This document shows, piece after piece, positions 1-64,000 of a stretch of 64,000 nt of DNA (position 1 is its first letter; the number at the start of each line of letters is the position of its first letter). Made by a program: the position numbers and the translations under genes. The stretch is from NCBI RefSeq assembly GCF_016808335.1, contig NC_053148.1:43540930-43604929 (forward strand), written 5' to 3'. Below the pieces are notes generated by a model that was given only the letters and a program-made list of their open reading frames with translations, was not told the DNA's origin and did no database searches. This DNA is from Panicum virgatum (lineage: Eukaryota > Streptophyta > Magnoliopsida > Poales > Poaceae).

Positions 1-1637
1 AGGAGAAGAGCTCTATTAATTCTAGGAGCAGCCCCATTGAACACCACATCATTCCTAGTCTTCCAAATACACCATGTTCCAAGCACAACCAAGGTGATGA
101 ACCCTTCTGTAAACTTGTGTGCAATCGGTCTCTACTCTGCTGCCACCAATCATAGAAGTCCACATTGACAGCTTGTGGGGTGAGTTCTTGCAGACCAAAA
201 CCAGAAAACCACTCATTCCAAAACTGGCGGGCAAACACACAAGCTGAGAGGAGATGATTGATCGTCTCATCCTCCTGCTCACAGAGGGGGCAGTGCTCCG
301 GGTGAGGTAGTCCCATGCGAGCAAGTTTATCCGCCGTCCAGCAGCGATTGTGGGCAACTAGCCATAAGAAAAACTTGCACTTCCTTGGCGCCCATGATCC
401 CCAGATCAGTTTGCAAAGCTGAAAGCAAACTGACCCATTGAAAAAGGCCTCATATGCTGATTTAGTAGAGAACTGCCCTGAAGCCTCAAAACGCCATTTG
501 TGAGTGTCTTCCACATCAGTTTGTAATACCACCTCCTGAACTAGTGCCCAAATATCAAGATATTCAGATAAAACCGCCACTGAATAGTGGCCTTGGATGT
601 CCTCCAGCCACTTGTCGTTTGTCAAAGCTTCCTGTACAGTTCGTTTGTGGACTCTCCTCCTTGGAACATAAGCAAATAAATTGGGAGCCAACATCTCAAT
701 GGAACATCCATCCAGCCACTTGTCTGTCCAGAACTTTGTGTTTGCTCCATTGCCAACTTCTGAAAGTACAGCAGTAGCAAACAGAGACTTGGCGCAGTTG
801 TGCACTGGAATTAGGAAGGCGCTCCATGGCCTCTCCGGCTCAATTTTGCCAAGCCACAACCAACGCACTCTGAGAGCCCAACCAAATCGCTACAGGTCTA
901 AAATGCCCAGTCCTCCAAGCTCTTTGGGCCTAGCGACTTTAGGCCAAGCTATTAAACAATGCCCTCCATTAGCCTCCTTCCTGCCCCGCCATAGAAAATT
1001 CCGACGAATCTTGTCAATGGCCTTTAAGCACCAAGGAGGCAGGTCCAAAGCAGAGGCCACATAGATTAGCATTGCCGTGAGAACATGTTGAACCAATATA
1101 GCTCTTCCTGCCCGATTTAACAGGTCAGCTTTCCATCCTGGGAGCTTATCCGCAACTCTGTCAATAATTGGTTGGAGCTGAGACCGGGTCAATTTCTTGA
1201 TAGAAAGAGGAAGGCCAAGGTATTTGCACGGAAAGTTCTGGATCTCACGAGGGAGGTGAGCTTGTACTACCAATAGATCATCTCCAGAGCACTGAATGGG
1301 CAAGACACTGCTCTTCTGTATGTTTGTTTTAAGACCAGTAGCCGACCCAAATAGCCGCAATATGTCCTCAACCATGTGCAAGTCAGTAGCAACCGGTCGG
1401 AGAAAAAGAACCACATCGTCAGCATACAAAGAAACCCGATGGTGTATATTTCTTGCTGCCAACGGTTGCAGTAATCCTTCATCATTAGTCTTCTTCACAA
1501 TACTGTTGAAAACATCCATGACTAGAATAAATAACATGGGTGATAAAGGATCACCTTGCCTCAGTCCACGCCGGTGAAATAGTCTCCCCAGGAATTCCAT
1601 TCAGAAGGACACGAGTAGAAGAAGAGGCCAGTAACCC
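1..1637 (-). pseudogene. LINE (L1-type) reverse transcriptase and zf-RVT remnant
   Basis: The minus strand encodes the 3' half of a plant L1-type non-LTR retrotransposon. An open stretch at 890-1600 shows the RT signatures GLRQGDPLSP and YADDVVLF (catalytic Asp pair) and the later LGLPLSIKKL and FLWRG blocks. Further 3', at about 160-380, a different frame encodes the RT-associated zinc-binding domain (AHNRCWTADKLARMG, then CPLCEQEDETINHLL). Upstream RT residues at about 1590-1637 lie in another frame. The element is therefore frame-broken, 5' truncated at a CA-rich repeat and cut by the left window edge. Function when intact is target-primed reverse transcription; this copy cannot encode it. 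Confidence 0.9.
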
Positions 1638-1700
1638 ACTAATAAAGTTTTTTACACACACACGCACACAAACTGACACAGACACTTACACACACGCCAG
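1634..1700. repeat. CA-rich microsatellite
   Basis: An interrupted (CA)n/(ACAC) tract marks the 5' boundary of the LINE remnant. Nothing else is recognised up to the exon at 1834. Confidence 0.7.
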
Positions 1701-1833
1701 TTTTTTATGGTATCTGTCCATAGATATTTTTCTAATCCATTAATATACGCAGATTCTTGAAGGGCTTATATTTTCTCTTATGATATTACCATATACCATC
1801 TTTTGTCTGCTTATGTTCTTCAATTACTTACAG

Positions 1834-4132
1834 GTCTGACAATGATCCGGCAAGATACCATGATGGATATAGTAAACTAAGAACATGGGCATATAGTTCT
1901 CTTGATCAATACAAGGTACATCACTAGTAAATGTGATTGCTTTTGATACCTTGTATCCAAGTTGATTCGTTTCTGTTAGCCTCAAGCAACACATTCACTA
2001 CTCCAGCACCCCTCATCACCACCGGTTCGTAAGGAGTATCACCAACGGTTCGGGAGGCGTTGGATTTATATCGTTGGTGATAGCGGGGCCATCACCGCCG
2101 GTTCCAGAACCGTTGGTGATGTGCACACATCACCGCCGGTTCGTATCTGGAACCGTTGGTGATGGAGACATCAACACCGCCGGTTGAATACACGAACCGG
2201 CGGTGAAGACCTTTTTCCCATCAAAAAAATATTTTCATATAATAATATTGCATCATTTGTACAATAGATATGTTTAAGATATTATTACAACCCCTGTATC
2301 AGATCCCATAAAACATTTTATTTCATCAATAGCACTAATTGATACTATTCCATAATAAATTGCTGCAAATTATCAAGACAGATGAATTCATCTACCTCGA
2401 AGGGATTACAATCTTGAACCCTGTCAGGGGTCAGAATCTTTGCCACAACTTCTGCATAGGGTATGTCACCATTGACAATTTCACGAATACCAGGAAGAAA
2501 CGGTTCACCATTGACAATTTTTGTCAAGTTCCTTATCATCAAAACTAAGAAATGCCATCTAAATTAATTAAGAAAAAAAATTTACATCTCGATCATCACA
2601 ATTAATAAATATCCTATAAACTAATTAAGAAAGACCCCTTACATCCCAATCATCGCAATTATGACAACAATCTAACCATAAAGAGCTAGTTCTTACCTTG
2701 AATCAAATATGTGAAGTCCAGTCCTCAAAATTTAATGAGCCTCCATGATGACTTCATGAAGAGTGTTCATGAGAATTTATCCTAAAGTGAAGAAAAAGAG
2801 ACTCTCCTTGATCAATTCATCACAAAATGAATGACTAATCCTACGATAAAGGCTATGAATCAAATGGATTGCTAGCTACAAACCTATCACAAGTTGGTTC
2901 ACTCAAACAACAAAAAAAGAAGCTCCAATGATGAGAAATGATCCAAAAATGGAGAAAAAAACCCTCCTTGATCAATTCATCACGAAATGCATCATTAATC
3001 CCAAGAAAATGGGTACAAAGCCAATGAATTGATGGCTACTAACCTTAGAATAAGTTGGTGGAGCCAATACATCAAAAATGGTGAGGTTTCATGAGAATTT
3101 CGGCAAAATCCGGCAGCAACAATGGAGGAGAGAGGTGTGGCCGTCGGGTTGGAGAAGAAAGGTGGTAGGAGGAAGGAGGGGTTGGGGTTTTGTACTGTAC
3201 AGGCTTATCACCGCCGGTTTGTAACACGAACCGTTGGTGATGCTTATTATCACCGCCGGTTCGTGTTACAAACCGGCGGTGATATGCCCGCAGGACATCA
3301 CCAACGGTTCGTAACAAGAACCGGCGGTGATAATCAGCATCACCGCCGGTTCCAACGGCCACTACGGCCACCCACTCGGGACCCGGCGGTGATACCTCAT
3401 CACCGCCGGTTCATGTTAAACCGGCGGTGATAGCCCGTTGGCAATGGCCAATTCTGTAGTAGTGATTACACGTCTGGCCTCCTTTTATGATAAAAAAATC
3501 CGTTCATTTAAGCGTGGTTTTGCACCTGACTACTTATGCGATTCTAATTTGTCAAAAGGGTATTTGCTTGCGGTGCACAAACCATTTATGATCATAATTT
3601 GATTTCTTTTTCTTAAGGTGCACCTTTCTGTTCTTAAATCTGGCAATATAATTCATGTTTCTTAATTCTGATCTCTTTGCGTAGCACGAATTACTTCGCG
3701 TCCTTTACCCAGTTTTTATCCATTGCTTCATGGATCTAGTGGCAGAGGGACATATGCAGGAAGGTATTTCTCGTTCTTGCATACTTTCATAGAACTGTTT
3801 TTGTTTTTCACCTTAGTTTATTCAGAGCATTTTTTTCTTTTTTTGTCCTGCAGCACGGTCATTTTTCCATACATTTCGGGAAGATCATGAAGTGATGCAC
3901 AAAAGGGATCTTCAGAAGCTGGAGGGTGTCCTCTCTCCTTCACATTTGGAGGTTATTTAGCTTTCCATTACATTGTGTAATTACCATTTGAATGAATAAT
4001 TATTTATTATAATCGATTGTACCCTCTTAAGATTCCAGGACTGCGCATTTACTTTGTGCATGTCATAATTTTCAGGAAATGGAACTGGCCCGATCGTTAA
4101 GGCATAATAAATTTAAAATTAAGTTGTGTGAG
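1834..4132 (+). CDS. TAF5: TAF5 (TFIID subunit 5) fragment, four exons
   Basis: Four exons with GT/AG borders read in one frame as the conserved N-terminal (NTD2) region of TBP-associated factor 5, a WD40 scaffold subunit of TFIID. Exons: 1834-1915 (SDNDPARYHDGYSKLRTWAY...), 3685-3763 (HELLRVLYPVFIHCFMDL...), 3854-3951 (...FFHTFREDHEVMHKRD...), 4076-4132 (EMELARSLRHNKFKIKLCE). Phases match at each junction and no stop is present. The preceding exons would lie left of the window or are lost. The next expected exon (family continues YSYELL) was not found, because copia, gypsy and LINE insertions follow at 4305-20298. The locus may be a gene with transposon-swollen introns or a duplicated fragment. 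No WD40 repeats are visible in the window, so a functional TAF5 is not demonstrated here. Confidence 0.75.
1996..3464. mobile_element. Non-autonomous CACTA (DTC) transposon in TAF5 intron
   Basis: The left end CACTACTCCAG and the right end (reverse complement CACTACTACAG) form CACTA-type termini. They are flanked by the 3-bp duplication ATT (1993-1995 and 3465-3467). Both subterminal regions hold many direct and inverted copies of a unit like ATCACCGCCGGTTCGT, the usual transposase-binding arrays of this superfamily. The 1469-bp element has no transposase. Open frames over the arrays (about 3072-3430) only translate the repeats. It lies wholly between TAF5 exons 1 and 2 of this window. Confidence 0.9.
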
Positions 4133-4304
4133 GTAACACCATTACTGTTTCCTTCTCATTTGTAACATATACATATGAATTATGCTTGTTAATTCACCCA
4201 TGCTTTTTTACTTAAATTGGTCACTTTATGGCGATACAATATTTCACATCATAATATAAATTAGGTTAATGCTTTATCATGACTTAGTTTTTCAAGTTCA
4301 CACC

Positions 4305-4486
4305 TGTTAGAATTGTATATGTGTGTGTGCGTGATAGGGCCCAGGTGTGCTGTGCGCCAGGGCCAGGGCCGGCTCATGTGCCGAACCCAGCTGATTAGGT
4401 CGGGCAGGACATCCCCTGCCTATAAATGTAACCCTTGTGTTAAATCCTAATCAAGCAATTATTCCACGCAATCCTCTTTACTTTCA
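4305..4486 (+). repeat. Copia 5' LTR
   Basis: A short LTR starts TGTTAGAATTG and ends CTTTCA, with a TATA-like TATAAATG near 4421. It is followed at once by TGGTATCACGAGTC, a degenerate primer-binding site matching initiator tRNA-Met. The length of about 182 bp suits Ale-type copia elements. No matching 3' LTR was found in the window. Confidence 0.7.
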
Positions 4487-5066
4487 TGGTATCACGAGTC
4501 TGAGATCCCCACGATCCCGCTTCCGCACCCTAGCGCGCGCCCCCTACGCCGCTAGACCCGCCGCACCTCCTGCGGTGCCGCCCATTACGCACCGATCTAC
4601 GGATCGTCGCTGCCGAAGGCCGGACTCTTTGCCTCCGAGTCCGCCGCCGCGGATGTCGCCGCCAAGGCCCAGGCGGACGCCGCCGCTGCCAAGGCTGCTG
4701 CGGACGCCGCCGCGTCGAAGGCCAACGCGCTCGCTGCTCGTCAGGCCGCGCAGGAGGCCGCCGCGGCCGCCCACCCGCGCGAAGCCCTAGATCGCGCCAC
4801 GCGAGAGCGCCAAGCCGCTGCCACCGCCCTGGACGACAAGGACGACGCCCACTCCATCGCCACGGATGCTTCCCTTCCCGACGGCGAGGGTGATCTGAAC
4901 GACGCTCTGCTTCTTCATGAGGCCGCCGCCGTCCTCAACCTGCACGCCCAGGGGGTCGCCGTGCAGAGCATCCAGAGTCGTCCCCGTCGTCCTCGACACC
5001 AGCTCCGGCAACTACTCCAGATGGAGGGAGCAGTTCCTCCTCACCCTGGGGAAGTACTAGCTGCAG
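4487..5066 (+). pseudogene. Copia gag, 5' part (split by gypsy insertion)
   Basis: After the PBS, one frame reads an Ala-rich helical segment (for example ADAAAAKAAADAAASKANA, about 4650-4760). A later frame reads VVPVVLDTSSGNYSRWREQF and FLLTLGKY up to 5058, the start of the copia UBN2-type gag domain. Frameshifts and a stop near 5058 make it non-functional. The gag sequence breaks off at TGCAG (5062-5066), the target duplication of the gypsy element, and resumes at 18947. Confidence 0.8.
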
Positions 5067-8000
5067 TGAAGCATCCCCTCATAAGAGAAGACTTAAATGT
5101 GATACAAACATCAGTCCCAGGAGGCTGATGACACATTTATTACATCAGATGGTTCATCGCCGTACAACTCTACGCGGTAATGGGCAGAGAAGCGCACCTA
5201 TCGCGAGGATTATAACCCACACACACACACAACGATATTAATTATAAAAAGACGGTCATCAGAGTCTTGCGCCATGCGGTATATCCTGCGGGTGACCCTA
5301 ATCCACAGGCAAGACTGGGTGCAGGACGGTACCCTACTCGACGTCGTCGGGAACGAAGTCTGGGTCTTCCTCTGTAAAAATAAAGGATGGGGTGAGTACA
5401 AACGTACTCAGCAAGTCCAACCACACCCACGGAGGGGGTATAAACAATATATAATGCACAGGGTAAAACAAGGATAAGGCTACGGTTTAATTTGCGGGAA
5501 AAAACAATATCTTATTCATGGGTTCATTTGAAAGAAAGGATTTTCAAAGCGAGCTTTTCTTTGTACCGACTAACACATAATGTTGGCCTACACAGGACCC
5601 AAATCTTAGGCTGCTACCGGACTCCTCATCCGCCGTATCACACGGCACAACTGCCGGACACATTTCCGAAACAACTCACGCCAACCCATCCCAAAGTAAA
5701 TACTAGTTATGTGAACACACCATAACTCGCCCAGTACCGTGGGCACGGCTATTCGAATAGGTTTTAACTCTGCAGAGGTGTGCAACTTTACCCACAAGCG
5801 GGGTACCGCAACTCGATCACCTTAGTGTCGGTGCAGATCCCAACAAAGCCATTACTCACCTTAGCTAGCCCTGACTAGCCATCACAGGATGCACCAAGGG
5901 GGTCATTGACCTATAACAGAGGTTGTAACCGGGGCATAAGTCACACAGAGCTAATCCCTTCTCCTTGATCACCCGTTGCTCTCAGCTCTCCTGATGGCTA
6001 TCAGACTAACTAGTGGGGTTTATGCTAAGCCGTTGCCCATTCAACGGTCGAGTGGTTTGCACGATAGTGGAGTTAGGTGAGATGACACACCAACTCGGTC
6101 CTTAGTGGTGACAAGATGGATATCTCCCTTCCTTGCTCTGCCACACAGGCACGAGCACACCAATCGGCAAATCACACAGAATTGCCATCCATCCCGTCTA
6201 AACTCATCTTTCGAAATTCCACATTTCTCCCTTCCCACATAAGCACACATTTTCTTTATAAAATAAGTTGTATTGTGTATAAGGTCCTAAGCGTTCTAGC
6301 AGCGATTAACGTCCAAACAAAACACATTCAGACATTAATCTAGGTGGTCAAGGAATGGTTATAACAAATCAAGGGGTGGCTATCCAACCATGTTTTCAGC
6401 AGACAAAATATATGCAATTTTATAAAACAGGCCAATAGGTTGTGTTTATAAAAACTAGGACAAAACATGCATCAAAGGGCGGGATTTAACTTGCCGTCTT
6501 CGAAGCCTTTCGGGAAGTCCTGCTCGAGGTACTGTCCTTCGGGTTCGGGGTCGCGGAACTGGTCCTCGTTCGCTTGCTCGCAGAGCTGTTCGTCGGCGGG
6601 CTCTCCTTCGTTCACACCGTGATCTACGTCGTATACAAACAAGCACACAATCAAGAAAAAGAAATAAAAGCTTTATCGTTGAGCTCGAATCGGAAATAAT
6701 TAAGATATGGAGAAAGGAGTAATATTTTAGGGCGGTTTCCTAATGGCCTGGCCAAAACTATGTTATGAGAGGCGTGGTAGAGTTTTAGGTCGATCCGAGG
6801 TTGTTTGGCATGAAATGATAGGTTAACGGGGTGTTTAGGGTCTAAACAAGGGCCCAGGGACTCATTTGTAATTAGTGAAAGGACTTGATTAGAATTTCGG
6901 GGAAGGTTTGGGTTATTCTGGAAAAGGATAGGGTTTTATTTATAAATAAGTTTATATAGTGGAGGATTTGGTTGTAAATATAATAAAGGATAGGGCTTTA
7001 TCTGCAAAAGGCCAAAGGGTGGAAGGATTCTTAATTGAATAGAATAGAGAGGAAGGTTTATTTTGCAAATAGTCTAGAGAGTGGGGGACACTTTAAGAAA
7101 TATTGCAAAGGGCAGGGGGTTCTGGGCACATTTGCCCTCCTTCCTCCCCCCTCTCGCGACCAAAATAGGGGAGGGGTCAGAGGCGTCGGCGGCGGCCGAT
7201 TCCGGCAGCCCGGGGCGATGGCGGCGGCCGGGAGGAGAGGGGAAAGGAAGAGGAGGAGGTGGTGGCTTGATTCCCGGCCTCACCTAGGGCCGGGGCGGCA
7301 TGAGGAGGCGGGACGACGGGAGCGGGCGGCGGCGGCCTCTGGAGCTCGGTGTGGCGACGCTGAAGAGCTAGGAAGGGAAGCTTGGCTAGGCGAGCGCAGA
7401 TGTGGAGGCAGCAGGGTGCTCCTCGGCCCCTTTAATAGGCGGCCGAGGCGGTGGAGATGGGGGTGCGGCGGTGGCGACCCAGCGGGCGATGCGGAGCGCC
7501 TTCAGTGGCGATGGGGCCGGTCGCGGTGCTGTGGAGGCGATGGCACGTAGCGGCTGCGAGGACGGGCATGCAGAGGGCGGTGGCATGGGCGTCGAGGACG
7601 TCGTCGAGCACGTGGAGCGGGCCGGCGTCAAGCGGAGCGACGCGAGCGGTGAGGCGGGGCGAGCAGTGCACGTGCGTGCGTGGCCGGCGGCGAGGGCGGC
7701 ACAGGGAGGTGGCAGCGGCGGGTCTTGGGGCACGTGGAACACGTGCACGTGGGCGATGCGCAGGAAGACGGGGCGTGCAGCGCGTACGCGGGCAGGCGGG
7801 CATCGCGGCGTGTGTGCGCGTGGGCGACGGTGAGCTGTGCAGCGCTGTGCGGCCGCGACGAGCGGCGTGGTGGGTGCACGTGGGAGCAAGGGCGGCGTGC
7901 GTGGGCGAGGTCGGGAGCAGTGGCGAGCGGGACCGGGACGGCCGGCGTCGAGCCGCGAATGGCGGGTTACACGGCGGGCGACGCGCGTCGCGTGGCGCAT

Positions 8001-8529
8001 GCGCGGGGTGCGCGCGTTGGCAGCAGCGGGCGGCGCGGCGGTGTTGGCGGCCGCGTGGATGCGTGCGGCGCGCGGCGGGAGCAGGCGTGCGCGTGGGCAG
8101 GGCAGGGGAGGCGGGCCGGCTTGCGTGGGTGAGGAAGGAAGGAGGGAGAGGAGGAAGGGAGGAGGAGGAGGAAAGAAGAAAATGGAGAAAGGAAAATGGA
8201 AAAATGGGAAAGGAAAAGAAAAAGAAAAAAGAAAAGGAGAGAGAGAGGGAAAGAGAGAGATTCGCGGCGAACCTTTCGGCGGCGACCACGACGCCGGTCG
8301 GGCACGCGGCGGTCGCTGGCGCGTGCCGCGGCTTTGGCGGGAAGCGGCGTGCGCGGAACGAGGGGAACAGAGGGATGGAATGGAGACTGGATTCGGGTGT
8401 CGGGACAGGGGAAAAGATCTCAGGAGTTAGGGTTCATGTTTTAGGAGGATTTGTGCTCAATGACGGAAATAATTTTAAAAGAATATTTTAGCGAGTGATT
8501 TATTCTTGATAGATTTTTGGGATGTCACA
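5067..8529 (-). repeat. Gypsy 3' LTR
   Basis: This LTR is about 3463 bp. In element sense it begins TGTGACATCCC and ends GATGCTTCA. It contains a very GC-rich tract (7140-8130) with several long overlapping open frames on both strands and a purine-rich stretch near 8110-8270. Those frames recur in the other LTR and show no domain, so they are treated as composition artefacts. Confidence 0.93.
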
Positions 8530-10423
8530 AACCTACCCCACTTAAAAGGAATCTCGTCCTCGAGATTCGGCTGGGTCCTAAATAGGTGGGGAAACTCCTT
8601 CTTCAGAGCGTCTTCGCGTTCCCACGTAGCTTCTTCTATCCCGTGTCTGCTCCACTGAAGTCTGCAAATCCGTACATCGGAGTTTCTTGTCCTCCTAGTG
8701 ACTGTGTCCAGGATCTTAACCGGTATTTCCTGGTATTGCAGGTCTGGCTGCAGATCTATTGCTTCTATTGGCACGTGTTCTGCCTCGGGTATTCTCAAAC
8801 ACCTTCTTAATTGCGAGACATGAAACACTGGGTGTATGTCCGACATTCCTTCTGGTAGCTCCAGTCGGTACGCTACGGCTCCGACTTTCCTCAGAACTCG
8901 GTACGGTCCAATGTACCGAGGGGCCAACTTTCCTTGTATCTGAAATCTTCGAGTTCCTCGGATGGGTGAAACCTTGAGATACACGAAATCTCCTGGGTTG
9001 AAACTTATTTCCCGTTTTTTCTTGTCCGCGTAGCTCTTCTGTCGAGACTGGGCTGCTTTCATCTTTTCTCTAATCTCGGCAACTCTTTCTTCTGCTTCCT
9101 TTATGAGTGCGGGTCCGACTAGGGCACGTTCTCCAACCTCTGACCACATTAGGGGAGTCCTGCATTTTCTCCCGTAGAGAGCTTCGAACGGTGACATGCC
9201 CAAGCTTGCTTGGTAACTGTTGTTGTATGAAAATTCCGCATAGGGTAAACTTTGTTCCCAATCCTTGCCATAGGTAAGGACACATGCCCTCAACATATCC
9301 TCCATGATCTGATTCACCCTTTCTGTCTGGCCATCCGTTTGCGGGTGATAAGCAGAGCTGAAATCCAACTTGGTGCCCATGGCTTTATGTAGACTTTTCC
9401 AAAACCTAGAGGTGAACGGGGTCCCTCTATCTGAAACAATTCTGCTAGGTACACCATGCAACTTTACTATGTTTTCCACATAAAGCTTTGCTAGCTTTTC
9501 TCCACCGTAATTTGTCCGTACGGGTATGAAATGTGCTGATTTAGTAAGTCGGTACACTATTACCCATATGGAGTCGTGTCCTTTCTGTGTTTTGGGCAAC
9601 CCCACCACGAAATCCATTCCTATCTCATCCCATTTCCAAACCGGGATTGGTAGGGGTTGCACAGCCCTGCTGGCTTCTGGTGTTCGGCCTTGATCCTTTG
9701 ACAAGTGTCACAACGGGCGACAAACCGTGCGATATCCGCCTTCATTCCATTCCACCAATATTTTTGTCTTAAGTCCATATACATCTTGGTGGATCCTGGG
9801 TGAATGGAATATGCCGAGTTATGAGCCTCGTCCATAATTATTTGTCGGAAGTCTCCTTTCCGGGGCACACAAATTCTATCATTATACCATAAGGTTCCCT
9901 CATTATCCACTCTAAAATCCGGTGCCTTGTTTTCTCCAGTATGTTTGCGGATCTCCATTAAATCTTTATCCGAAACTTGGGCCTTCCTGATCCTGTCCTC
10001 TAGTGTGGATTGGACGTTCAGGACGTGGCTGGAGCTTTGAGGGACAATGTGCACATTCAATCGTGCCATTTCCTCTCGCAGATGCTCATCCTTGGGTCCA
10101 TAGGATTTCCGGCTTAGGGCATCGGCTACCACGTTAGCCTTGCCAGGGTGGTAATGAATTTCCACATTATAATCCTTAACTAGTTCTAACCACCTTCTTC
10201 GCCTCAAATTCAAATCTGGCTGGGTGAAAATATACTTCAAACTCTTGTGGTCGGTGTAAATCTCACACTTATTCCCAATCAAATAATGTCTCCAAATCTT
10301 AAGGGCATGTACTACGGCTGCAAGTTCCAAATCATGGGTTGGATAATTCTGCTCATGAGGCCTGAGTTAGCGGGAAGCATATGCAACTACTTTCCCGTCT
10401 TGCATGAGTACACAACCCAATCC
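8475..10423 (-). pseudogene. Gypsy pol 3' part: RNase H, integrase, chromodomain-like tail
   Basis: RNase H follows the RT ([34 protein letters not shown]). Then come the integrase zinc-binding site (H...H in [19 protein letters not shown]) and the catalytic core with Asp in GMDFVVGL, Asp in SDRGTPF and Glu in TDGQTERVNQ. The C-terminus (VKILDTVTRR ... EEATWERED) matches the tail of Tekay-type chromoviruses. Two in-frame stops lie near 10424 and 10366, and there is a +1 frame change near 9665, between the zinc-binding domain and the catalytic core. The frame runs 18 codons into the LTR and ends at 8475. Together these breaks exclude a working integrase precursor. Confidence 0.92.
8530..8548 (-). 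other. Polypurine tract
   Basis: In element sense the sequence AAGTGGGGTAGGTT directly precedes the 3' LTR, the expected site of plus-strand priming. Confidence 0.7.
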
Positions 10424-11988
10424 TTATCGGGATGCATGACAATAGATAACAAAATCCCGATGAATGTCTGGTAGGGTCAGCACTGGGGCGGTCGTTAACT
10501 TATTCTTCAATTCTTGAAAACTCCTCTCACATGACTCTGTCCAGGTGAATTTCTTCTCTTTCTTGAGCAGCTCTGTCATGGGCCGGGCTATCTTGGAAAA
10601 TCCCTCAATGAATCTCCGATGATATCCAGCTAGTCCAAGAAAACTTCTGATTTCACTAACATTGGTCGGTTGCTGCCAATTGGAAACTGCTTCGACCTTC
10701 TCGGGGTCTACTGCTACTCCTTCTGCGGTCAGAATATGATCAAGGAAAGCTACTTTTTCTAGCCAGAATTCACATTTGCTGAATTTGGCATATAGCCTAT
10801 GTACTCTCAATTTTTCCAAAACTACTATCAGATGTTGCTCATGCTCCTGAACACTCTTCAAGTAAATAAGTATGTCGTCAATGAAGACTATGACAAACTT
10901 ATCTAACTCGTCCATAAACACCTTGTTCATGAGGTTCATGAAGTATGCAGGTGCATTGGTGAGTCCAAAAGACATTACGGTAAACTCAAACTGTCCGTAG
11001 CGGGTGACAAAAGCTGTCTTTGGAATATCACTTTCTCTGATCTTAAGTTGAAAATATCCTGACCTTAGATCAATCTTGGAGAAGTACTTGACTCCTTTTA
11101 ATTGATCGAAAAGGTCATCAATCCTAGGAAGGGGTACTTATTCTTGATGGTAACTTCGTTCAGTGCCCGGTAGTCCACACACAACCTCATACTCCCATCC
11201 TTCTTCTTGATAAATAGGACTGGGGCTCCCCAAGGCGATGAGCTTGGTCTGATGAAGCCAATTCGTTGCAATTCTTCCAGTTGCCTCTTTAATTCTGCCA
11301 ATTCAGAGGATGCCATCCTATAGGGTCTCTTGGCTATAGGGGCGGTTCCAGGGACAAGGTCGATGACAAACTCTATATCCCTATCTGGTGGCATTCCAGG
11401 GAGTTCCTCCGGGAAAACATCTGGGTACTCATTTACTACTGGGACTTCTTCTAAGGACTTGGCTTCCATGCTAAACACCATTGGGTCTGATCCCCTTACC
11501 CGGGTATGGCAGGTCACTCGTACTCCTTCCGGGTTCGTTAGGTGTACCACCTTGTCAGTACAACCTATGAGACCATTGTGTCGGCTTAACCAGTCCATTC
11601 CAAGGATCACGTCTATTCCCTTAGACTTAAGTAATACTAAGTCTGCTAAAAATTCTACCCCACTTAAATTGATCCTTACCCGTAGACAACCTAGTTGACA
11701 TTTGATGTCACCTCCAGGCGTCCGGGTTATTAGGGGTGTTTTTAGTAGTACTGTAGGTATGTTGTGCTTTTCCACAAAACTCGAGGATAGGAACGAGTGT
11801 GATGCTCCAGAATCAAATAATACTGTTGCAAGAGCTGAGCTGACTAGGTACTCACCGAGCACTACACCCTGAGCTCCTTGAGCCTCTTGTGCATTGATGT
11901 GGTTGATGCAGGCTCATCCAAATGACTGCTGGGGCTGCCTCATCTGCTGACTGTTGTTGTTGGTGTTGTTGTTGTTGCGGATGGGCAC
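10424..11988 (-). pseudogene. Gypsy protease and reverse transcriptase
   Basis: The aspartic protease active site is visible as FDSGASHSF, with the LGMDWL block further on. The RT then reads [18 protein letters not shown] and [15 protein letters not shown], and after a frame change near 11140 continues with [11 protein letters not shown] and VFIDDILIY (catalytic Asp pair). An Asn-rich linker separates gag from the protease. Nonsense codons at about 11989 and 11913 and the frameshift break the polyprotein. Gag and protease share one frame, so a gag-pol fusion is likely in intact relatives. Confidence 0.92.
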
Positions 11989-13134
11989 TCAGTTGGCACC
12001 TGACAGAACTGGCCTTGGTCCATTCACTGTGTTGAAGAAGGCTGATGTAGCAGGCTTGTTCTTGGCATATGGGCAGTTGGCAATGAAATGTCCTATCTCA
12101 CGGCAGTTGAAACATGCCCTAACATTGCTGTTGTTGGTGGTGACCTGGCTTGCATTACTCTGCGGGACCTTCATGGTGTTCTGGCTCCTGAGCTGTGTAT
12201 TAGGGGCCTGTGGGCCTGTCACCTGAGATTGAGTCCTATACAGCATAGGGGTCTGGGATCTTGGTGCAATGTTGCTGAAGCTTCTGGGTTTCTGGAAGCG
12301 ATCCTGCTGGCGGGACTTGTTTTCCAGAAACTTGCGCTTGTTATCCTTCCTCTCTTCAATTTTGGCCCTTTCTGTAAGTATCGCCTTGTTCATCAGGGTG
12401 TTGAAGTCCGGGTAGATTTGTGGGGTAAGTAAGGTCCGGAGTTCTGGGTTTAGTCCTTTCTTGAACATGTCCTACTTCTTCTCATCATCATTCACTTCTT
12501 CTAGTGCATATCGGGCCAACTCCATGAACTGATGAGTGTACTCTTCCACCGACATGCTTCCTTGCTGTAGTGTGCGGAACTCATCTGCCTTGCGCTTCAT
12601 GGTAGCTGAGGGAATATGATATCGGCGGAACTCTTTCACAAATTCTTTCCATGTGATGGTGGAGGCGTCTTCGGTAGCGGCACAGTAATTTTCCCACCAG
12701 GCTAAGGCAGTCCCGGTGAGTTGGTGTGCTGCCAGAAGAACTTTGTCCCGATCTTGGCATTCAAACGGCTCGAGTTTCCTCTGGATCACACGAAGCCAGT
12801 CGTCTGCATCCAAGGGGTTGCTGGATCTGGCAAAAGTGGGCGGCTTGGTCCTTAGAAAAGCCGTCAGCTTGTCGTTCATGGTTTGCTCTCGTGGCCGCTT
12901 GTTGACAAGGGCATTGGCCAGTGTTTCTAGGATGAGGGTCTGGTTGTGGATTATCTGTGCCAGGCCCCCGAGGGGTGGTGGTGGTGGCAGTGGCCCTTCT
13001 ACTTGATTTTCTCCTCTGTCCTGGCTCACTTCCTGTTCTTCCCGAGGAGGGTTCTGCCCATTTGGTTGTGCTCCTGCATTAGCGGCTGCAGGGTTCCGGA
13101 TGCGGGAGGCCCTCGTAACGCTTCGGGAAGCCAT
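11989..13134 (-). pseudogene. Gypsy gag with zinc knuckle
   Basis: The ATG at 13134 opens a Retrotrans_gag protein: a basic and Pro-rich N-terminus, a capsid-like core with DADDWLRVIQRKLEPFEC and WENYCAATED, and a CCHC knuckle CFNCREIGHFIANC (spacing C-x2-C-x4-H-x4-C) near 12080-12120. An in-frame TAG at 12472-12474 interrupts it between the core and the C-terminal part, and TGA at 11989 ends it. The ATG directly follows a splice-acceptor-like CAG. Confidence 0.92.
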
Positions 13135-13421
13135 CTGTAGATTGGGTAAAGTTTTTGTGAGATTAGGATTAAATGATGTTTAAGTTATTTAATTCGTATT
13201 TTTGAAAAGGCAGAATCTTCTTTCTGCCGATAAGCACACAACTAACAAGCACACAAACATAAACAACAAGCACACACAACTTTATTATCGCAAGGGAGGG
13301 TACAACACGGGGACAAGACTAAAACGCGTACTACACGTTTGGATACTGGTTCACACTTAAGGGTACAACTTAAGCCAGTGGGGCTGGGAGGTACAACACT
13401 AGGGTGGCGTCGGGCACTCTA

Positions 13422-14285
13422 CTAGCGGGGCGATCCTTCTTTTGGGGCGGAACGTGATTCCAGGGGAACAGACAACTCGCCATCCTCTAGGTTTCCGTTT
13501 TCCCTGGGTTGCGTAGCAGCTTCTCCTTCATCGGCGGCAGTAGACCTTTCAGGGTTCTCGGGTGGGGCTTGTGGGGTTATCACGAGTGGTCCCCATCCTA
13601 TGACGGGTGTCCCGAGTAGAACATGGTCTTCCCCAATTGCCGAGACTGGGGTTCCACTTCTGGTCCATTCTTGCATACGTCGTTCTCGGACTTGCCTGAG
13701 GCTCTCCTGAGCGACTGCTTCACTGCTGACCGCGGCTGCGGCTCTCGCCTCGGCTTGTGCTGCTCGTATCTGTTGCAGTCTCACCGCGAGCTCTGCTTGC
13801 TCGGCTCGATGGGTCTGCTCCCTCAGAATGTTGGCTTGCTTGTCAAAGAGCTGATCCAAGGAGGCTAAGTAGGTAGCCACTTGGTACAGAGGGTCCTCTT
13901 CATGGCGGCGCCGTTCCAGACTTCTCATGCGCGCTTCCCAAACTGGGGTTCTGATGGCCGGCGGGAAGAACCTCATTGGTGTGGAGGCGAGGTGTCTTTC
14001 AAAAATCCGGAACAAGTAACGGAGCACCTTTCTGACGGCCAAGGGATAGGTGTCTTGGTGGCTAAACCCTGTAGCAGTCACTCGCCATGGCTGGATGTCG
14101 GGGTAGCGATCAATTCTGGCGATGACTAGGTTCACCCTGCAGCGGAGAGTGCCATGATGCTCGTACTCTCTGCTGTAGTACCTTGGGCGTTCCGTGACGC
14201 CAAGGCTTTCCAGGGCGTTGATCAAGAGGCTGGGGAAGCCAGGTGCAGCTTGGCAATTGCCCTGGGTCCATCCTTCTTCAGCCAT
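13422..14285 (-). CDS. Extra ORF B of the gypsy element (pre-gag)
   Basis: An intact ORF of about 287 aa lies between the PBS and gag. The start at 14285 (MAEEGWTQG) is preferred to an upstream in-frame ATG at 14318, because CAG|ATGGCTGA and the residues after it match ORF A. The N-terminal ~130 residues share blocks with ORF A (SREYEHHGTLRC, RYPDIQPW, TATGF, DTYPLAVRKVL, STPMRF, YLASLDQL). An Ala/Gln/Arg-rich coiled coil (about 140-205) and a Pro/Glu-rich tail follow. No catalytic motif or known domain is recognised. It is not gag or pol. Extra ORFs are known in some plant Ty3/gypsy lineages, but the role here is unknown. Confidence 0.75.
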   Translation of the reverse strand: MAEEGWTQGNCQAAPGFPSLLINALESLGVTERPRYYSREYEHHGTLRCRVNLVIARIDRYPDIQPWRVTATGFSHQDTYPLAVRKVLRYLFRIFERHLASTPMRFFPPAIRTPVWEARMRSLERRRHEEDPLYQVATYLASLDQLFDKQANILREQTHRAEQAELAVRLQQIRAAQAEARAAAAVSSEAVAQESLRQVRERRMQEWTRSGTPVSAIGEDHVLLGTPVIGWGPLVITPQAPPENPERSTAADEGEAATQPRENGNLEDGELSVPLESRSAPKEGSPR

Positions 14286-14424
14286 CTGAAAACAAAGATA
14301 GGGTGAATAAACTTGCACAATTATTCAGGGTACACAAAGGGAGTAGATGATATTTATTATTGCAACATGGTGGGATACATACTTCATGGATACACGATTA
14401 TTAGGGCAAAGGGTGCTACTCCTA

Positions 14425-15342
14425 TCATGGGGACTCTTCCTCGATCCTGATAGGGTGCTTCTTCAGTGGAAGACACTGACCCATCACATCATCTTCAGTC
14501 TGAGTACCCTTATCCCAATGGGTTTCTTCAGGTTCTTCCTCTTCAGTCTGAGTGCCTATGTCCCAATGGGTTTCTTCGGGTTCTTCTTCTTCGGTCTGAG
14601 TGCCTACATCCCATTGGGCTTCTTCGGGTTCTTCTTCTTATTCCTCTATCCACCCACCTTTTCCTCTGCGAGCCTTGTATTCTTGCATTCGGGCTTGGAG
14701 AGCGGCTAGGGAATTCTCGGCGCGTGCGGTTATTGTCTGTTGTTCTTCCAGTTCTGTCTCACATTCTTGCATTTGGGCTTGGAGAACAGCTAGGGAATAC
14801 TCGGTGCGTGCGACTCTTGTCCGTTGTTCATCCAGCTCTTGGGTTGCCTTTTCTGCTCTGTGGACTTGTTGCTTCAGTTGTGCCGCTTGTTCGCGGTAGA
14901 GCTCATCTAGGCTGGTGAGATAGATGGACAGGTGGGAGACCGTATCTTCTAGGTCTTCTTCTTCTCTTCCAAGTCCTCTCATCCGTGCAATCCATGTGCG
15001 TCCTCTTCCTTTAGTAGGCGGGGAAAATCCCATGGGAGTCTGCTGAAGATAATGCTTGTAGATTACACGCAGACGTCGCAGGGCTTTACGGGCGGCTTTT
15101 CGATAGGTGTCAGGGAAACGAAATCCAGTGGTGGAGATGAACCAGGGATCCACATCAGGGTAGCGGGTGCTCTTTCCCACGAAAACCATTACGTCGCACC
15201 GAAGAGTGCCCCTGGAGTCGTACTCCCGGTAGACGTACTCTGGTGGGTCCACCACTCCAATACGTTCCAGGCTGAGTATCAATAACTTAGGAAGGCCGGG
15301 CTCTGCGTGACAGATTCTGCCAATCCATCCATTGTCAGCCAT
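14425..15342 (-). pseudogene. Extra ORF A of the gypsy element, with TQT-repeat tail behind a nonsense codon
   Basis: The first ORF after the PBS starts MADNGWIGR at 15342 and runs 234 codons to a TAA at 14638-14640. The N-terminal domain is related to ORF B (REYDSRGTLRC, RYPDVDPW, TTGF, DTYRKAARKAL, TPMGF, YLTSLDEL). A coiled coil follows, with two copies of a repeat around ARTEYSLAVLQAQMQE and ARAENSLAALQARMQE. The same frame stays open past the stop to 14425 and encodes three acidic 16-residue repeats. The stop replaces the first Glu codon of repeat 1 (a GAA to TAA change), so the tail probably belonged to the protein. Function is unknown. Confidence 0.75.
14497..14640 (-). repeat. Three 48-bp tandem repeats encoding EEEEPEE-x-WD-x-GTQT
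   Basis: In ORF A frame, three 16-residue units of the form EEEEPEETHWDIGTQT are repeated with period 48 bp. Variable positions are Thr-His/Ala-Gln and Val/Ile/Lys. Each ends in TQT. The first unit begins with the nonsense codon. Confidence 0.85.
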
Positions 15343-15469
15343 CTGGAACAGGGCAAGAACCAGTGGTGAGTGTTTGTGTGAAAGAAGGATTAAGGAAGGA
15401 AAAGTCCTAGTGTGAAAGGGCCGGAAAAAGGGTTTCGCCTCTAGGGTCGCGTCCTATGGCCAACCTACA

Positions 15470-15481
15470 GCTCTGATACCA
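15470..15481 (-). other. Primer-binding site (initiator tRNA-Met)
   Basis: In element sense TGGTATCAGAGC starts three bases after the 5' LTR end. It is complementary to the 3' end of initiator tRNA-Met, the usual primer of plant gypsy elements. Confidence 0.88.
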
Positions 15482-15483
15482 CC

Positions 15484-18400
15484 TGAAGCGTCCCCTCATA
15501 AGAGAAGACTTAAATGTGATACAAACATCAGTCCTAGGAGGCTGATGACACATTTATTACATCAGATGGTTCATCGCCGTACAACTCTACGCGGTAATGG
15601 GTAGAGAAGTGCCACTATCGCGAGGATTACAATCCACACCCACACAACGATATTAATTATAAAAAGAGGGTCATCAGAGTCTTGCGCCATGCGGTATCTC
15701 CTGCGGGTGACCCTAATCCACAGGCAAGGCTGGGTGCAGGACGGTACCCTACTCGACATCGTCGGGAACGAAGTCTGGGTCTTCCTCTGTAAAAATAAAG
15801 GATGGGGTGAGTACAAACGTACTCAGCAAGTCCAACCACACCCACGGAGGGGGTATAAACAGTATATAATGCACAGGGTAAAACAAGGATAAGGCTACGG
15901 TTTAATTTGCGGGAAAAAACAATATCTTATGCATGGGTTCATTTGAAAGAAAGGATTTTCAAAGCGAGCTTTTCTTTGTACCGACTAACACATAATGTTG
16001 GCCTACACAGGACCCAAATCTTAGGCTGCTACCAGACTCATCATCCGCCGTAGCACACGGCACAACTGCCGGACACATTTCCGAAACAACTCACGCCAAC
16101 CCATCCCAAAGTAAACACTAGTTATGTGAACACACCGTAACTCGCCCAGTACCGTGGGCACGGCTATTCGAATAGGTTTTAACTCTGCAGAGGTGTGCAA
16201 CTTTACCCACAAGCGGGGTACCGCAACTCGATCACCTTAGTGTCGGTGCAGATCCCAACAAAGCCATTACTCACCTTAGCTAGCCCTGACTAGCCATCAC
16301 GGGATGCACCAAGGGGGTCATTGACCTATAACAGAGGTTGTAACCGGGGCATAAGTCACACAGAGCTAATCCCTTCTCCTTGATCACCCGTTGCTCTCAG
16401 CTCTCCTGATGGCTATCAGACTAACTAGTGGGGTTTATGCTAAGTCGTTGCCCATTCAACGGTCGAGTGGTTTGCACGATAGTGGAGTTAGGTGAGATGA
16501 CACACCAACTCGGTCCTTAGTGGTGACAAGATGGATATCTCCCTTCCTTGCTCTGCCACACAGGCACGAGCACACCAATCGGCAAATCACACAGAAATGC
16601 CATCCATCCCGTCTAAACTCATCTTTCGAAATTCCACATTTCTCCCTTCCCACATACGCACACATTTTCTTTATAAAATAAGTTGTATTGTGTATAAGGT
16701 CCTAAGTGTTCTAGCAGCGATTAACGTCCAAACAAAACACATTCAGACATTAATTTAGGTGGTCAAGGAATGGTTATAACAAATCAAGGGGTGGCTACCC
16801 AACCATGTTTTCAGCAGGCAAAACATATGAATTTTATAAAACAGGCCAATAGGTTGTGTTTATAAAAACTAGGATAAAACATGCATCAAAGGGCGGGATT
16901 TAACTTGCCGTCTTCGAAGCCTTCCGGGAAGTCCTGCTCGAGGTACTGTCCTTCGGGTTCGGGGTCGCGGAACTGGTCCTCGTTCGCTTGCTCGCAGAGC
17001 TGTTCGTCGGCGGGCTCTCCTTCGTTCACACCGTGATCTATGTCGTATACAAACAAGCACACAATCAAGAAAAAGAAATAAAAGCTTTATCGTTGAGCTC
17101 GAATCGGAAATAATTAAGATATGGAGATAGGAGTAATATTTTAGGGTGGTTTCCTAATGGCATGGCCAAAACTATGTTATGAGAGGCATGGTAGAGTTTT
17201 AGGTCGATCCGAGGTTGTTTGGCATGAAATGATAGGTTAACGGTGTGTTTAGGGTCTAAACAAGGGCCCAAGGACTCGTTTGTAATTAGTGAAAGGACTT
17301 GATTAGAATTTTGGGGAAGGTTTGGGTTATTCTGGAAAAGGATAGGGTTTTATTTATAAATAAGTTTATATAGTGGAGGATTTGGTTGTAAATATAATAA
17401 AGGATAGGGCATTATCTGCAAAAGGCCAAAGGGTGGAAGGATTCTTAATTGAATAGAATAGAGAGGAAGGTTTATTTTGCAAATAGTCTAGAGAGTGGGG
17501 GACTCTTTAAGAAATATTGCAAAGGGCAGGGGGTTCTGGGCACATTTTCCCTCCTTCCTCCCCCCTCTCGCGACCAAAACAGGGGAGGGGTCAGAGGCGT
17601 CGGCGGCGGCCGATTCCGGCAGCCCGGGGCGATGGCGGCGGCCGGGAGGAGAGGGGAAAGGAAGAGGAGGAGGAGGAGGTGGCTTGATTCCCGGCCTCAC
17701 CTAGGGCCGGGGCGGCGTGAGGAGGCGGGACGACGGGAGCGGGCGGCGGCGGCCTCTGGAGCTCGGTGTGGCGGCGTTGTAGAGCTAGGAAGGGAAGCTT
17801 GGGGAGGCGAGCGTGGATATGGATGCAGCAGGGTGCTCCTCGGCCCCTTTAATAGGCGGCCGAGGCGGTGGAGATGGGGGTACGGCAGTGGCGACCATGC
17901 GGGCGATGCGGAGCGCCTTTAATGGCGATGGGGCCGGTCGCGGTGCTGTGGAGGCGATGGCGCGTAGTGGCTGCGAGGACGGGCATGCAGAGGGCGGTGG
18001 CATGGGCATCGAGGACGTCGTCGAGCACATGGAGCGGGACGGCGTCAAGCGGAGCGATGCGAGCGGTGAGGCGGGGCGAGCAGTGCACGCGCGAGCGTGG
18101 CCGGCGGCGAGGGCGGCATAGGGAGGTGGCAGCGGTGGGTCTTGGGGCGCGTGGAACACGTGCACGTGGGCGATGCGCAGGAAGACGGGGCATGCGGCGC
18201 GTGCGCGGGCAGGCGGGCGTCGCGGCGTGTGTGTGCGTGGGCGGCGGCGAGCTGTGCAGCGCTGTGCGGCCGCGACGAGCGGCGCAGCGGGTGCACGTGG
18301 GAGCAAGGGCGGCGTGCGTGGGCGAGGTCGGGAGCAGTGGCGAGCGGGACCGGGACGGCGGGTTGCACGGCGGGCGACGCGCGTCGCGTGGCGCATGCGC

Positions 18401-18946
18401 GGGGAGCGTGCGTTGGCAGCAGCGGGCGGCGCGGCGGTGATGGCGGCCGCGTGGATGCGTGTGGCGCGCGGCGGGAGCAGGCGTGCGCGTGGGCAGGGCA
18501 GGGGAGGCGGGCCAGCTTGTGTGGGCCGATCGGCGCTCGGGGCGCGCAGCACGGGTGAGGAATGAAAGGGGGAGAGAGGAGGAAGGGAGGAGGAGGAGGA
18601 AAGAAGAAAATGGAGATAGGAAAATGGAAAAAGGGAAAAGAAAAGAAAAAGAAATAAAAAAGAAAAGGAGAGAGAGATTCGCGGTGAACCTTTCGGCGGC
18701 GACCACGACGCCAGTCAGGCACGCGGCGGTCGCTGGCGCGTGCCGCGGCTTTTGCGGGAAGCGGCGAGCGCGGAACGAGGGGAACAGAGGGATGGAATGG
18801 GGACTGGATTCGGGTGTCGGGACAGGGGAAAAGATCTCGGGAGTTAGGGTTCAGGTTTTAGGAGGATTTGAGCTCAACGACGGAAATAATTTTAAAAGAA
18901 TATTTTAGCGGGTGATTTATTCTTGATAGATTTTTGGGATGTCACA
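15484..18946 (-). repeat. Gypsy 5' LTR
   Basis: Nearly identical to the copy at 5067-8529 and about the same length. Visible differences include an 18-bp-scale deletion near 18359 and a compensating insertion near 18523. The high identity points to a fairly recent insertion compared with the decayed copia host. Confidence 0.93.
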
Positions 18947-19690
18947 TGCAGGATCACGTCCCATGATCGCCCTGCGCATCCCTCCCCCGACTGGACGCGG
19001 ATGGACTGCGTCGTACGATCTTGGCTCTACGGCACCCTCGCCAATGATCTCGTTGACATCGTCCTCTCCGGAGCACCCAGGGCGCCACCGCCCGCACCAC
19101 CTGGCACGCCATCGAGGCTCAGTTCCTTGGGAACAAGGAAGCACGTGCAATCTCTCCATCACGGAATACTGCAAGCGCTTCAAACGTATGGCTGATGACC
19201 TCGCCGATCTTGGCGAGACCGTCACCGACCGTACGCTTGTCCTCAACGTCCTCCGCGGCCTCAACGTGAAGTACACCTCCATCGGGCGTCATCTTCGCCG
19301 GAGTCGTCCCTTCCCCTCCTTTCTGGAGGTCTGCGATGACCTCACCTTGGAGGAGCTCACCATGGCGGAACAGGCCATACTCCTGCACCCACCCAGTGCC
19401 AGCCCAGCCAACCTAGCTCCGGCTCTGGGTCTGGCGGTGGCAAGGGAAACGGGGGGAGCGGTAGGTCCGGCGGCTCCTCCGGCAAGGGCGGCCGGGGCAA
19501 GCGCTCTAGGGCGCCAACGCTGCTCAGCCCACCGCAGGCGGCGGTGGCTCGAGCACTCGGTCTTCAACTACGCCTACGTCGGCAAACAATGCGCAGTGGC
19601 CATCCTCCTACAACCCGTGGATGGGCGCCATCCAGATGTGGCCATGGGACATGGACGCAAAACCTGGGAGCCCGGGGCCATGGCGAGATT
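18947..19690 (+). pseudogene. Copia gag, 3' part
   Basis: The copia gag interrupted at 5066 continues here with DHV, then WTRMDCVVRSWLYGTLANDL, LSITEYCKRFKRMADDLADL, LNVLRGLNVKYTSIG and FLEVCDDLTLEE, the core of UBN2-type gag. A Gly/Ser-rich stretch and YNPWMGAIQMWPW-like residues near 19610-19650 follow. Several frame changes are present. No copia protease, integrase or RT remains; the sequence gives way to a LINE fragment near 19690. The exact junction is uncertain. Confidence 0.8.
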
Positions 19691-20298
19691 TATATCAAGC
19701 TTGCTGCAACTGCAAGACTTGGAGAATTTGAAGCCGATGTCGAAGCCTCCTGCGTTTGCTGTCCGCAAGGTGTGGGACACTCCTCCACCAGGGTAGATGA
19801 AGATAAATACTGACGCAGGTTTTGATAATAACATGTGCTCAGGCCGTGCCGGAGTCGTCATCCGTGATCACGTGGGGCGACTGGTGGGTGCTGAGGCGAG
19901 GTGGCTTGATGATGCGCTGGACGCCATCACTGCAGAAGCTTTGGCAGAAAAGGAAGGTGTGGAACTCGCTTGGGAGAGGGGGCTCGACAAATGCATTCTC
20001 GAGGTGGACAGTCAGGGATTAGCAAAACTCCTCTTGGATCCCTCGTCGACAAGATCATATATAGGCTGTCTTTGTTTCGATATCTCAGAGCTAGGCAAGA
20101 ATTTCTCAGAGTTTTCTGTTAGTTGGGTTTGTAGGGAGGCGAACTCGGTGGCTCATATCTGTGCTTCGACAGTTTCGACTACCGAGCGCTCGTTTTTCTT
20201 TTTTTTTTGATGAATTTCCGGACTGGCTAGTTGAACTAGCAGCCGCAGACTGTAATCTTGCTGGGAATTAATACAAAGCTCTGTGATGCTAAAAAAAA
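19690..20298 (+). pseudogene. LINE 3' end with RVT_3-type RNase H
   Basis: The open frame 19797-20210 encodes the RNase H-like domain found at the C-terminus of plant L1 elements: INTDAGFD (first Asp), a TAEALAEKEGVELA helix (Glu) and ILEVDSQGLAKLL (second Asp), then VSWVCREANSVAHI. A 3' UTR and a short A-run (20291-20298) follow. No reverse transcriptase is present, so this is a 5'-truncated insertion or fragment. The left boundary within the copia remnant is approximate. Confidence 0.85.
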
Positions 20299-20397
20299 GG
20301 TCTCGTGTTTACGGGCAAAACGCCAAAACCATAAAAACACTGCTCCGGAGCAGTTGTTTGCTTGAGCAGTGCCAGTCGGTTAAAACGAGGCCAGTAA

Positions 20398-20768
20398 GGT
20401 GCTGTTTGAATTCACGGACTAAATTTTAGTCTCTGTCACATAATTTTTTTGTTATTTAAAAATATTAAATAATAATTTATTATAATATTAATTATAGAAT
20501 TTTGAGGCTAAACTGCAAGATGAATCTAATGAGGTATAGTAATCTATAATTAGCGAACGGTTACTGTAACATCATTGTTCCAAATTATATATTAATTAGG
20601 CTCATTAGATTTGTCTCGCGAATTAGCACTCATCTGTCAAAAAAATTATAAATAAATTTTATTTAATACTGTTAAAGTATAAATAAATTTTATTTAATAC
20701 TGTTAAATAGTAAGATTCTCTTTGATATGACAGGCTGTAAACTTTAATTCTGAAAAATAAACAAACCC
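20398..20768. mobile_element. Tourist/Harbinger-like MITE
   Basis: The imperfect termini GGTGCTGTTTGAATT and (reverse complement) GGGTTTGTTTATTT are flanked by TAA on both sides (20395-20397, 20769-20771). The inner core CTCATTAGAT...TCTCGCGAATTAG recurs in three other MITEs of the window. A 33-bp unit (TAAATAAATTTTATTTAATA...) is tandemly duplicated near 20650-20708. Confidence 0.75.
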
Positions 20769-20771
20769 TAA

Positions 20772-21985
20772 TTTTAACTGAACTGTTCATGGACAAGACA
20801 TGGTGGTCCAGTCCACGGGGGCACTTGGTCAGCTTTTCCACGCACCCTAGTTCTGTGGCTCGTGCAGCCGCAGAAGCAAGCAAGCAAATGCTACTGTGAT
20901 CTGTTCAGAACGAGGCAGCTTCCTGCTGTGCTGCTCCTATGCATATCGCTTTTGCGTCTGACCTCAAAAATCAGATTTGAAGTATAGATCTTTCAAAAAA
21001 AAATTGAAGTAACAGGGGTATATCCTTAAACTAAATTATACTTTGCTACCTGCCATACTTATAATTACCAAAGAAAGCACTGTTAGATGATCAAATACTT
21101 AGTGCTATTGCCTTGTAAAGAAAACAAACATTACCGCGCAATTATCTCTAAATTGGATTTTAGTGTGGCTTCCTCAAAAAAAAATCAGTTGGCTTACCTA
21201 GTACAATATTCATTTTAAAGAGACTAGAGGTCGGCGGATATTACGTCTCACAGATTGAAAGAACAATTCACCGAAATATAACCGCCCTTCACTCAACCGA
21301 ACTTACAAAGACCTGACCACCTTAGTTACACGAGTGGCACCAACCTTTATTTTAGAATAAACTGAAAACTTTTTTTAAAAAAATACAAGCAGCATCAACT
21401 AACAATTTATCCAAATGTTTACAATCTTTTTATTTTTATGCATCAACTATAGGATTCGTACCGAACACAGTGAGATTAGGTAGCTAGGCGACGATGGAGA
21501 TTGGTTGGCCTTGGACATGGCTTTGGTGACATGCCTTAGTTGGGGGAAATTAAAACCAACACTACACGGATTGCCCGTCTCTAGCCCTAGCAATCGCCTG
21601 CCAGCCCGCCGCCGCCTCACGGCCCCCGGACCTGACCATCGGTCGGCAGTCACGGCGGCGTAAGTGCTCCCTCCGCCGGTCGGCCGGCCGGCTCGCTGCA
21701 GGGGGGACCCCGCGCCGGCGCCCGCGGCCAACCACGAGTCGACAGCGGCGGCGCAGGCGGGGCGCCCGCGACGACGCGACGCGTAGGTGGCGCGCCGTCG
21801 GCACGCCCGCTGCCACTAGCTCCCGGCCCATCGGAAGCCGGGGGAGTACAGGTACCACTGCTCCACTGCGAAAAGCAGATGCGATCACGTTGTTGCGTGT
21901 ACGTCGTCGTCCGGCCGGCGGCCTGGGGCGCCGTCGCGCACCGAGTGAGCTCAGGGAATCAGGGCATCTGGAGCAGGGAATTCTA
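20772..21985. other. Intergenic, no gene recognised
   Basis: The first part is AT-rich. A GC-rich block lies at 21560-21950; its minus-strand frame (to about 22035) is Arg/Ala-rich, has no domain and runs into the next transposon. Confidence 0.6.
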
Positions 21986-22627
21986 GGGCGTGATTGGTTA
22001 GCTGTTTTTGCCCTGTCCAGACTCGCCGGATGCAAAATCCACTTGATTGGTTGCCTGCGCGGCCTGGCTCGCCAGATGCAAAACGCGCCCGTCAGACTGG
22101 CTCTGGGACGCGGATAAGGCTATCCACAATTCCACACTCATATTATTCTATATCTCTCCTCTAAAAAGAATATTTTATTTTAGTCATTAAAATTCTTTCT
22201 TCTATACTATATTCTTCCACACTTATTCATCCTCTAAATCTCTACTCTATACCAACTACCACAGCCCTCTACTCCGCTCAGAATAGTGGGTAGCGTCCGC
22301 TGCTTACCGGACGCGTTAGCGTGCCCCGGTGCAGCGTCTTGTTCCTCTAAATGCTCCTGAAGGAAACCATTCAGTATACCAGTGCAGCCAGCCTAAATCG
22401 GCGTTTCTCCGGAGCCTGGTTCCAGTGATGCAAGATGCCCGCGTGGTGTGAGGTGAAAAAGCCTGTGCGCGTGCAAATACAGGCAACCAATTAGCATCCG
22501 GCAGCAGCTAGGCTAGTTAAATGCAGTCATCCAATCAGCGTCGCGTTGCATGCGTTGAGCCTGGGCAGACGAGTCCTGGCTCGCTGGTACAGGCCAGGCT
22601 CCGCCCAAACCAGAACCAATCACGCCC
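21986..22627. mobile_element. Non-autonomous TIR element with CTA target duplication
   Basis: A perfect 14-bp inverted repeat, GGGCGTGATTGGTT at the left and its complement at the right, is flanked by CTA at 21983-21985 and 22628-22630. At 642 bp, without coding capacity and with a 3-bp duplication, it is best placed near PIF/Harbinger elements. The family assignment is tentative. Confidence 0.8.
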
Positions 22628-22630
22628 CTA

Positions 22631-23443
22631 GTTGTCACGGTCTCTCCAACCCTCTAAGGTTAGGATGTAGATAAACGAAAATAGCTTCTTCTTTTTTTTG
22701 TTGTTGAAAGTCTCAACCATATAGATATATCCAAGGTGATCATTGATCTCTGCTTTGGAAATTTTTTTTTTTTGCGAGGAGTCTGCTTTGGAAATGGGAT
22801 CCATTAAGGACACTGATCTCTCTCACACACTCATACACAGTCATACTAGTGCGCCGAAACACTCCTTTAAACTAGTTCTTCACATTTTTTTTAGATAATA
22901 GGAAAAAAAGTATTCAGCTTTGACCTCAAAAGAGGCTACAGCCGATTATTTCAAAGTTTACAGCTCTTCTGTCTGCGAACACTATGACAAAATTAAACAA
23001 AAGGCGACATAGCCAACCCAAAAGTTTAATGAAGATGCTTATTAAGGACCAATCTTATTACTAAACATCCAGACATAGTTGGCAAAAAACCGCATGACCA
23101 AAATCTACATGGTTTAACATGCCTTCTATACTACCTCCTTGTCTTCGTCACGCCTTTGTACCTGTGCCCAGAATCTGAGTCAATGAGTGTCTCGATATAG
23201 TACCTGTAAATAAGTTTATTTGGAGATTTAAAAATCACCACATCATTCCTACATACTAAGCCAAATGGATCAACATAAAACAGATGCTCCTACCAGCAGT
23301 TGTCTCTTTAATTAACTTGGTTCCAACTCCCCAAGTCAATTACCAAACAAATGAGAAATGCTATTGAGGCGGATTTAAATTAAAGGCAAATGTTACGGCA
23401 CTTCACATAACCTGGTGAACGTTGCTTGGGAGTTTTACATCCT
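22631..23443. other. Intergenic, no gene recognised
   Basis: AT-rich sequence with T-runs near 22690 and 22758. Neither strand shows a convincing exon. Confidence 0.6.
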
Positions 23444-23453
23444 GATTTGAGAG

Positions 23454-24190
23454 GTTTTTTTTTTGAATAACCAGCAGGAGCACTGCTATATCATTTAAGA
23501 GAGGAGAAGAAAGTCCAAATTCTTACAATAGTGATATTACATAAATAAGGTGGTACTCAAACTCTAAAAGAATCATACAATAACTAAACATTAGAAACAA
23601 ACGAGAGCTCAAGGCCACCACAGGCCAACTTCCTGTCATTGATTTCCCGCTTGATCTCTTGCAAGACCATGACCGGTGATCCGATCTGTTGGTCGAAAAC
23701 CCAGCGATTCCTCTCTCTCCAAATGTTCCAAGAAGTGTAAATCATCATTGCAGCCTTCAGTTTTCTTATCTTTTTGGGCAGCTTTGCAAGTTCCCTCTCC
23801 CACCAATCCAGTATCTGCAAGCCGGGTTGTGGCGTGTGAACTAAGTTCTGTGTCCAGCTTGCCATTGAACTCCACACCTGCTGGGCGAACTGACAGTGCA
23901 GTATGAGGTGCGAGGCTGTTTCTTGCTCCTGGTTGCACAAGGAACAATTTGGGTTGCAGGGCCATTGCCGGGCCAAAAGCTTGTCCGCTGTTAGTATCTT
24001 ACTTTGCACAAGTAGCCAGGCGAAAATTTGTATTTTCCCTCTGTTTCGGCCTTCCAGATAGAGTCCCCGCTGAATAGACTGTAAACTCCTATGAACTGTG
24101 CATTATATGCAGACCTTGCTGTGTAGGTTCCATCCGCTGTCCAACGCCAAGCGATACTGTCAGGTTCATCAGTAAGTTGTACCAAGCATG
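23454..24190 (-). pseudogene. 5'-truncated LINE with zf-RVT domain and 10-bp TSD
   Basis: On the minus strand the fragment reads WRWTADGTYTARSAY, then after a frame change near 24000 ILTADKLLARQWPCN, CSLCNQEQETASHLILHC and WNIWRERNRWVF. This is the zinc-binding region after the LINE RT. The 3' end carries a poly(A) (T-run at 23455-23464). Direct repeats GATTTGAGAG at 23444-23453 and 24191-24200 mark the target duplication. The insert of 737 bp is thus a complete truncated insertion. Confidence 0.9.
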
Positions 24191-24467
24191 GATTTGAGAG
24201 TAAAAGGTGAGGGTGGAAGTGCAGATAATGAAAGCCACACTGTACCAATCATGGATTTGCTTCTTTTTTTTTGCTTGGCTGAAAGATGCAAACTAATTCT
24301 GCAATCTGGCCTTTTCGATCTGGTCATGTGGTACCACTAAGAAAGTGAGAAGGAAACCCATTCATGCAGGCCGACGGACGCCATGGAGCAACCGATGCAG
24401 GGTGGTTGTAGTTTTCCATGTAAGGAATCTCTGCCCGACCTCGACAGGCGAGGGTTTGGCTTGTTTG

Positions 24468-24823
24468 GGCCCTGTTTAGTTTCAGCGCAAAATTTTTTTG
24501 CGTTGGAATCTTACTAATTTAAAGTACTAAATGAAGTCTATTTATAAAACTTTTTGCACAGATGTGTTGTAAATCGCGAGACGAATCTAATGATGCTAAT
24601 TAATCCATGATTAATCAATAATTAGCGGATGGTTACTGTAGCATCACTGTTGCAAATAATGGATTAAGTAGGCTCATTAGATTCGTCTCGCGATTTACAG
24701 CCCATCTATACAAAAAGTTTTGTAAATAGACTTCATTTAGTACTCCATACATGTGTCAAAATATTCGATGTGACAGTTTTTTTTGTGTTTACGAGATTTA
24801 TGGGGTGGGAACTAAATAGAGCC
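24468..24823. mobile_element. Tourist/Harbinger-like MITE
   Basis: Termini GGCCCTGTTTAGTTTC and (reverse complement) GGCTCTATTTAGTTCC are flanked by TTG on both sides. The interior is an imperfect palindrome: the block TAAATCGCGAGACGAATCTA on the left is mirrored by TAGATTCGTCTCGCGATTTA on the right. Confidence 0.82.
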
Positions 24824-24826
24824 TTG

Positions 24827-25994
24827 GCTCCTGCATCTGCATGCAGTCATGTTTACGCCTTTCCAAGCCGAGCACAGTGTCATGGCTCTTCTCGTGCTCC
24901 ACAGTGCTCGTAGCTGATCATGCTACTGACAGGCTCGTCGTCCACCAGTGTCGTCCTGCACACACGCCAGGCGGCCAGAGAGGATCGCTGCCCTGCACAA
25001 GTGGGACGCCATATACTCCTGTATCAGATGTCTTGAATTCCAAGGAGGAAAGCTTACCCGATAGATTACCACCAAACCACAGTTTCAAATAGCCATCCCA
25101 TAAAACAAGTATAAGTCAAGCTGCTAATGTCTGAGAACCGAACCGAATCCACTCCAGACGACCATTTCAATTGATCACATCATTTCCATCCGGACCAGTC
25201 CACTACTAGTCCAGGTGCAAAACCCCAAACCAATACTAATCTGGATACAATTTGAGACCAAACCAAACCAGTCGCTTCCAATAACCATATGTTCAAACTA
25301 GAATGATGCAGCAAGAGATAAGGATGAGAGCGGCAGCAGCGGCAAGCTGGCAACAAGAAGCCGCGCGCTCAGGTCAGGTGTGACGGAAGAAAAGGCGCGT
25401 GTGGTGCTGCAGACCTGCAGCTAGCGTCCCCGACGCAACAGACAGGCGATATAGTTAACTACAAGGACGCAAACGAAAACAATCAAACCAAACCAAATCG
25501 AAACTGAACCATACTGGCACGAACTATTTTTCCACCGAACTAAAACATGCCAAATAGAAAAACAAACCATCGAAACTGGTTTGAGACCAAACTATTAGCA
25601 ACTTAAAGTATAAGCGATCAAAGATAAGAAAAGCTATTAAGTTTTGCCACATCATATCTAAGTCAGAAATAGCAAATATTTTGAGAAATGTAGTGGTCAA
25701 AAGATATCTGAGCAGATAGGCCATATCCAAAGCGCCAGGCAGAAAAAGGAAACTAGATAGTAGAGTGTGTTTATAATTTTATATTACACCCAAATTAAAT
25801 TAAATGAGGTATCAACATGGTTTTTCTAAACACAATTTTGACCAGTACTATCGGTACAAACTATTTATAAAGCATAAAAAGATTATACCGTTACGGAATT
25901 ACATGTAGTTAAAAACTAACTTGTATCATCTCCATACATTAATTTAAATCTATATAAAATATAATTAGTAACTACACTTTGGAATAATTTGACT
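24827..25994. other. Intergenic, no gene recognised
   Basis: No exon or known element was recognised. The stretch around 25130-25520 is rich in short ACC/AAAC motifs. Confidence 0.55.
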
Positions 25995-26003
25995 TAAGAA
26001 AAA

Positions 26004-26917
26004 GAGTAAAATGCACCAGAGGTCCACCAACTTGTAAGGGTGTGTCATTTAGGTCCACAAACTCCAAAAACGCATTTCTAGGTCCATCAACTTGTAATTT
26101 ATGTCACTTAGGTCCATAAACTTAGAAAACATTGGTCCATAAACTCTAATGGTGCATTTTTTGGTCCATAAACTTGTAATTTGTGCCACTTAGGTCCATA
26201 AACTCTAAAAGTGCATTTTTAGATCCATAAGCTCCATCCATGAGCAGTCGTGCGGCCACAGACGCGCCTACAAAGGTCGCCCCAATATCGTTGTCGAATA
26301 TCTTTCAACCACCGAGAACCACTCTAGATTGACCTAAGTCTAACGTCGTCATGAGATTTTTTGCCGCAACATCTGGTGCCACCATATCCGGCTACTAGCT
26401 CCATGGAGGATACAATATCCCTAACCACAGTACCCATATTGTTGAGTCTCTATGTGACATCCTCCACCTTTCCCAAGTCATCACCCCATCCTCTCCACCC
26501 ATATTATTGGGTCATATCTAGATTTAAGCTCCATAACTCATCAATGGCAGTTTGTAAGCTTCCCTTTGAATCCTAGTACATGTCAATAACCTCCAAAATA
26601 AGCCTTTCATCCCTCCTGTCTCCTCTTCCTATGCTCTTGATTCAAAATCGAGGCTCAAATTTCACCCTTTTAACTCCAGCAACGTGTGGGCACCGTGTAG
26701 ATTCAAGTTGGTGCAGTATCAGTGCATTAAGATTAGGTGGAGGGATGGACCTAGGTGACACAAATTACAAGTTTATGGACCTAAGAATGGACTTTCAGAG
26801 TTTGTGGACCTAAGTGACAGAGATTACAAGTTTATGGACCCAGAAATGCAATTTCGAAGTTGATGGACTTAAGTGATACCCTCTTACAAGTTGAAGGATC
26901 TCTAGTGCATTTTACTC
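26004..26917. mobile_element. Non-autonomous MULE with 9-bp TSD
   Basis: Inverted ends beginning GAGTAAAATGCACCAGAGG (left) and GAGTAAAATGCACTAGAGA (right, reverse complement) are flanked by the 9-bp duplication TAAGAAAAA (25995-26003, 26918-26926). Both arms hold degenerate tandem units of the type AGGTCCATAAACTTGTAA. The interior (26220-26740) has no transposase. The terminal sequence resembles that of the element at 62659-63615. Confidence 0.87.
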
Positions 26918-26926
26918 TAAGAAAAA

Positions 26927-27431
26927 TATAAACCGTTACTTATATAGTACTCGCGACCGGAGCACTATCACTTTGGTGTCAAATCCATTATTTTTTTCAT
27001 TTTCATACGTCAAAAGACAAAAGCTAGTATGTTTAGTCAAAGATGAGATTTGACAGAAACGAAGAAAGTTACTTTATAAAATCCCCTCTCCCACCTATAG
27101 GCATGAGTTGCTGCCCGGACCGACCAACACGGCCAAGGCCGACGTGCAGCAAGGCCACAGATCGATGCCGCAGCGGCGGCAGGCAAACCAACGGCCGAAA
27201 CGTCATCGGCCCGGGCCGAGAGGACGATGCCCCTGCCCCTCTCGCCGTCCTTGGAGCACTGGGTGCTCGGGGGGATGGATCCATGGATCATTAGATGGAT
27301 GGGCGTGCTACTGATCCCCTGGCAGCTCGATTAGCTAGCACGCTGTCACTGCTCCAACCCACTCCTCCATTAGCTAGCACTGCTCCAAGCTCCGGCTGCC
27401 GCTGGTGCTGACACTGACGGCCGCTACTCCA
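26927..27431. other. Intergenic, no gene recognised
   Basis: Short GC-rich sequence. Frames on both strands overlap each other and show no domain. Confidence 0.5.
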
Positions 27432-27584
27432 TGTTCGGCAGCCTGGAGCTGGAGGCTGGATCTGAAGTGATGTGAGAGAAAAATACTGTTATCTGATTGG
27501 TATCTAGAGGCTAGTGTTGGAGTAATATGAGAGAGAAATACTGTAGGGCTGGAGAGGGCTGGAGGCTGGAGCTGCTGACGAACA
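27432..27584. mobile_element. Small MITE-like inverted repeat upstream of MIR156
   Basis: Ends TGTTCGGCAGC and (reverse complement) TGTTCGTCAGC continue into mirrored CTGGAGCTGGAGGCTGG-like sequence. The interior holds two copies of GAGAGA(A)AAATACTGT. No clear TSD was found. It lies about 365 bp upstream of the mature miRNA. Confidence 0.55.
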
Positions 27585-27843
27585 CGGTGTCTCAGCTCAG
27601 CGTACTTAAGCGAGCCCACCTCCACTCCCGGAGCTAGCGGCCTCACTCCCCCCAAGCTCAGGAGCATAGCTTCTTAAGCGAGCCCAGGTAGTAGTAGTAC
27701 TACCTGCTCCACTCCCAGCCACCAGACCGTCACCCACCTCCACTCCATCCGTTCTTGCTTCTCCTGCTCCAAGTACGGCCGCCGCCGCTCACCGGATCCG
27801 AGAAGAACGGCCGAACGATTCGTCTCCCTGTCGATTGCTCCAG

Positions 27844-27937
27844 CAGGGAAAGAGGCGTGAGATTAGAAGGCATGTTCCTTTTGTGTTCGCTATTATCTGG
27901 TGATTATTACAGGGAAAGAGGCGTGAGATTAGGAGGC
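27844..27937 (+). repeat. 28-bp direct repeat at the base of the MIR156 hairpin
   Basis: The motif CAGGGAAAGAGGCGTGAGAT plus eight more bases occurs at 27844-27871 and again at 27910-27937 with one mismatch, spaced by 66 bp. The second copy forms part of the lower 5' stem region of the precursor. Confidence 0.85.
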
Positions 27938-28060
27938 CTGGAAGAGATTGACAGAAGAGAGCGAGCACCCGGCGCCGCGGACGGCATGGAGCGCATGCCG
28001 TCCCCGCCGCGTGCTCGCTCCTCTTTCTGTCAGCCTCTCTCTCGTCCTGACCGGGCCGAC
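27929..28060 (+). ncRNA. MIR156: miR156 precursor hairpin
   Basis: The 5' arm contains TGACAGAAGAGAGCGAGCAC at 27949-27968, a miR156 family member that differs from the commonest form only at position 14 (C for U). The 3' arm at 28013-28034 (GCTCGCTCCTCTTTCTGTCA plus GC) is its star strand, pairing throughout except for two single-base bulges on the star side. Between them GGACGGCATG and CATGCCGTCC pair perfectly around a GAGCG loop. miR156 directs cleavage or repression of SPL transcription factor mRNAs and sets juvenile phase length. The flanking 27.75-29.3 kb probably holds the primary transcript, but its ends and introns cannot be set. A small MITE lies just upstream. Confidence 0.93.
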
Positions 28061-30894
28061 GGCCACGCGCAGCGAGGCAGGCGAGACAGACGCCGCCACC
28101 ACCACCACCAATACTGGAAGAGGGGGGATCGGGAACCGTGCCACGCGGAGATGGACGGCACGCATGCTGCGCGAGGACGGCTGCTTTTGCAGGCAGCAAG
28201 GACATGTCACCTCATTATCTTCTAGAGATACGCATAGATTTCTCATATTTTTTGCTCTCGATCTGATCCCTTCCGGTCAGGCTGTCGCGGGGCTACTCCC
28301 GAGGAAGAGGGTGAGGATTGGAGGCTGCCGCTGCCGCTGAATTGCTGATACTGATGGCACGGCCACACGGCATGGAGGCCAGGGAGTTCAAAGAGTACTT
28401 GCTTCCCCGCGGCCCCGCCTCGCAGGGAGCGAGCGAGTTTGCGGTAGGTTTTGCAGTACATTTTTTTGAGGATTTCCCTCTCCCTCACTCTCCAGACTTG
28501 CTGCCTTGGGAGCTGAATCGGGGAGGTGCTGACAGTACACTGAGGCGCTGTAAGGATTTAACAGAACAAAAACTGCAGCTGCATCATCATCTCTCTCCCT
28601 CTCCCTTTCTCGTGGTGCAGCTCATCGTCTCCCATGGGCACTGTAGCCACTACCCATGCGCTGTTTCTGCTCTTTCTTGCTGAGGCCCCCTCTTCTTGGC
28701 CTGGAGTTCTTGGAGTTCTCCTGCGGCCATGGTGATGCAGGTGGCTGTGCTGCTGTCGATCGGAGCTCCTGTTGGCTCAAAAATGGGGTATGGAGGGCAC
28801 CATGTGATGATCCATATTTGGCAAAGGCAGTGGACTCACCTTGCTTTTGCCAGATCTGGTTTGCTTCCTTGTTTGTATCTCTCTCTACAATCACACAACT
28901 AGTCAGCTACACAAGCCACGCACATATAGCCCCTATATGGTTGCTGCTGCCCCCCTCCTCGATCGGCCTTCATGATTTTTCATCTCCTCTCTCTACTCTT
29001 ATATCATCATGTCCTCGTCTCTCTACCTCGGTCTCTTAGAGACACGCAGGGAGAGTAGAGAAGAAGCTGCTAATTTTTACAGGCTCTTGCTAGCTGATGA
29101 AGATGTTTGGTATTTGGTAAGAGCCACTGCTCTTTCGTTTCATTATTTTCATGGCTTCAGCGTGTCCTGCTTTACCATGCATTATCTTGTGGTCCTTCAT
29201 CATGGATGTTCTGTTGACCCATTCGCTGCTGTTGCTGCTTTCTTCCCTTTTATTTCTTTCCTTCTTTCAGGATTTGGGCGTCATGAATTAACGGGCCACA
29301 CAATTTGCATATTTTGCTTATGACCGAGGTACGCACAAACCATTTCTTTCTAGTAGCTGATTGAGCCTAATAATGCTTTCTTTCAGGCTATAAATGTATC
29401 ATTTGCGGTCTAAAAGAAAAGTTGTGGCGCGTTTTGTGTAAATGTTGTTGATATTTGGACCTTTCAAGTAGTTTTGATATGTTCCAACGACGTTTCATTT
29501 GAAAGTTTATGTGCTACTGCAAAAACTAGGTAGGAGTAGATTTGATGGGAACTTGGAATGCAAAGACCATTTCATGAGATGAACCGACATTTTATCTGCA
29601 TCCCTTGTTGAATGCAAAGCGGATTGGCTGCGTTAGAAGTAATTAATGTCATCTGGGGTAGCTGTTAAGTTACAATCAATTGGGTTTGTAGAATATTCGG
29701 TTTTCTGGTGGTACATCTATTAACCGTATCTTCAGAAATCAAGGTAATTGGAGCATATAATCAAGGTTAAGTGGCAATAACTTAATCTTTGTCCAAGATA
29801 GTGGAGCACCTTTTTGATGCCTTTCTCCACCGCAAGAGAGAGGATACATGGTATATGCATATAGAATGAACCATTATATGAGTGCATTGCAGTTTGTTTG
29901 TGGTTGAAATTAAATGTGTTGGATTAGGTCTGGTAGATGATTATATTAAAAATTGAATGTTAGACCATGCAAGCTAATTTATAGTTTCATGTTTTTTCTG
30001 TAGAATGCTGGTTTTAGTATCAAGTCAGGCCGTTTATTTTTTAAAACTCAGTCACAAAGAAAGGCAGACTTCTCTTCTGAGAGAAAAAAATATGGAGGAA
30101 AAAACTGTTATGCAACCATACATGCACTCTAGCTTCTTGTCTTTGAATAATGAAATGTTCTCTTTAGTCTCTTTGTAAAATTTATTTTTGTTTCTTCTAA
30201 TTTTTGTCTACATGCATGTTTTCTATATGTAGCCCCTATGCTCTCTATATGTAGCCTAACCTAAATATACCAGCATGGTGAGTGATATTTATGGAGCAAA
30301 TATGAGTTGCAATAGCTTTATATGAGGGGTTAAGATGTGTGTGTTCATTTACTTGAATCACCCACTAGCTTTACTAGTTAATAAATAACCTAGAAACATC
30401 ACAGTGATTACATATTGTTACTTCGTAGTGACTTGTGTATTGTTGAAATGAATCTGATTGTTGAATTGGATGCGTCATTTAGTAAGTCCATTCCTTTGCA
30501 CTGAATTATTTTCAAGTATTTATCCTAATTGTATAGAGTAGTTCATGGCAAGGAACCCCAGCTGCAAGGATTTTCAGAAAGGGGAATTCAGGTGAGGAGT
30601 AGGTCAGACTAGTAATTCATAGTTGAGGGCATTTGGACAAAAATTTGGTGCCGCCTCCTAGAGGGGTGCTTTATAATTATAGTAAGGGGATCATTGTCTT
30701 AGGTTGAGCAGTTATATGAGGATAATTTCACTATTACTATTTCTAGGTTTGATCGCAATAGAGTTGATGTGTTTAACCGATCTAAGTTGAGTCTCACCTC
30801 TCACATGATTAATCAGGCGAAGATATTGTTGAAATCTCACATGGCATCAAGGATTTATATTAGGATTTCTGAAACAAAGTTGATCAACACATAT
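28061..30894. other. Region downstream of MIR156, no protein gene recognised
   Basis: The first 1.2 kb is GC-moderate and may belong to the primary miRNA transcript; for example, 29081-29117 has acceptor-like and donor-like borders. Beyond 29.4 kb the sequence is AT-rich without convincing exons or repeats. Confidence 0.5.
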
Positions 30895-30899
30895 TGAAA

Positions 30900-33800
30900 T
30901 GTCACACCCTGAAATTTTTGAATTTCAGGATGTGATTAAAATTAAAAATAAAACAACAATTTTCTCACAATTTTAAAATTTTCTCAACATTTATTTTTCT
31001 TCACAGAGAATTTAGTGTAAAAGAAAATAAATATTGGTTGTTTTTCAAATTAAATGAAGTTGTTCTTCGGGTGATGCATTAATGTCACATGCAAAGTGTT
31101 GTTGAGTGTGAAAACTTTTCAAAACGTGTTCTATCATCAAAAGTTCTTACTGGGAATTTTCCGGAATTTTCTGGATTCTTTTCCCATTTTTCCCTAGAGC
31201 AAACTCTAATTTTTAGAGGCTCTTCCAAATCTTCTCATGAGCTCCAAATATTTTATTTGAGTTCGTTAGGTCCCAATATATTTCTAGGATTTTTCCTAGA
31301 ATTTTCGGGCCATTTGGAATATTTTTCGGACTTTAAATATGAATTCTAGATTTTTTCTAGAATTATTTTAATTTCGAAAATAATTAATTCCGAATTTTAA
31401 ATGGGCTAAGTCTATCAAAAGTACATAAATCTCTAATGGACCTCAAGGGTCCATTCGTGTGTTCCCTAATGGGCTAAACGCACGTAAAGCCCATTAGTAT
31501 GGGAGGGAGGTTTAGTACCACATTGCTAGTTGATGTGGGATGGTGAGACCTTTCTCCCTATATATTAAACCAACCTCTCATGGCAACTCCACACAAAAAT
31601 ATAGACTACCCATAGGGAGGCTCTTTGTTTGGGAATCCCTAAAATAATCTTTTCCCCAGAATCCCACCATCCTCCGCATCCGTGCATCTCCGGTGAAATC
31701 CGACACCACCCTAGTGCTCAGCTCGTCGTCTTCTTCGTCGTGGTGTCTTCCTTCTCGACAAGTTCACCGCCCCAGAGTTTCGCAAGGTAGCAAGGGAGCT
31801 CTTCGACCCCTTATTCCCCTCTCCTTCTCGCTCCGGCGCGCGCGCCCGCGCCCGCCGGCTCTGCTCTGCTGCCGCTCGCCACAGAGCCGCCTCGCCGCCG
31901 CCGATCCGCCATTTAGAGGCTGCAATCGCGTTCCTGGCGTCGCGCGCTACCTCCCCGTGCAAAACCCGCATTGAACCGAGCCGGAATCGCGTTATCGCGA
32001 CACGCCGGCGAGCCCCTGCCGCGGTCTGCTCGCCGCCGGCGCCCACGCTGCCGCTCCGTGCGCCGCCGCGAGCTTCGCTCCACCCGCTATAGCTCTGCGC
32101 CGCCGCCCTAGATGAGTTGAACGCGCCGCGCGCTTGCCCCTAATGCAAACCGCGCTAGAATCGAGCACCGGACGGCCGTTTCGGCCAAGTCCGGCGATGC
32201 GCCGCCGCCCCTAGCTCGCCGCCGGTCGCTTGCGCCGCCGCCAGCCGCCCCAACCCGTCCTGACCGTTAGATCGCGATCGGACGGCCACGATTAGGTCCA
32301 ATCCAAGTCAACTAAACCTATACCGGTCAACCAGGGAGCGTTTTGCAAGAGGGCCCCTCCGTTTTGTTTAAATAAACTTGCAGTCCTCCTGAGTTCAAAA
32401 GTATTTCTGTTTTAATCCAAAACTTTTTAGAAAACCCCTCGAACTTTTCTAATATAGAACCCGCCATCCTTAGTGCGTAGTTTTGCAAGCTAGTCCCTAT
32501 AGTTTAGGTTTAATCTCATTTTAGTCCCTGGTTTCTTCAGATCTAGCCCCTAGAAGCTCTGTTCTCTTACAAATAAGTCCTTAGAACCTTGTTTTGGCTA
32601 TAACTTCTTCGTTTTAGCTCCGTTTTCATCGATTCTTGCGCTCACGTGATCCTTGTGATGTGTGCAATAGCTTTATGACCTTTTTATCCTCTGTGAGCAC
32701 ACTTTGTTGTGTCTCACAAATATTTTTTTTCCATTAGTCCTTAACCTTTTGGTTAATCGCGACTAAATCCTTACTCATTGTTTATCCCATAGTTTCCATG
32801 TCCTAGCTCCGTTTTCCGTGTTTATTGCGCTCTCGTAACCGTAGCAGCGAGCTCTATCCTTTAGTACGCTCTTTTTAAGTCTTTCTTTTGTTTTGGTGTA
32901 TTGTTCTTAGATGTATCTTCTTGTTTGCTTTGTATGTTTGCTCGTTGATTGCTCCGAGTAGAAGGATCGTTGTTTGAAGATTGAAGATCAAGTTTTTCAT
33001 GTGAGCAAGAGCTGAAGAGCAGTAAGAGTAGCTTTTCGTTGGAGAAAGTCAAGTGACCCTAACCATCTTTCTGTCTATGCTTATTTACAAGAGTATCATG
33101 ATGATTTAATTGGAACATGGAGAACCACCCAAGAAAACAGTACAACCACAATACTATATGGCTCTGGTCTTGGCTGATTAATTAGAGACTCTAGCTTGTG
33201 ACAATTTTACCGAAAGGGCAAGAGGGGATGCATCGACGGGGTATAGCTCGGTCCTCTTGGGGCAATTGGTATTGTTTAATGGTCCTTTGGCAAGGTACCA
33301 CCTCATTAGGACAGTGTTATGACCGCTTTGACTTGAAACCTTAGCGGATTGTCATAGGTTAGGGAATCTTTGTAAAGGCCTCGTAGCGTCCCTATGCAAT
33401 CACACCTCGGAAGTGTGGTATTGTGCCTAGCTAGCACATTGCGTGGTTGGGTTCAAAGTTCTTTGGAACTTTTACGCGAATTGTGGTGAAAGTGTACAAC
33501 CTCTGCAGAGTGTAAAACTAATATATCAGCCGTGCTCATGGTCAAGAGCGGCTTGGACCCTCACATGATTAATAAACTTAAAGATTGATTTAAATCACTT
33601 TCTGGTTATTTCTTGTGGTCTTGCTGAGTACCAACCATAAGTGTACTCACCCTTGCTTACTGCTGCTCAGAAGGAGAAAGTTGTGGTGAAGTCTTTTGAA
33701 GATGTTGCTGAGTTCTAGGCGTACGCAACCCCTAGTCGATTGCCTGTGAAGTTTGGAGCATTCATTTCCAGGATAAGCTGTATAACTCTGATAGTCTTTT

Positions 33801-33909
33801 AATTGTTTTATTTTCTCTTTTACGTGATATTGTTACTGATTATTCACTTATGATGTCTCTATATGTATGAAACTTGATCCTGGCATACATATAGTTATGC
33901 ATTCGGTTT
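30900..33909 (+). repeat. Inverted-LTR element, arm 1 (lacks the LTR 3' tip)
   Basis: The arm starts TGTCACACCCTG and aligns with the reverse complement of arm 2 almost base for base up to ATGCATTCGGTTT at 33909. The last ~23 bp of the LTR seen in arm 2 are missing. It contains about 420 bp (roughly 32393-32812) absent from arm 2. The GC-rich tract 31690-32280 carries open frames that recur in arm 2 and have no domain. Confidence 0.88.
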
Positions 33910-35488
33910 CACAAGGTTAGCAAGAGACAAATGTTTAGGTGGGTACCATCCAACACACATTAACTTTCTTCTCAGTTATTCCTTCTTGCAATGTATTCTT
34001 CTTAATTCCTGATAACTCACACAAAACACTTTGCGGATACTCAATCTAATTCCTCCTTTAACTTTCATTCTTTCCACAGCTTTGTTGACACATCTTTCGA
34101 AGAACATCCTTCATACCTTGATAAAGTGATTTGAATAGAGCTTAGTTGCTTCTTCTGGCTTGAGTATATGGTATCATTTCTCAAGTCCACAAACACATCT
34201 CATAACCTTCAAGTAAAGTGACGAAGATAAGCCAACCGTAAAGTTCAGATCTTTTCATACATCCTCAGGCAGCCACTGTGTTGTAGAAACATGATTTTCT
34301 TGGTTTATTATCTTGGCGACTCGTGGTGGCATGAGAATTGGAGATTGACGGCATTCTCATTTGGCAGAGGTGTCCTGATCATCCGTCTTGGCAAGGGGAT
34401 CAACTGATGACGTCTGACCGAGTGTATGGCTATTGGAGCTTCGGTTCTTGGGTTGATCATCATCCTCCTTTTCACCAACTCTTGGTGGTCGCAACTTAAA
34501 TAAATCAAGGTGGAGGGGGGAAAGACATGGGGGTAACAGAAAGGGAAAAGAGTGCATTCTTGTCTGCAGCTTCTTTCATTTGTCGATCATTGTAGGCACT
34601 TGGAGGTTTCTACTATTACTGTCAGTGTTGCCATGAACTCCTTTCTTGACATCCTCTAAAGGATTAGGTAGAAAGATAGAAGATAACAAGGATGTGGGAT
34701 ATACATAAGAAGAACTCATCTAGGCAACTGATATCATCATAGGTAGAAGACCCACAATACACCAACAATCATTACAAAGAAGTGAATCAAACAAGGTCAT
34801 AAAGACAAGCATCATCACGCAAACACGGAATTTCACCAGATCAACAGAGTCACAGACGATGCTAAACGTTGTTAAAAGGGTTGCATGGGTATTCCTAAGC
34901 AGGTTATCTCTTTTAGCTTCGGTATTGATGGCATGGATGAACTGTCAGCTCCATTCTTCAATCAATTTGGACAGGCTTAGGGTACGTGGTACAGATCATC
35001 TAATTTTCTTGAATCAGGAAGGATACTTTGGAATCAAAAATCAAGGGATGATTCCAGAGCGGTATTGTTATTATTATTATTATTATTTTGGAAAGAAGAG
35101 GCACAATGTGAAAACTGAGCACATTGTAAACAAATTAAAAGAAAATAGGCTCAAGAAAGATAAGTTAAAAGAAATCCAAGGAGGGAATTTGTATAATCAT
35201 ACATCAAGGAGGATTAAAATCAAGGAGTGATCCAGAAGGAGATATTAGACCGACCAGAATTGAGGGTCTAACATTTGCGAAATAATAAGGTGCAAATGAG
35301 AAGGGGTCAGACGAGAAAGGTGAGTTATCAAAGCAGATTGAGAGAAGAAAAAGCTAAGGAGTGAGAATATTCAATGGAGGGGGTCAAGGAATAAGTATGA
35401 ATGGATTTTATATCAAAAGAAACCTTAGGAAACGACCATTGCTACCTAGGCTTACGTCCTACAGTCGATACAGCTCTGATACCACCTC
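33910..35488 (-). other. Internal region of the inverted-LTR element, with PBS
   Basis: On the minus strand the segment begins GAGGTGGTATCAGAGCTGTA, a tRNA-iMet primer-binding site just inside the end of arm 2 (PBS at about 35474-35485). The remaining ~1.5 kb shows only short open frames without gag or pol motifs, as in leader regions or non-coding LARD-type elements. It ends abruptly at the truncated arm 1. Confidence 0.75.
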
Positions 35489-38400
35489 TGTCACACCCGG
35501 TTTTAAGGACAAAACCGAATGCATAACTATATGTATGCCAGGATCAAGTTTCATACATATAGAGACATCATAAGTGAATAATCAGTAACAGTATCACGTA
35601 AAAGAGAAAATAAAACAATTAAAAGACTATCAGAGTTATACAGCTTGTCCTGGAAACGAAGGCTCCAAACTTCACAGGCAATCGACTGGGGGTTGCGTAC
35701 GCCTAGAACTCAGCAACATCTTCAAAAGACTTCACCACAACTTTCTCCTTCTGAGCACCAGTAAGCAAGGGTGAGTACACTTATGGTTGGTACTCAGCAA
35801 GGCCACAAGAAATAACCAGAAAGTGATTTAAATCAATCTTTAAGTTTATTAATCATGTGAGGGTCCAAGCCGCTCTTGACCGTGAGCACGGCTGATATAT
35901 CAGTTTTACACTATGCAGAGGTTGTACACTTTCACCACAATTCGCGTAAAAGTTCCAAAGAACTTTGAACCCAACCACGCAATGTGCTAGCTAGGCACAA
36001 TACCACACTTCCGAGGTGTGATTGCATAGGGACGCTACGAGGCCTTTACAAAGATTCCCTAACCTATGACAATCCGCTAAGGTTTCAAGTCAAAGCGGTC
36101 ATAACACTGTCCTAATGAGGTGGTACCTTGCCAAAGGACCATTAAACAATACCAATTGCCCCAAGAGGACAGAGCTATACCCCGTCGATGCATCCCCTCT
36201 TGCCCTTTCGGTAAAATTGTCACAAGCTAGAGTCTCTAATTAATCAACCAAGACCAGAGACATATAGTATTGTGGTTGTACTGTTTTCTTGGGTGGTTCT
36301 CCATATTTCAATTAAATCATCATGATACTCTTGTAAATAAGCATAGACAGAAAGATGGTTAGGGTCACTTGACTTTCTCCAACGAAAAGCTACTCTTATT
36401 GCTCTTCAGCTCTTGCTCGCATGAAAAACTTGATCTTCAATCTTCAAACAACGATCCATCTACTCGGAGCAATCAACGAGCAAACATACAAAGCAAACAA
36501 CAAGATACATCTAAGAACAATACACCAAAACAAAAGAAAGGCTTAAAAAGAGCGTACTAAAGGATAGAGCTCGCTGCTACGGTTACGAGAGCGCAAGAAA
36601 CACGGAAAACTACAGGTTTATTTAAACAAAACGGAGGGGCTCTTTTGCAAAACGCAACCTGGTTGACCGGTATAGGTTTAGTTGACTTGGATTGGACCTA
36701 ATCATGGCCGTCTGATCGCGATCTAACAGTCAGGATGGGTTGGGGCGGCTGGCGGCGGCGCAAGCGACCGGCGGTGAGCTAGGGGCGGCGGCACATCGCC
36801 GGACTTGGCCGAAACGGCCGTCCGGTGCTCGATTCGAGCGTGGTTTGCACTAGGGGCAAGCGCGCAGTGCGAGCAAGTCATCTAGGGCGGCGGCGCAGAG
36901 CTAGAGTGGCCGGAGCGGAGCTCGCGGTGGCACACGGAGCGGCAGCGTGGGCGCCGGCGGCGAGCAAACCGCGGCGGGGGCTCGCCGGCGTTTCGCGATA
37001 ACGTGATTCCGGCTCGGTTCAACGCGGGTTTTGCACGGGGAGGTAGCGCGCGACGCCAGGAACACGATTGCGGCCTCTACAGGGCGGATCGGCGGCGGCG
37101 AGGCGGCTCTGTGGCGTGCGGCGGCGGAGCAGAGCCGGCGGGCGCGGGCGCGCGCGCCGGAGCGAGAAGGGGAGGGGAATAAGGGGTCGGAGAGCTCCCT
37201 TGCTACCTTGCGAAACTCTGGGGCGGTGAACTTGTCGAGGAGAAGGCACGGGGTCGACGATGAAATGGCGATGACTCGCGAGAAGGAAGACACCACGACG
37301 AAGAGGACGACGAGCTGAGCACTAGGGTTGTGTCGGATTTCACCGGAGATGCACGGATGCGGAGGATGGTGGGATTCTGTGGAAAAGATTATTTTAGGGA
37401 TTCCCAAACAAGGAGCCTCCCTATGGGTAGTCTATGGCCCTGTTTGGTTCAGCTTTTCTCAAACTCGCTTATAAGCTAAACAAGATTTTTTGATAAGCCG
37501 CGATCTCAAAAATCTGCTATCCAAATATAAGCTAGACGTTTGGCTATCTAATTATTTCTAGCAGAAGGAACATGGACCACGTCGGCGAGAGGAGGGGCAG
37601 CGAGCACCGCCCAGGCCCTGGCGCGCTGGCGAGGGGCACTCTGCCGCAGCCGCCGAAGGTCTGCGTGGAGCCCAGGCGGTGCCGGATTCGGAGGAGGGTG
37701 CGGCAGCGACGGATCTTGGCCGGCGGCGCCGGATTCGGAGGAGGAGGGTGCAGCGGCACTTCCTGGCGGGCCTACCTGCACCTACTTGCTCGATGGAGGA
37801 GAGGGCCGGCGGCGGGCGGGGAGGAGAGGGGCGAGGGCGGCGCTTCCTGGCGGACTTGCCTGCTCGATGGAGGAGAGGGATGGTGGGCGCGGCCAGGAGG
37901 AGATGACCGGCGGCAGTGGCAGGCGCGGCGGGCGCAGCCAGGAGGAGATGACCGGCGGCGGTGGCCGCGGCCGCGGCTGCAGGGAGGAAGAGAGAGCACG
38001 CGCCCGGCGGTCGGGTCGAGAAGGAGAGGACCGAGAGGGATAAGCGTCGCGTTTCGAGAAAAGCGAGGTCCGAGCCGCGTTACGAAACGCAGTGCTGGGG
38101 ACGATTTTTTGGCGGTGGCGTTCCAAATAATCAAGTTGATAAGCAGACCGTTTGGCGGGATTATTTTGCTTTTTTCGCTCATAATCTGAGCATAAGCGAT
38201 TCCAAACAGGGCCTATATTTTTGTGTGGAGTTCCATGAGAGGTTAGTTTAATATATAGGGAGAAAAGTCTCACCATCCCACATCTACTAGCAATGTGGTA
38301 CTAAACCTCCATCCCATGCTAATGGGCTTTACGTGCCTTTAGGCCATTAGGGAACACACGAAGGGGCCCTTGAGGTCCATTAGAGATTTATGTACTTTTG

Positions 38401-38915
38401 ATAGACTTAGCCCATTTAAAATTCGGAATTAATTATTTTCGAAATTAAAATAATTCTAGAAAAATCTAGAATTCATATTTAAAGTCTGAAAAATATTCCA
38501 AATGGCCCGAAAATTTTAGGAAAAATCCTAGAAATATATTGGGACCTAACGAACTCAAATAAAATATTTGGAGCTCATGAGAAGATTTGGAAGGGCCTCT
38601 AAAAATTAGAGTTTGCTCTAGGGAAAAATGGGAAAAGAATCCAGAAAAATCCGGAAAATTCCCAGGAAGAACTTTTGATGATAGAACACGTTTTGAAAAG
38701 TTTTCACACTCAACAACACTTTGCATGTGACATTAATGCATCACCCGAAGAACAACTTCATTTAATTTGAAAAATAACCAATATTTATTTTATTTTACAC
38801 TAAATTCTCTGTGAAGAAAAATAAATGTTGAGAAAATTTTAAAATTGTGAGAAAATTGTTGTTTTATTTTTAATTTTAATCACATCCTGAAATTCAAAAA
38901 TTTCAGGGTGTGACA
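35489..38915 (-). repeat. Inverted-LTR element, arm 2 (complete LTR plus a 778-bp insertion)
   Basis: In sense (minus) direction it runs from TGTCACACCC at 38915 to GGGTGTGACA at 35489, so the LTR has perfect 10-bp inverted ends. Without the inserted TIR element (37436-38213) it is about 2.65 kb, shorter than arm 1 because of the ~420-bp difference near 36612. Confidence 0.88.
37436..38213. mobile_element. 778-bp Harbinger-like TIR element nested in arm 2
   Basis: Termini GGCCCTGTTTGG at the left and CCAAACAGGGCC at the right are perfect 12-bp inverted repeats; CGCTTAT motifs follow in both subterminal regions. It is flanked by TAT (37433-37435, 38214-38216). The unoccupied site in arm 1 (about 31600) has one TAT, which proves the 3-bp duplication. 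The GC-rich interior (37570-38040) has long overlapping frames with repeated GGAGGAGAGGG-like units and no recognised transposase. Confidence 0.9.
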
Positions 38916-38920
38916 TGAAA

Positions 38921-40442
38921 CCCAACCAATCTATATCAAAAATGTACTCTAGGGGTTTCTGCTTTACTGCAACATTAGTTTTTCACTAGAAACGAGGCAT
39001 GTAAATTCTTTGAGAGATAAATTACAAACCATCATAAGTGAATTAAATGAATGTGGATTATAAAAGGGTCTATAGAGATGATAACTTGTCCCAAGGTACT
39101 AGAAATTAAGTTGCCAATCTTTCTTTGTGGAACATCTAAACAAGGATTTTACTGCTTGCTCAATGGAGGTTTTTCAGTCTAACAACATTTTTAACTCCTG
39201 TTTGATTATCATTCAAAACAAATGACTAATTTTGCATTAATTCTTACCAAAGTTGAATGTTTAAGCACATACCCAGTTTACTGACACCACTAGTGGTTTA
39301 ATCATTGTTCAATTTTTTTAGGAAACAAAAGCATCAACCGGTCTGGATTTTTCAAGTCCATTTCACTGGTTTAACCACCACTATGGATGGTTAAGATGCA
39401 TCACAAAGTGGCCACTCACCAGAACATATAAACTTATTTGAGTTGAGGCAAGTTAAACCACGCCAAAGATCTGTTTAACCATCACCTGCATCATGTCAGC
39501 ATTTTCAGAGTTTACTCATCCTTCCATGTCAAACTAAGTTATACCTCATGCATGAAATTTTAGTTTGAGCAAAGTGGCAACTATAGATTCGTCAAATAAA
39601 TGAACGTTGACCAGTATTAATAGAATAACTATTTAGGTTTTTAATCTGCTCATTTCCCATCCTCTGCCAATCAAGTCTTCATCCATGCTCACACTACATC
39701 ATCCATGTAGCTCAAATTTCACCGCCGAGAGTAACCTATATTATTTATCAAATGGAATTGTTTGTCCATCAATAACAAAATCCAAATTAGGGACCTAGAC
39801 GCACATGTAAGTTCTTAAGTATATCACATGTTCTGCTCAGTTGTTATGTTTTGTGCTTATCTATATAGTGTCATATACTTGCTTCTTTACTGGAACTAAT
39901 TCCTCCATCCAACTAATTCCTCCATCCATCAGATGCATGAACTGTTTAGCCATTCTTATAGAATTACTGTCCTTTTCCACTTGCATTTGTTGGAGATCTC
40001 TTAAAGTTGATTTGTTAATGTACATTATTGAAGTGACTATTTGTACGGTGCAGTCTCTTGTCAATTTTGTGTGTGTTTCTGACAATTGGAATTAAGCATG
40101 CAAGCGGCTTTTGTTAAAACTGAAGCTGGATTGTGGCAATTTCACCTCACTGGACGTTTTCTGTTCAACTCAGTTGTACTTCAAATCTTCAACAGCATGT
40201 GGACTTGTTCTTGCTTCACTTGAAATGGTGACCAATTTTCCTAGGACATGTAGGGTTACATCATGGACTTTGAAATCAATTGTTTATTCTAGGGTTGTTT
40301 TCTGCAATTTTTCTCACATCATTCTGTTTTCAAATAAGTGAGGACACATTTCGCTATCAGAACATTTTCCTACTTATTCATGAATCTCAAAACTATTGTA
40401 TGTTCTTTTTTAAAAAAAAATGAACAACAGTCAGGCGTATAT
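38921..40442. other. Intergenic, no gene recognised
   Basis: AT-rich sequence. No domain-bearing frame or complete transposon was seen. Confidence 0.5.
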
Positions 40443-40885
40443 TGTCGGTGTTTTACCGGCTAGCCTATCTAGGGATACCCTAAGGTAGTAGATTGCTTGT
40501 AGGGGATCGTCGAGATCAAAAACACGATGGTGCAAGCAACACAAGGGTTTAGACAGGTTCGGACCGCGAGTTACATAATACCCTATGTCTTGTCTGGTGA
40601 TTTGTATTGCTTGAGGTTTAATGAATGACAGGGTCTATGTGTTGGAGGGGTCCCTACCCGCCCTTATATAGCCTGGGAGGACAAGGTTGCATGAAACCCT
40701 AGATCGGTACGAGTCTAAGAGTCCCTTCTGAGTACTACTCAGGTGGTTTCTATCTATATCGACTAGTTTTAAATCTATACGAGTAATTACATGACTAGTT
40801 ACATGGCGTATGGGTATAGACTTGCCCCATCCCATCTCGTACAGATCCAAACCACGTCAGGTATCCCGTGGCCTCAAATCTGACA
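40443..40885 (-). repeat. Solo LTR (gypsy-type)
   Basis: The 443-bp unit begins TGTCGGTGTT and ends TCTGACA. On the minus strand it has a TATA box (GGCTATATAAGGGCGGG) followed by TATTATGTAACTCGCGGTCC, typical of the U5 region of grass gypsy LTRs. Flanks TATAT (40438-40442) and TACAT (40886-40890) are an imperfect TSD. No internal region accompanies it, so it is probably the product of unequal LTR recombination. Confidence 0.8.
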
Positions 40886-40890
40886 TACAT

Positions 40891-41511
40891 GCTTGTACTT
40901 GTGCATGTGTTTATGAAAATTAGTAAGTTTTGTTTATAAAAGTCATTGAGGTCCTATTGTCCTTTCAGGGGTACTCTTCTAAGTTGTACTGCCTGGTACC
41001 TGCAGATTACATTGACAAGGTTGTACCATCTGCAGATTGATTTATTGGAAAGAAAGGCATTTCTGAAGTTGCAGGTTTTCTCTTCCACTTCCACTATTTG
41101 TGATATTGAGACAGTGAATTAATGATTTAACTCAACAATGCTGTAGTTGATGTTTTTATAAGGGATTAATGATTCAACTCAACTTGGGAGGTCGGCCTTT
41201 GCACTTAGTAATATGACTTGCTTTAACAAGTATACAAGAATAGAAATTTGCCACAATTTTAACTGAACAGAGTAATTCATGTTGTGAAATTCCCAAGTGT
41301 TTTTTCTAATCCTCACTCTGAACAAAATTTGTACAAATTGAGCAATGAGGTGGTTTTGTTCCCTTTTGTTTTGAGTGATTAGGATTTTCCTCCCAAGAAT
41401 ACAAGTGATTAAACACTTAAGAGATTCCTTTTTACTGGGTTAGAAAAGTAATACAACTAAATTCGTTATGAGTGCGGATTAGGTACAGTTCGCAAGACAA
41501 GAAAGATAGCC
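40891..41511. other. Intergenic, no gene recognised
   Basis: Short exon-like stretches with splice-like borders occur near 40969-41078, but no product could be recognised. Confidence 0.45.
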
Positions 41512-41521
41512 ATAAGCCATC

Positions 41522-43617
41522 TTTTTTTTTGAACGAACTGCACAAGACAGTGCGAGTTTCTATTGATATAGCAGAAAGATACAAGACTACAGTCAAGGGA
41601 GGCCATTGGCAGGAAAAATAGAAAGAAAAGAAAAAACTATCCTCGGGATTGGGACATCAACTCAAGTAGCACTCAACTCAAAACCGACAAAGCCGACTGG
41701 TAGGATTGGGACCTCAATGTGGCCGCACAACACTACTCGACAACGGCAGCCGAAACAAAAGCCTCAACGCAACATCCACCAACAATCATACTCTCTTGTA
41801 GTCATCGAAAACCTCCCGGCGAGATCCTGCGACAACAAGGACCCATAAGAAAACAGAGCGCACCGCACCAAGAAGACCACCGTCATGCAGGACCCTTCGT
41901 CGTAGTGCAGCTGCAACACCACACTCCATCTGACAAAGTGAAACCACCAGCTCTGGAGCCCTCGCAGGCTGACCATGATAACACAACGCGTGGGGGCCTC
42001 ACCATGCTTGCCGTTAGACTCCACCTCGCTCTTGTAGCCTTGAAGAAACACTGCACGCGGGGGGACCTCACCACGTCCGCTACAGTACTCCATGTCACGG
42101 ATCCGTCTCTATTATCGCCATCAGAATGGGGGGCAAAGCTACCCCGCTTCCAAGGTTCCCATCGAATAGCCGAACTGCCGCCGCAGGCTGACTTTGCCGC
42201 ATTGCTCCACCTATGCACATAGCCATCGCCGCCGAGGTAGTAGTCGAAGAAGACGCTTGTGCCGTCTTTCGACGATGTAGCACACCGGACTAGCTCAGCA
42301 AAGTTGAGCCATCTGCCGCAGTCTGCTGCAAGCCAAGTCATCTATTGCTGCCGTTGCTGCAAGCGCCGTCCTCCGATGCAGTACCACGCTGCATTGACAA
42401 TTTCGAAGCAGTGCCAGCCGCCGCGGTTTGCTGTAAGCAAGCAACCCAACAACAATGAGATGGCGCTTGGCCAACACCAAAGTTGCGATCGCCTCCACGT
42501 GAGCTCAGCAACCCCCGTCAAGCTCCCCATCATGCATCGTGCCACCATGTGTTGCCATCGGCGGGGGCCTCCCATGGTCGTCAACACCAGCAATGCCACA
42601 AGCTGAGTTGGATCTCTAGAGACGACGCCTCCAAGGAGGGAACGATGCCAGTGGCGCCGCCGTCGCTCATCCAGAATCTGGACCCGGGTTTCACCTTGAG
42701 AACCCATGCAACAGGGATGCAGCTCCAAGATGACGCCCCCAACAGGGAAGCGACGCTCTAGGGCGCCGCCGCAATCGCCACCAGCAGGATTGCCGGCAAG
42801 GCTTTCACCCGGAGCATCTCGTACCTACTGCACGTCTCCCGCCCGGCATTCCAGGACCACGACCAAGGAAGCCCTCCTAGGGCAGAGCTAGTTGCACGTA
42901 GACCCCCTCTGTTGTGACACCACGACGCCTAACCGTTTTGTGGCACGCACACGGCTGTTGTTGCCCATGGTCATCATCGCCCGCAGCGGCCCGATGTAAC
43001 GAGATGGCGCGGCCGGTCTCCTTCACCATCGCCTGCACTGTCTCCTTCATGACCCCGCACAGCCTTCTCACCCAGAACCGACCGCCGACGCGCTCGCCCC
43101 GCCCCGCGCTGGACCACGCTTTGTAGTCATCACCGCGCCTCCGCGCGCGGCCAGCCCTCCACATCCACCACACGCCGAGCCTTTGCCTGCCGCCAGATTC
43201 GCGACTGAAACCGCCACTGCACCTTCCACGCTGTGTCGCGCTCACCTGCCTGCCATCCTTGGCTGCTGCGACATTCCGCCACTGGCCAAAAACTCCAACG
43301 CCGCGCGTGTAGCCACTGGTTCCTGCTGTCGCCATGCTGGATCCGTGGCCCTCAGGCTCCGTCGCCGTTAGAGATAGCCCACGCCAGCGTGCACTCACTG
43401 GCAGCGGTGGCGGCTGCGCCCGCCTAGATTCGCCTTGGGGAAGGGGAGGGAGCCCTGCCGCCACCCTCGTTGTGAGCCACGCAGGCTTCCGGTGGCCCGT
43501 TCAGGCAGTGGCGCGGCAAGAGGATACAATGGTAGAGGGGCAGCGGTGGGGCCTTCAGGGGGCGCCCAAGTCGCCTACGCGGGGCTACGCAGCGGCGTTC
43601 CAGGAGGTACTTCAAAG
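41522..43617 (-). mobile_element. Poly(A)-ended non-LTR retroelement, non-autonomous
   Basis: A T-run at 41522-41530 is the minus-strand poly(A) tail. Direct repeats ATAAGCCATC (41512-41521, 43618-43627) are the TSD. The 2.1-kb body is GC-rich and holds a 195-codon minus frame (42877-43464) with no RT, endonuclease or other known motif. Internal sequence near 42610-42710 (GGTGAAACCCGGGTCC..., GGCGGCG) resembles the + strand element at 46.4-47.9 kb. It probably depended on LINE proteins supplied in trans. Confidence 0.75.
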
Positions 43618-43696
43618 ATAAGCCATCTTTGAAGTACCTTCTGGAATTTATTTCAGCTGAATACCTATCTCGCCACAAGAATGACCGTAATCACGA

Positions 43697-43840
43697 GTGC
43701 GCCATGTTTTCAGGTGACTGTAGCAGCTGCTTGTCCCCCTCCCCACCAAAAAAATCAAAATGAATGAACGGGTGCGCCATGTTTTCAAGCGTACTGTAGC
43801 AGCTGCTTTGTTTTTTTCCCCAAGAATCAAAATGAATGAC
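43697..43840. repeat. Two-copy tandem duplication, about 72 bp
   Basis: The unit GTGCGCCATGTTTTCA...TGTAGCAGCTGC...ATCAAAATGAATGA occurs twice in tandem with several substitutions and small indels. Confidence 0.8.
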
Positions 43841-44701
43841 TCATTACTATAATTTTCCTATCCCTTCTCCTTCCATCCAAAGAGGTATTCAAGAAATCTT
43901 TTGCAATTTTAGACATACAAATGGAGTTAAGTTACTCATTGCTATTATGGCCGCCCTTTCTCCTTTCTTAGAAAAACCTGAATTAAAATGCACGAAATAG
44001 AAGTGTTCTAGTTGGATGAAGTACAAAATGTAGAAAACATGAGCTGTTTTCAGAATGATATAGGCGTTTTGGTATCAAAGTTCAGGAGTCCATCTACTTA
44101 TGATTTTACCACCTTCATATGGCAGTGACTTATAACTAATTTTCTGCAGATTTATCTACTTCTCCTCCTACTTTCTTTTTGAGAACATGAGGAAGCAAGT
44201 ATTTCATTAAAAGGAAATTGTTTAGAAGCAACCAACGCCAAATCAAGGCAAACTTGCTTGGCTGAATTACATACGGTATAGCACGCAACCAAGGGCGAAC
44301 TATGCAAACACAGCAGAAGGCAACTACTCGCTAGTTGGATGAAGTATAAAATGCAGAATAGCTATTGATTCTTGGCCATCTGCATTAGTCGATGAAAAAA
44401 CAAATATAATGGCTGCTCGTGCTTTGTATTGGTGTATATATGAAATCAGAGATCTGAGTGGATGTCTAGTAGTGTTGCCTCTTTGCTGACCACCCTGTTG
44501 TCGATTTTTGCTGGAAGCACTACAGTACTGCTTCATTGTTGCCACTATTTACCTCCATATTCTGCCATTAATATAATATTGCATACATGATTTTTATTCC
44601 TTGTTCCTGAATAGGCAAAAGGTTGCTTATAATCTGGGAGAAAATACCATATATATTTCCATGCTAAGAGAATGATCATTGCAGTATTGCAAATATCTCA
44701 G

Positions 44702-44825
44702 GAACTGCTACATTCAATGAAGCTGGCTATGCATTCCCAATGTTGAAGAGGTTGATTGTTGACGCAACAGGATACATGCGCAATACTTCTAGAGGGATAG
44801 AGAAACGTGAATTGCTACAGACCAG
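44702..44825 (+). other. Possible host exon, product not recognised
   Basis: An acceptor-like ATATCTCAG precedes a frame reading TATFNEAGYAFPMLKRLIVD and ATGYMRNTSRGIEKRELLQT, followed by a strong donor-like CAG|GTATCG. Codon use and the lack of repeats fit a genuine coding exon. I know no family for it, and no flanking exon was linked. It may be a remnant of a host gene broken up by transposons. Confidence 0.35.
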
Positions 44826-46375
44826 GTATCGTGACCTACTTTGTTCCCTTGTGGACCAGGAAGTCGGTTATGCATTACCACATACTCGATTCCGATCCAT
44901 TGATTGCTTAGTTTCTTTCTTTAGCCATCAGGTTGCCAAATGAATCTGCCAGCTTCTGAGAGGAACCACAAACAAGAAGCTAAACGGCAGTGGTGAACGT
45001 GGAACTGAATTTTGGAGGTAATGCCTTTGCCCACGCCGGCGGACCCAGGGCCCGGCGACCCTGGGCACCGGCCCGGGCTCCCGTCGCCATACCTTAGTAG
45101 CTGCAAGAGTCGCATGTGTTAGTTCCATGCATATACCTGTCTGTAGGAAGAGAATTGCTGTGAGTTGACCACCGCCAGAGTGAGGCAAGGCAAATACTCT
45201 GTGCATGGGTGTATACTTGGCCCAGGCTCCGCTCAATTTCTGAGTCCGCCACTGTTTGCCCATGTATTAATCTTATGAAAATTTTCAGTAACTGATACTA
45301 AAACTGGCTGTCACCGTGTCCACGGTATTGGTCGGTTCTTTTTTTTTTGATCGGTTCTTCTTGTTTCTCCAGCGCCATTGGACACGAAGTGAAGGTCAAA
45401 GTTTTGCTACTGGTGAATCAGTGAATTGCCATTATCTTCTGTTTCAGCCAGAGCAAGGCGTTCAGTGCCCGTCAGCGTGAATCCAACCACTGAAGGGTCC
45501 GAGTCACACAATTTCGCTTCCTCCTCATCCCAGATTGACTATTCAAGTGTCGCGTTCAGGATGGTTACCTACTGAACTATGAAATGTTGCTGTACGATCA
45601 GTTACAACTTGCGACTGACTTTCAGCCTTGTTGGAGAGAGACATCGCGCTCCAGATCAGTTGACGCCTTGAGACTAAACATTATTGCATTTATTGCAAGG
45701 TTCAAACGAGCTGGACGGTTCCCCGCCAATCCGTCATTCTGACGACTGGCTGCCTAAAGAAATTACACGAGTTGTACTAGTTTCTAGCACAGGTGTAGTG
45801 AATGTACTGAGGTACTGGTGCTGGTACTGTACATGATCATGGAAACCAGAGAGGGTGCTTCACGTCTCGGAACATTTTTGTCCCTGCAGTGTAAAAATAT
45901 ATCCCAAGTGTCGTTCTTTATTTCTTGATCCATGGTTCCGGGAACTTCGGTAACTATGTACATGATCCAGTTTATTGCTTGGTGGTCGTTATTCCAACAA
46001 TTTTCTCAACCTTAGGAAGAAACTACCAGACATAACCAGGGTGGTGTTCATCTCCCATCTCTTCATAACGAATGGCCTTCTTATTAGTAGGAGCAGAGGG
46101 TTATCGAGTGAGCACTGCTATACATACAAGTATACAACTCACTTGTATACATACAAGTATAATTCTGTTCCAAGCAGGGAGATCAAAATGTCCAAGTCAT
46201 TTAGTTGCTTCAAAATGTTCAAGTCATTTAGCTGCTGTTCATTTATGTGAAACAGTTCATACAACCACTCTTGGTAACTCGGAGCCAAACATGTTTAAAT
46301 CGCATAGATTTGATGATCGATTTTGGAAACATATCAATAACCTGAAAACCTTTTTTTAGCAAAATAATAACTTGA

Positions 46376-47881
46376 AAACTCGAATCAAACATTCCCTCTT
46401 CCTTCCTTGCAAACCCAAGAGCGACCCAAGAAGATACCTGTCCACGCAGCCTACCTTTTTTATCACAATTATTTTTGCGGTTGGACTACCATTTTTTTCC
46501 CACAAAAAGAACGAGGCCACCAGCCACATGCTCGCACTCGCACCCACCAGAATGCGGGTTGGTCCCACCGCGCACGGCCTTGGCTGGCGCGGGCCTGTGC
46601 CGGCCGTGGCTGGCGCGGCGGTGCCGACCGTGGCCGCGCGGGCTGTGGCCGCAGCCGGCCGGTGGCCGTGGTTGGCCAGGCAAGGGCCCTGGCTGGCCGC
46701 TGTTGGCCGCGGCAGTGGCTAGCGGCGACGGTGGCTCGCGATGGCTGCGTTTGGGTGCCTCTGCCTTTGACCAGATCTGGGTCTTGCGACCTGGAGATGG
46801 TGGGGGGCGGAGGCATGCTACACACGGGCGATGGGCGACGTGGTGTGGGGGTTGGGGCTCTCCTTCTCCTCCTCGGCGGTGTTGCTGGTCCAGCGCCGTC
46901 TTGGTGGTGGGGTTGGGGGGTCGCTGGTGCATGCTGGTGGCGCCGAGGTGGTGCTTCGGGCTGTGCCGGGCTTCTTCCGGTGGAGGCATTGCGGAGGCGG
47001 GAAGGAGTGGGCTGCGGGCTTGGCCAAGAACTTGCGGCAGGCATGGTGCTGAGTCGGGCGAAAGCCTTCACTGACGCTTTTGTCGGTGGCAATGGTGGCG
47101 GCGCCCTTGTGGCGCCGTTTTCCCTTTTGGGGGCACCATTGTGAGACATCATGTTCCTACTGCACGGGGCTCTTTAGGGTGAAAACCCAGTCCATCTTTG
47201 GACGTGCGACGGCGGCGTCTTTGGCGTCGTGCCCTCGTTGGAGGCGTCGCATTTGGAGACTCGCCTTGGCTAGGTAGTGGTGGTGGTTGGTTGGTGGTGT
47301 TGCCCGCGCGCAGCGGCAGAGGATGTGCGCTTGATCCGTGTTGACAGAGAGGTGCAGAGGACCCATGGGTGCTAGAGGTCTTAAGCTGGCGCACATGGTG
47401 CAGTGGTGATCCCAGTGACGGCTGAGCGGATGTTGGTGCTTTCAGAGCGGTCTCAGTTATCTGAGTCCTTGGCAGAGGAGTGTGAGGTGGTGGGAGAGGC
47501 GAGGCCCCCACGCAGAGTGGCCTGGATCAGTGTTTTTCATCGGCGATGCGACGGGAGTGTCCCGTTGAAGCACCACTGGAACAGGGGATCGACGGTCGTG
47601 TGTATGCAGCTTGAGGGTGATAGTCCCTTGGTGGAGGAGTTCGAGTTGTCGCTCTGGCTTGCAGCGGGCCGCGGCTTTTGGCGTGGCACAGCGTTGGCGA
47701 TGACGGTGCAGTTCGCGGCGGCTTCTTTCGCTTCCTCTCCCAGTTTGTGGTGGTGTAGTGTTTTGTTGGGTGTGTTATTTGCGTGCGTTGTTTGTGTGAT
47801 GATGATGTACGCTTTATCGTGTTATGTACGAATGCTTCTTCTTATATGATGTGGCAGTGCTACTGGCTTTATTTAAAAAAA
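46376..47881 (+). mobile_element. Poly(A)-ended non-LTR-like element upstream of the b561 gene
   Basis: GC-rich sequence ends in an A-run (47873-47884) after a T/G-rich 3' tail (GATGATGATGTACGC...). A GGTGAAAACCCAGTCC motif followed by GACGGCGGCG near 47180-47215 matches the body of the element at 41522-43617 in opposite orientation. No RT motif was found. The left boundary is uncertain and no TSD could be identified. Confidence 0.5.
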
Positions 47882-47907
47882 AAATCGAACCCGCCCGGAA
47901 GGAACCG

Positions 47908-47939
47908 CTTCCCCTTCCCCTTCCCCTTCCCCTTCCCCC
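47908..47939 (+). repeat. (TTCCCC)n in the promoter/5' leader of the b561 gene
   Basis: About five TTCCCC units lie 155 bp upstream of the start codon. Pyrimidine-rich leaders of this kind are common in grass genes; a regulatory role is only a guess. Confidence 0.8.
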
Positions 47940-48095
47940 ATCACGTCTAACCTCCCCCGCCCCGACGAACTCGCAGCCGCCTCCCCACCGCCGCGTGATC
48001 GCCCCGCCTCCCATGCCGCCGCCCCGCCTCGCCGCACCCTTCCCCTGAGAGCGCGCGTTTCCACGCCGATCGCGCCGCGCCGCGCCGCGCCCGCC

Positions 48096-50765
48096 ATGGC
48101 GCCCGCGGCCCTCCACCTCCTCGCGATCCTCTGCCTCGCGTCGACGCGCATCGCCGGGGCGGCGGCGGAGTGCGGCGTGAACACGAGCCTGGCGGGGTAC
48201 CACGCGGACCTGCGCATGTCGCAGCACCAGCTCCGCGGCCGCGTGGAGGTGCTCGACGGCTGCTCGTTCCGCGTCGCCGCGCTCGACCTCCTCCCGGGAT
48301 CGGCCTCCGCGCGGTGGTGGCGCGCGGACGGGACCGACCTCGACGCCCTCGCGCGCGGCGAGCCCGCGGCCGCCGACCCGCTGGACCGCACCTTCCGGTT
48401 CGAGTCCCTCGTCTTCCGCCTCCTCCCGGGCGTCTCCTGGCCGCGCGTCCCCATCCTCGCCGCCTACGACCCCCTCACCTCCTCCCTCTTCGGCTTCGTG
48501 CGCCTCTCCGGTGCCAACGCCTCCTCCGATCCCTCATCCTCCGCCGCGTCCGCGGCGCCCACCATGCTCGACTCCTGCGCGCAGCTCTCCCCGCGCTTCC
48601 GCTTGCGGTGGACGCTCCACGAGGCGAACAACTCCGTCGACATCGGCCTCGAGGCGGCCGTCGGGTCCGAGTACTACATGGCGTTCGGGTGGGCGCAGCC
48701 CGGCGTGGCCAAGCCGTCCGTGATCGGCGCCGACCTCGTCGTCGCCGGCTTCACCGAGGACGGCCGCCCGTTCGCCGACGACTACTACGTCACCAAGAAC
48801 AGCGAGTGCCTGCTGCGCGGGGACGGCTCGGCCGAAGGCGTCTGCCCGGACACGATCTACGGCCGCAACGACTCCGCCGGCCTCGTCAACGACACGCGCC
48901 TCGTCTACGGCCACCGCCGCGACGGCGTCTCCTTCGTGCGCTTCTCGCGCCCGCTGGTGTCCCAGGACAGCAAGCACGACGTCGCCGTGAACGCCACCCG
49001 GAACATGACCGTCGTCTGGGCGATCGGGCTGCTGCGGCCGCCGGACTCGCTCCGGCCCTACTACCTGCCGCTGGTGAGCCACGGCGCGTCCGCGGGCACG
49101 GCGTTCGCCTTCGCCAAGCTCAACTTGTCGGAAGCCGGCAGCGGGTGCGTCGGGCCGTTGGACGCCGACGACAAGGAGGACCAGGCAAGGATCACGTCGG
49201 AGCGCAAGACGCCACTGATCGTGACGGTGGGGCCGGCGCTGCACTACCCCAACCCGCCCAACCCCGACAAGGTGCTCTACATCAACAAGAAGGAGGCGCC
49301 CCTGCTCAAGGTGGAGCGTGGTGTGCCGGCCACCTTCTCCATCGAGGCCGGGCACGACGTGCCGTTGTACATCACGTCTGACCCTGTCGGCGGCAACGCC
49401 ACGTCCAGGAACACGCCCGAGGTCATCTACGCCGGCGGACCGAAGGCGGAGGACGTGCGGGCAACACCGACGGAGCTCGTCTGGTTGCCCGACCGGAACA
49501 CGCCGGACCTGGTGTACTACCAATCCTTGTATGATCAGAAAATGGGCTGGAAAATCCAGGTGGTTGATGGAGGACTCAGCGACATGTACAACAACAGTGT
49601 GCTACTGGACGATCAGCAGGTGACATTCTTCTGGACTCTCTCTGGTGACTCCATTAACATTGCTGCCCGAGGTGAGAAGAAGAGTGGCTACCTTGCGATC
49701 GGCTTCGGTAGCGCAATGGTGAACAGCTATGCTTATGTCGGGTGGGTCGATGGCAATGGCAAGGGGCATGTTAAATCTTACTGGATCGACGGGAAGGACG
49801 GGATGAGTGTGCACGAAACACACGAGAATGTTACACACAAGAGATGCCGATTGGAAAATGGCGCCATCATATTTGAGTTCACTCGTCCCTTAACACCTTC
49901 GTGCAGTGGAAGGGTGGAATGCAAGAACTTGATCGACCCGACCACTCCTCTGAAGGTCATTTGGGCAATGGGTGCTCAGTGGTCATCGGGCCCCCTGAGT
50001 TTGAAGAACATGCACTCGGACACAAGCAATCGTCCTATCAGGATTCTTCTGTTGAGCGGTTTGGCTGAGGCAGTGGAGGATCTGCGTCCAGTGCTTGCTG
50101 TTCATGGGTTTATGATGTTTGTGGCATGGGCTATTTTGTTCCCAGGGGGGATCATGGCTGCGAGATACCTGAAACATCTGAAAGGCGATCTCTGGTTCCA
50201 GGCCCACATCTATCTGCAGTATTCAGGCATAGCAGTAATGCTCTTGGGCGTTCTGTTTGCAGTTGCTGAGCTCCGAGGTTTCTCTTTCAAATCCAGACAT
50301 GCTAGAATTGGTGCAGTAGCGTTTACATTCGCGTGTGCGCAGCCAATAAATGCGTATCTTAGACCGCATAAAACGGAGAATAGAGAATCATCATCAAGAA
50401 ATAGGATCGCTTGGGAGTATTTGCATCCTTTTACCGGGAGGTCTGCTGCCATCGCTGGTATCGTGGCTCTCTTTACCGGCTTACAGCATCTTGGGCACAG
50501 GTATGGCAGTAAGAACATCAAGGGGCTTACATGTGGGCTAATCTTATGGTTTTTAAGCATTGCGTTGGTAACGGCTTATTTCGAGTACTTGGCAATTAAG
50601 CGGAGAAGAGATGGTGCTGATGGCCTTTCAGGAAAATGGGTGCTTGGCAACGCCGAGGAAGATGATACAGTTGATCTTTTGCAATCAGACAGGGTAGTCA
50701 GTAAAATGGAGTCTAATTCATCATCTGGGCCGATGGAAGTACAGCTTGAGCCACTTAAAGGATGA
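48096..50765 (+). CDS. Cytochrome b561, DM13 and DOMON domain protein
   Basis: An intact, intronless ORF of 889 codons resembles the plant family of At5g54830, in which similar total length is usual. A signal peptide (1-24) precedes a DM13-type domain (about 28-137), a first DOMON domain (about 158-325), a linker with a cupredoxin-like stretch (about 370-470), a second DOMON (about 480-640) and a cytochrome b561 domain (about 660-835). The b561 part has five hydrophobic helices and candidate heme-ligand His at about 670, 704, 735 and 777. The family transfers electrons across membranes, probably from ascorbate, with DOMON domains binding heme or sugar outside; the substrate here is inferred. 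The start at 48096 is the first ATG and leads straight into the signal peptide. Several N-x-S/T sites fit a secreted ectodomain. A retroelement poly(A) ends only ~210 bp upstream. Confidence 0.93.
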   Translation: MAPAALHLLAILCLASTRIAGAAAECGVNTSLAGYHADLRMSQHQLRGRVEVLDGCSFRVAALDLLPGSASARWWRADGTDLDALARGEPAAADPLDRTFRFESLVFRLLPGVSWPRVPILAAYDPLTSSLFGFVRLSGANASSDPSSSAASAAPTMLDSCAQLSPRFRLRWTLHEANNSVDIGLEAAVGSEYYMAFGWAQPGVAKPSVIGADLVVAGFTEDGRPFADDYYVTKNSECLLRGDGSAEGVCPDTIYGRNDSAGLVNDTRLVYGHRRDGVSFVRFSRPLVSQDSKHDVAVNATRNMTVVWAIGLLRPPDSLRPYYLPLVSHGASAGTAFAFAKLNLSEAGSGCVGPLDADDKEDQARITSERKTPLIVTVGPALHYPNPPNPDKVLYINKKEAPLLKVERGVPATFSIEAGHDVPLYITSDPVGGNATSRNTPEVIYAGGPKAEDVRATPTELVWLPDRNTPDLVYYQSLYDQKMGWKIQVVDGGLSDMYNNSVLLDDQQVTFFWTLSGDSINIAARGEKKSGYLAIGFGSAMVNSYAYVGWVDGNGKGHVKSYWIDGKDGMSVHETHENVTHKRCRLENGAIIFEFTRPLTPSCSGRVECKNLIDPTTPLKVIWAMGAQWSSGPLSLKNMHSDTSNRPIRILLLSGLAEAVEDLRPVLAVHGFMMFVAWAILFPGGIMAARYLKHLKGDLWFQAHIYLQYSGIAVMLLGVLFAVAELRGFSFKSRHARIGAVAFTFACAQPINAYLRPHKTENRESSSRNRIAWEYLHPFTGRSAAIAGIVALFTGLQHLGHRYGSKNIKGLTCGLILWFLSIALVTAYFEYLAIKRRRDGADGLSGKWVLGNAEEDDTVDLLQSDRVVSKMESNSSSGPMEVQLEPLKG

Positions 50766-51909
50766 GATACTCTTTTCAGTATACATGTCGATAAAAAAAA
50801 AGGATTTTAGTTCAAATTCTTTATAGGTAGAACAAGCAGCTGATATACGTCTCAGTATAAAAGAGGGTTCAGTTCATATTATTTTTTATATAAGGAAATG
50901 GTGAGGTTCCCATCTTTGACTTCTTGAGAGGTATTTACCACATGGTGTAGAATAGATTTTTCTTGTCTTTTGGAGCTTATTAGGCCCTCTTGTCTTTAAT
51001 CTCCTAACTTCTTAGCGACCATGTATGTATATCTGTACAATTTTGATATAGTTGAGACTGAAAGAGGATACAATTATTTTTGAAAGATCCTGAGAATTTT
51101 GTGAACCATTTCTGTAGATTGATTTTCTGACATCTTTTAGATGATATTGTGATTTGTCTGTTACTTGGAACTAAAAATAACCATCCAATGGAATTGCAGC
51201 GCCCGTCCTGTAGTGGAACTTGTGACCCACAATTTATCTGTGGCTACAGTTCTCTGTTGTGCTATTTTTCACATTTTTAATCATAAGGTTCATGGCAATA
51301 TACGCCAACCTGATGCTTTGGTGCATTTTTGCTTCCTGTTCAAATTGGCCAAATGTTAGGCTGATGATACTATACCTATTTAGTGATTCTGTGATATGTC
51401 ATCCCAAATACCAGAAATGCATTTACATCCATACTCGTACTCATCCTTATCAGCCAAACACGGATTTCCCTTTTGCTGCCCTGACAACCAGGTCTGTTTG
51501 AAAGTGGTTGTCCACTAATCTTGCAATTCCACTAACGTGCTGCAGGTTGTTGACCCTGAAGATCGTCCACTACAACGATGAGTTGGCTCCAATCTTCTTC
51601 AAGGAAAACAGAGCAGGTACGCTACTTACTATTCTCCCTTTAGCTGTTACCCTCGTATTATATCGTGTTCAGTGATATCGACGTCAACCTGCATGTTAGG
51701 TCCATATTGTTTCAGTTAGGTGTTGGCACTTGGTCAGATCTGGATCCCTTGTTGGTTGGCTTGCCACCTTGTTAAGAAACCAGGGTTAGGTGATGTCTGG
51801 TGAAGGGGCAAAATCAGCAGCACGTTACATGAGTCCCTTTGTCCTTTGCCGTGAAGGGTCTCTGGTCTTGTCTTTGTCATGAAGCCTAGTGGCCAACATG
51901 TTGCAGTTA
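50766..51909. other. 3' UTR and downstream flank of the b561 gene
   Basis: AT-rich sequence. An acceptor-like CTGCAG at 51541-51546 precedes an exon-like stretch ending in a GCAG|GTACGC donor, possibly part of a 3' UTR or a lost gene. Nothing else is recognised before the MULE TSD. Confidence 0.5.
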
Positions 51910-52171
51910 CACAAGTCAAGCGGTTTTTTTATTTTTTATTTTTGTTTTTTACAAAAATATTTTTTCGTTTTCGAAATTTACAGGAATATACCTCGGCCGC
52001 CCCGCTACCGGGTGGCCGGGACCTGGTCGCCCCGCTGCGGGGCGGCAGGGGCTTTTGTGCAAAAACTTTTATGAAAATATTTGCGCGCAGGTCCCTGGGG
52101 GCCGGTCACCCGGCAGCGGGGCGGCCGGCCCTGGCCGCCCGGCTGCAGGGCAACCAACTCTCACACTCTTA

Positions 52172-52387
52172 TATAAGGGTTGGCTGGTCCCCCCACCCCT
52201 CATTTGCATCAGTAAAATTCTAGAAACCAAGAAAAAAGAGGGAGAGAGGCGAAGCCCTGCCGGATTTTCGAGCCGGCGACTGCAGGTAACCAAAATTCTT
52301 CTACGCTTTACAAATAGATTATGTTGTAATTATTTTTGTTGAAACAGTAGATTAGCAATCAATTTAATATCATGATTGTGTGTCCAG
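52172..52387 (+). promoter_or_regulatory. TIR promoter and leader intron of the MULE transposase
   Basis: CTTATATAAGGG near 52169-52180 is a TATA motif in the left TIR. Downstream, GACTGCAG|GTAACC (donor at 52286) and TGTGTCCAG (ending 52387) could define a leader intron that ends two bases before the transposase ATG at 52390. The right TIR has the same TATA motif, but its donor reads GACTGCAG|ATAACC, so the GT is lost there. Confidence 0.5.
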
Positions 52388-52389
52388 AT

Positions 52390-55038
52390 ATGTCGAGCAA
52401 GCTTCGTTTTCAAGTTCATTATGGTGACTACTATATTTCTCATGATGCGTATGAAGTAGATCTATCAGCTTTTGAACGAAGAGAGTGCGGAATAGATAAA
52501 CCCTTAGAGAGGAGTTTTGGTTCCATACGCAAATGGCTTCACGAGATATTCAATGTGAATCCAAAGACTCATTTCCTAACCGTTCAGACTGTGACGAATT
52601 GGGGAACTGAAGGGGATTTCTGGGAGTTGATGCATATAACAAACACCGAATAATGGCGGACTTACATGCAAGCAGCTCTTGACCGCGGGTGGCCTCTTGC
52701 AATGATAATTCAGATTCACCAGAAGGCAGTCCATTTCGGTGAAGGGTCAACAAGTACATCATCTCATATGAACCAAGCAGTGGAACAAGAAAATGAAGAT
52801 CAGAACATGCATGTCACAGAACCTGAGCCGCAAGGTATAGCTGATCAGGTAGGAGAAAAAGAAGATCAGAACGTGCATGCCATTCAACCTGAGCCGCAAG
52901 GTTTACCTGATGAGGGGGAGCGGATACCTGGAATAGTGGAAGCTGTACAGAATGAAGACCAAGAGACTCGAATGATGGAAGAATGTGGGGACTCATCAGA
53001 CGATGAGGACTACCCGTTGCTAGGTGAATGGCGAGACAAGGGTTTTGGAAATCCAGTGATACAGGATATTAGGAGTAATGAGTACGAATACAGAGAGAAT
53101 GAGGTTATGCAGGGGGCAAAGTATCCTAGCATTGAAGCTGTGAAAGATGCTGTGAATCTTTGGACTATGTCGTTGAGGAAGGAATTCAGAGTTGTGAAGT
53201 CTAGCAGCAAATAATATGAGGTGAAGTGTGTCAATGGCGATTGTACATGGCGAGTACATGCCTACAAGTGCAAGTACAAGATACACTGGGAGTGTTCAAT
53301 TGTTACATCATATACATGTAGATTAACTGCTGTTGCGCAAAATCACCGTAACATCACATCCACTTTCGTGGCCAAGAAGATGTATGGGATGATTCTGGAC
53401 AAAATTGATTATGAGCCAAAATTGATGATTAGGGACATCGACGAGCGTTTTCAATACAAAATCAGCTATGCAAAGGCTTGGCGGGCAAAACAAAAGGTGT
53501 TTGCGATGAGATTCGGCACATATGAGGCATCATATGATAATCTGCCTCACATGCTGTCAGCAATTGTGCAGAGAAATCCTGGAAGCGCGACTTATACCTA
53601 CATTGTACCGAGTTTATATGGGGGACCTGGGTTTCTGCTTCGTGCTTTCTTCTGCCTTGGTGCATGTGTGAGGGCATTTATGTATTGTCTTCATGTTCTA
53701 TGTATTGACGGCACATTCTTGACAGGAAGATATAAAGGGACAATACTGACAGCGATTGGAGTTAATTGCAACAAGCAGGTGGTTCCCATCGCCTTTGTTT
53801 TTGTTGAGAATGAGAACACAGAGAGCTGGTACTAGTTCCTTGAACGTGTGAAGTTTCACGTTGTTACTGGAAGGCCTGATGTTTGCCTCATCAGTGACAG
53901 ACATGCAGGTCTTCTAGCAGCAAAAAGGCAACTACATGAAGGAAGTCGAGGACAACCTCTTCTATGGCCAGATGTTGTGAGTAGGTGGTGCATAAGGCAT
54001 ATGGGTACAAACTTTTATGAGCGCTTCAAGAATAAGGAACTTATGAATTTGTTCAAGAGGTTGTGCACTCAGAATCAGCAGCGGAAGTTTGATGCATTGT
54101 GGCAGGTGCTAGATAACATGTGCGCCGAGCTGCTAAAGGAACATGCCTCAACCTCCAGCCGGAGACATTCCGGCGGCGGACCTTTCACACAGTGGATTAA
54201 GGATGCACCTAAGGAGAAGTGGTCAATTCTATACGACACTAGAGGTCGTCGATATGGGATCGAGACAACCAACCACGCAGAGTGTTACAATATGGTAATG
54301 CGTCATGTTCGTGGATTTCCTCTTGTTGGCATAGTTGAGTTCATCATGTACGGATGCACAAGGTACTTCAGAGAGCGGTACCAGGCAGCTGCTGTCTTAC
54401 TTAATGATCCAGGAGTGATTTTTTGTAATAGGGTCACTAACTACATGAAAGAAAATATTGAAAAGGCTCAATATCACAGAGTGGTCTCCATGGGCACAAA
54501 GGATCAAAGGTTTGAGGTTTCATGCAAGGACAGGACAGGGCAGGGTGTACGCAGACAAAGGGTCGTTCAGGATTGCTTGATAACGCCGGAAGGCAAGGTT
54601 TTTTGCAGATGCAAGAAGCCACAGCTTCTTCACTTACCATGCTCCCATGTCATTGCGGCATGTTCAGAATCTGGGTTGGATCCAGGGGTTTTTGTTTCAG
54701 AATATTACAGAAAAGAAACTGCTGTGCACACTTGGGGCCATGAGATATATGGCATAGGCAGTCTGTGATCATTCACTACACCAAATATCTCTCCAATGTA
54801 CATTCCCAATCCAGATGCTAGGAGAGGGGTAGGTCGACGACAGACACTTCGTATCCGTAACGGAATGGATGAGTCTGAGGCAGGAAAGAAGAAAAAACGA
54901 TGCAACCTGTGTGGAGCAGATGGTCACACTTACAAGAAGTGCCCTAAAATGCAAGAAGATAATGCTGGTACTGAGATTGAACCTTCTGAAAATCCCATCG
55001 ATGGATTGCCTCCGGATTTTGGAGCCCGTTGCGTCTAG
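52390..55038 (+). pseudogene. MULE (MuDR-type) transposase, four in-frame stops
   Basis: One continuous frame, without any frameshift, encodes a MuDR-family DDE transposase. It has an N-terminal region (MSSKLRFQVHYGD), an acidic linker with EPEPQG repeats, a DNA-binding region with Cys/His (CVNGDCTWRVHAYKC), the catalytic core with Asp in CIDGTFLTG and Asp in LISDRHAGL and a likely Glu in TTNHAECYN, a SWIM zinc finger (CRCKKPQLLHLPCSHVIAAC) and a C-terminal CCHC knuckle (CNLCGADGHTYKKC). Stops interrupt it at 52651 (TAA), 53212 (TAA), 53833 (TAG) and 54766 (TGA). Start at 52390 fits the putative leader splice better than the upstream in-frame ATG at 52372. The protein would cut and move its own TIR-bounded DNA; this copy is probably inactive. 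Confidence 0.92.
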
Positions 55039-55463
55039 ATTTCGTTATGTGTGCATATGTATTTGAACCAGATGTATGGATATGTATTCCTACCTGTATG
55101 TGATAATTACATTTCATTATGTATGGATATGTATTTGCACCAGATTGTAGCATGTAATATTACGAAGGTATTTGTGTAGTAAGATTTCTTGGTTGCAGTT
55201 CTAAATGTGTAGATTGGTTCAATTAGATTGCTCACTGAATGTAGTGTACTGAAAATAGAAGGATAGTTACGAATCATAAATTTTCGGTTTGCAATACAGT
55301 TTCGTAAATAATGCTACGATTACAAAGTAGAGGCCTAAGGCGTTCGTACTACTAGGTACTTGAACAATGAAAAACATGGCATGTGCAACACAATAACCTC
55401 GTGTTGTGAGTAAATCTAACATGCCTTAGGAAATATAAAATGACGGGATTACATGGTGATGCT

Positions 55464-56050
55464 TTACTGAGTGCACCGGGGATATTTTCCCTTCCTAATA
55501 GCTTCAGACCCTGCTTCCTTAGCACGGCCGGCCCTCTCTCGCTTCCTCTCCCAATCAGCTTCACGTTCCTCTGCCTTCTGACGTTCCACTTCTGCAATCC
55601 TTTTCTGAATCTCTTTCTAGTTTTTCTTGCGCTTCTCCTCCATCTGTTCTTCATGCAGCATTCGTTGCCATCTTTGTGCAGCCCACCTTGCTTGACGCTC
55701 CACGTGGTCCTTATCCTGCTGAGATTGCTCGGTGTCTAACCACTGCACGAAATCACATAGAGGCGGTGGAGTCTTTCCCCAAATCATTTTAGAAGTCATT
55801 ACTAGATCTGAAAGTGACAAACTCTGATAGTGTTTTGTAGTACCTTTGCTCGGTCCTTGCCGTAATGCTTGGGCGGGTCGTACTCGTAATTCTCGCACAT
55901 GAAGAACCTCTTCCCAAAGTCGTCCCCCAAAACCCTTGATTTCATTAGTTTGCACAAGGATCCGCAAAAACACATAGGCACCAGGACTCCTTGGGGGACT
56001 GTTTCCGTCACCTTACTCCATGGAATGTAGGTGGATCCTGAGGATGCCAT
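55464..56050 (-). pseudogene. MULE second gene: GRF-type zinc-finger protein
   Basis: Convergent to the transposase. Exon 1 (56050-55844) starts MASSGSTYIPWSKVTETVPQ and contains a GRF-like zinc finger (CFCGSLCKLMKS ... GKRFFMCENYEY). A small intron (55843-55773) leads to exon 2 with TPPPLCDFVQWLDTE, then a highly charged coiled coil ending GKYPRCTQ at 55464. One TAG at 55617-55619 breaks exon 2. Such GRF proteins are very common in grasses next to MULE transposases; their role in transposition is not established. Splice sites were chosen because they keep the frame and remove stops. Confidence 0.75.
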
Positions 56051-56855
56051 GGTGTTGAGCCCTGGCAATCACAAGTGAGAAATCAGATTGCTAATATACT
56101 ATATCAACGCTAATCATTATCAATAACTACACCTAAATGTACCACTAATCACTCATAATAATAATTAAATTGATTGCTAAACTACTGTTTCAACAAAATA
56201 CTTTCTACAATTTTCTAACATTTTCTAAAAAATTTTAATATTATCTTCCAATTTTTAAGACATTCTAATACTTCTCTAACAATTTTCTAGTACTTTCTAA
56301 TATTTAATCTAACACTAAATGTACTGTATCAACGCTAATCATTACAAGTAACTGCACCTAAATATACCACTAATCACTCCTAACAATAATTAAATTGATT
56401 GCTAATCTACTGTTTCAACAAAAATAATTACAACATAATCTATTTGTAAAGCGTAGAAGAATTTTGGTTATCTGCAGTCGCCGGCTTGAAAATCCGGCAA
56501 CCGGCTTGAAAATCCGGCAGAGCTTCGCCTCTCTCCCTCCCTCCCTCTTTTTTATTGGTTTTTGGAATTTTAGTGATGCAAATGAGGGGTGGGGGACCAG
56601 CCAACCCTTATATAAGGGTGCGAGAGCCGGTCGCCCCGCAGCCGGGCGGCCTGGGGCCCCAGGGACCTGCGGGCAAATATTTTCGCAAAAGTTTTTGCAC
56701 AAAAGTCCCTGCCGCCCCGCAGCGGGGCGACCAGGTCCCGGTTGCCCGGCAGCGCGGCGGCGGGGGTATATTCATGTAAATTTCGAAAACGAAAATATAT
56801 TTTTGTAAAAAACAAAAATAAAAAATATAAAAATAAAAAAACCGCCACAAGTCCA

Positions 56856-57445
56856 GGCATTGCTGAGTTTTTTTTATGGCCCAACAACGAACGGGAAAGT
56901 TCTTCTGGTTCAAGTGGATGCATATGCTGTTCTGGAGTTTGGGTTTCTGGCCTCTAAACTGTTGATAGCATTACTAGAGAAACAAAGCCCAGGCTTAGCC
57001 TCGGAAGGACTGGACCAGATAAAGGGAGGCTATCCTCTGATGGGCTTCCATGCTTCAACAACAATACTGTGCTCTATATGTCAGCGCCTGGAACCAGTGG
57101 CAGCAACACATTTCAAATCTGGAATCAGTTTTAGCCATGGTTCAAGGAAGGGCAAATGTGCATGTGTGTTTTAGGATCTAGTAGTGGTACATAATTCCTA
57201 AAGGAAATCACAGTAGGTTGTTTCAGACATAGAAAGCCAAGAGACTCTGAAATCTTATTTTCTAGGATATGCTGTAATGTTTTACCCTGACAGCTGTAAA
57301 ATGTATATGTGAACTGCAGATGATAAGAATCATAATAGCTCCTGCCATGTCAGCTTTGCTTCTCCTGCATCCTGACTGTAGCATTGTAGTACGAGATTCA
57401 TTTCTGAACTGGAGTCGCAAAATGGATAGCCTGCCCCAGATCTAA
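56856..57445. other. Intergenic, no gene recognised
   Basis: Short open frame at 56860-57174 without a known domain. It begins in MULE-flanking DNA and is not supported as a gene. Confidence 0.45.
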
Positions 57446-57768
57446 GGGGCTTGATTGGTTTTGTCCCTGTGTTACTTTGACCGCTAATTATGGTGTCAAA
57501 CAAACCCAGTTTACAAAACCAACTTCAAAACCTCCGCGCTAGTGACCCTGAATAATCTAATGAGGTCTTTGACTGCGCGATTAGAGGATGGTACTGTAGC
57601 ATCACTGTAGTCGATCATCGATTAATTACCGTCATTAGATTCATTGCGAAAAGTTACACCCATCCTTAAAAATTTTTTGCAAATAGACTTTATTTAGTAC
57701 ACCATGCATGCGAGATTCTGTTTTCGGGAAGCATGCACGCTAGAATCCTTACGGAATCAAACAAGGCC
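57446..57768. mobile_element. Degenerate Tourist-like MITE
   Basis: Ends GGCTTGATTGGTTTTG and (reverse complement) GGCCTTGTTTGATTCC plus the conserved interior (TACTGTAGCATCACTGTAG, GTCATTAGATTCATTGCG) relate it to the elements at 20398 and 24468. Boundaries are approximate and no TSD is clear. Confidence 0.65.
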
Positions 57769-58389
57769 AAGACGTTGCTGGACGGGGCCCATCCCGAGCA
57801 CTTTTTACCCAGTCATGTTTTCTACCGAACCTGACTTTTGCTGACGAAACGGACCTGCATTTCAGTTTGTCTGATGTCTGAAGTCTGAACCATCATCTCC
57901 TCCACTGCCATGATTGCTGAGTCCACTCCGGCCCGCTGCCTCATTTGATGGAGATGGTCCCTGCAACGCATTGCCAACATGGTGCATGATCTGTGGACCT
58001 GGCAACCTGATGCACCCGGCATATATGGTGAGGAGAGCCTGCCTATGCTTATACCCATTCGTTCAAATACTGTCCATAGTTGATATGATCTTTTGATTTA
58101 ATTAAGAAAGTGCGATGAGGTTGTACCTGAATGCATACCCTGCAAGCATGCTCTGCAAAATTGCAAACTGAAGTACGACCGGATTATAATAGGATTTGTC
58201 TGCTAGTGCGAGGACAGTAGCACGATAACGACACATCAAACAGACGACAACACAATATGTGCAAGTTCAGCAGACAGTTTCAGTGTAGGCCGCTTGTGAG
58301 CTATGTTCTAGAATCTGAGCTTGTTTTCCCAGAATCTCAGCTTGTTACTTCTGAGTTCTACTGCACAAGTAAACCTTTCATGTTTTTAA
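57769..58389. other. Intergenic, no gene recognised
   Basis: No exon, repeat or transposon terminus stood out. Confidence 0.45.
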
Positions 58390-58621
58390 GGCCCATCCAG
58401 TTCCCAAAAAAATTGCTACATTAACCATCACATTAAATTTTCGGACACATGCATGAAATATTAAATGTAGATGAAAAAATAACTAATTACACAGTCTAAC
58501 TGATTAGCACGAGATGAATCTTTTAAGCCTAATTAGTTTATGATTTGACATTATTTGTCAAATAACAACGAAATGTGCTACAGTAACTTTTCACCCCCAA
58601 ATTCACGAACTGAACGGGGCC
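58390..58621. mobile_element. Tourist/Harbinger-like MITE with TAA TSD
   Basis: Termini GGCCCATCCAGTTCCC and (reverse complement) GGCCCCGTTCAGTTCG are flanked by TAA at 58387-58389 and 58622-58624. The 232-bp, AT-rich interior has no coding capacity. Confidence 0.85.
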
Positions 58622-58624
58622 TAA

Positions 58625-59159
58625 AATGGATAGGCAGCCTAAAACTTTGGCATGAAGCAGACCAATCTCCGAGGTTTGTCGTCACTCCTCACATGGCATC
58701 CTGCAGTTCTGAATGCATATAACTGTCTCCATACTCCATAGTTAGGTTCCTGAGCCCCCCAGAAATCAATCCCATATCAATAATCTCTGGTCCACCTGCT
58801 TAAATGTGCCCCACATCAAGCAGCCGCAGGGAATCCAATTGTGAAGAATGCAACCCCATATCATATTAAGCCACCAAAGAAATCCCTCTAAGCCACCAGA
58901 CAATTTCTGATAAACAGCAATGATCTGGATAAAACTGCTGAATGATTCACGGCGAAAATTTCAGTTTCTGGATCAGTAATAAAAAGGTCACCATCCTTGC
59001 TTTGCTAACCATTAGATGTACAATAGAGTAGCATTACCAACAGAAATGATTTTTACACAAGCATTTTGATTCCTACTGAATTCAGGGATAACTGGCACTG
59101 TCTACATAAAGATAACACAAGTTCAGTAGCCACGCTGCTATTCCAATTTCTACATTGTG
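58625..59159 (-). other. 3' flank of the glycosylase gene
   Basis: Probably includes the 3' UTR of the minus-strand gene ending at 59160. No polyadenylation site can be fixed by eye. Confidence 0.45.
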
Positions 59160-61624
59160 CTATGAAACGATAAGTGCATCGATCGTCCTTGGCATCTCTG
59201 CATTAGTGGCAATCACCTCACAACGAATCTTCGTTGCCATCTCATCTTTTTTCAGATCTGCCTTCATGTTTACCCTGTCGATGCCACTTGTGCAAAGAGT
59301 TGGAGTGGCATTGCATTCTTCAAACCGGAAGCAACTGACCAGGTGATCATTTGTTAGCCCTGCAGCCTGCATGAAGGAATATATGACCGTTGGGCCCACA
59401 CTACGGAATCCCCTTCGCATCATGTCTTTGCTGATTATATCCGCCTTGGGACTCTTCACAGGAACTTGCCTTTGATAGCGAAACTTGCTTACTATAGGCT
59501 TGTGGTTCAGAAAACCCCAGCAGTATCGATCAAAGGATCCAAATTCATCAGCAATCTGCATCAATTTGCACAAAGTTGTAGTTTCAGGCAAAAGACATTC
59601 CAACAGAGGCACCAAATTTGTGGTGTGAACAAACAGGCACAACAAACCTTTATTATCTGGCGAGCATTCTCAAGGACAGCTCGGAGCTTTTGCTCTGACA
59701 AAAGAGAATGGGCAACACTGCCAGATGCCACAATCTTCTTCTCATTTATTTTAGAGACAGCAGCAGGGTCAAAATCCATGAAAATTTCCCTGGATGATTC
59801 AGCATGAATGTTATGAAAGAAACCAAGCAGAACACTTTTTTTCTTTTCAACATTACAAAACCAATACCTAAAAAGTTGTCTCCTCTTGAGAATTTCAGGC
59901 CATGTAAGCTCAGCCAATGCACAAGATAGTACAAGTAGCTCAAACAATCTCCTGTAAAATGGTCACGATCAAATATCCTCTAACAGTTCAATTTTCCTTT
60001 TAACAGAAGATAAATAGCAAAGATGGATATAGAAATTTTCTGTTCACATACCTGTCATTGTGTACGGGAACCCCCCATTCCTCATCATGAAAAGCGACAT
60101 AGCAAGGATCTGATCAGTAGAAAACATGAAAAATCAGCTTTGCCGTAAAAATAATGCGTAACTTGAGAAACACTTCACCAGTCATTCCTAGAAAAGGCAC
60201 AGGACAACCATAGCATGTGATGGTGTCAAATAAAGCAGGCTCTGTACCTTACACTTTGGTTGCTTGGTTTTCTTGACTGTATAGATGGAGCTATTGACAG
60301 CTTAACACTGCTTGTCTGTTTGTTTCTAGTTGGCAAAATAACCATTCCTTTTGCCAAATTTAGTTTCAGAGCAGTTAAAGTGGGTTTCTGTAGCAGGATC
60401 AAAATCAAAGGACACATGGTACAGAATAGCACAGATTGATCTATGAGGCGGCTGTTAAGTTGGTGAGTTAAAATTACTATAGTCAATTACAGATGTTAAC
60501 ATGAAATGGCGAGGGTTTAACCAATCCATCATATGTAGGAAATAAGAATGAAAGGGAAATTTAAAAAAAGGAGAATATGCTCTTTGCACTTTATATAGGT
60601 GATCTTAAAGAAGGAATGCTAACTTTATCCCATGTAGGCAGAATTACCATCTCAGTTGGTTCCAACCCCATGACAAACTGGAACAGCTAGAGTTTAACAA
60701 GCTATGACTACGATGGACGAGTTATCATCATGGTTACCAACACCAGCAATATACTAGCTGCTCTTGAGGAAAAGGCTACAGGGGAATATATTCTTGACCA
60801 GGATTAACTACAGCATATGAACAAGTATGGCAAAAAGTGCCTGCCTGGCTAAGGATATACAATGTGTAAGTTATTATGAATTGTAACACTAACACATGAA
60901 TGGCTTGATCAGCCAATAATCCAAGTAAGCATAAATTACGCACCCAACCCATATTTGGTTACTAAAACATCAAGAAACAGGGATAATAATTCTTATAACG
61001 AACTCGGATTTTAACAAAGAACAATTTAAAGAACGGATGAAGCTCACCTGTGGTTGGTGTCGCCCACGCGCACCTCCTCTTACCTTCCCCAGCCTCTGGC
61101 GTCACTGGAGCAACAAAATTCACACCGGCTGGCTTGCTCTCCGCCACCTTACCAACAGCCTTCCCTAGCTTGGGCACAGCCTTCGTCCAAGACCGGCCCT
61201 TCTCCACCTTCCCAGCGAAAGCCCGGGCGCGGACCGACTCCGCGGAGGCGTCCGAGGAGCAAGGCGCGCTGAGCGGTAAGCTCGGCTGCAGCGGCGGCGC
61301 GTCGTTCCTCCTCGGCGGCGGCCCCGGCGGCGTGCGCCGCGGCGAAGGCACAGGGGTCGCACCCTTGGGCGCGCCAGCTCCGCCCCCACCGACGGCATTC
61401 GTCTTGGCGCCCTCCTCCTCCTTGACCGCGGTGGCCGCCGGCTTCTCCGGCGTCCCCGCCGCCGCCGGCTCCGCCTTCCGCAGCGGCTTCGGCGACGGTT
61501 TCCGGGCGTTCGCCGGGCCCGACCTGGCCTTGTTGCCCCCCGGCACCAGCACCGGCCTCGCCTCCACCTCCGGCGTCGCGATGTTGAGGGACCGGACCCT
61601 CGGCGCCCCGGCCATGGAAGCCAT
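59160..61624 (-). CDS. DNA-3-methyladenine glycosylase I (Tag family)
   Basis: Five exons with GT/AG borders and consistent phases: 61624-61048, 60109-60052, 59951-59868, 59789-59648, 59555-59160, giving 418 aa. The first ~180 residues are a low-complexity Ala/Pro/Lys-rich extension (a plant trait, possibly organelle or nuclear targeting). The Tag domain follows: DPCYVAFHDEEWGVP, LTWPEILKRRQLFR, RCW-type GSFDRYCWGFLNHKP, GFRSVGPTVIYSFMQAAGL and NDHLVSCF. Zinc-snap ligands of bacterial Tag map to Cys185, His200, His358 and Cys362. The position of E. coli Glu38 appears as Ser in LVLSCALAELTW. The enzyme excises 3-methyladenine in base-excision repair. The start is the first of two close Met codons. 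No neighbour suggests a pathway. Confidence 0.92.
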
Positions 61625-62399
61625 TCCGCCCAGGCCCCGGAGCTTTTACCGCCCAAAATTTCAAACTTTACCGGGTTCTCAACTCCGCTCGAGCTCTTCA
61701 AGAACCGCGCAGAATAAAAAAAAAATCAACCAAAGAAAATCGCCCCTCGTAGATATAAAAACCCTCCACGAACCCTCGCAAAAAATAAAATAATAATAAC
61801 TCCACGAACGCAAGATTCCCTTTCCCCGAGACAAGCACGGAACCAAGAACTCCTCGAAATCCGGGCCCTTTTTCCCTCCTTCAACCTTCAAGAATTCAAA
61901 CAAACGAGAGCTCCGGGCCAAGAACCCAAACCCCAGCCAGGGTTAACTACGGCATTGCGCGGACGAGCTCAAGAACCCCAGCAAAGCCAGATGCCCGGCC
62001 ACCGCCGCGGCCGGCGCTCAGAGGAAAGCCGCCCGGGCGGCGGCGCACAGTGAAATCCGGGGCAGGCAAGGCGCAGTGGGGAATCGGGAAGCCCCAGGCG
62101 GCAGCGGCGGAGATGGAGAGGCGCACGCCGCACGGGACTCCGAGGAGGGAGGAGTGGAATCCAAGGAGAGAGCAGGGAGGGGGGGGGGGGGGGGGGGGGA
62201 GCGGTTGGTAGTGAGGGAGGGGGACCTTGCACTAGCTCGCTAGCTGGGGCTCTGCCTCTGCCGTTTACTCCTTGACACCTGTTTTTATTTCCGGGACCGG
62301 GAGGGGGTGGATTGCGAATTTTTTTTAACTTTTGTGCTTGCGGGGAGGGAAAGAGTTGGTCGTATCTGTGTCTATGCCCCTGGACCGCTGCGGGTGGGC
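61625..62399. other. 5' flank of the glycosylase gene, with a 21-G run
   Basis: Contains the likely 5' UTR and promoter of the minus-strand gene. An uninterrupted run of 21 G on + lies at 62179-62199. Other open frames here overlap on both strands and are GC artefacts. Confidence 0.6.
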
Positions 62400-62658
62400 T
62401 CGGTAAGGATGGGAAACGCATACCAGATATTCGAATTATTCGATATTCGTATTCGTTTAAACATCAATATAGATATCTGTATCCGTATTCGAATTTAATG
62501 TGGTAGTAAAGTGGATACATCCGAATCCGATTTTCATTGATTTTCTCTATCCGATTCCAGATTTATATTCGATAATATCCGACACTATCCGTATCCGTTT
62601 TCATTCAAACTATTAAAGACATTATATCTTTTTCTTACCACCCATATTATTAATTTTA
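62400..62658. repeat. AT-rich repeat with ATCCG(A/T)AT motifs, left part
   Basis: Many copies of ATTCG/ATCCG (for example TATCCGTATTCGAA) mark a grass repeat family. The same motif style returns at 63900-64000, so the MULE at 62659 appears to be inserted within it. It continues beyond the window. Confidence 0.6.
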
Positions 62659-63615
62659 GAATAAATTTCACCAGCGGTCCCTGAACTTGTCCCGAGTTCT
62701 CATCCCGGTCTCGGTACTCTCAAAATGCACGTTTAGGTCCCTGAATTTGTCCCGAGTTCTCATCCTGGTCCCGGTACTATCAAAATGCACGTCTAGGTCC
62801 CTGAACTTGTCCCGAGTTCTCATCCCGGTCCATGAACTTTCTAATCTGTTTCATATAGGTCAAAACATTCATAACATGTGTTCCAAACAGTACGATTAAG
62901 TGAACTGATAGGTGGGGCCCATATGGCAGTCACACCTCTCCCTTCTCCCTCCTCCCTCTGTATGGGCGCCGCCGGACCCCACCCCTAGCATCTGTCGCCA
63001 CCCGTGCGCCTGCGCTGCCACGATGGACCTCAGCTCCGCGCCGCCCCGATCCTCGTTCATGCCGCAACCGCCGCTTGGCCACGCCGACGGCGGACCCCGC
63101 ATCCCCGCCGCCCCTCCACCGGCCCCACGCCCTCCCTACCCAGCCGCGCTGCCGTCAAGGCCGTCGTCCCACGCGACCCTCGGCTACCCCGCTCCCTGTG
63201 GATGTCGTGCCACCCCGAGGGCGGCGCCCTCCATGGCCACCACCGCCGGCGCGCCCTGGCGGGCGAGCCCCGCTCCGGTCCTGGCCCCGGTCTAGCGCCC
63301 GCGGGCCCGCACAGCAAGAGAGGAGGGAGAAGGGAGAGGTGTGACTGCCATATGGGCCCCACCTATCAGTTCACTTAATCGTACTGTTTGGAGCGCATGT
63401 TATGGAGTTTTTGACCTATATGAAACAGATTAGCAAGTTTATGGACCGAGATGAGAACTCGGGACAAGTTCAAGGACCTAGACGTGCATTTTGAGAGTAC
63501 CGGGACCGGGATGAGAACTCGGGACAAGTTCAGGGACCTAGACGTGCATTTTGAGAGTACCGGGACCGGGATGAGAACTCGGGACAAGTTCAGGGACCGC
63601 TGGTGAAATTTACTC
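62659..63615. mobile_element. Non-autonomous MULE with ~300-bp TIRs and GC-rich interior
   Basis: TIRs begin GAATAAATTTCACCAGCGG (left) and GAGTAAATTTCACCAGCGG (right, reverse complement) and extend ~300 bp, ending in GGGAGAAGGGAGAGGTGTGA-like sequence. A 9-bp TSD TTAATTTTA flanks it (62650-62658, 63616-63624). Each TIR holds tandem units of the form TCCCGAGTTCTCATCCCGG...AAAATGCACGT. The ~340-bp interior is GC-rich and unlike the TIRs. Its open frames have no domain. No transposase is present. Confidence 0.9.
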
Positions 63616-63624
63616 TTAATTTTA

Positions 63625-64000
63625 TAATAAAGATATAACAAAAAAAGATTAAATTTACTTTAAATATTCTTATTTTATCTCAAAATTACTTCTATATTTT
63701 TTATTTATATATAATAAAATTATTTATATGTTTATTGCAATATATTTTAGTTCTAATTTTATTTTTATGTATTTATTTATTAATGATAAATAAATTTTTT
63801 TAACTAGATATCTTTGTTATATTATTATACTTTATTTTGTACCTGTAAAATAATTTTATAATCTAAAACTACTAATAAAGAAATTAACTAAATGTTAGCT
63901 CATATATCAAGTCAATATCCGAATTCAAATCCGAATCTGAGACATCCGTTTTGTATTCGTATCCGAGAATATCCGAATCCGTATCCGTATTCGATTTAAA
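63625..64000. repeat. AT-rich repeat, right part
   Basis: Very AT-rich sequence followed at 63910-64000 by ATCCGAATCC/TATCCGTATTCG motifs. It is the continuation of the repeat at 62400-62658 and is cut by the window end. Confidence 0.55.

Follow-up and report, generated by a model that had tools for sequence, protein, structure and literature searches.

The window analysed here, a stretch of 64,000 nucleotides of Panicum virgatum (C13:43540930-43604929), contains a full-length LTR element in which the 3′ LTR is inverted and both outer ends are the same (U3) end. Judging from its sequence, this non-autonomous element probably entered TGAAA in a single integration, as an aberrantly formed linear cDNA bearing a U3 end on each side, a reading to which we give somewhat better than even weight.

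Architecture of the palindromic element

A preliminary description of this DNA had proposed a palindromic pair of inverted LTRs with a shared target-site duplication (TSD), and this arrangement was confirmed, 30900-33909 (+) pairing with 38915-35489 (-). The element occupies the 8,016 bp between TGAAA at 30895-30899 and TGAAA at 38916-38920, and its features are as follows.

30895..30899 (no strand): TGAAA, the left-hand copy of the 5-bp TSD
30900..33909 (+): arm 1, the inverted LTR (3′ LTR position of the minus-strand element), U3 terminus outward, last 23 bp absent
31559..31569 (+): TATA-box-like sequence TATATATTAAA in arm 1, of putative function; the motif is also in arm 2
33908..33910 (no strand): inner junction, where the internal region and the inverted LTR meet and overlap by about 2 bp (33908-33909)
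33910..35488 (-): internal region with primer binding site (PBS), non-coding, complete but for about 35 bp (hairpin and polypurine tract) before the 3′ LTR
35473..35484 (-): PBS TGGTATCAGAGC, 4 bp past the LTR, common to the relatives displayed and presumably of the initiator Met tRNA type
35489..38915 (-): arm 2, the 5′ LTR, retaining its two ends; compared with arm 1 it has a later insert and a gap of 428 bp
37436..38213 (no strand): DNA-transposon-like insert, in arm 2 only, with ends GGCCCTGTTTGG and a 3-bp duplication, TAT
38916..38920 (no strand): TGAAA, the right-hand copy of the TSD

Read along the minus strand, the locus runs from the flank with TGAAA through the LTR, GAGG, the PBS TGGTATCAGAGC and the internal region as far as 33910 to the reversed LTR. 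The U3 terminus TGTCACACCC lies at both outer ends, with TGAAA immediately adjoining each, and TGTCACACCCTGAAATTTTTGAATTTCAGGATGTG is the inward reading from both of them. The inverted arm pairs match at 98.1% (32811-33909/35512-36610), 97.5% (30899-31604/38213-38916), 93.1% (31743-32384/36609-37249) and 95.3% (31601-31771/37267-37435). Among the features of integrase-type LTR retrotransposons, the element has a TG...CA LTR with family copies elsewhere, a 5-bp TSD and a PBS after the 5′ LTR, and it lacks the direct LTR orientation and the polypurine tract (PPT) before the 3′ LTR, where about 35 bp are absent.

The arms had been described as near-identical; they are indeed alike, but near-identity does not hold throughout, as 82 of the 2,580 aligned sites differ in the pairwise comparison (84/2,580 in the multiple alignment) and there are also a 778-bp insert and private indels. 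The insert (37436-38213) is carried by arm 2, which is also without 428 bp found in arm 1, and arm 1 is without 43 bp found in arm 2. The stretches absent from arm 2 aligned unbroken in other loci (e.g., L009-L013), as did those absent from arm 1 (e.g., L009-L013 and L017). Arm-2 matches of 20 fetched family loci do not extend through 37436-38213, and the insert is younger than the arm duplication. As the palindrome is read from assembled sequence, it could be an assembly artefact such as a read fold-back or a mis-joined repeat. A fold-back would give identical arms, whereas here the 82 substitutions, the one-sided 778-bp insert and the private deletions set the arms apart, and both flanks continue collinearly into a second locus on C4 (L030, see below). 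Fold-back was rejected on the private arm differences, and an artefact is the least credible of the explanations weighed here.

With a substitution rate of 1.3e-8 per site and year assumed, the K2P distance gives an age of 1.25 My for the arms as a whole and 0.8 My when their GC-rich part is set aside. This GC-rich part (31800-32388) is more divergent between the arms, also outside CpG (20/391 sites vs 35/1,888 elsewhere, Fisher p 0.0005), an excess that could mean two different source LTRs. In the nearest four other copies listed per arm, the same part reaches 17-23%, vs 3.5-5.5% in two other regions; a recombinant origin was rejected on the ground that the nearest other copies also vary more there.

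Family relationships and the empty site

A search of the assembly (G000, 1.13 Gb) with arm 1 as the query gave 6,162 first-look candidates, 40 of which were scored, and a 35-bp pattern with at most 2 mismatches located 911 LTR starts. The family sample comprised 20 fetched loci; L029 and L030 were fetched later. The relatives have LTRs of about 2.7-3.3 kb and, in the eight measured, internal regions of 1,680-2,445 bp; the LTR termini of the family are TGTCACACCC...GGGTGTGACA, the same 10 bp forming a terminal inverted repeat. Ordinary family members (e.g., L009-L013 and L015) share with the window element these LTR termini, the PBS, the internal region and the 5-bp TSD, which was found in all five relatives read for it (L009-L013). 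They differ in that their LTRs are direct, as in the intact relatives generally, and the PPT AAGGGGGG is present, whereas one LTR of the window element is inverted and its PPT is absent. The internal region of the relatives ends in CTTGTGAATCTCGGGACGAGATTCCTTTTAAGGGGGGTAGTTC, with small variations, and abuts the 3′ LTR; in the loci fetched, the 8 distinct internal/LTR junctions that carry an exact GGGGGGTAGTTC (L009, L010, L011, L012, L013, L015, L018 and L029) are direct without exception, L008, which is the same place as L009, not being counted again.

The longest open frame per internal region ranges from 86 to 257 codons over nine regions (the window and eight relatives) and is 168 codons in the window. 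Judged by open-frame length, the element is of a non-autonomous, LARD-like type whose internal region would be without gag and pol. At 5067-18946 (-), the window also holds a Ty3/Gypsy element with direct LTRs of about 3.5 kb that are 94.9% alike and with gag, protease, RT, RNase H and integrase domains in separate open frames. The PPT and PBS motifs of this element are similar to those of the palindromic element's family, a similarity that hints at a Gypsy-type partner for the non-autonomous family. The two halves of the internal region at 33910-35488 each have their best matches in a different group of relatives (up to 94% for query 1-522, up to 95% for 1-456 and up to 94% for 556-1579), and the source element may therefore have been a recombinant. 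Besides the window, whole-length matches in one piece were given by four copies, 80-81% alike, among the best 40 of 606 candidates scored. On C11 (9895604-9909669), four copies of the internal region lie about 4.15 kb apart on one strand, probably as a tandem LTR-internal array of the same family.

The two arms are mutually closest (3.3%) among 28 LTR copies from 20 loci; the next-closest copy is L016 for arm 2 (6.9%) and L017 for arm 1 (9.0%), the 28 copies being a sample of about 900 LTRs. The common origin of both arms, as initially claimed, is thus borne out by their being mutual nearest relatives in the LTR sample, and this holds in each of the three LTR regions compared. The latter result argues against the insertion of two cDNAs from different elements, joined to the target together by their U3 ends and to each other by repair of the remaining ends. 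Such U3-U3 use with end-joining would produce the structure of the locus, and 22 of the 84 arm differences are shared, that is, both states are present in at least two other loci. As a test for two source elements, this count does not discriminate, the ordinary control pair L014, of equal divergence, having 27/69 such sites and L009 having 6/12. An origin from two cDNAs is accordingly regarded as unlikely.

The left flank matches a second place in two pieces, C4:41367731-41367982 and 41369783-41370003. This place (L030) and the window are collinear over about 6 kb, the aligned pieces being 81-90% identical, with indels and, as the one exception, a short inverted match; L030 is therefore taken as the probable homeolog of the window locus. 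The joined window flanks align through a single TGAAA in L030 at 343/392 positions, with the 8,016 bp absent. This empty collinear site with one TGAAA means that the 8,016 bp can be accounted for by a single insertion that duplicated 5 bp, as the preliminary description had proposed; two separate insertions are unneeded and would not yield the pattern of the locus simply. Two independent solo LTRs or elements in opposite orientation, sharing TGAAA by chance and with a deletion between them, are a bare possibility, a chance 5-bp match being expected about 1 time in 1,000. Against them stand the single TGAAA with no other sequence between the flanks at the collinear site and the sister relationship of the arms in the LTR sample. 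Such an origin is very improbable, in line with the doubt expressed earlier that two independent solo LTRs would share one TSD.

Routes to the inverted 3′ LTR

At the inner junction, read on the minus strand, CTTGTGAA is joined to ACCGAATGC with an overlap of about 2 bp. About 35 bp (hairpin and PPT) and 23 bp of the 3′ (U5) end of the LTR are absent here, the position of the junction 23 bp before the LTR end having been reported beforehand and upheld by the arm comparison. The absent 35 bp extend from the first bases of a perfect 8-bp hairpin, GAATCTCG-GGA-CGAGATTC, which immediately precedes the polypurine tract in the relatives, to the exact U3/LTR start. The hairpin has a fold z of -2.33, with 3 of 200 shuffles equally good. 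What had been taken for a partial leader of about 1.5 kb is actually nearly the whole internal region, given that the intact L009-L013 and L015 read LTR-PBS-internal-(about 35 bp with PPT)-LTR.

We infer that the palindrome arose before integration, and each step of its formation as cDNA is reconstructed in the same way. Plus-strand synthesis would halt on reaching the hairpin base, just ahead of the polypurine tract, and the stalled 3′ end would be joined to a plus-strand LTR copy, 23 nt before the U5 end, over about 2 matching bases. The joining could be a template switch, with either the strand itself or the plus-strand strong-stop DNA of the second packaged genome as the new template, or else end-joining of a cDNA that had broken at the PPT gap. 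From there, copying or pairing would continue to the exact 5′ start of the LTR, giving a molecule of the order LTR-PBS-internal-inverted LTR, and integrase would accept this U3-U3 molecule because the LTR termini have the same 10 bp (TGTCACACCC/GGGTGTGACA). The breakpoints coincide with landmarks of reverse transcription, the hairpin and PPT being gone on one side and 23 bp at the U5 end of the LTR on the other, and a stalled plus strand leaves just such a gap, running from the hairpin base to the precise start of U3. A faulty cDNA formed ahead of integration would account for the breakpoints at the pre-PPT stop and near the U5 end as well as for the TSD and the exact U3 ends. This route is also favoured in view of earlier proposals, for grasses, of complex insertions that are flanked by a TSD and ascribed to reverse transcription, as in the template-switching complex LTR insertions of Triticeae, rice and maize (Sabot and Schulman 2007, PMC1950507).

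Against the cDNA route, a post-integration flip suits the structure equally well. In the usual reaction, integrase pairs a U3 end with a U5 end, and the scans given below yielded no repeated case pointing to a cDNA mechanism. In about 7 Mb of Triticeae sequence, 20 rearranged complexes were assigned to post-insertion recombination vs 2 to template switching (PMC1950507), which favours later rearrangement in general.

The flip, which we consider possible though less probable than the cDNA route, would start from an ordinary minus-strand element at TGAAA. Its 3′ LTR would be released by two breaks, or bypassed through a template switch in replication, and then reattached in reverse. The outer junction would form via the 10-bp terminal inverted repeat, with GGGTGTGACA of the LTR 3′ end kept at the flank and mimicking an exact U3 end; the inner junction would lose 35 + 13-23 bp with a 2-bp overlap, 10 of the 23 missing bases remaining at the flank. 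The LTR has exactly the 10-bp inverted termini required, the hairpin before the PPT would be a natural break site, the TSD would be retained automatically, and no unusual integrase substrate is required. The arms differ about as much as the two LTRs of an ordinary element do (control pair L014, 69/1,974 sites), and post-insertion rearrangement is the commoner source of complex elements (PMC1950507). Two breaks would nevertheless have to fall at opposite ends of one LTR, each no more than a few tens of bp from the terminus, and a flip of the 5′ LTR should be equally likely, yet an exact-pattern scan for its inner junction, of low power, gave 0 matches. This post-integration flip via the 10-bp repeats, which gives the same outer ends and TSD, was overlooked in the preliminary description. 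Of the reading offered there, the single insertion stood, and the snap-back molecule from reverse transcription stays a proposal, as a full-length copy with a flipped 3′ LTR describes the locus equally well.

Further copies of the 33909/33910 junction, a possibility raised beforehand, were absent from the best 40 of 1,755 candidates in the host assembly; the only full-length match of a 201-bp query was the window, and the other 39 matches were one-sided. Exact-pattern scans for a 3′-flip junction found the window alone with a gap of 0-30 and none with a gap of 44-74. No outward inverted LTR pair within 12 kb was seen among 100 listed of the 911 LTR starts (exact matches on C1-C4 only, by eye). 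In the titles and abstract openings of the open-access literature searched, no LTR element with inverted LTRs and one TSD is described.

Among known systems, DIRS-1 type retroelements resemble the window element in having inverted terminal repeats. DIRS elements rely on a tyrosine recombinase and are not known to make a TSD; the window element differs in having a TSD and a longest internal open frame of 168 codons, and it agrees with integrase-type LTR elements in its PBS, its relatives and its TSD. The complex insertions of Sabot and Schulman (PMC1950507) share with it an aberrant structure, one TSD, matching outer LTRs and an origin ascribed to reverse-transcription error. They differ in having three LTRs in direct order, one of them internal, and two internal regions, with inversion not described in the main text; the window element has two LTRs and one internal region.

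Present state of the element and its surroundings

Because the PPT is absent and the LTRs are inverted, the window element should be unable to make a normal copy. The TATA-like motif in both LTRs points inward, and the arm-2 insert lies about 35-45 bp downstream of the motif of arm 2. A transcript of arm 1 could, speculatively, fold into a long hairpin and become a source of siRNA against the element's own family. Mu killer, an inverted duplication of the MuDR transposon in maize, is comparable in that it, too, is a transposon copied in inverted orientation, with a transcript that could fold into a long hairpin; it differs in that the window element is an LTR element. With confidence evenly divided for and against, we propose that integrase inserted the palindromic cDNA in a single concerted step, using a U3 end on either side, and that the inverted LTRs with their inward TATA-like motifs could then silence the family of about 900 LTRs via hairpin RNA.

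If the concerted joining is true, U3-U3 integration would be a natural event, suggesting that the copying machinery of an LTR element may sometimes make and insert a back-to-front molecule. If the palindrome predates integration, the locus would be a natural record of integrase acting on a pair of identical U3 ends and of reverse transcription halted at a PPT-adjacent hairpin. Annotation tools expect direct repeats, and inverted-LTR elements are probably missed by them. Such tools search for LTR pairs bearing TSDs; for LTR_STRUC this is stated in PMC1950507.

Elsewhere in the window, a 962-codon open frame at 47877-50765 (+) with At5g54830-like, DOMON and cytochrome b561 domains is likely a host gene. 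An inverted repeat of about 445 bp (51924-52368 and 56389-56833), 82% alike, has its copies 4 kb apart, and another of about 330 bp (62645-62975 and 63298-63629; 92%) contains 60-bp tandem units.
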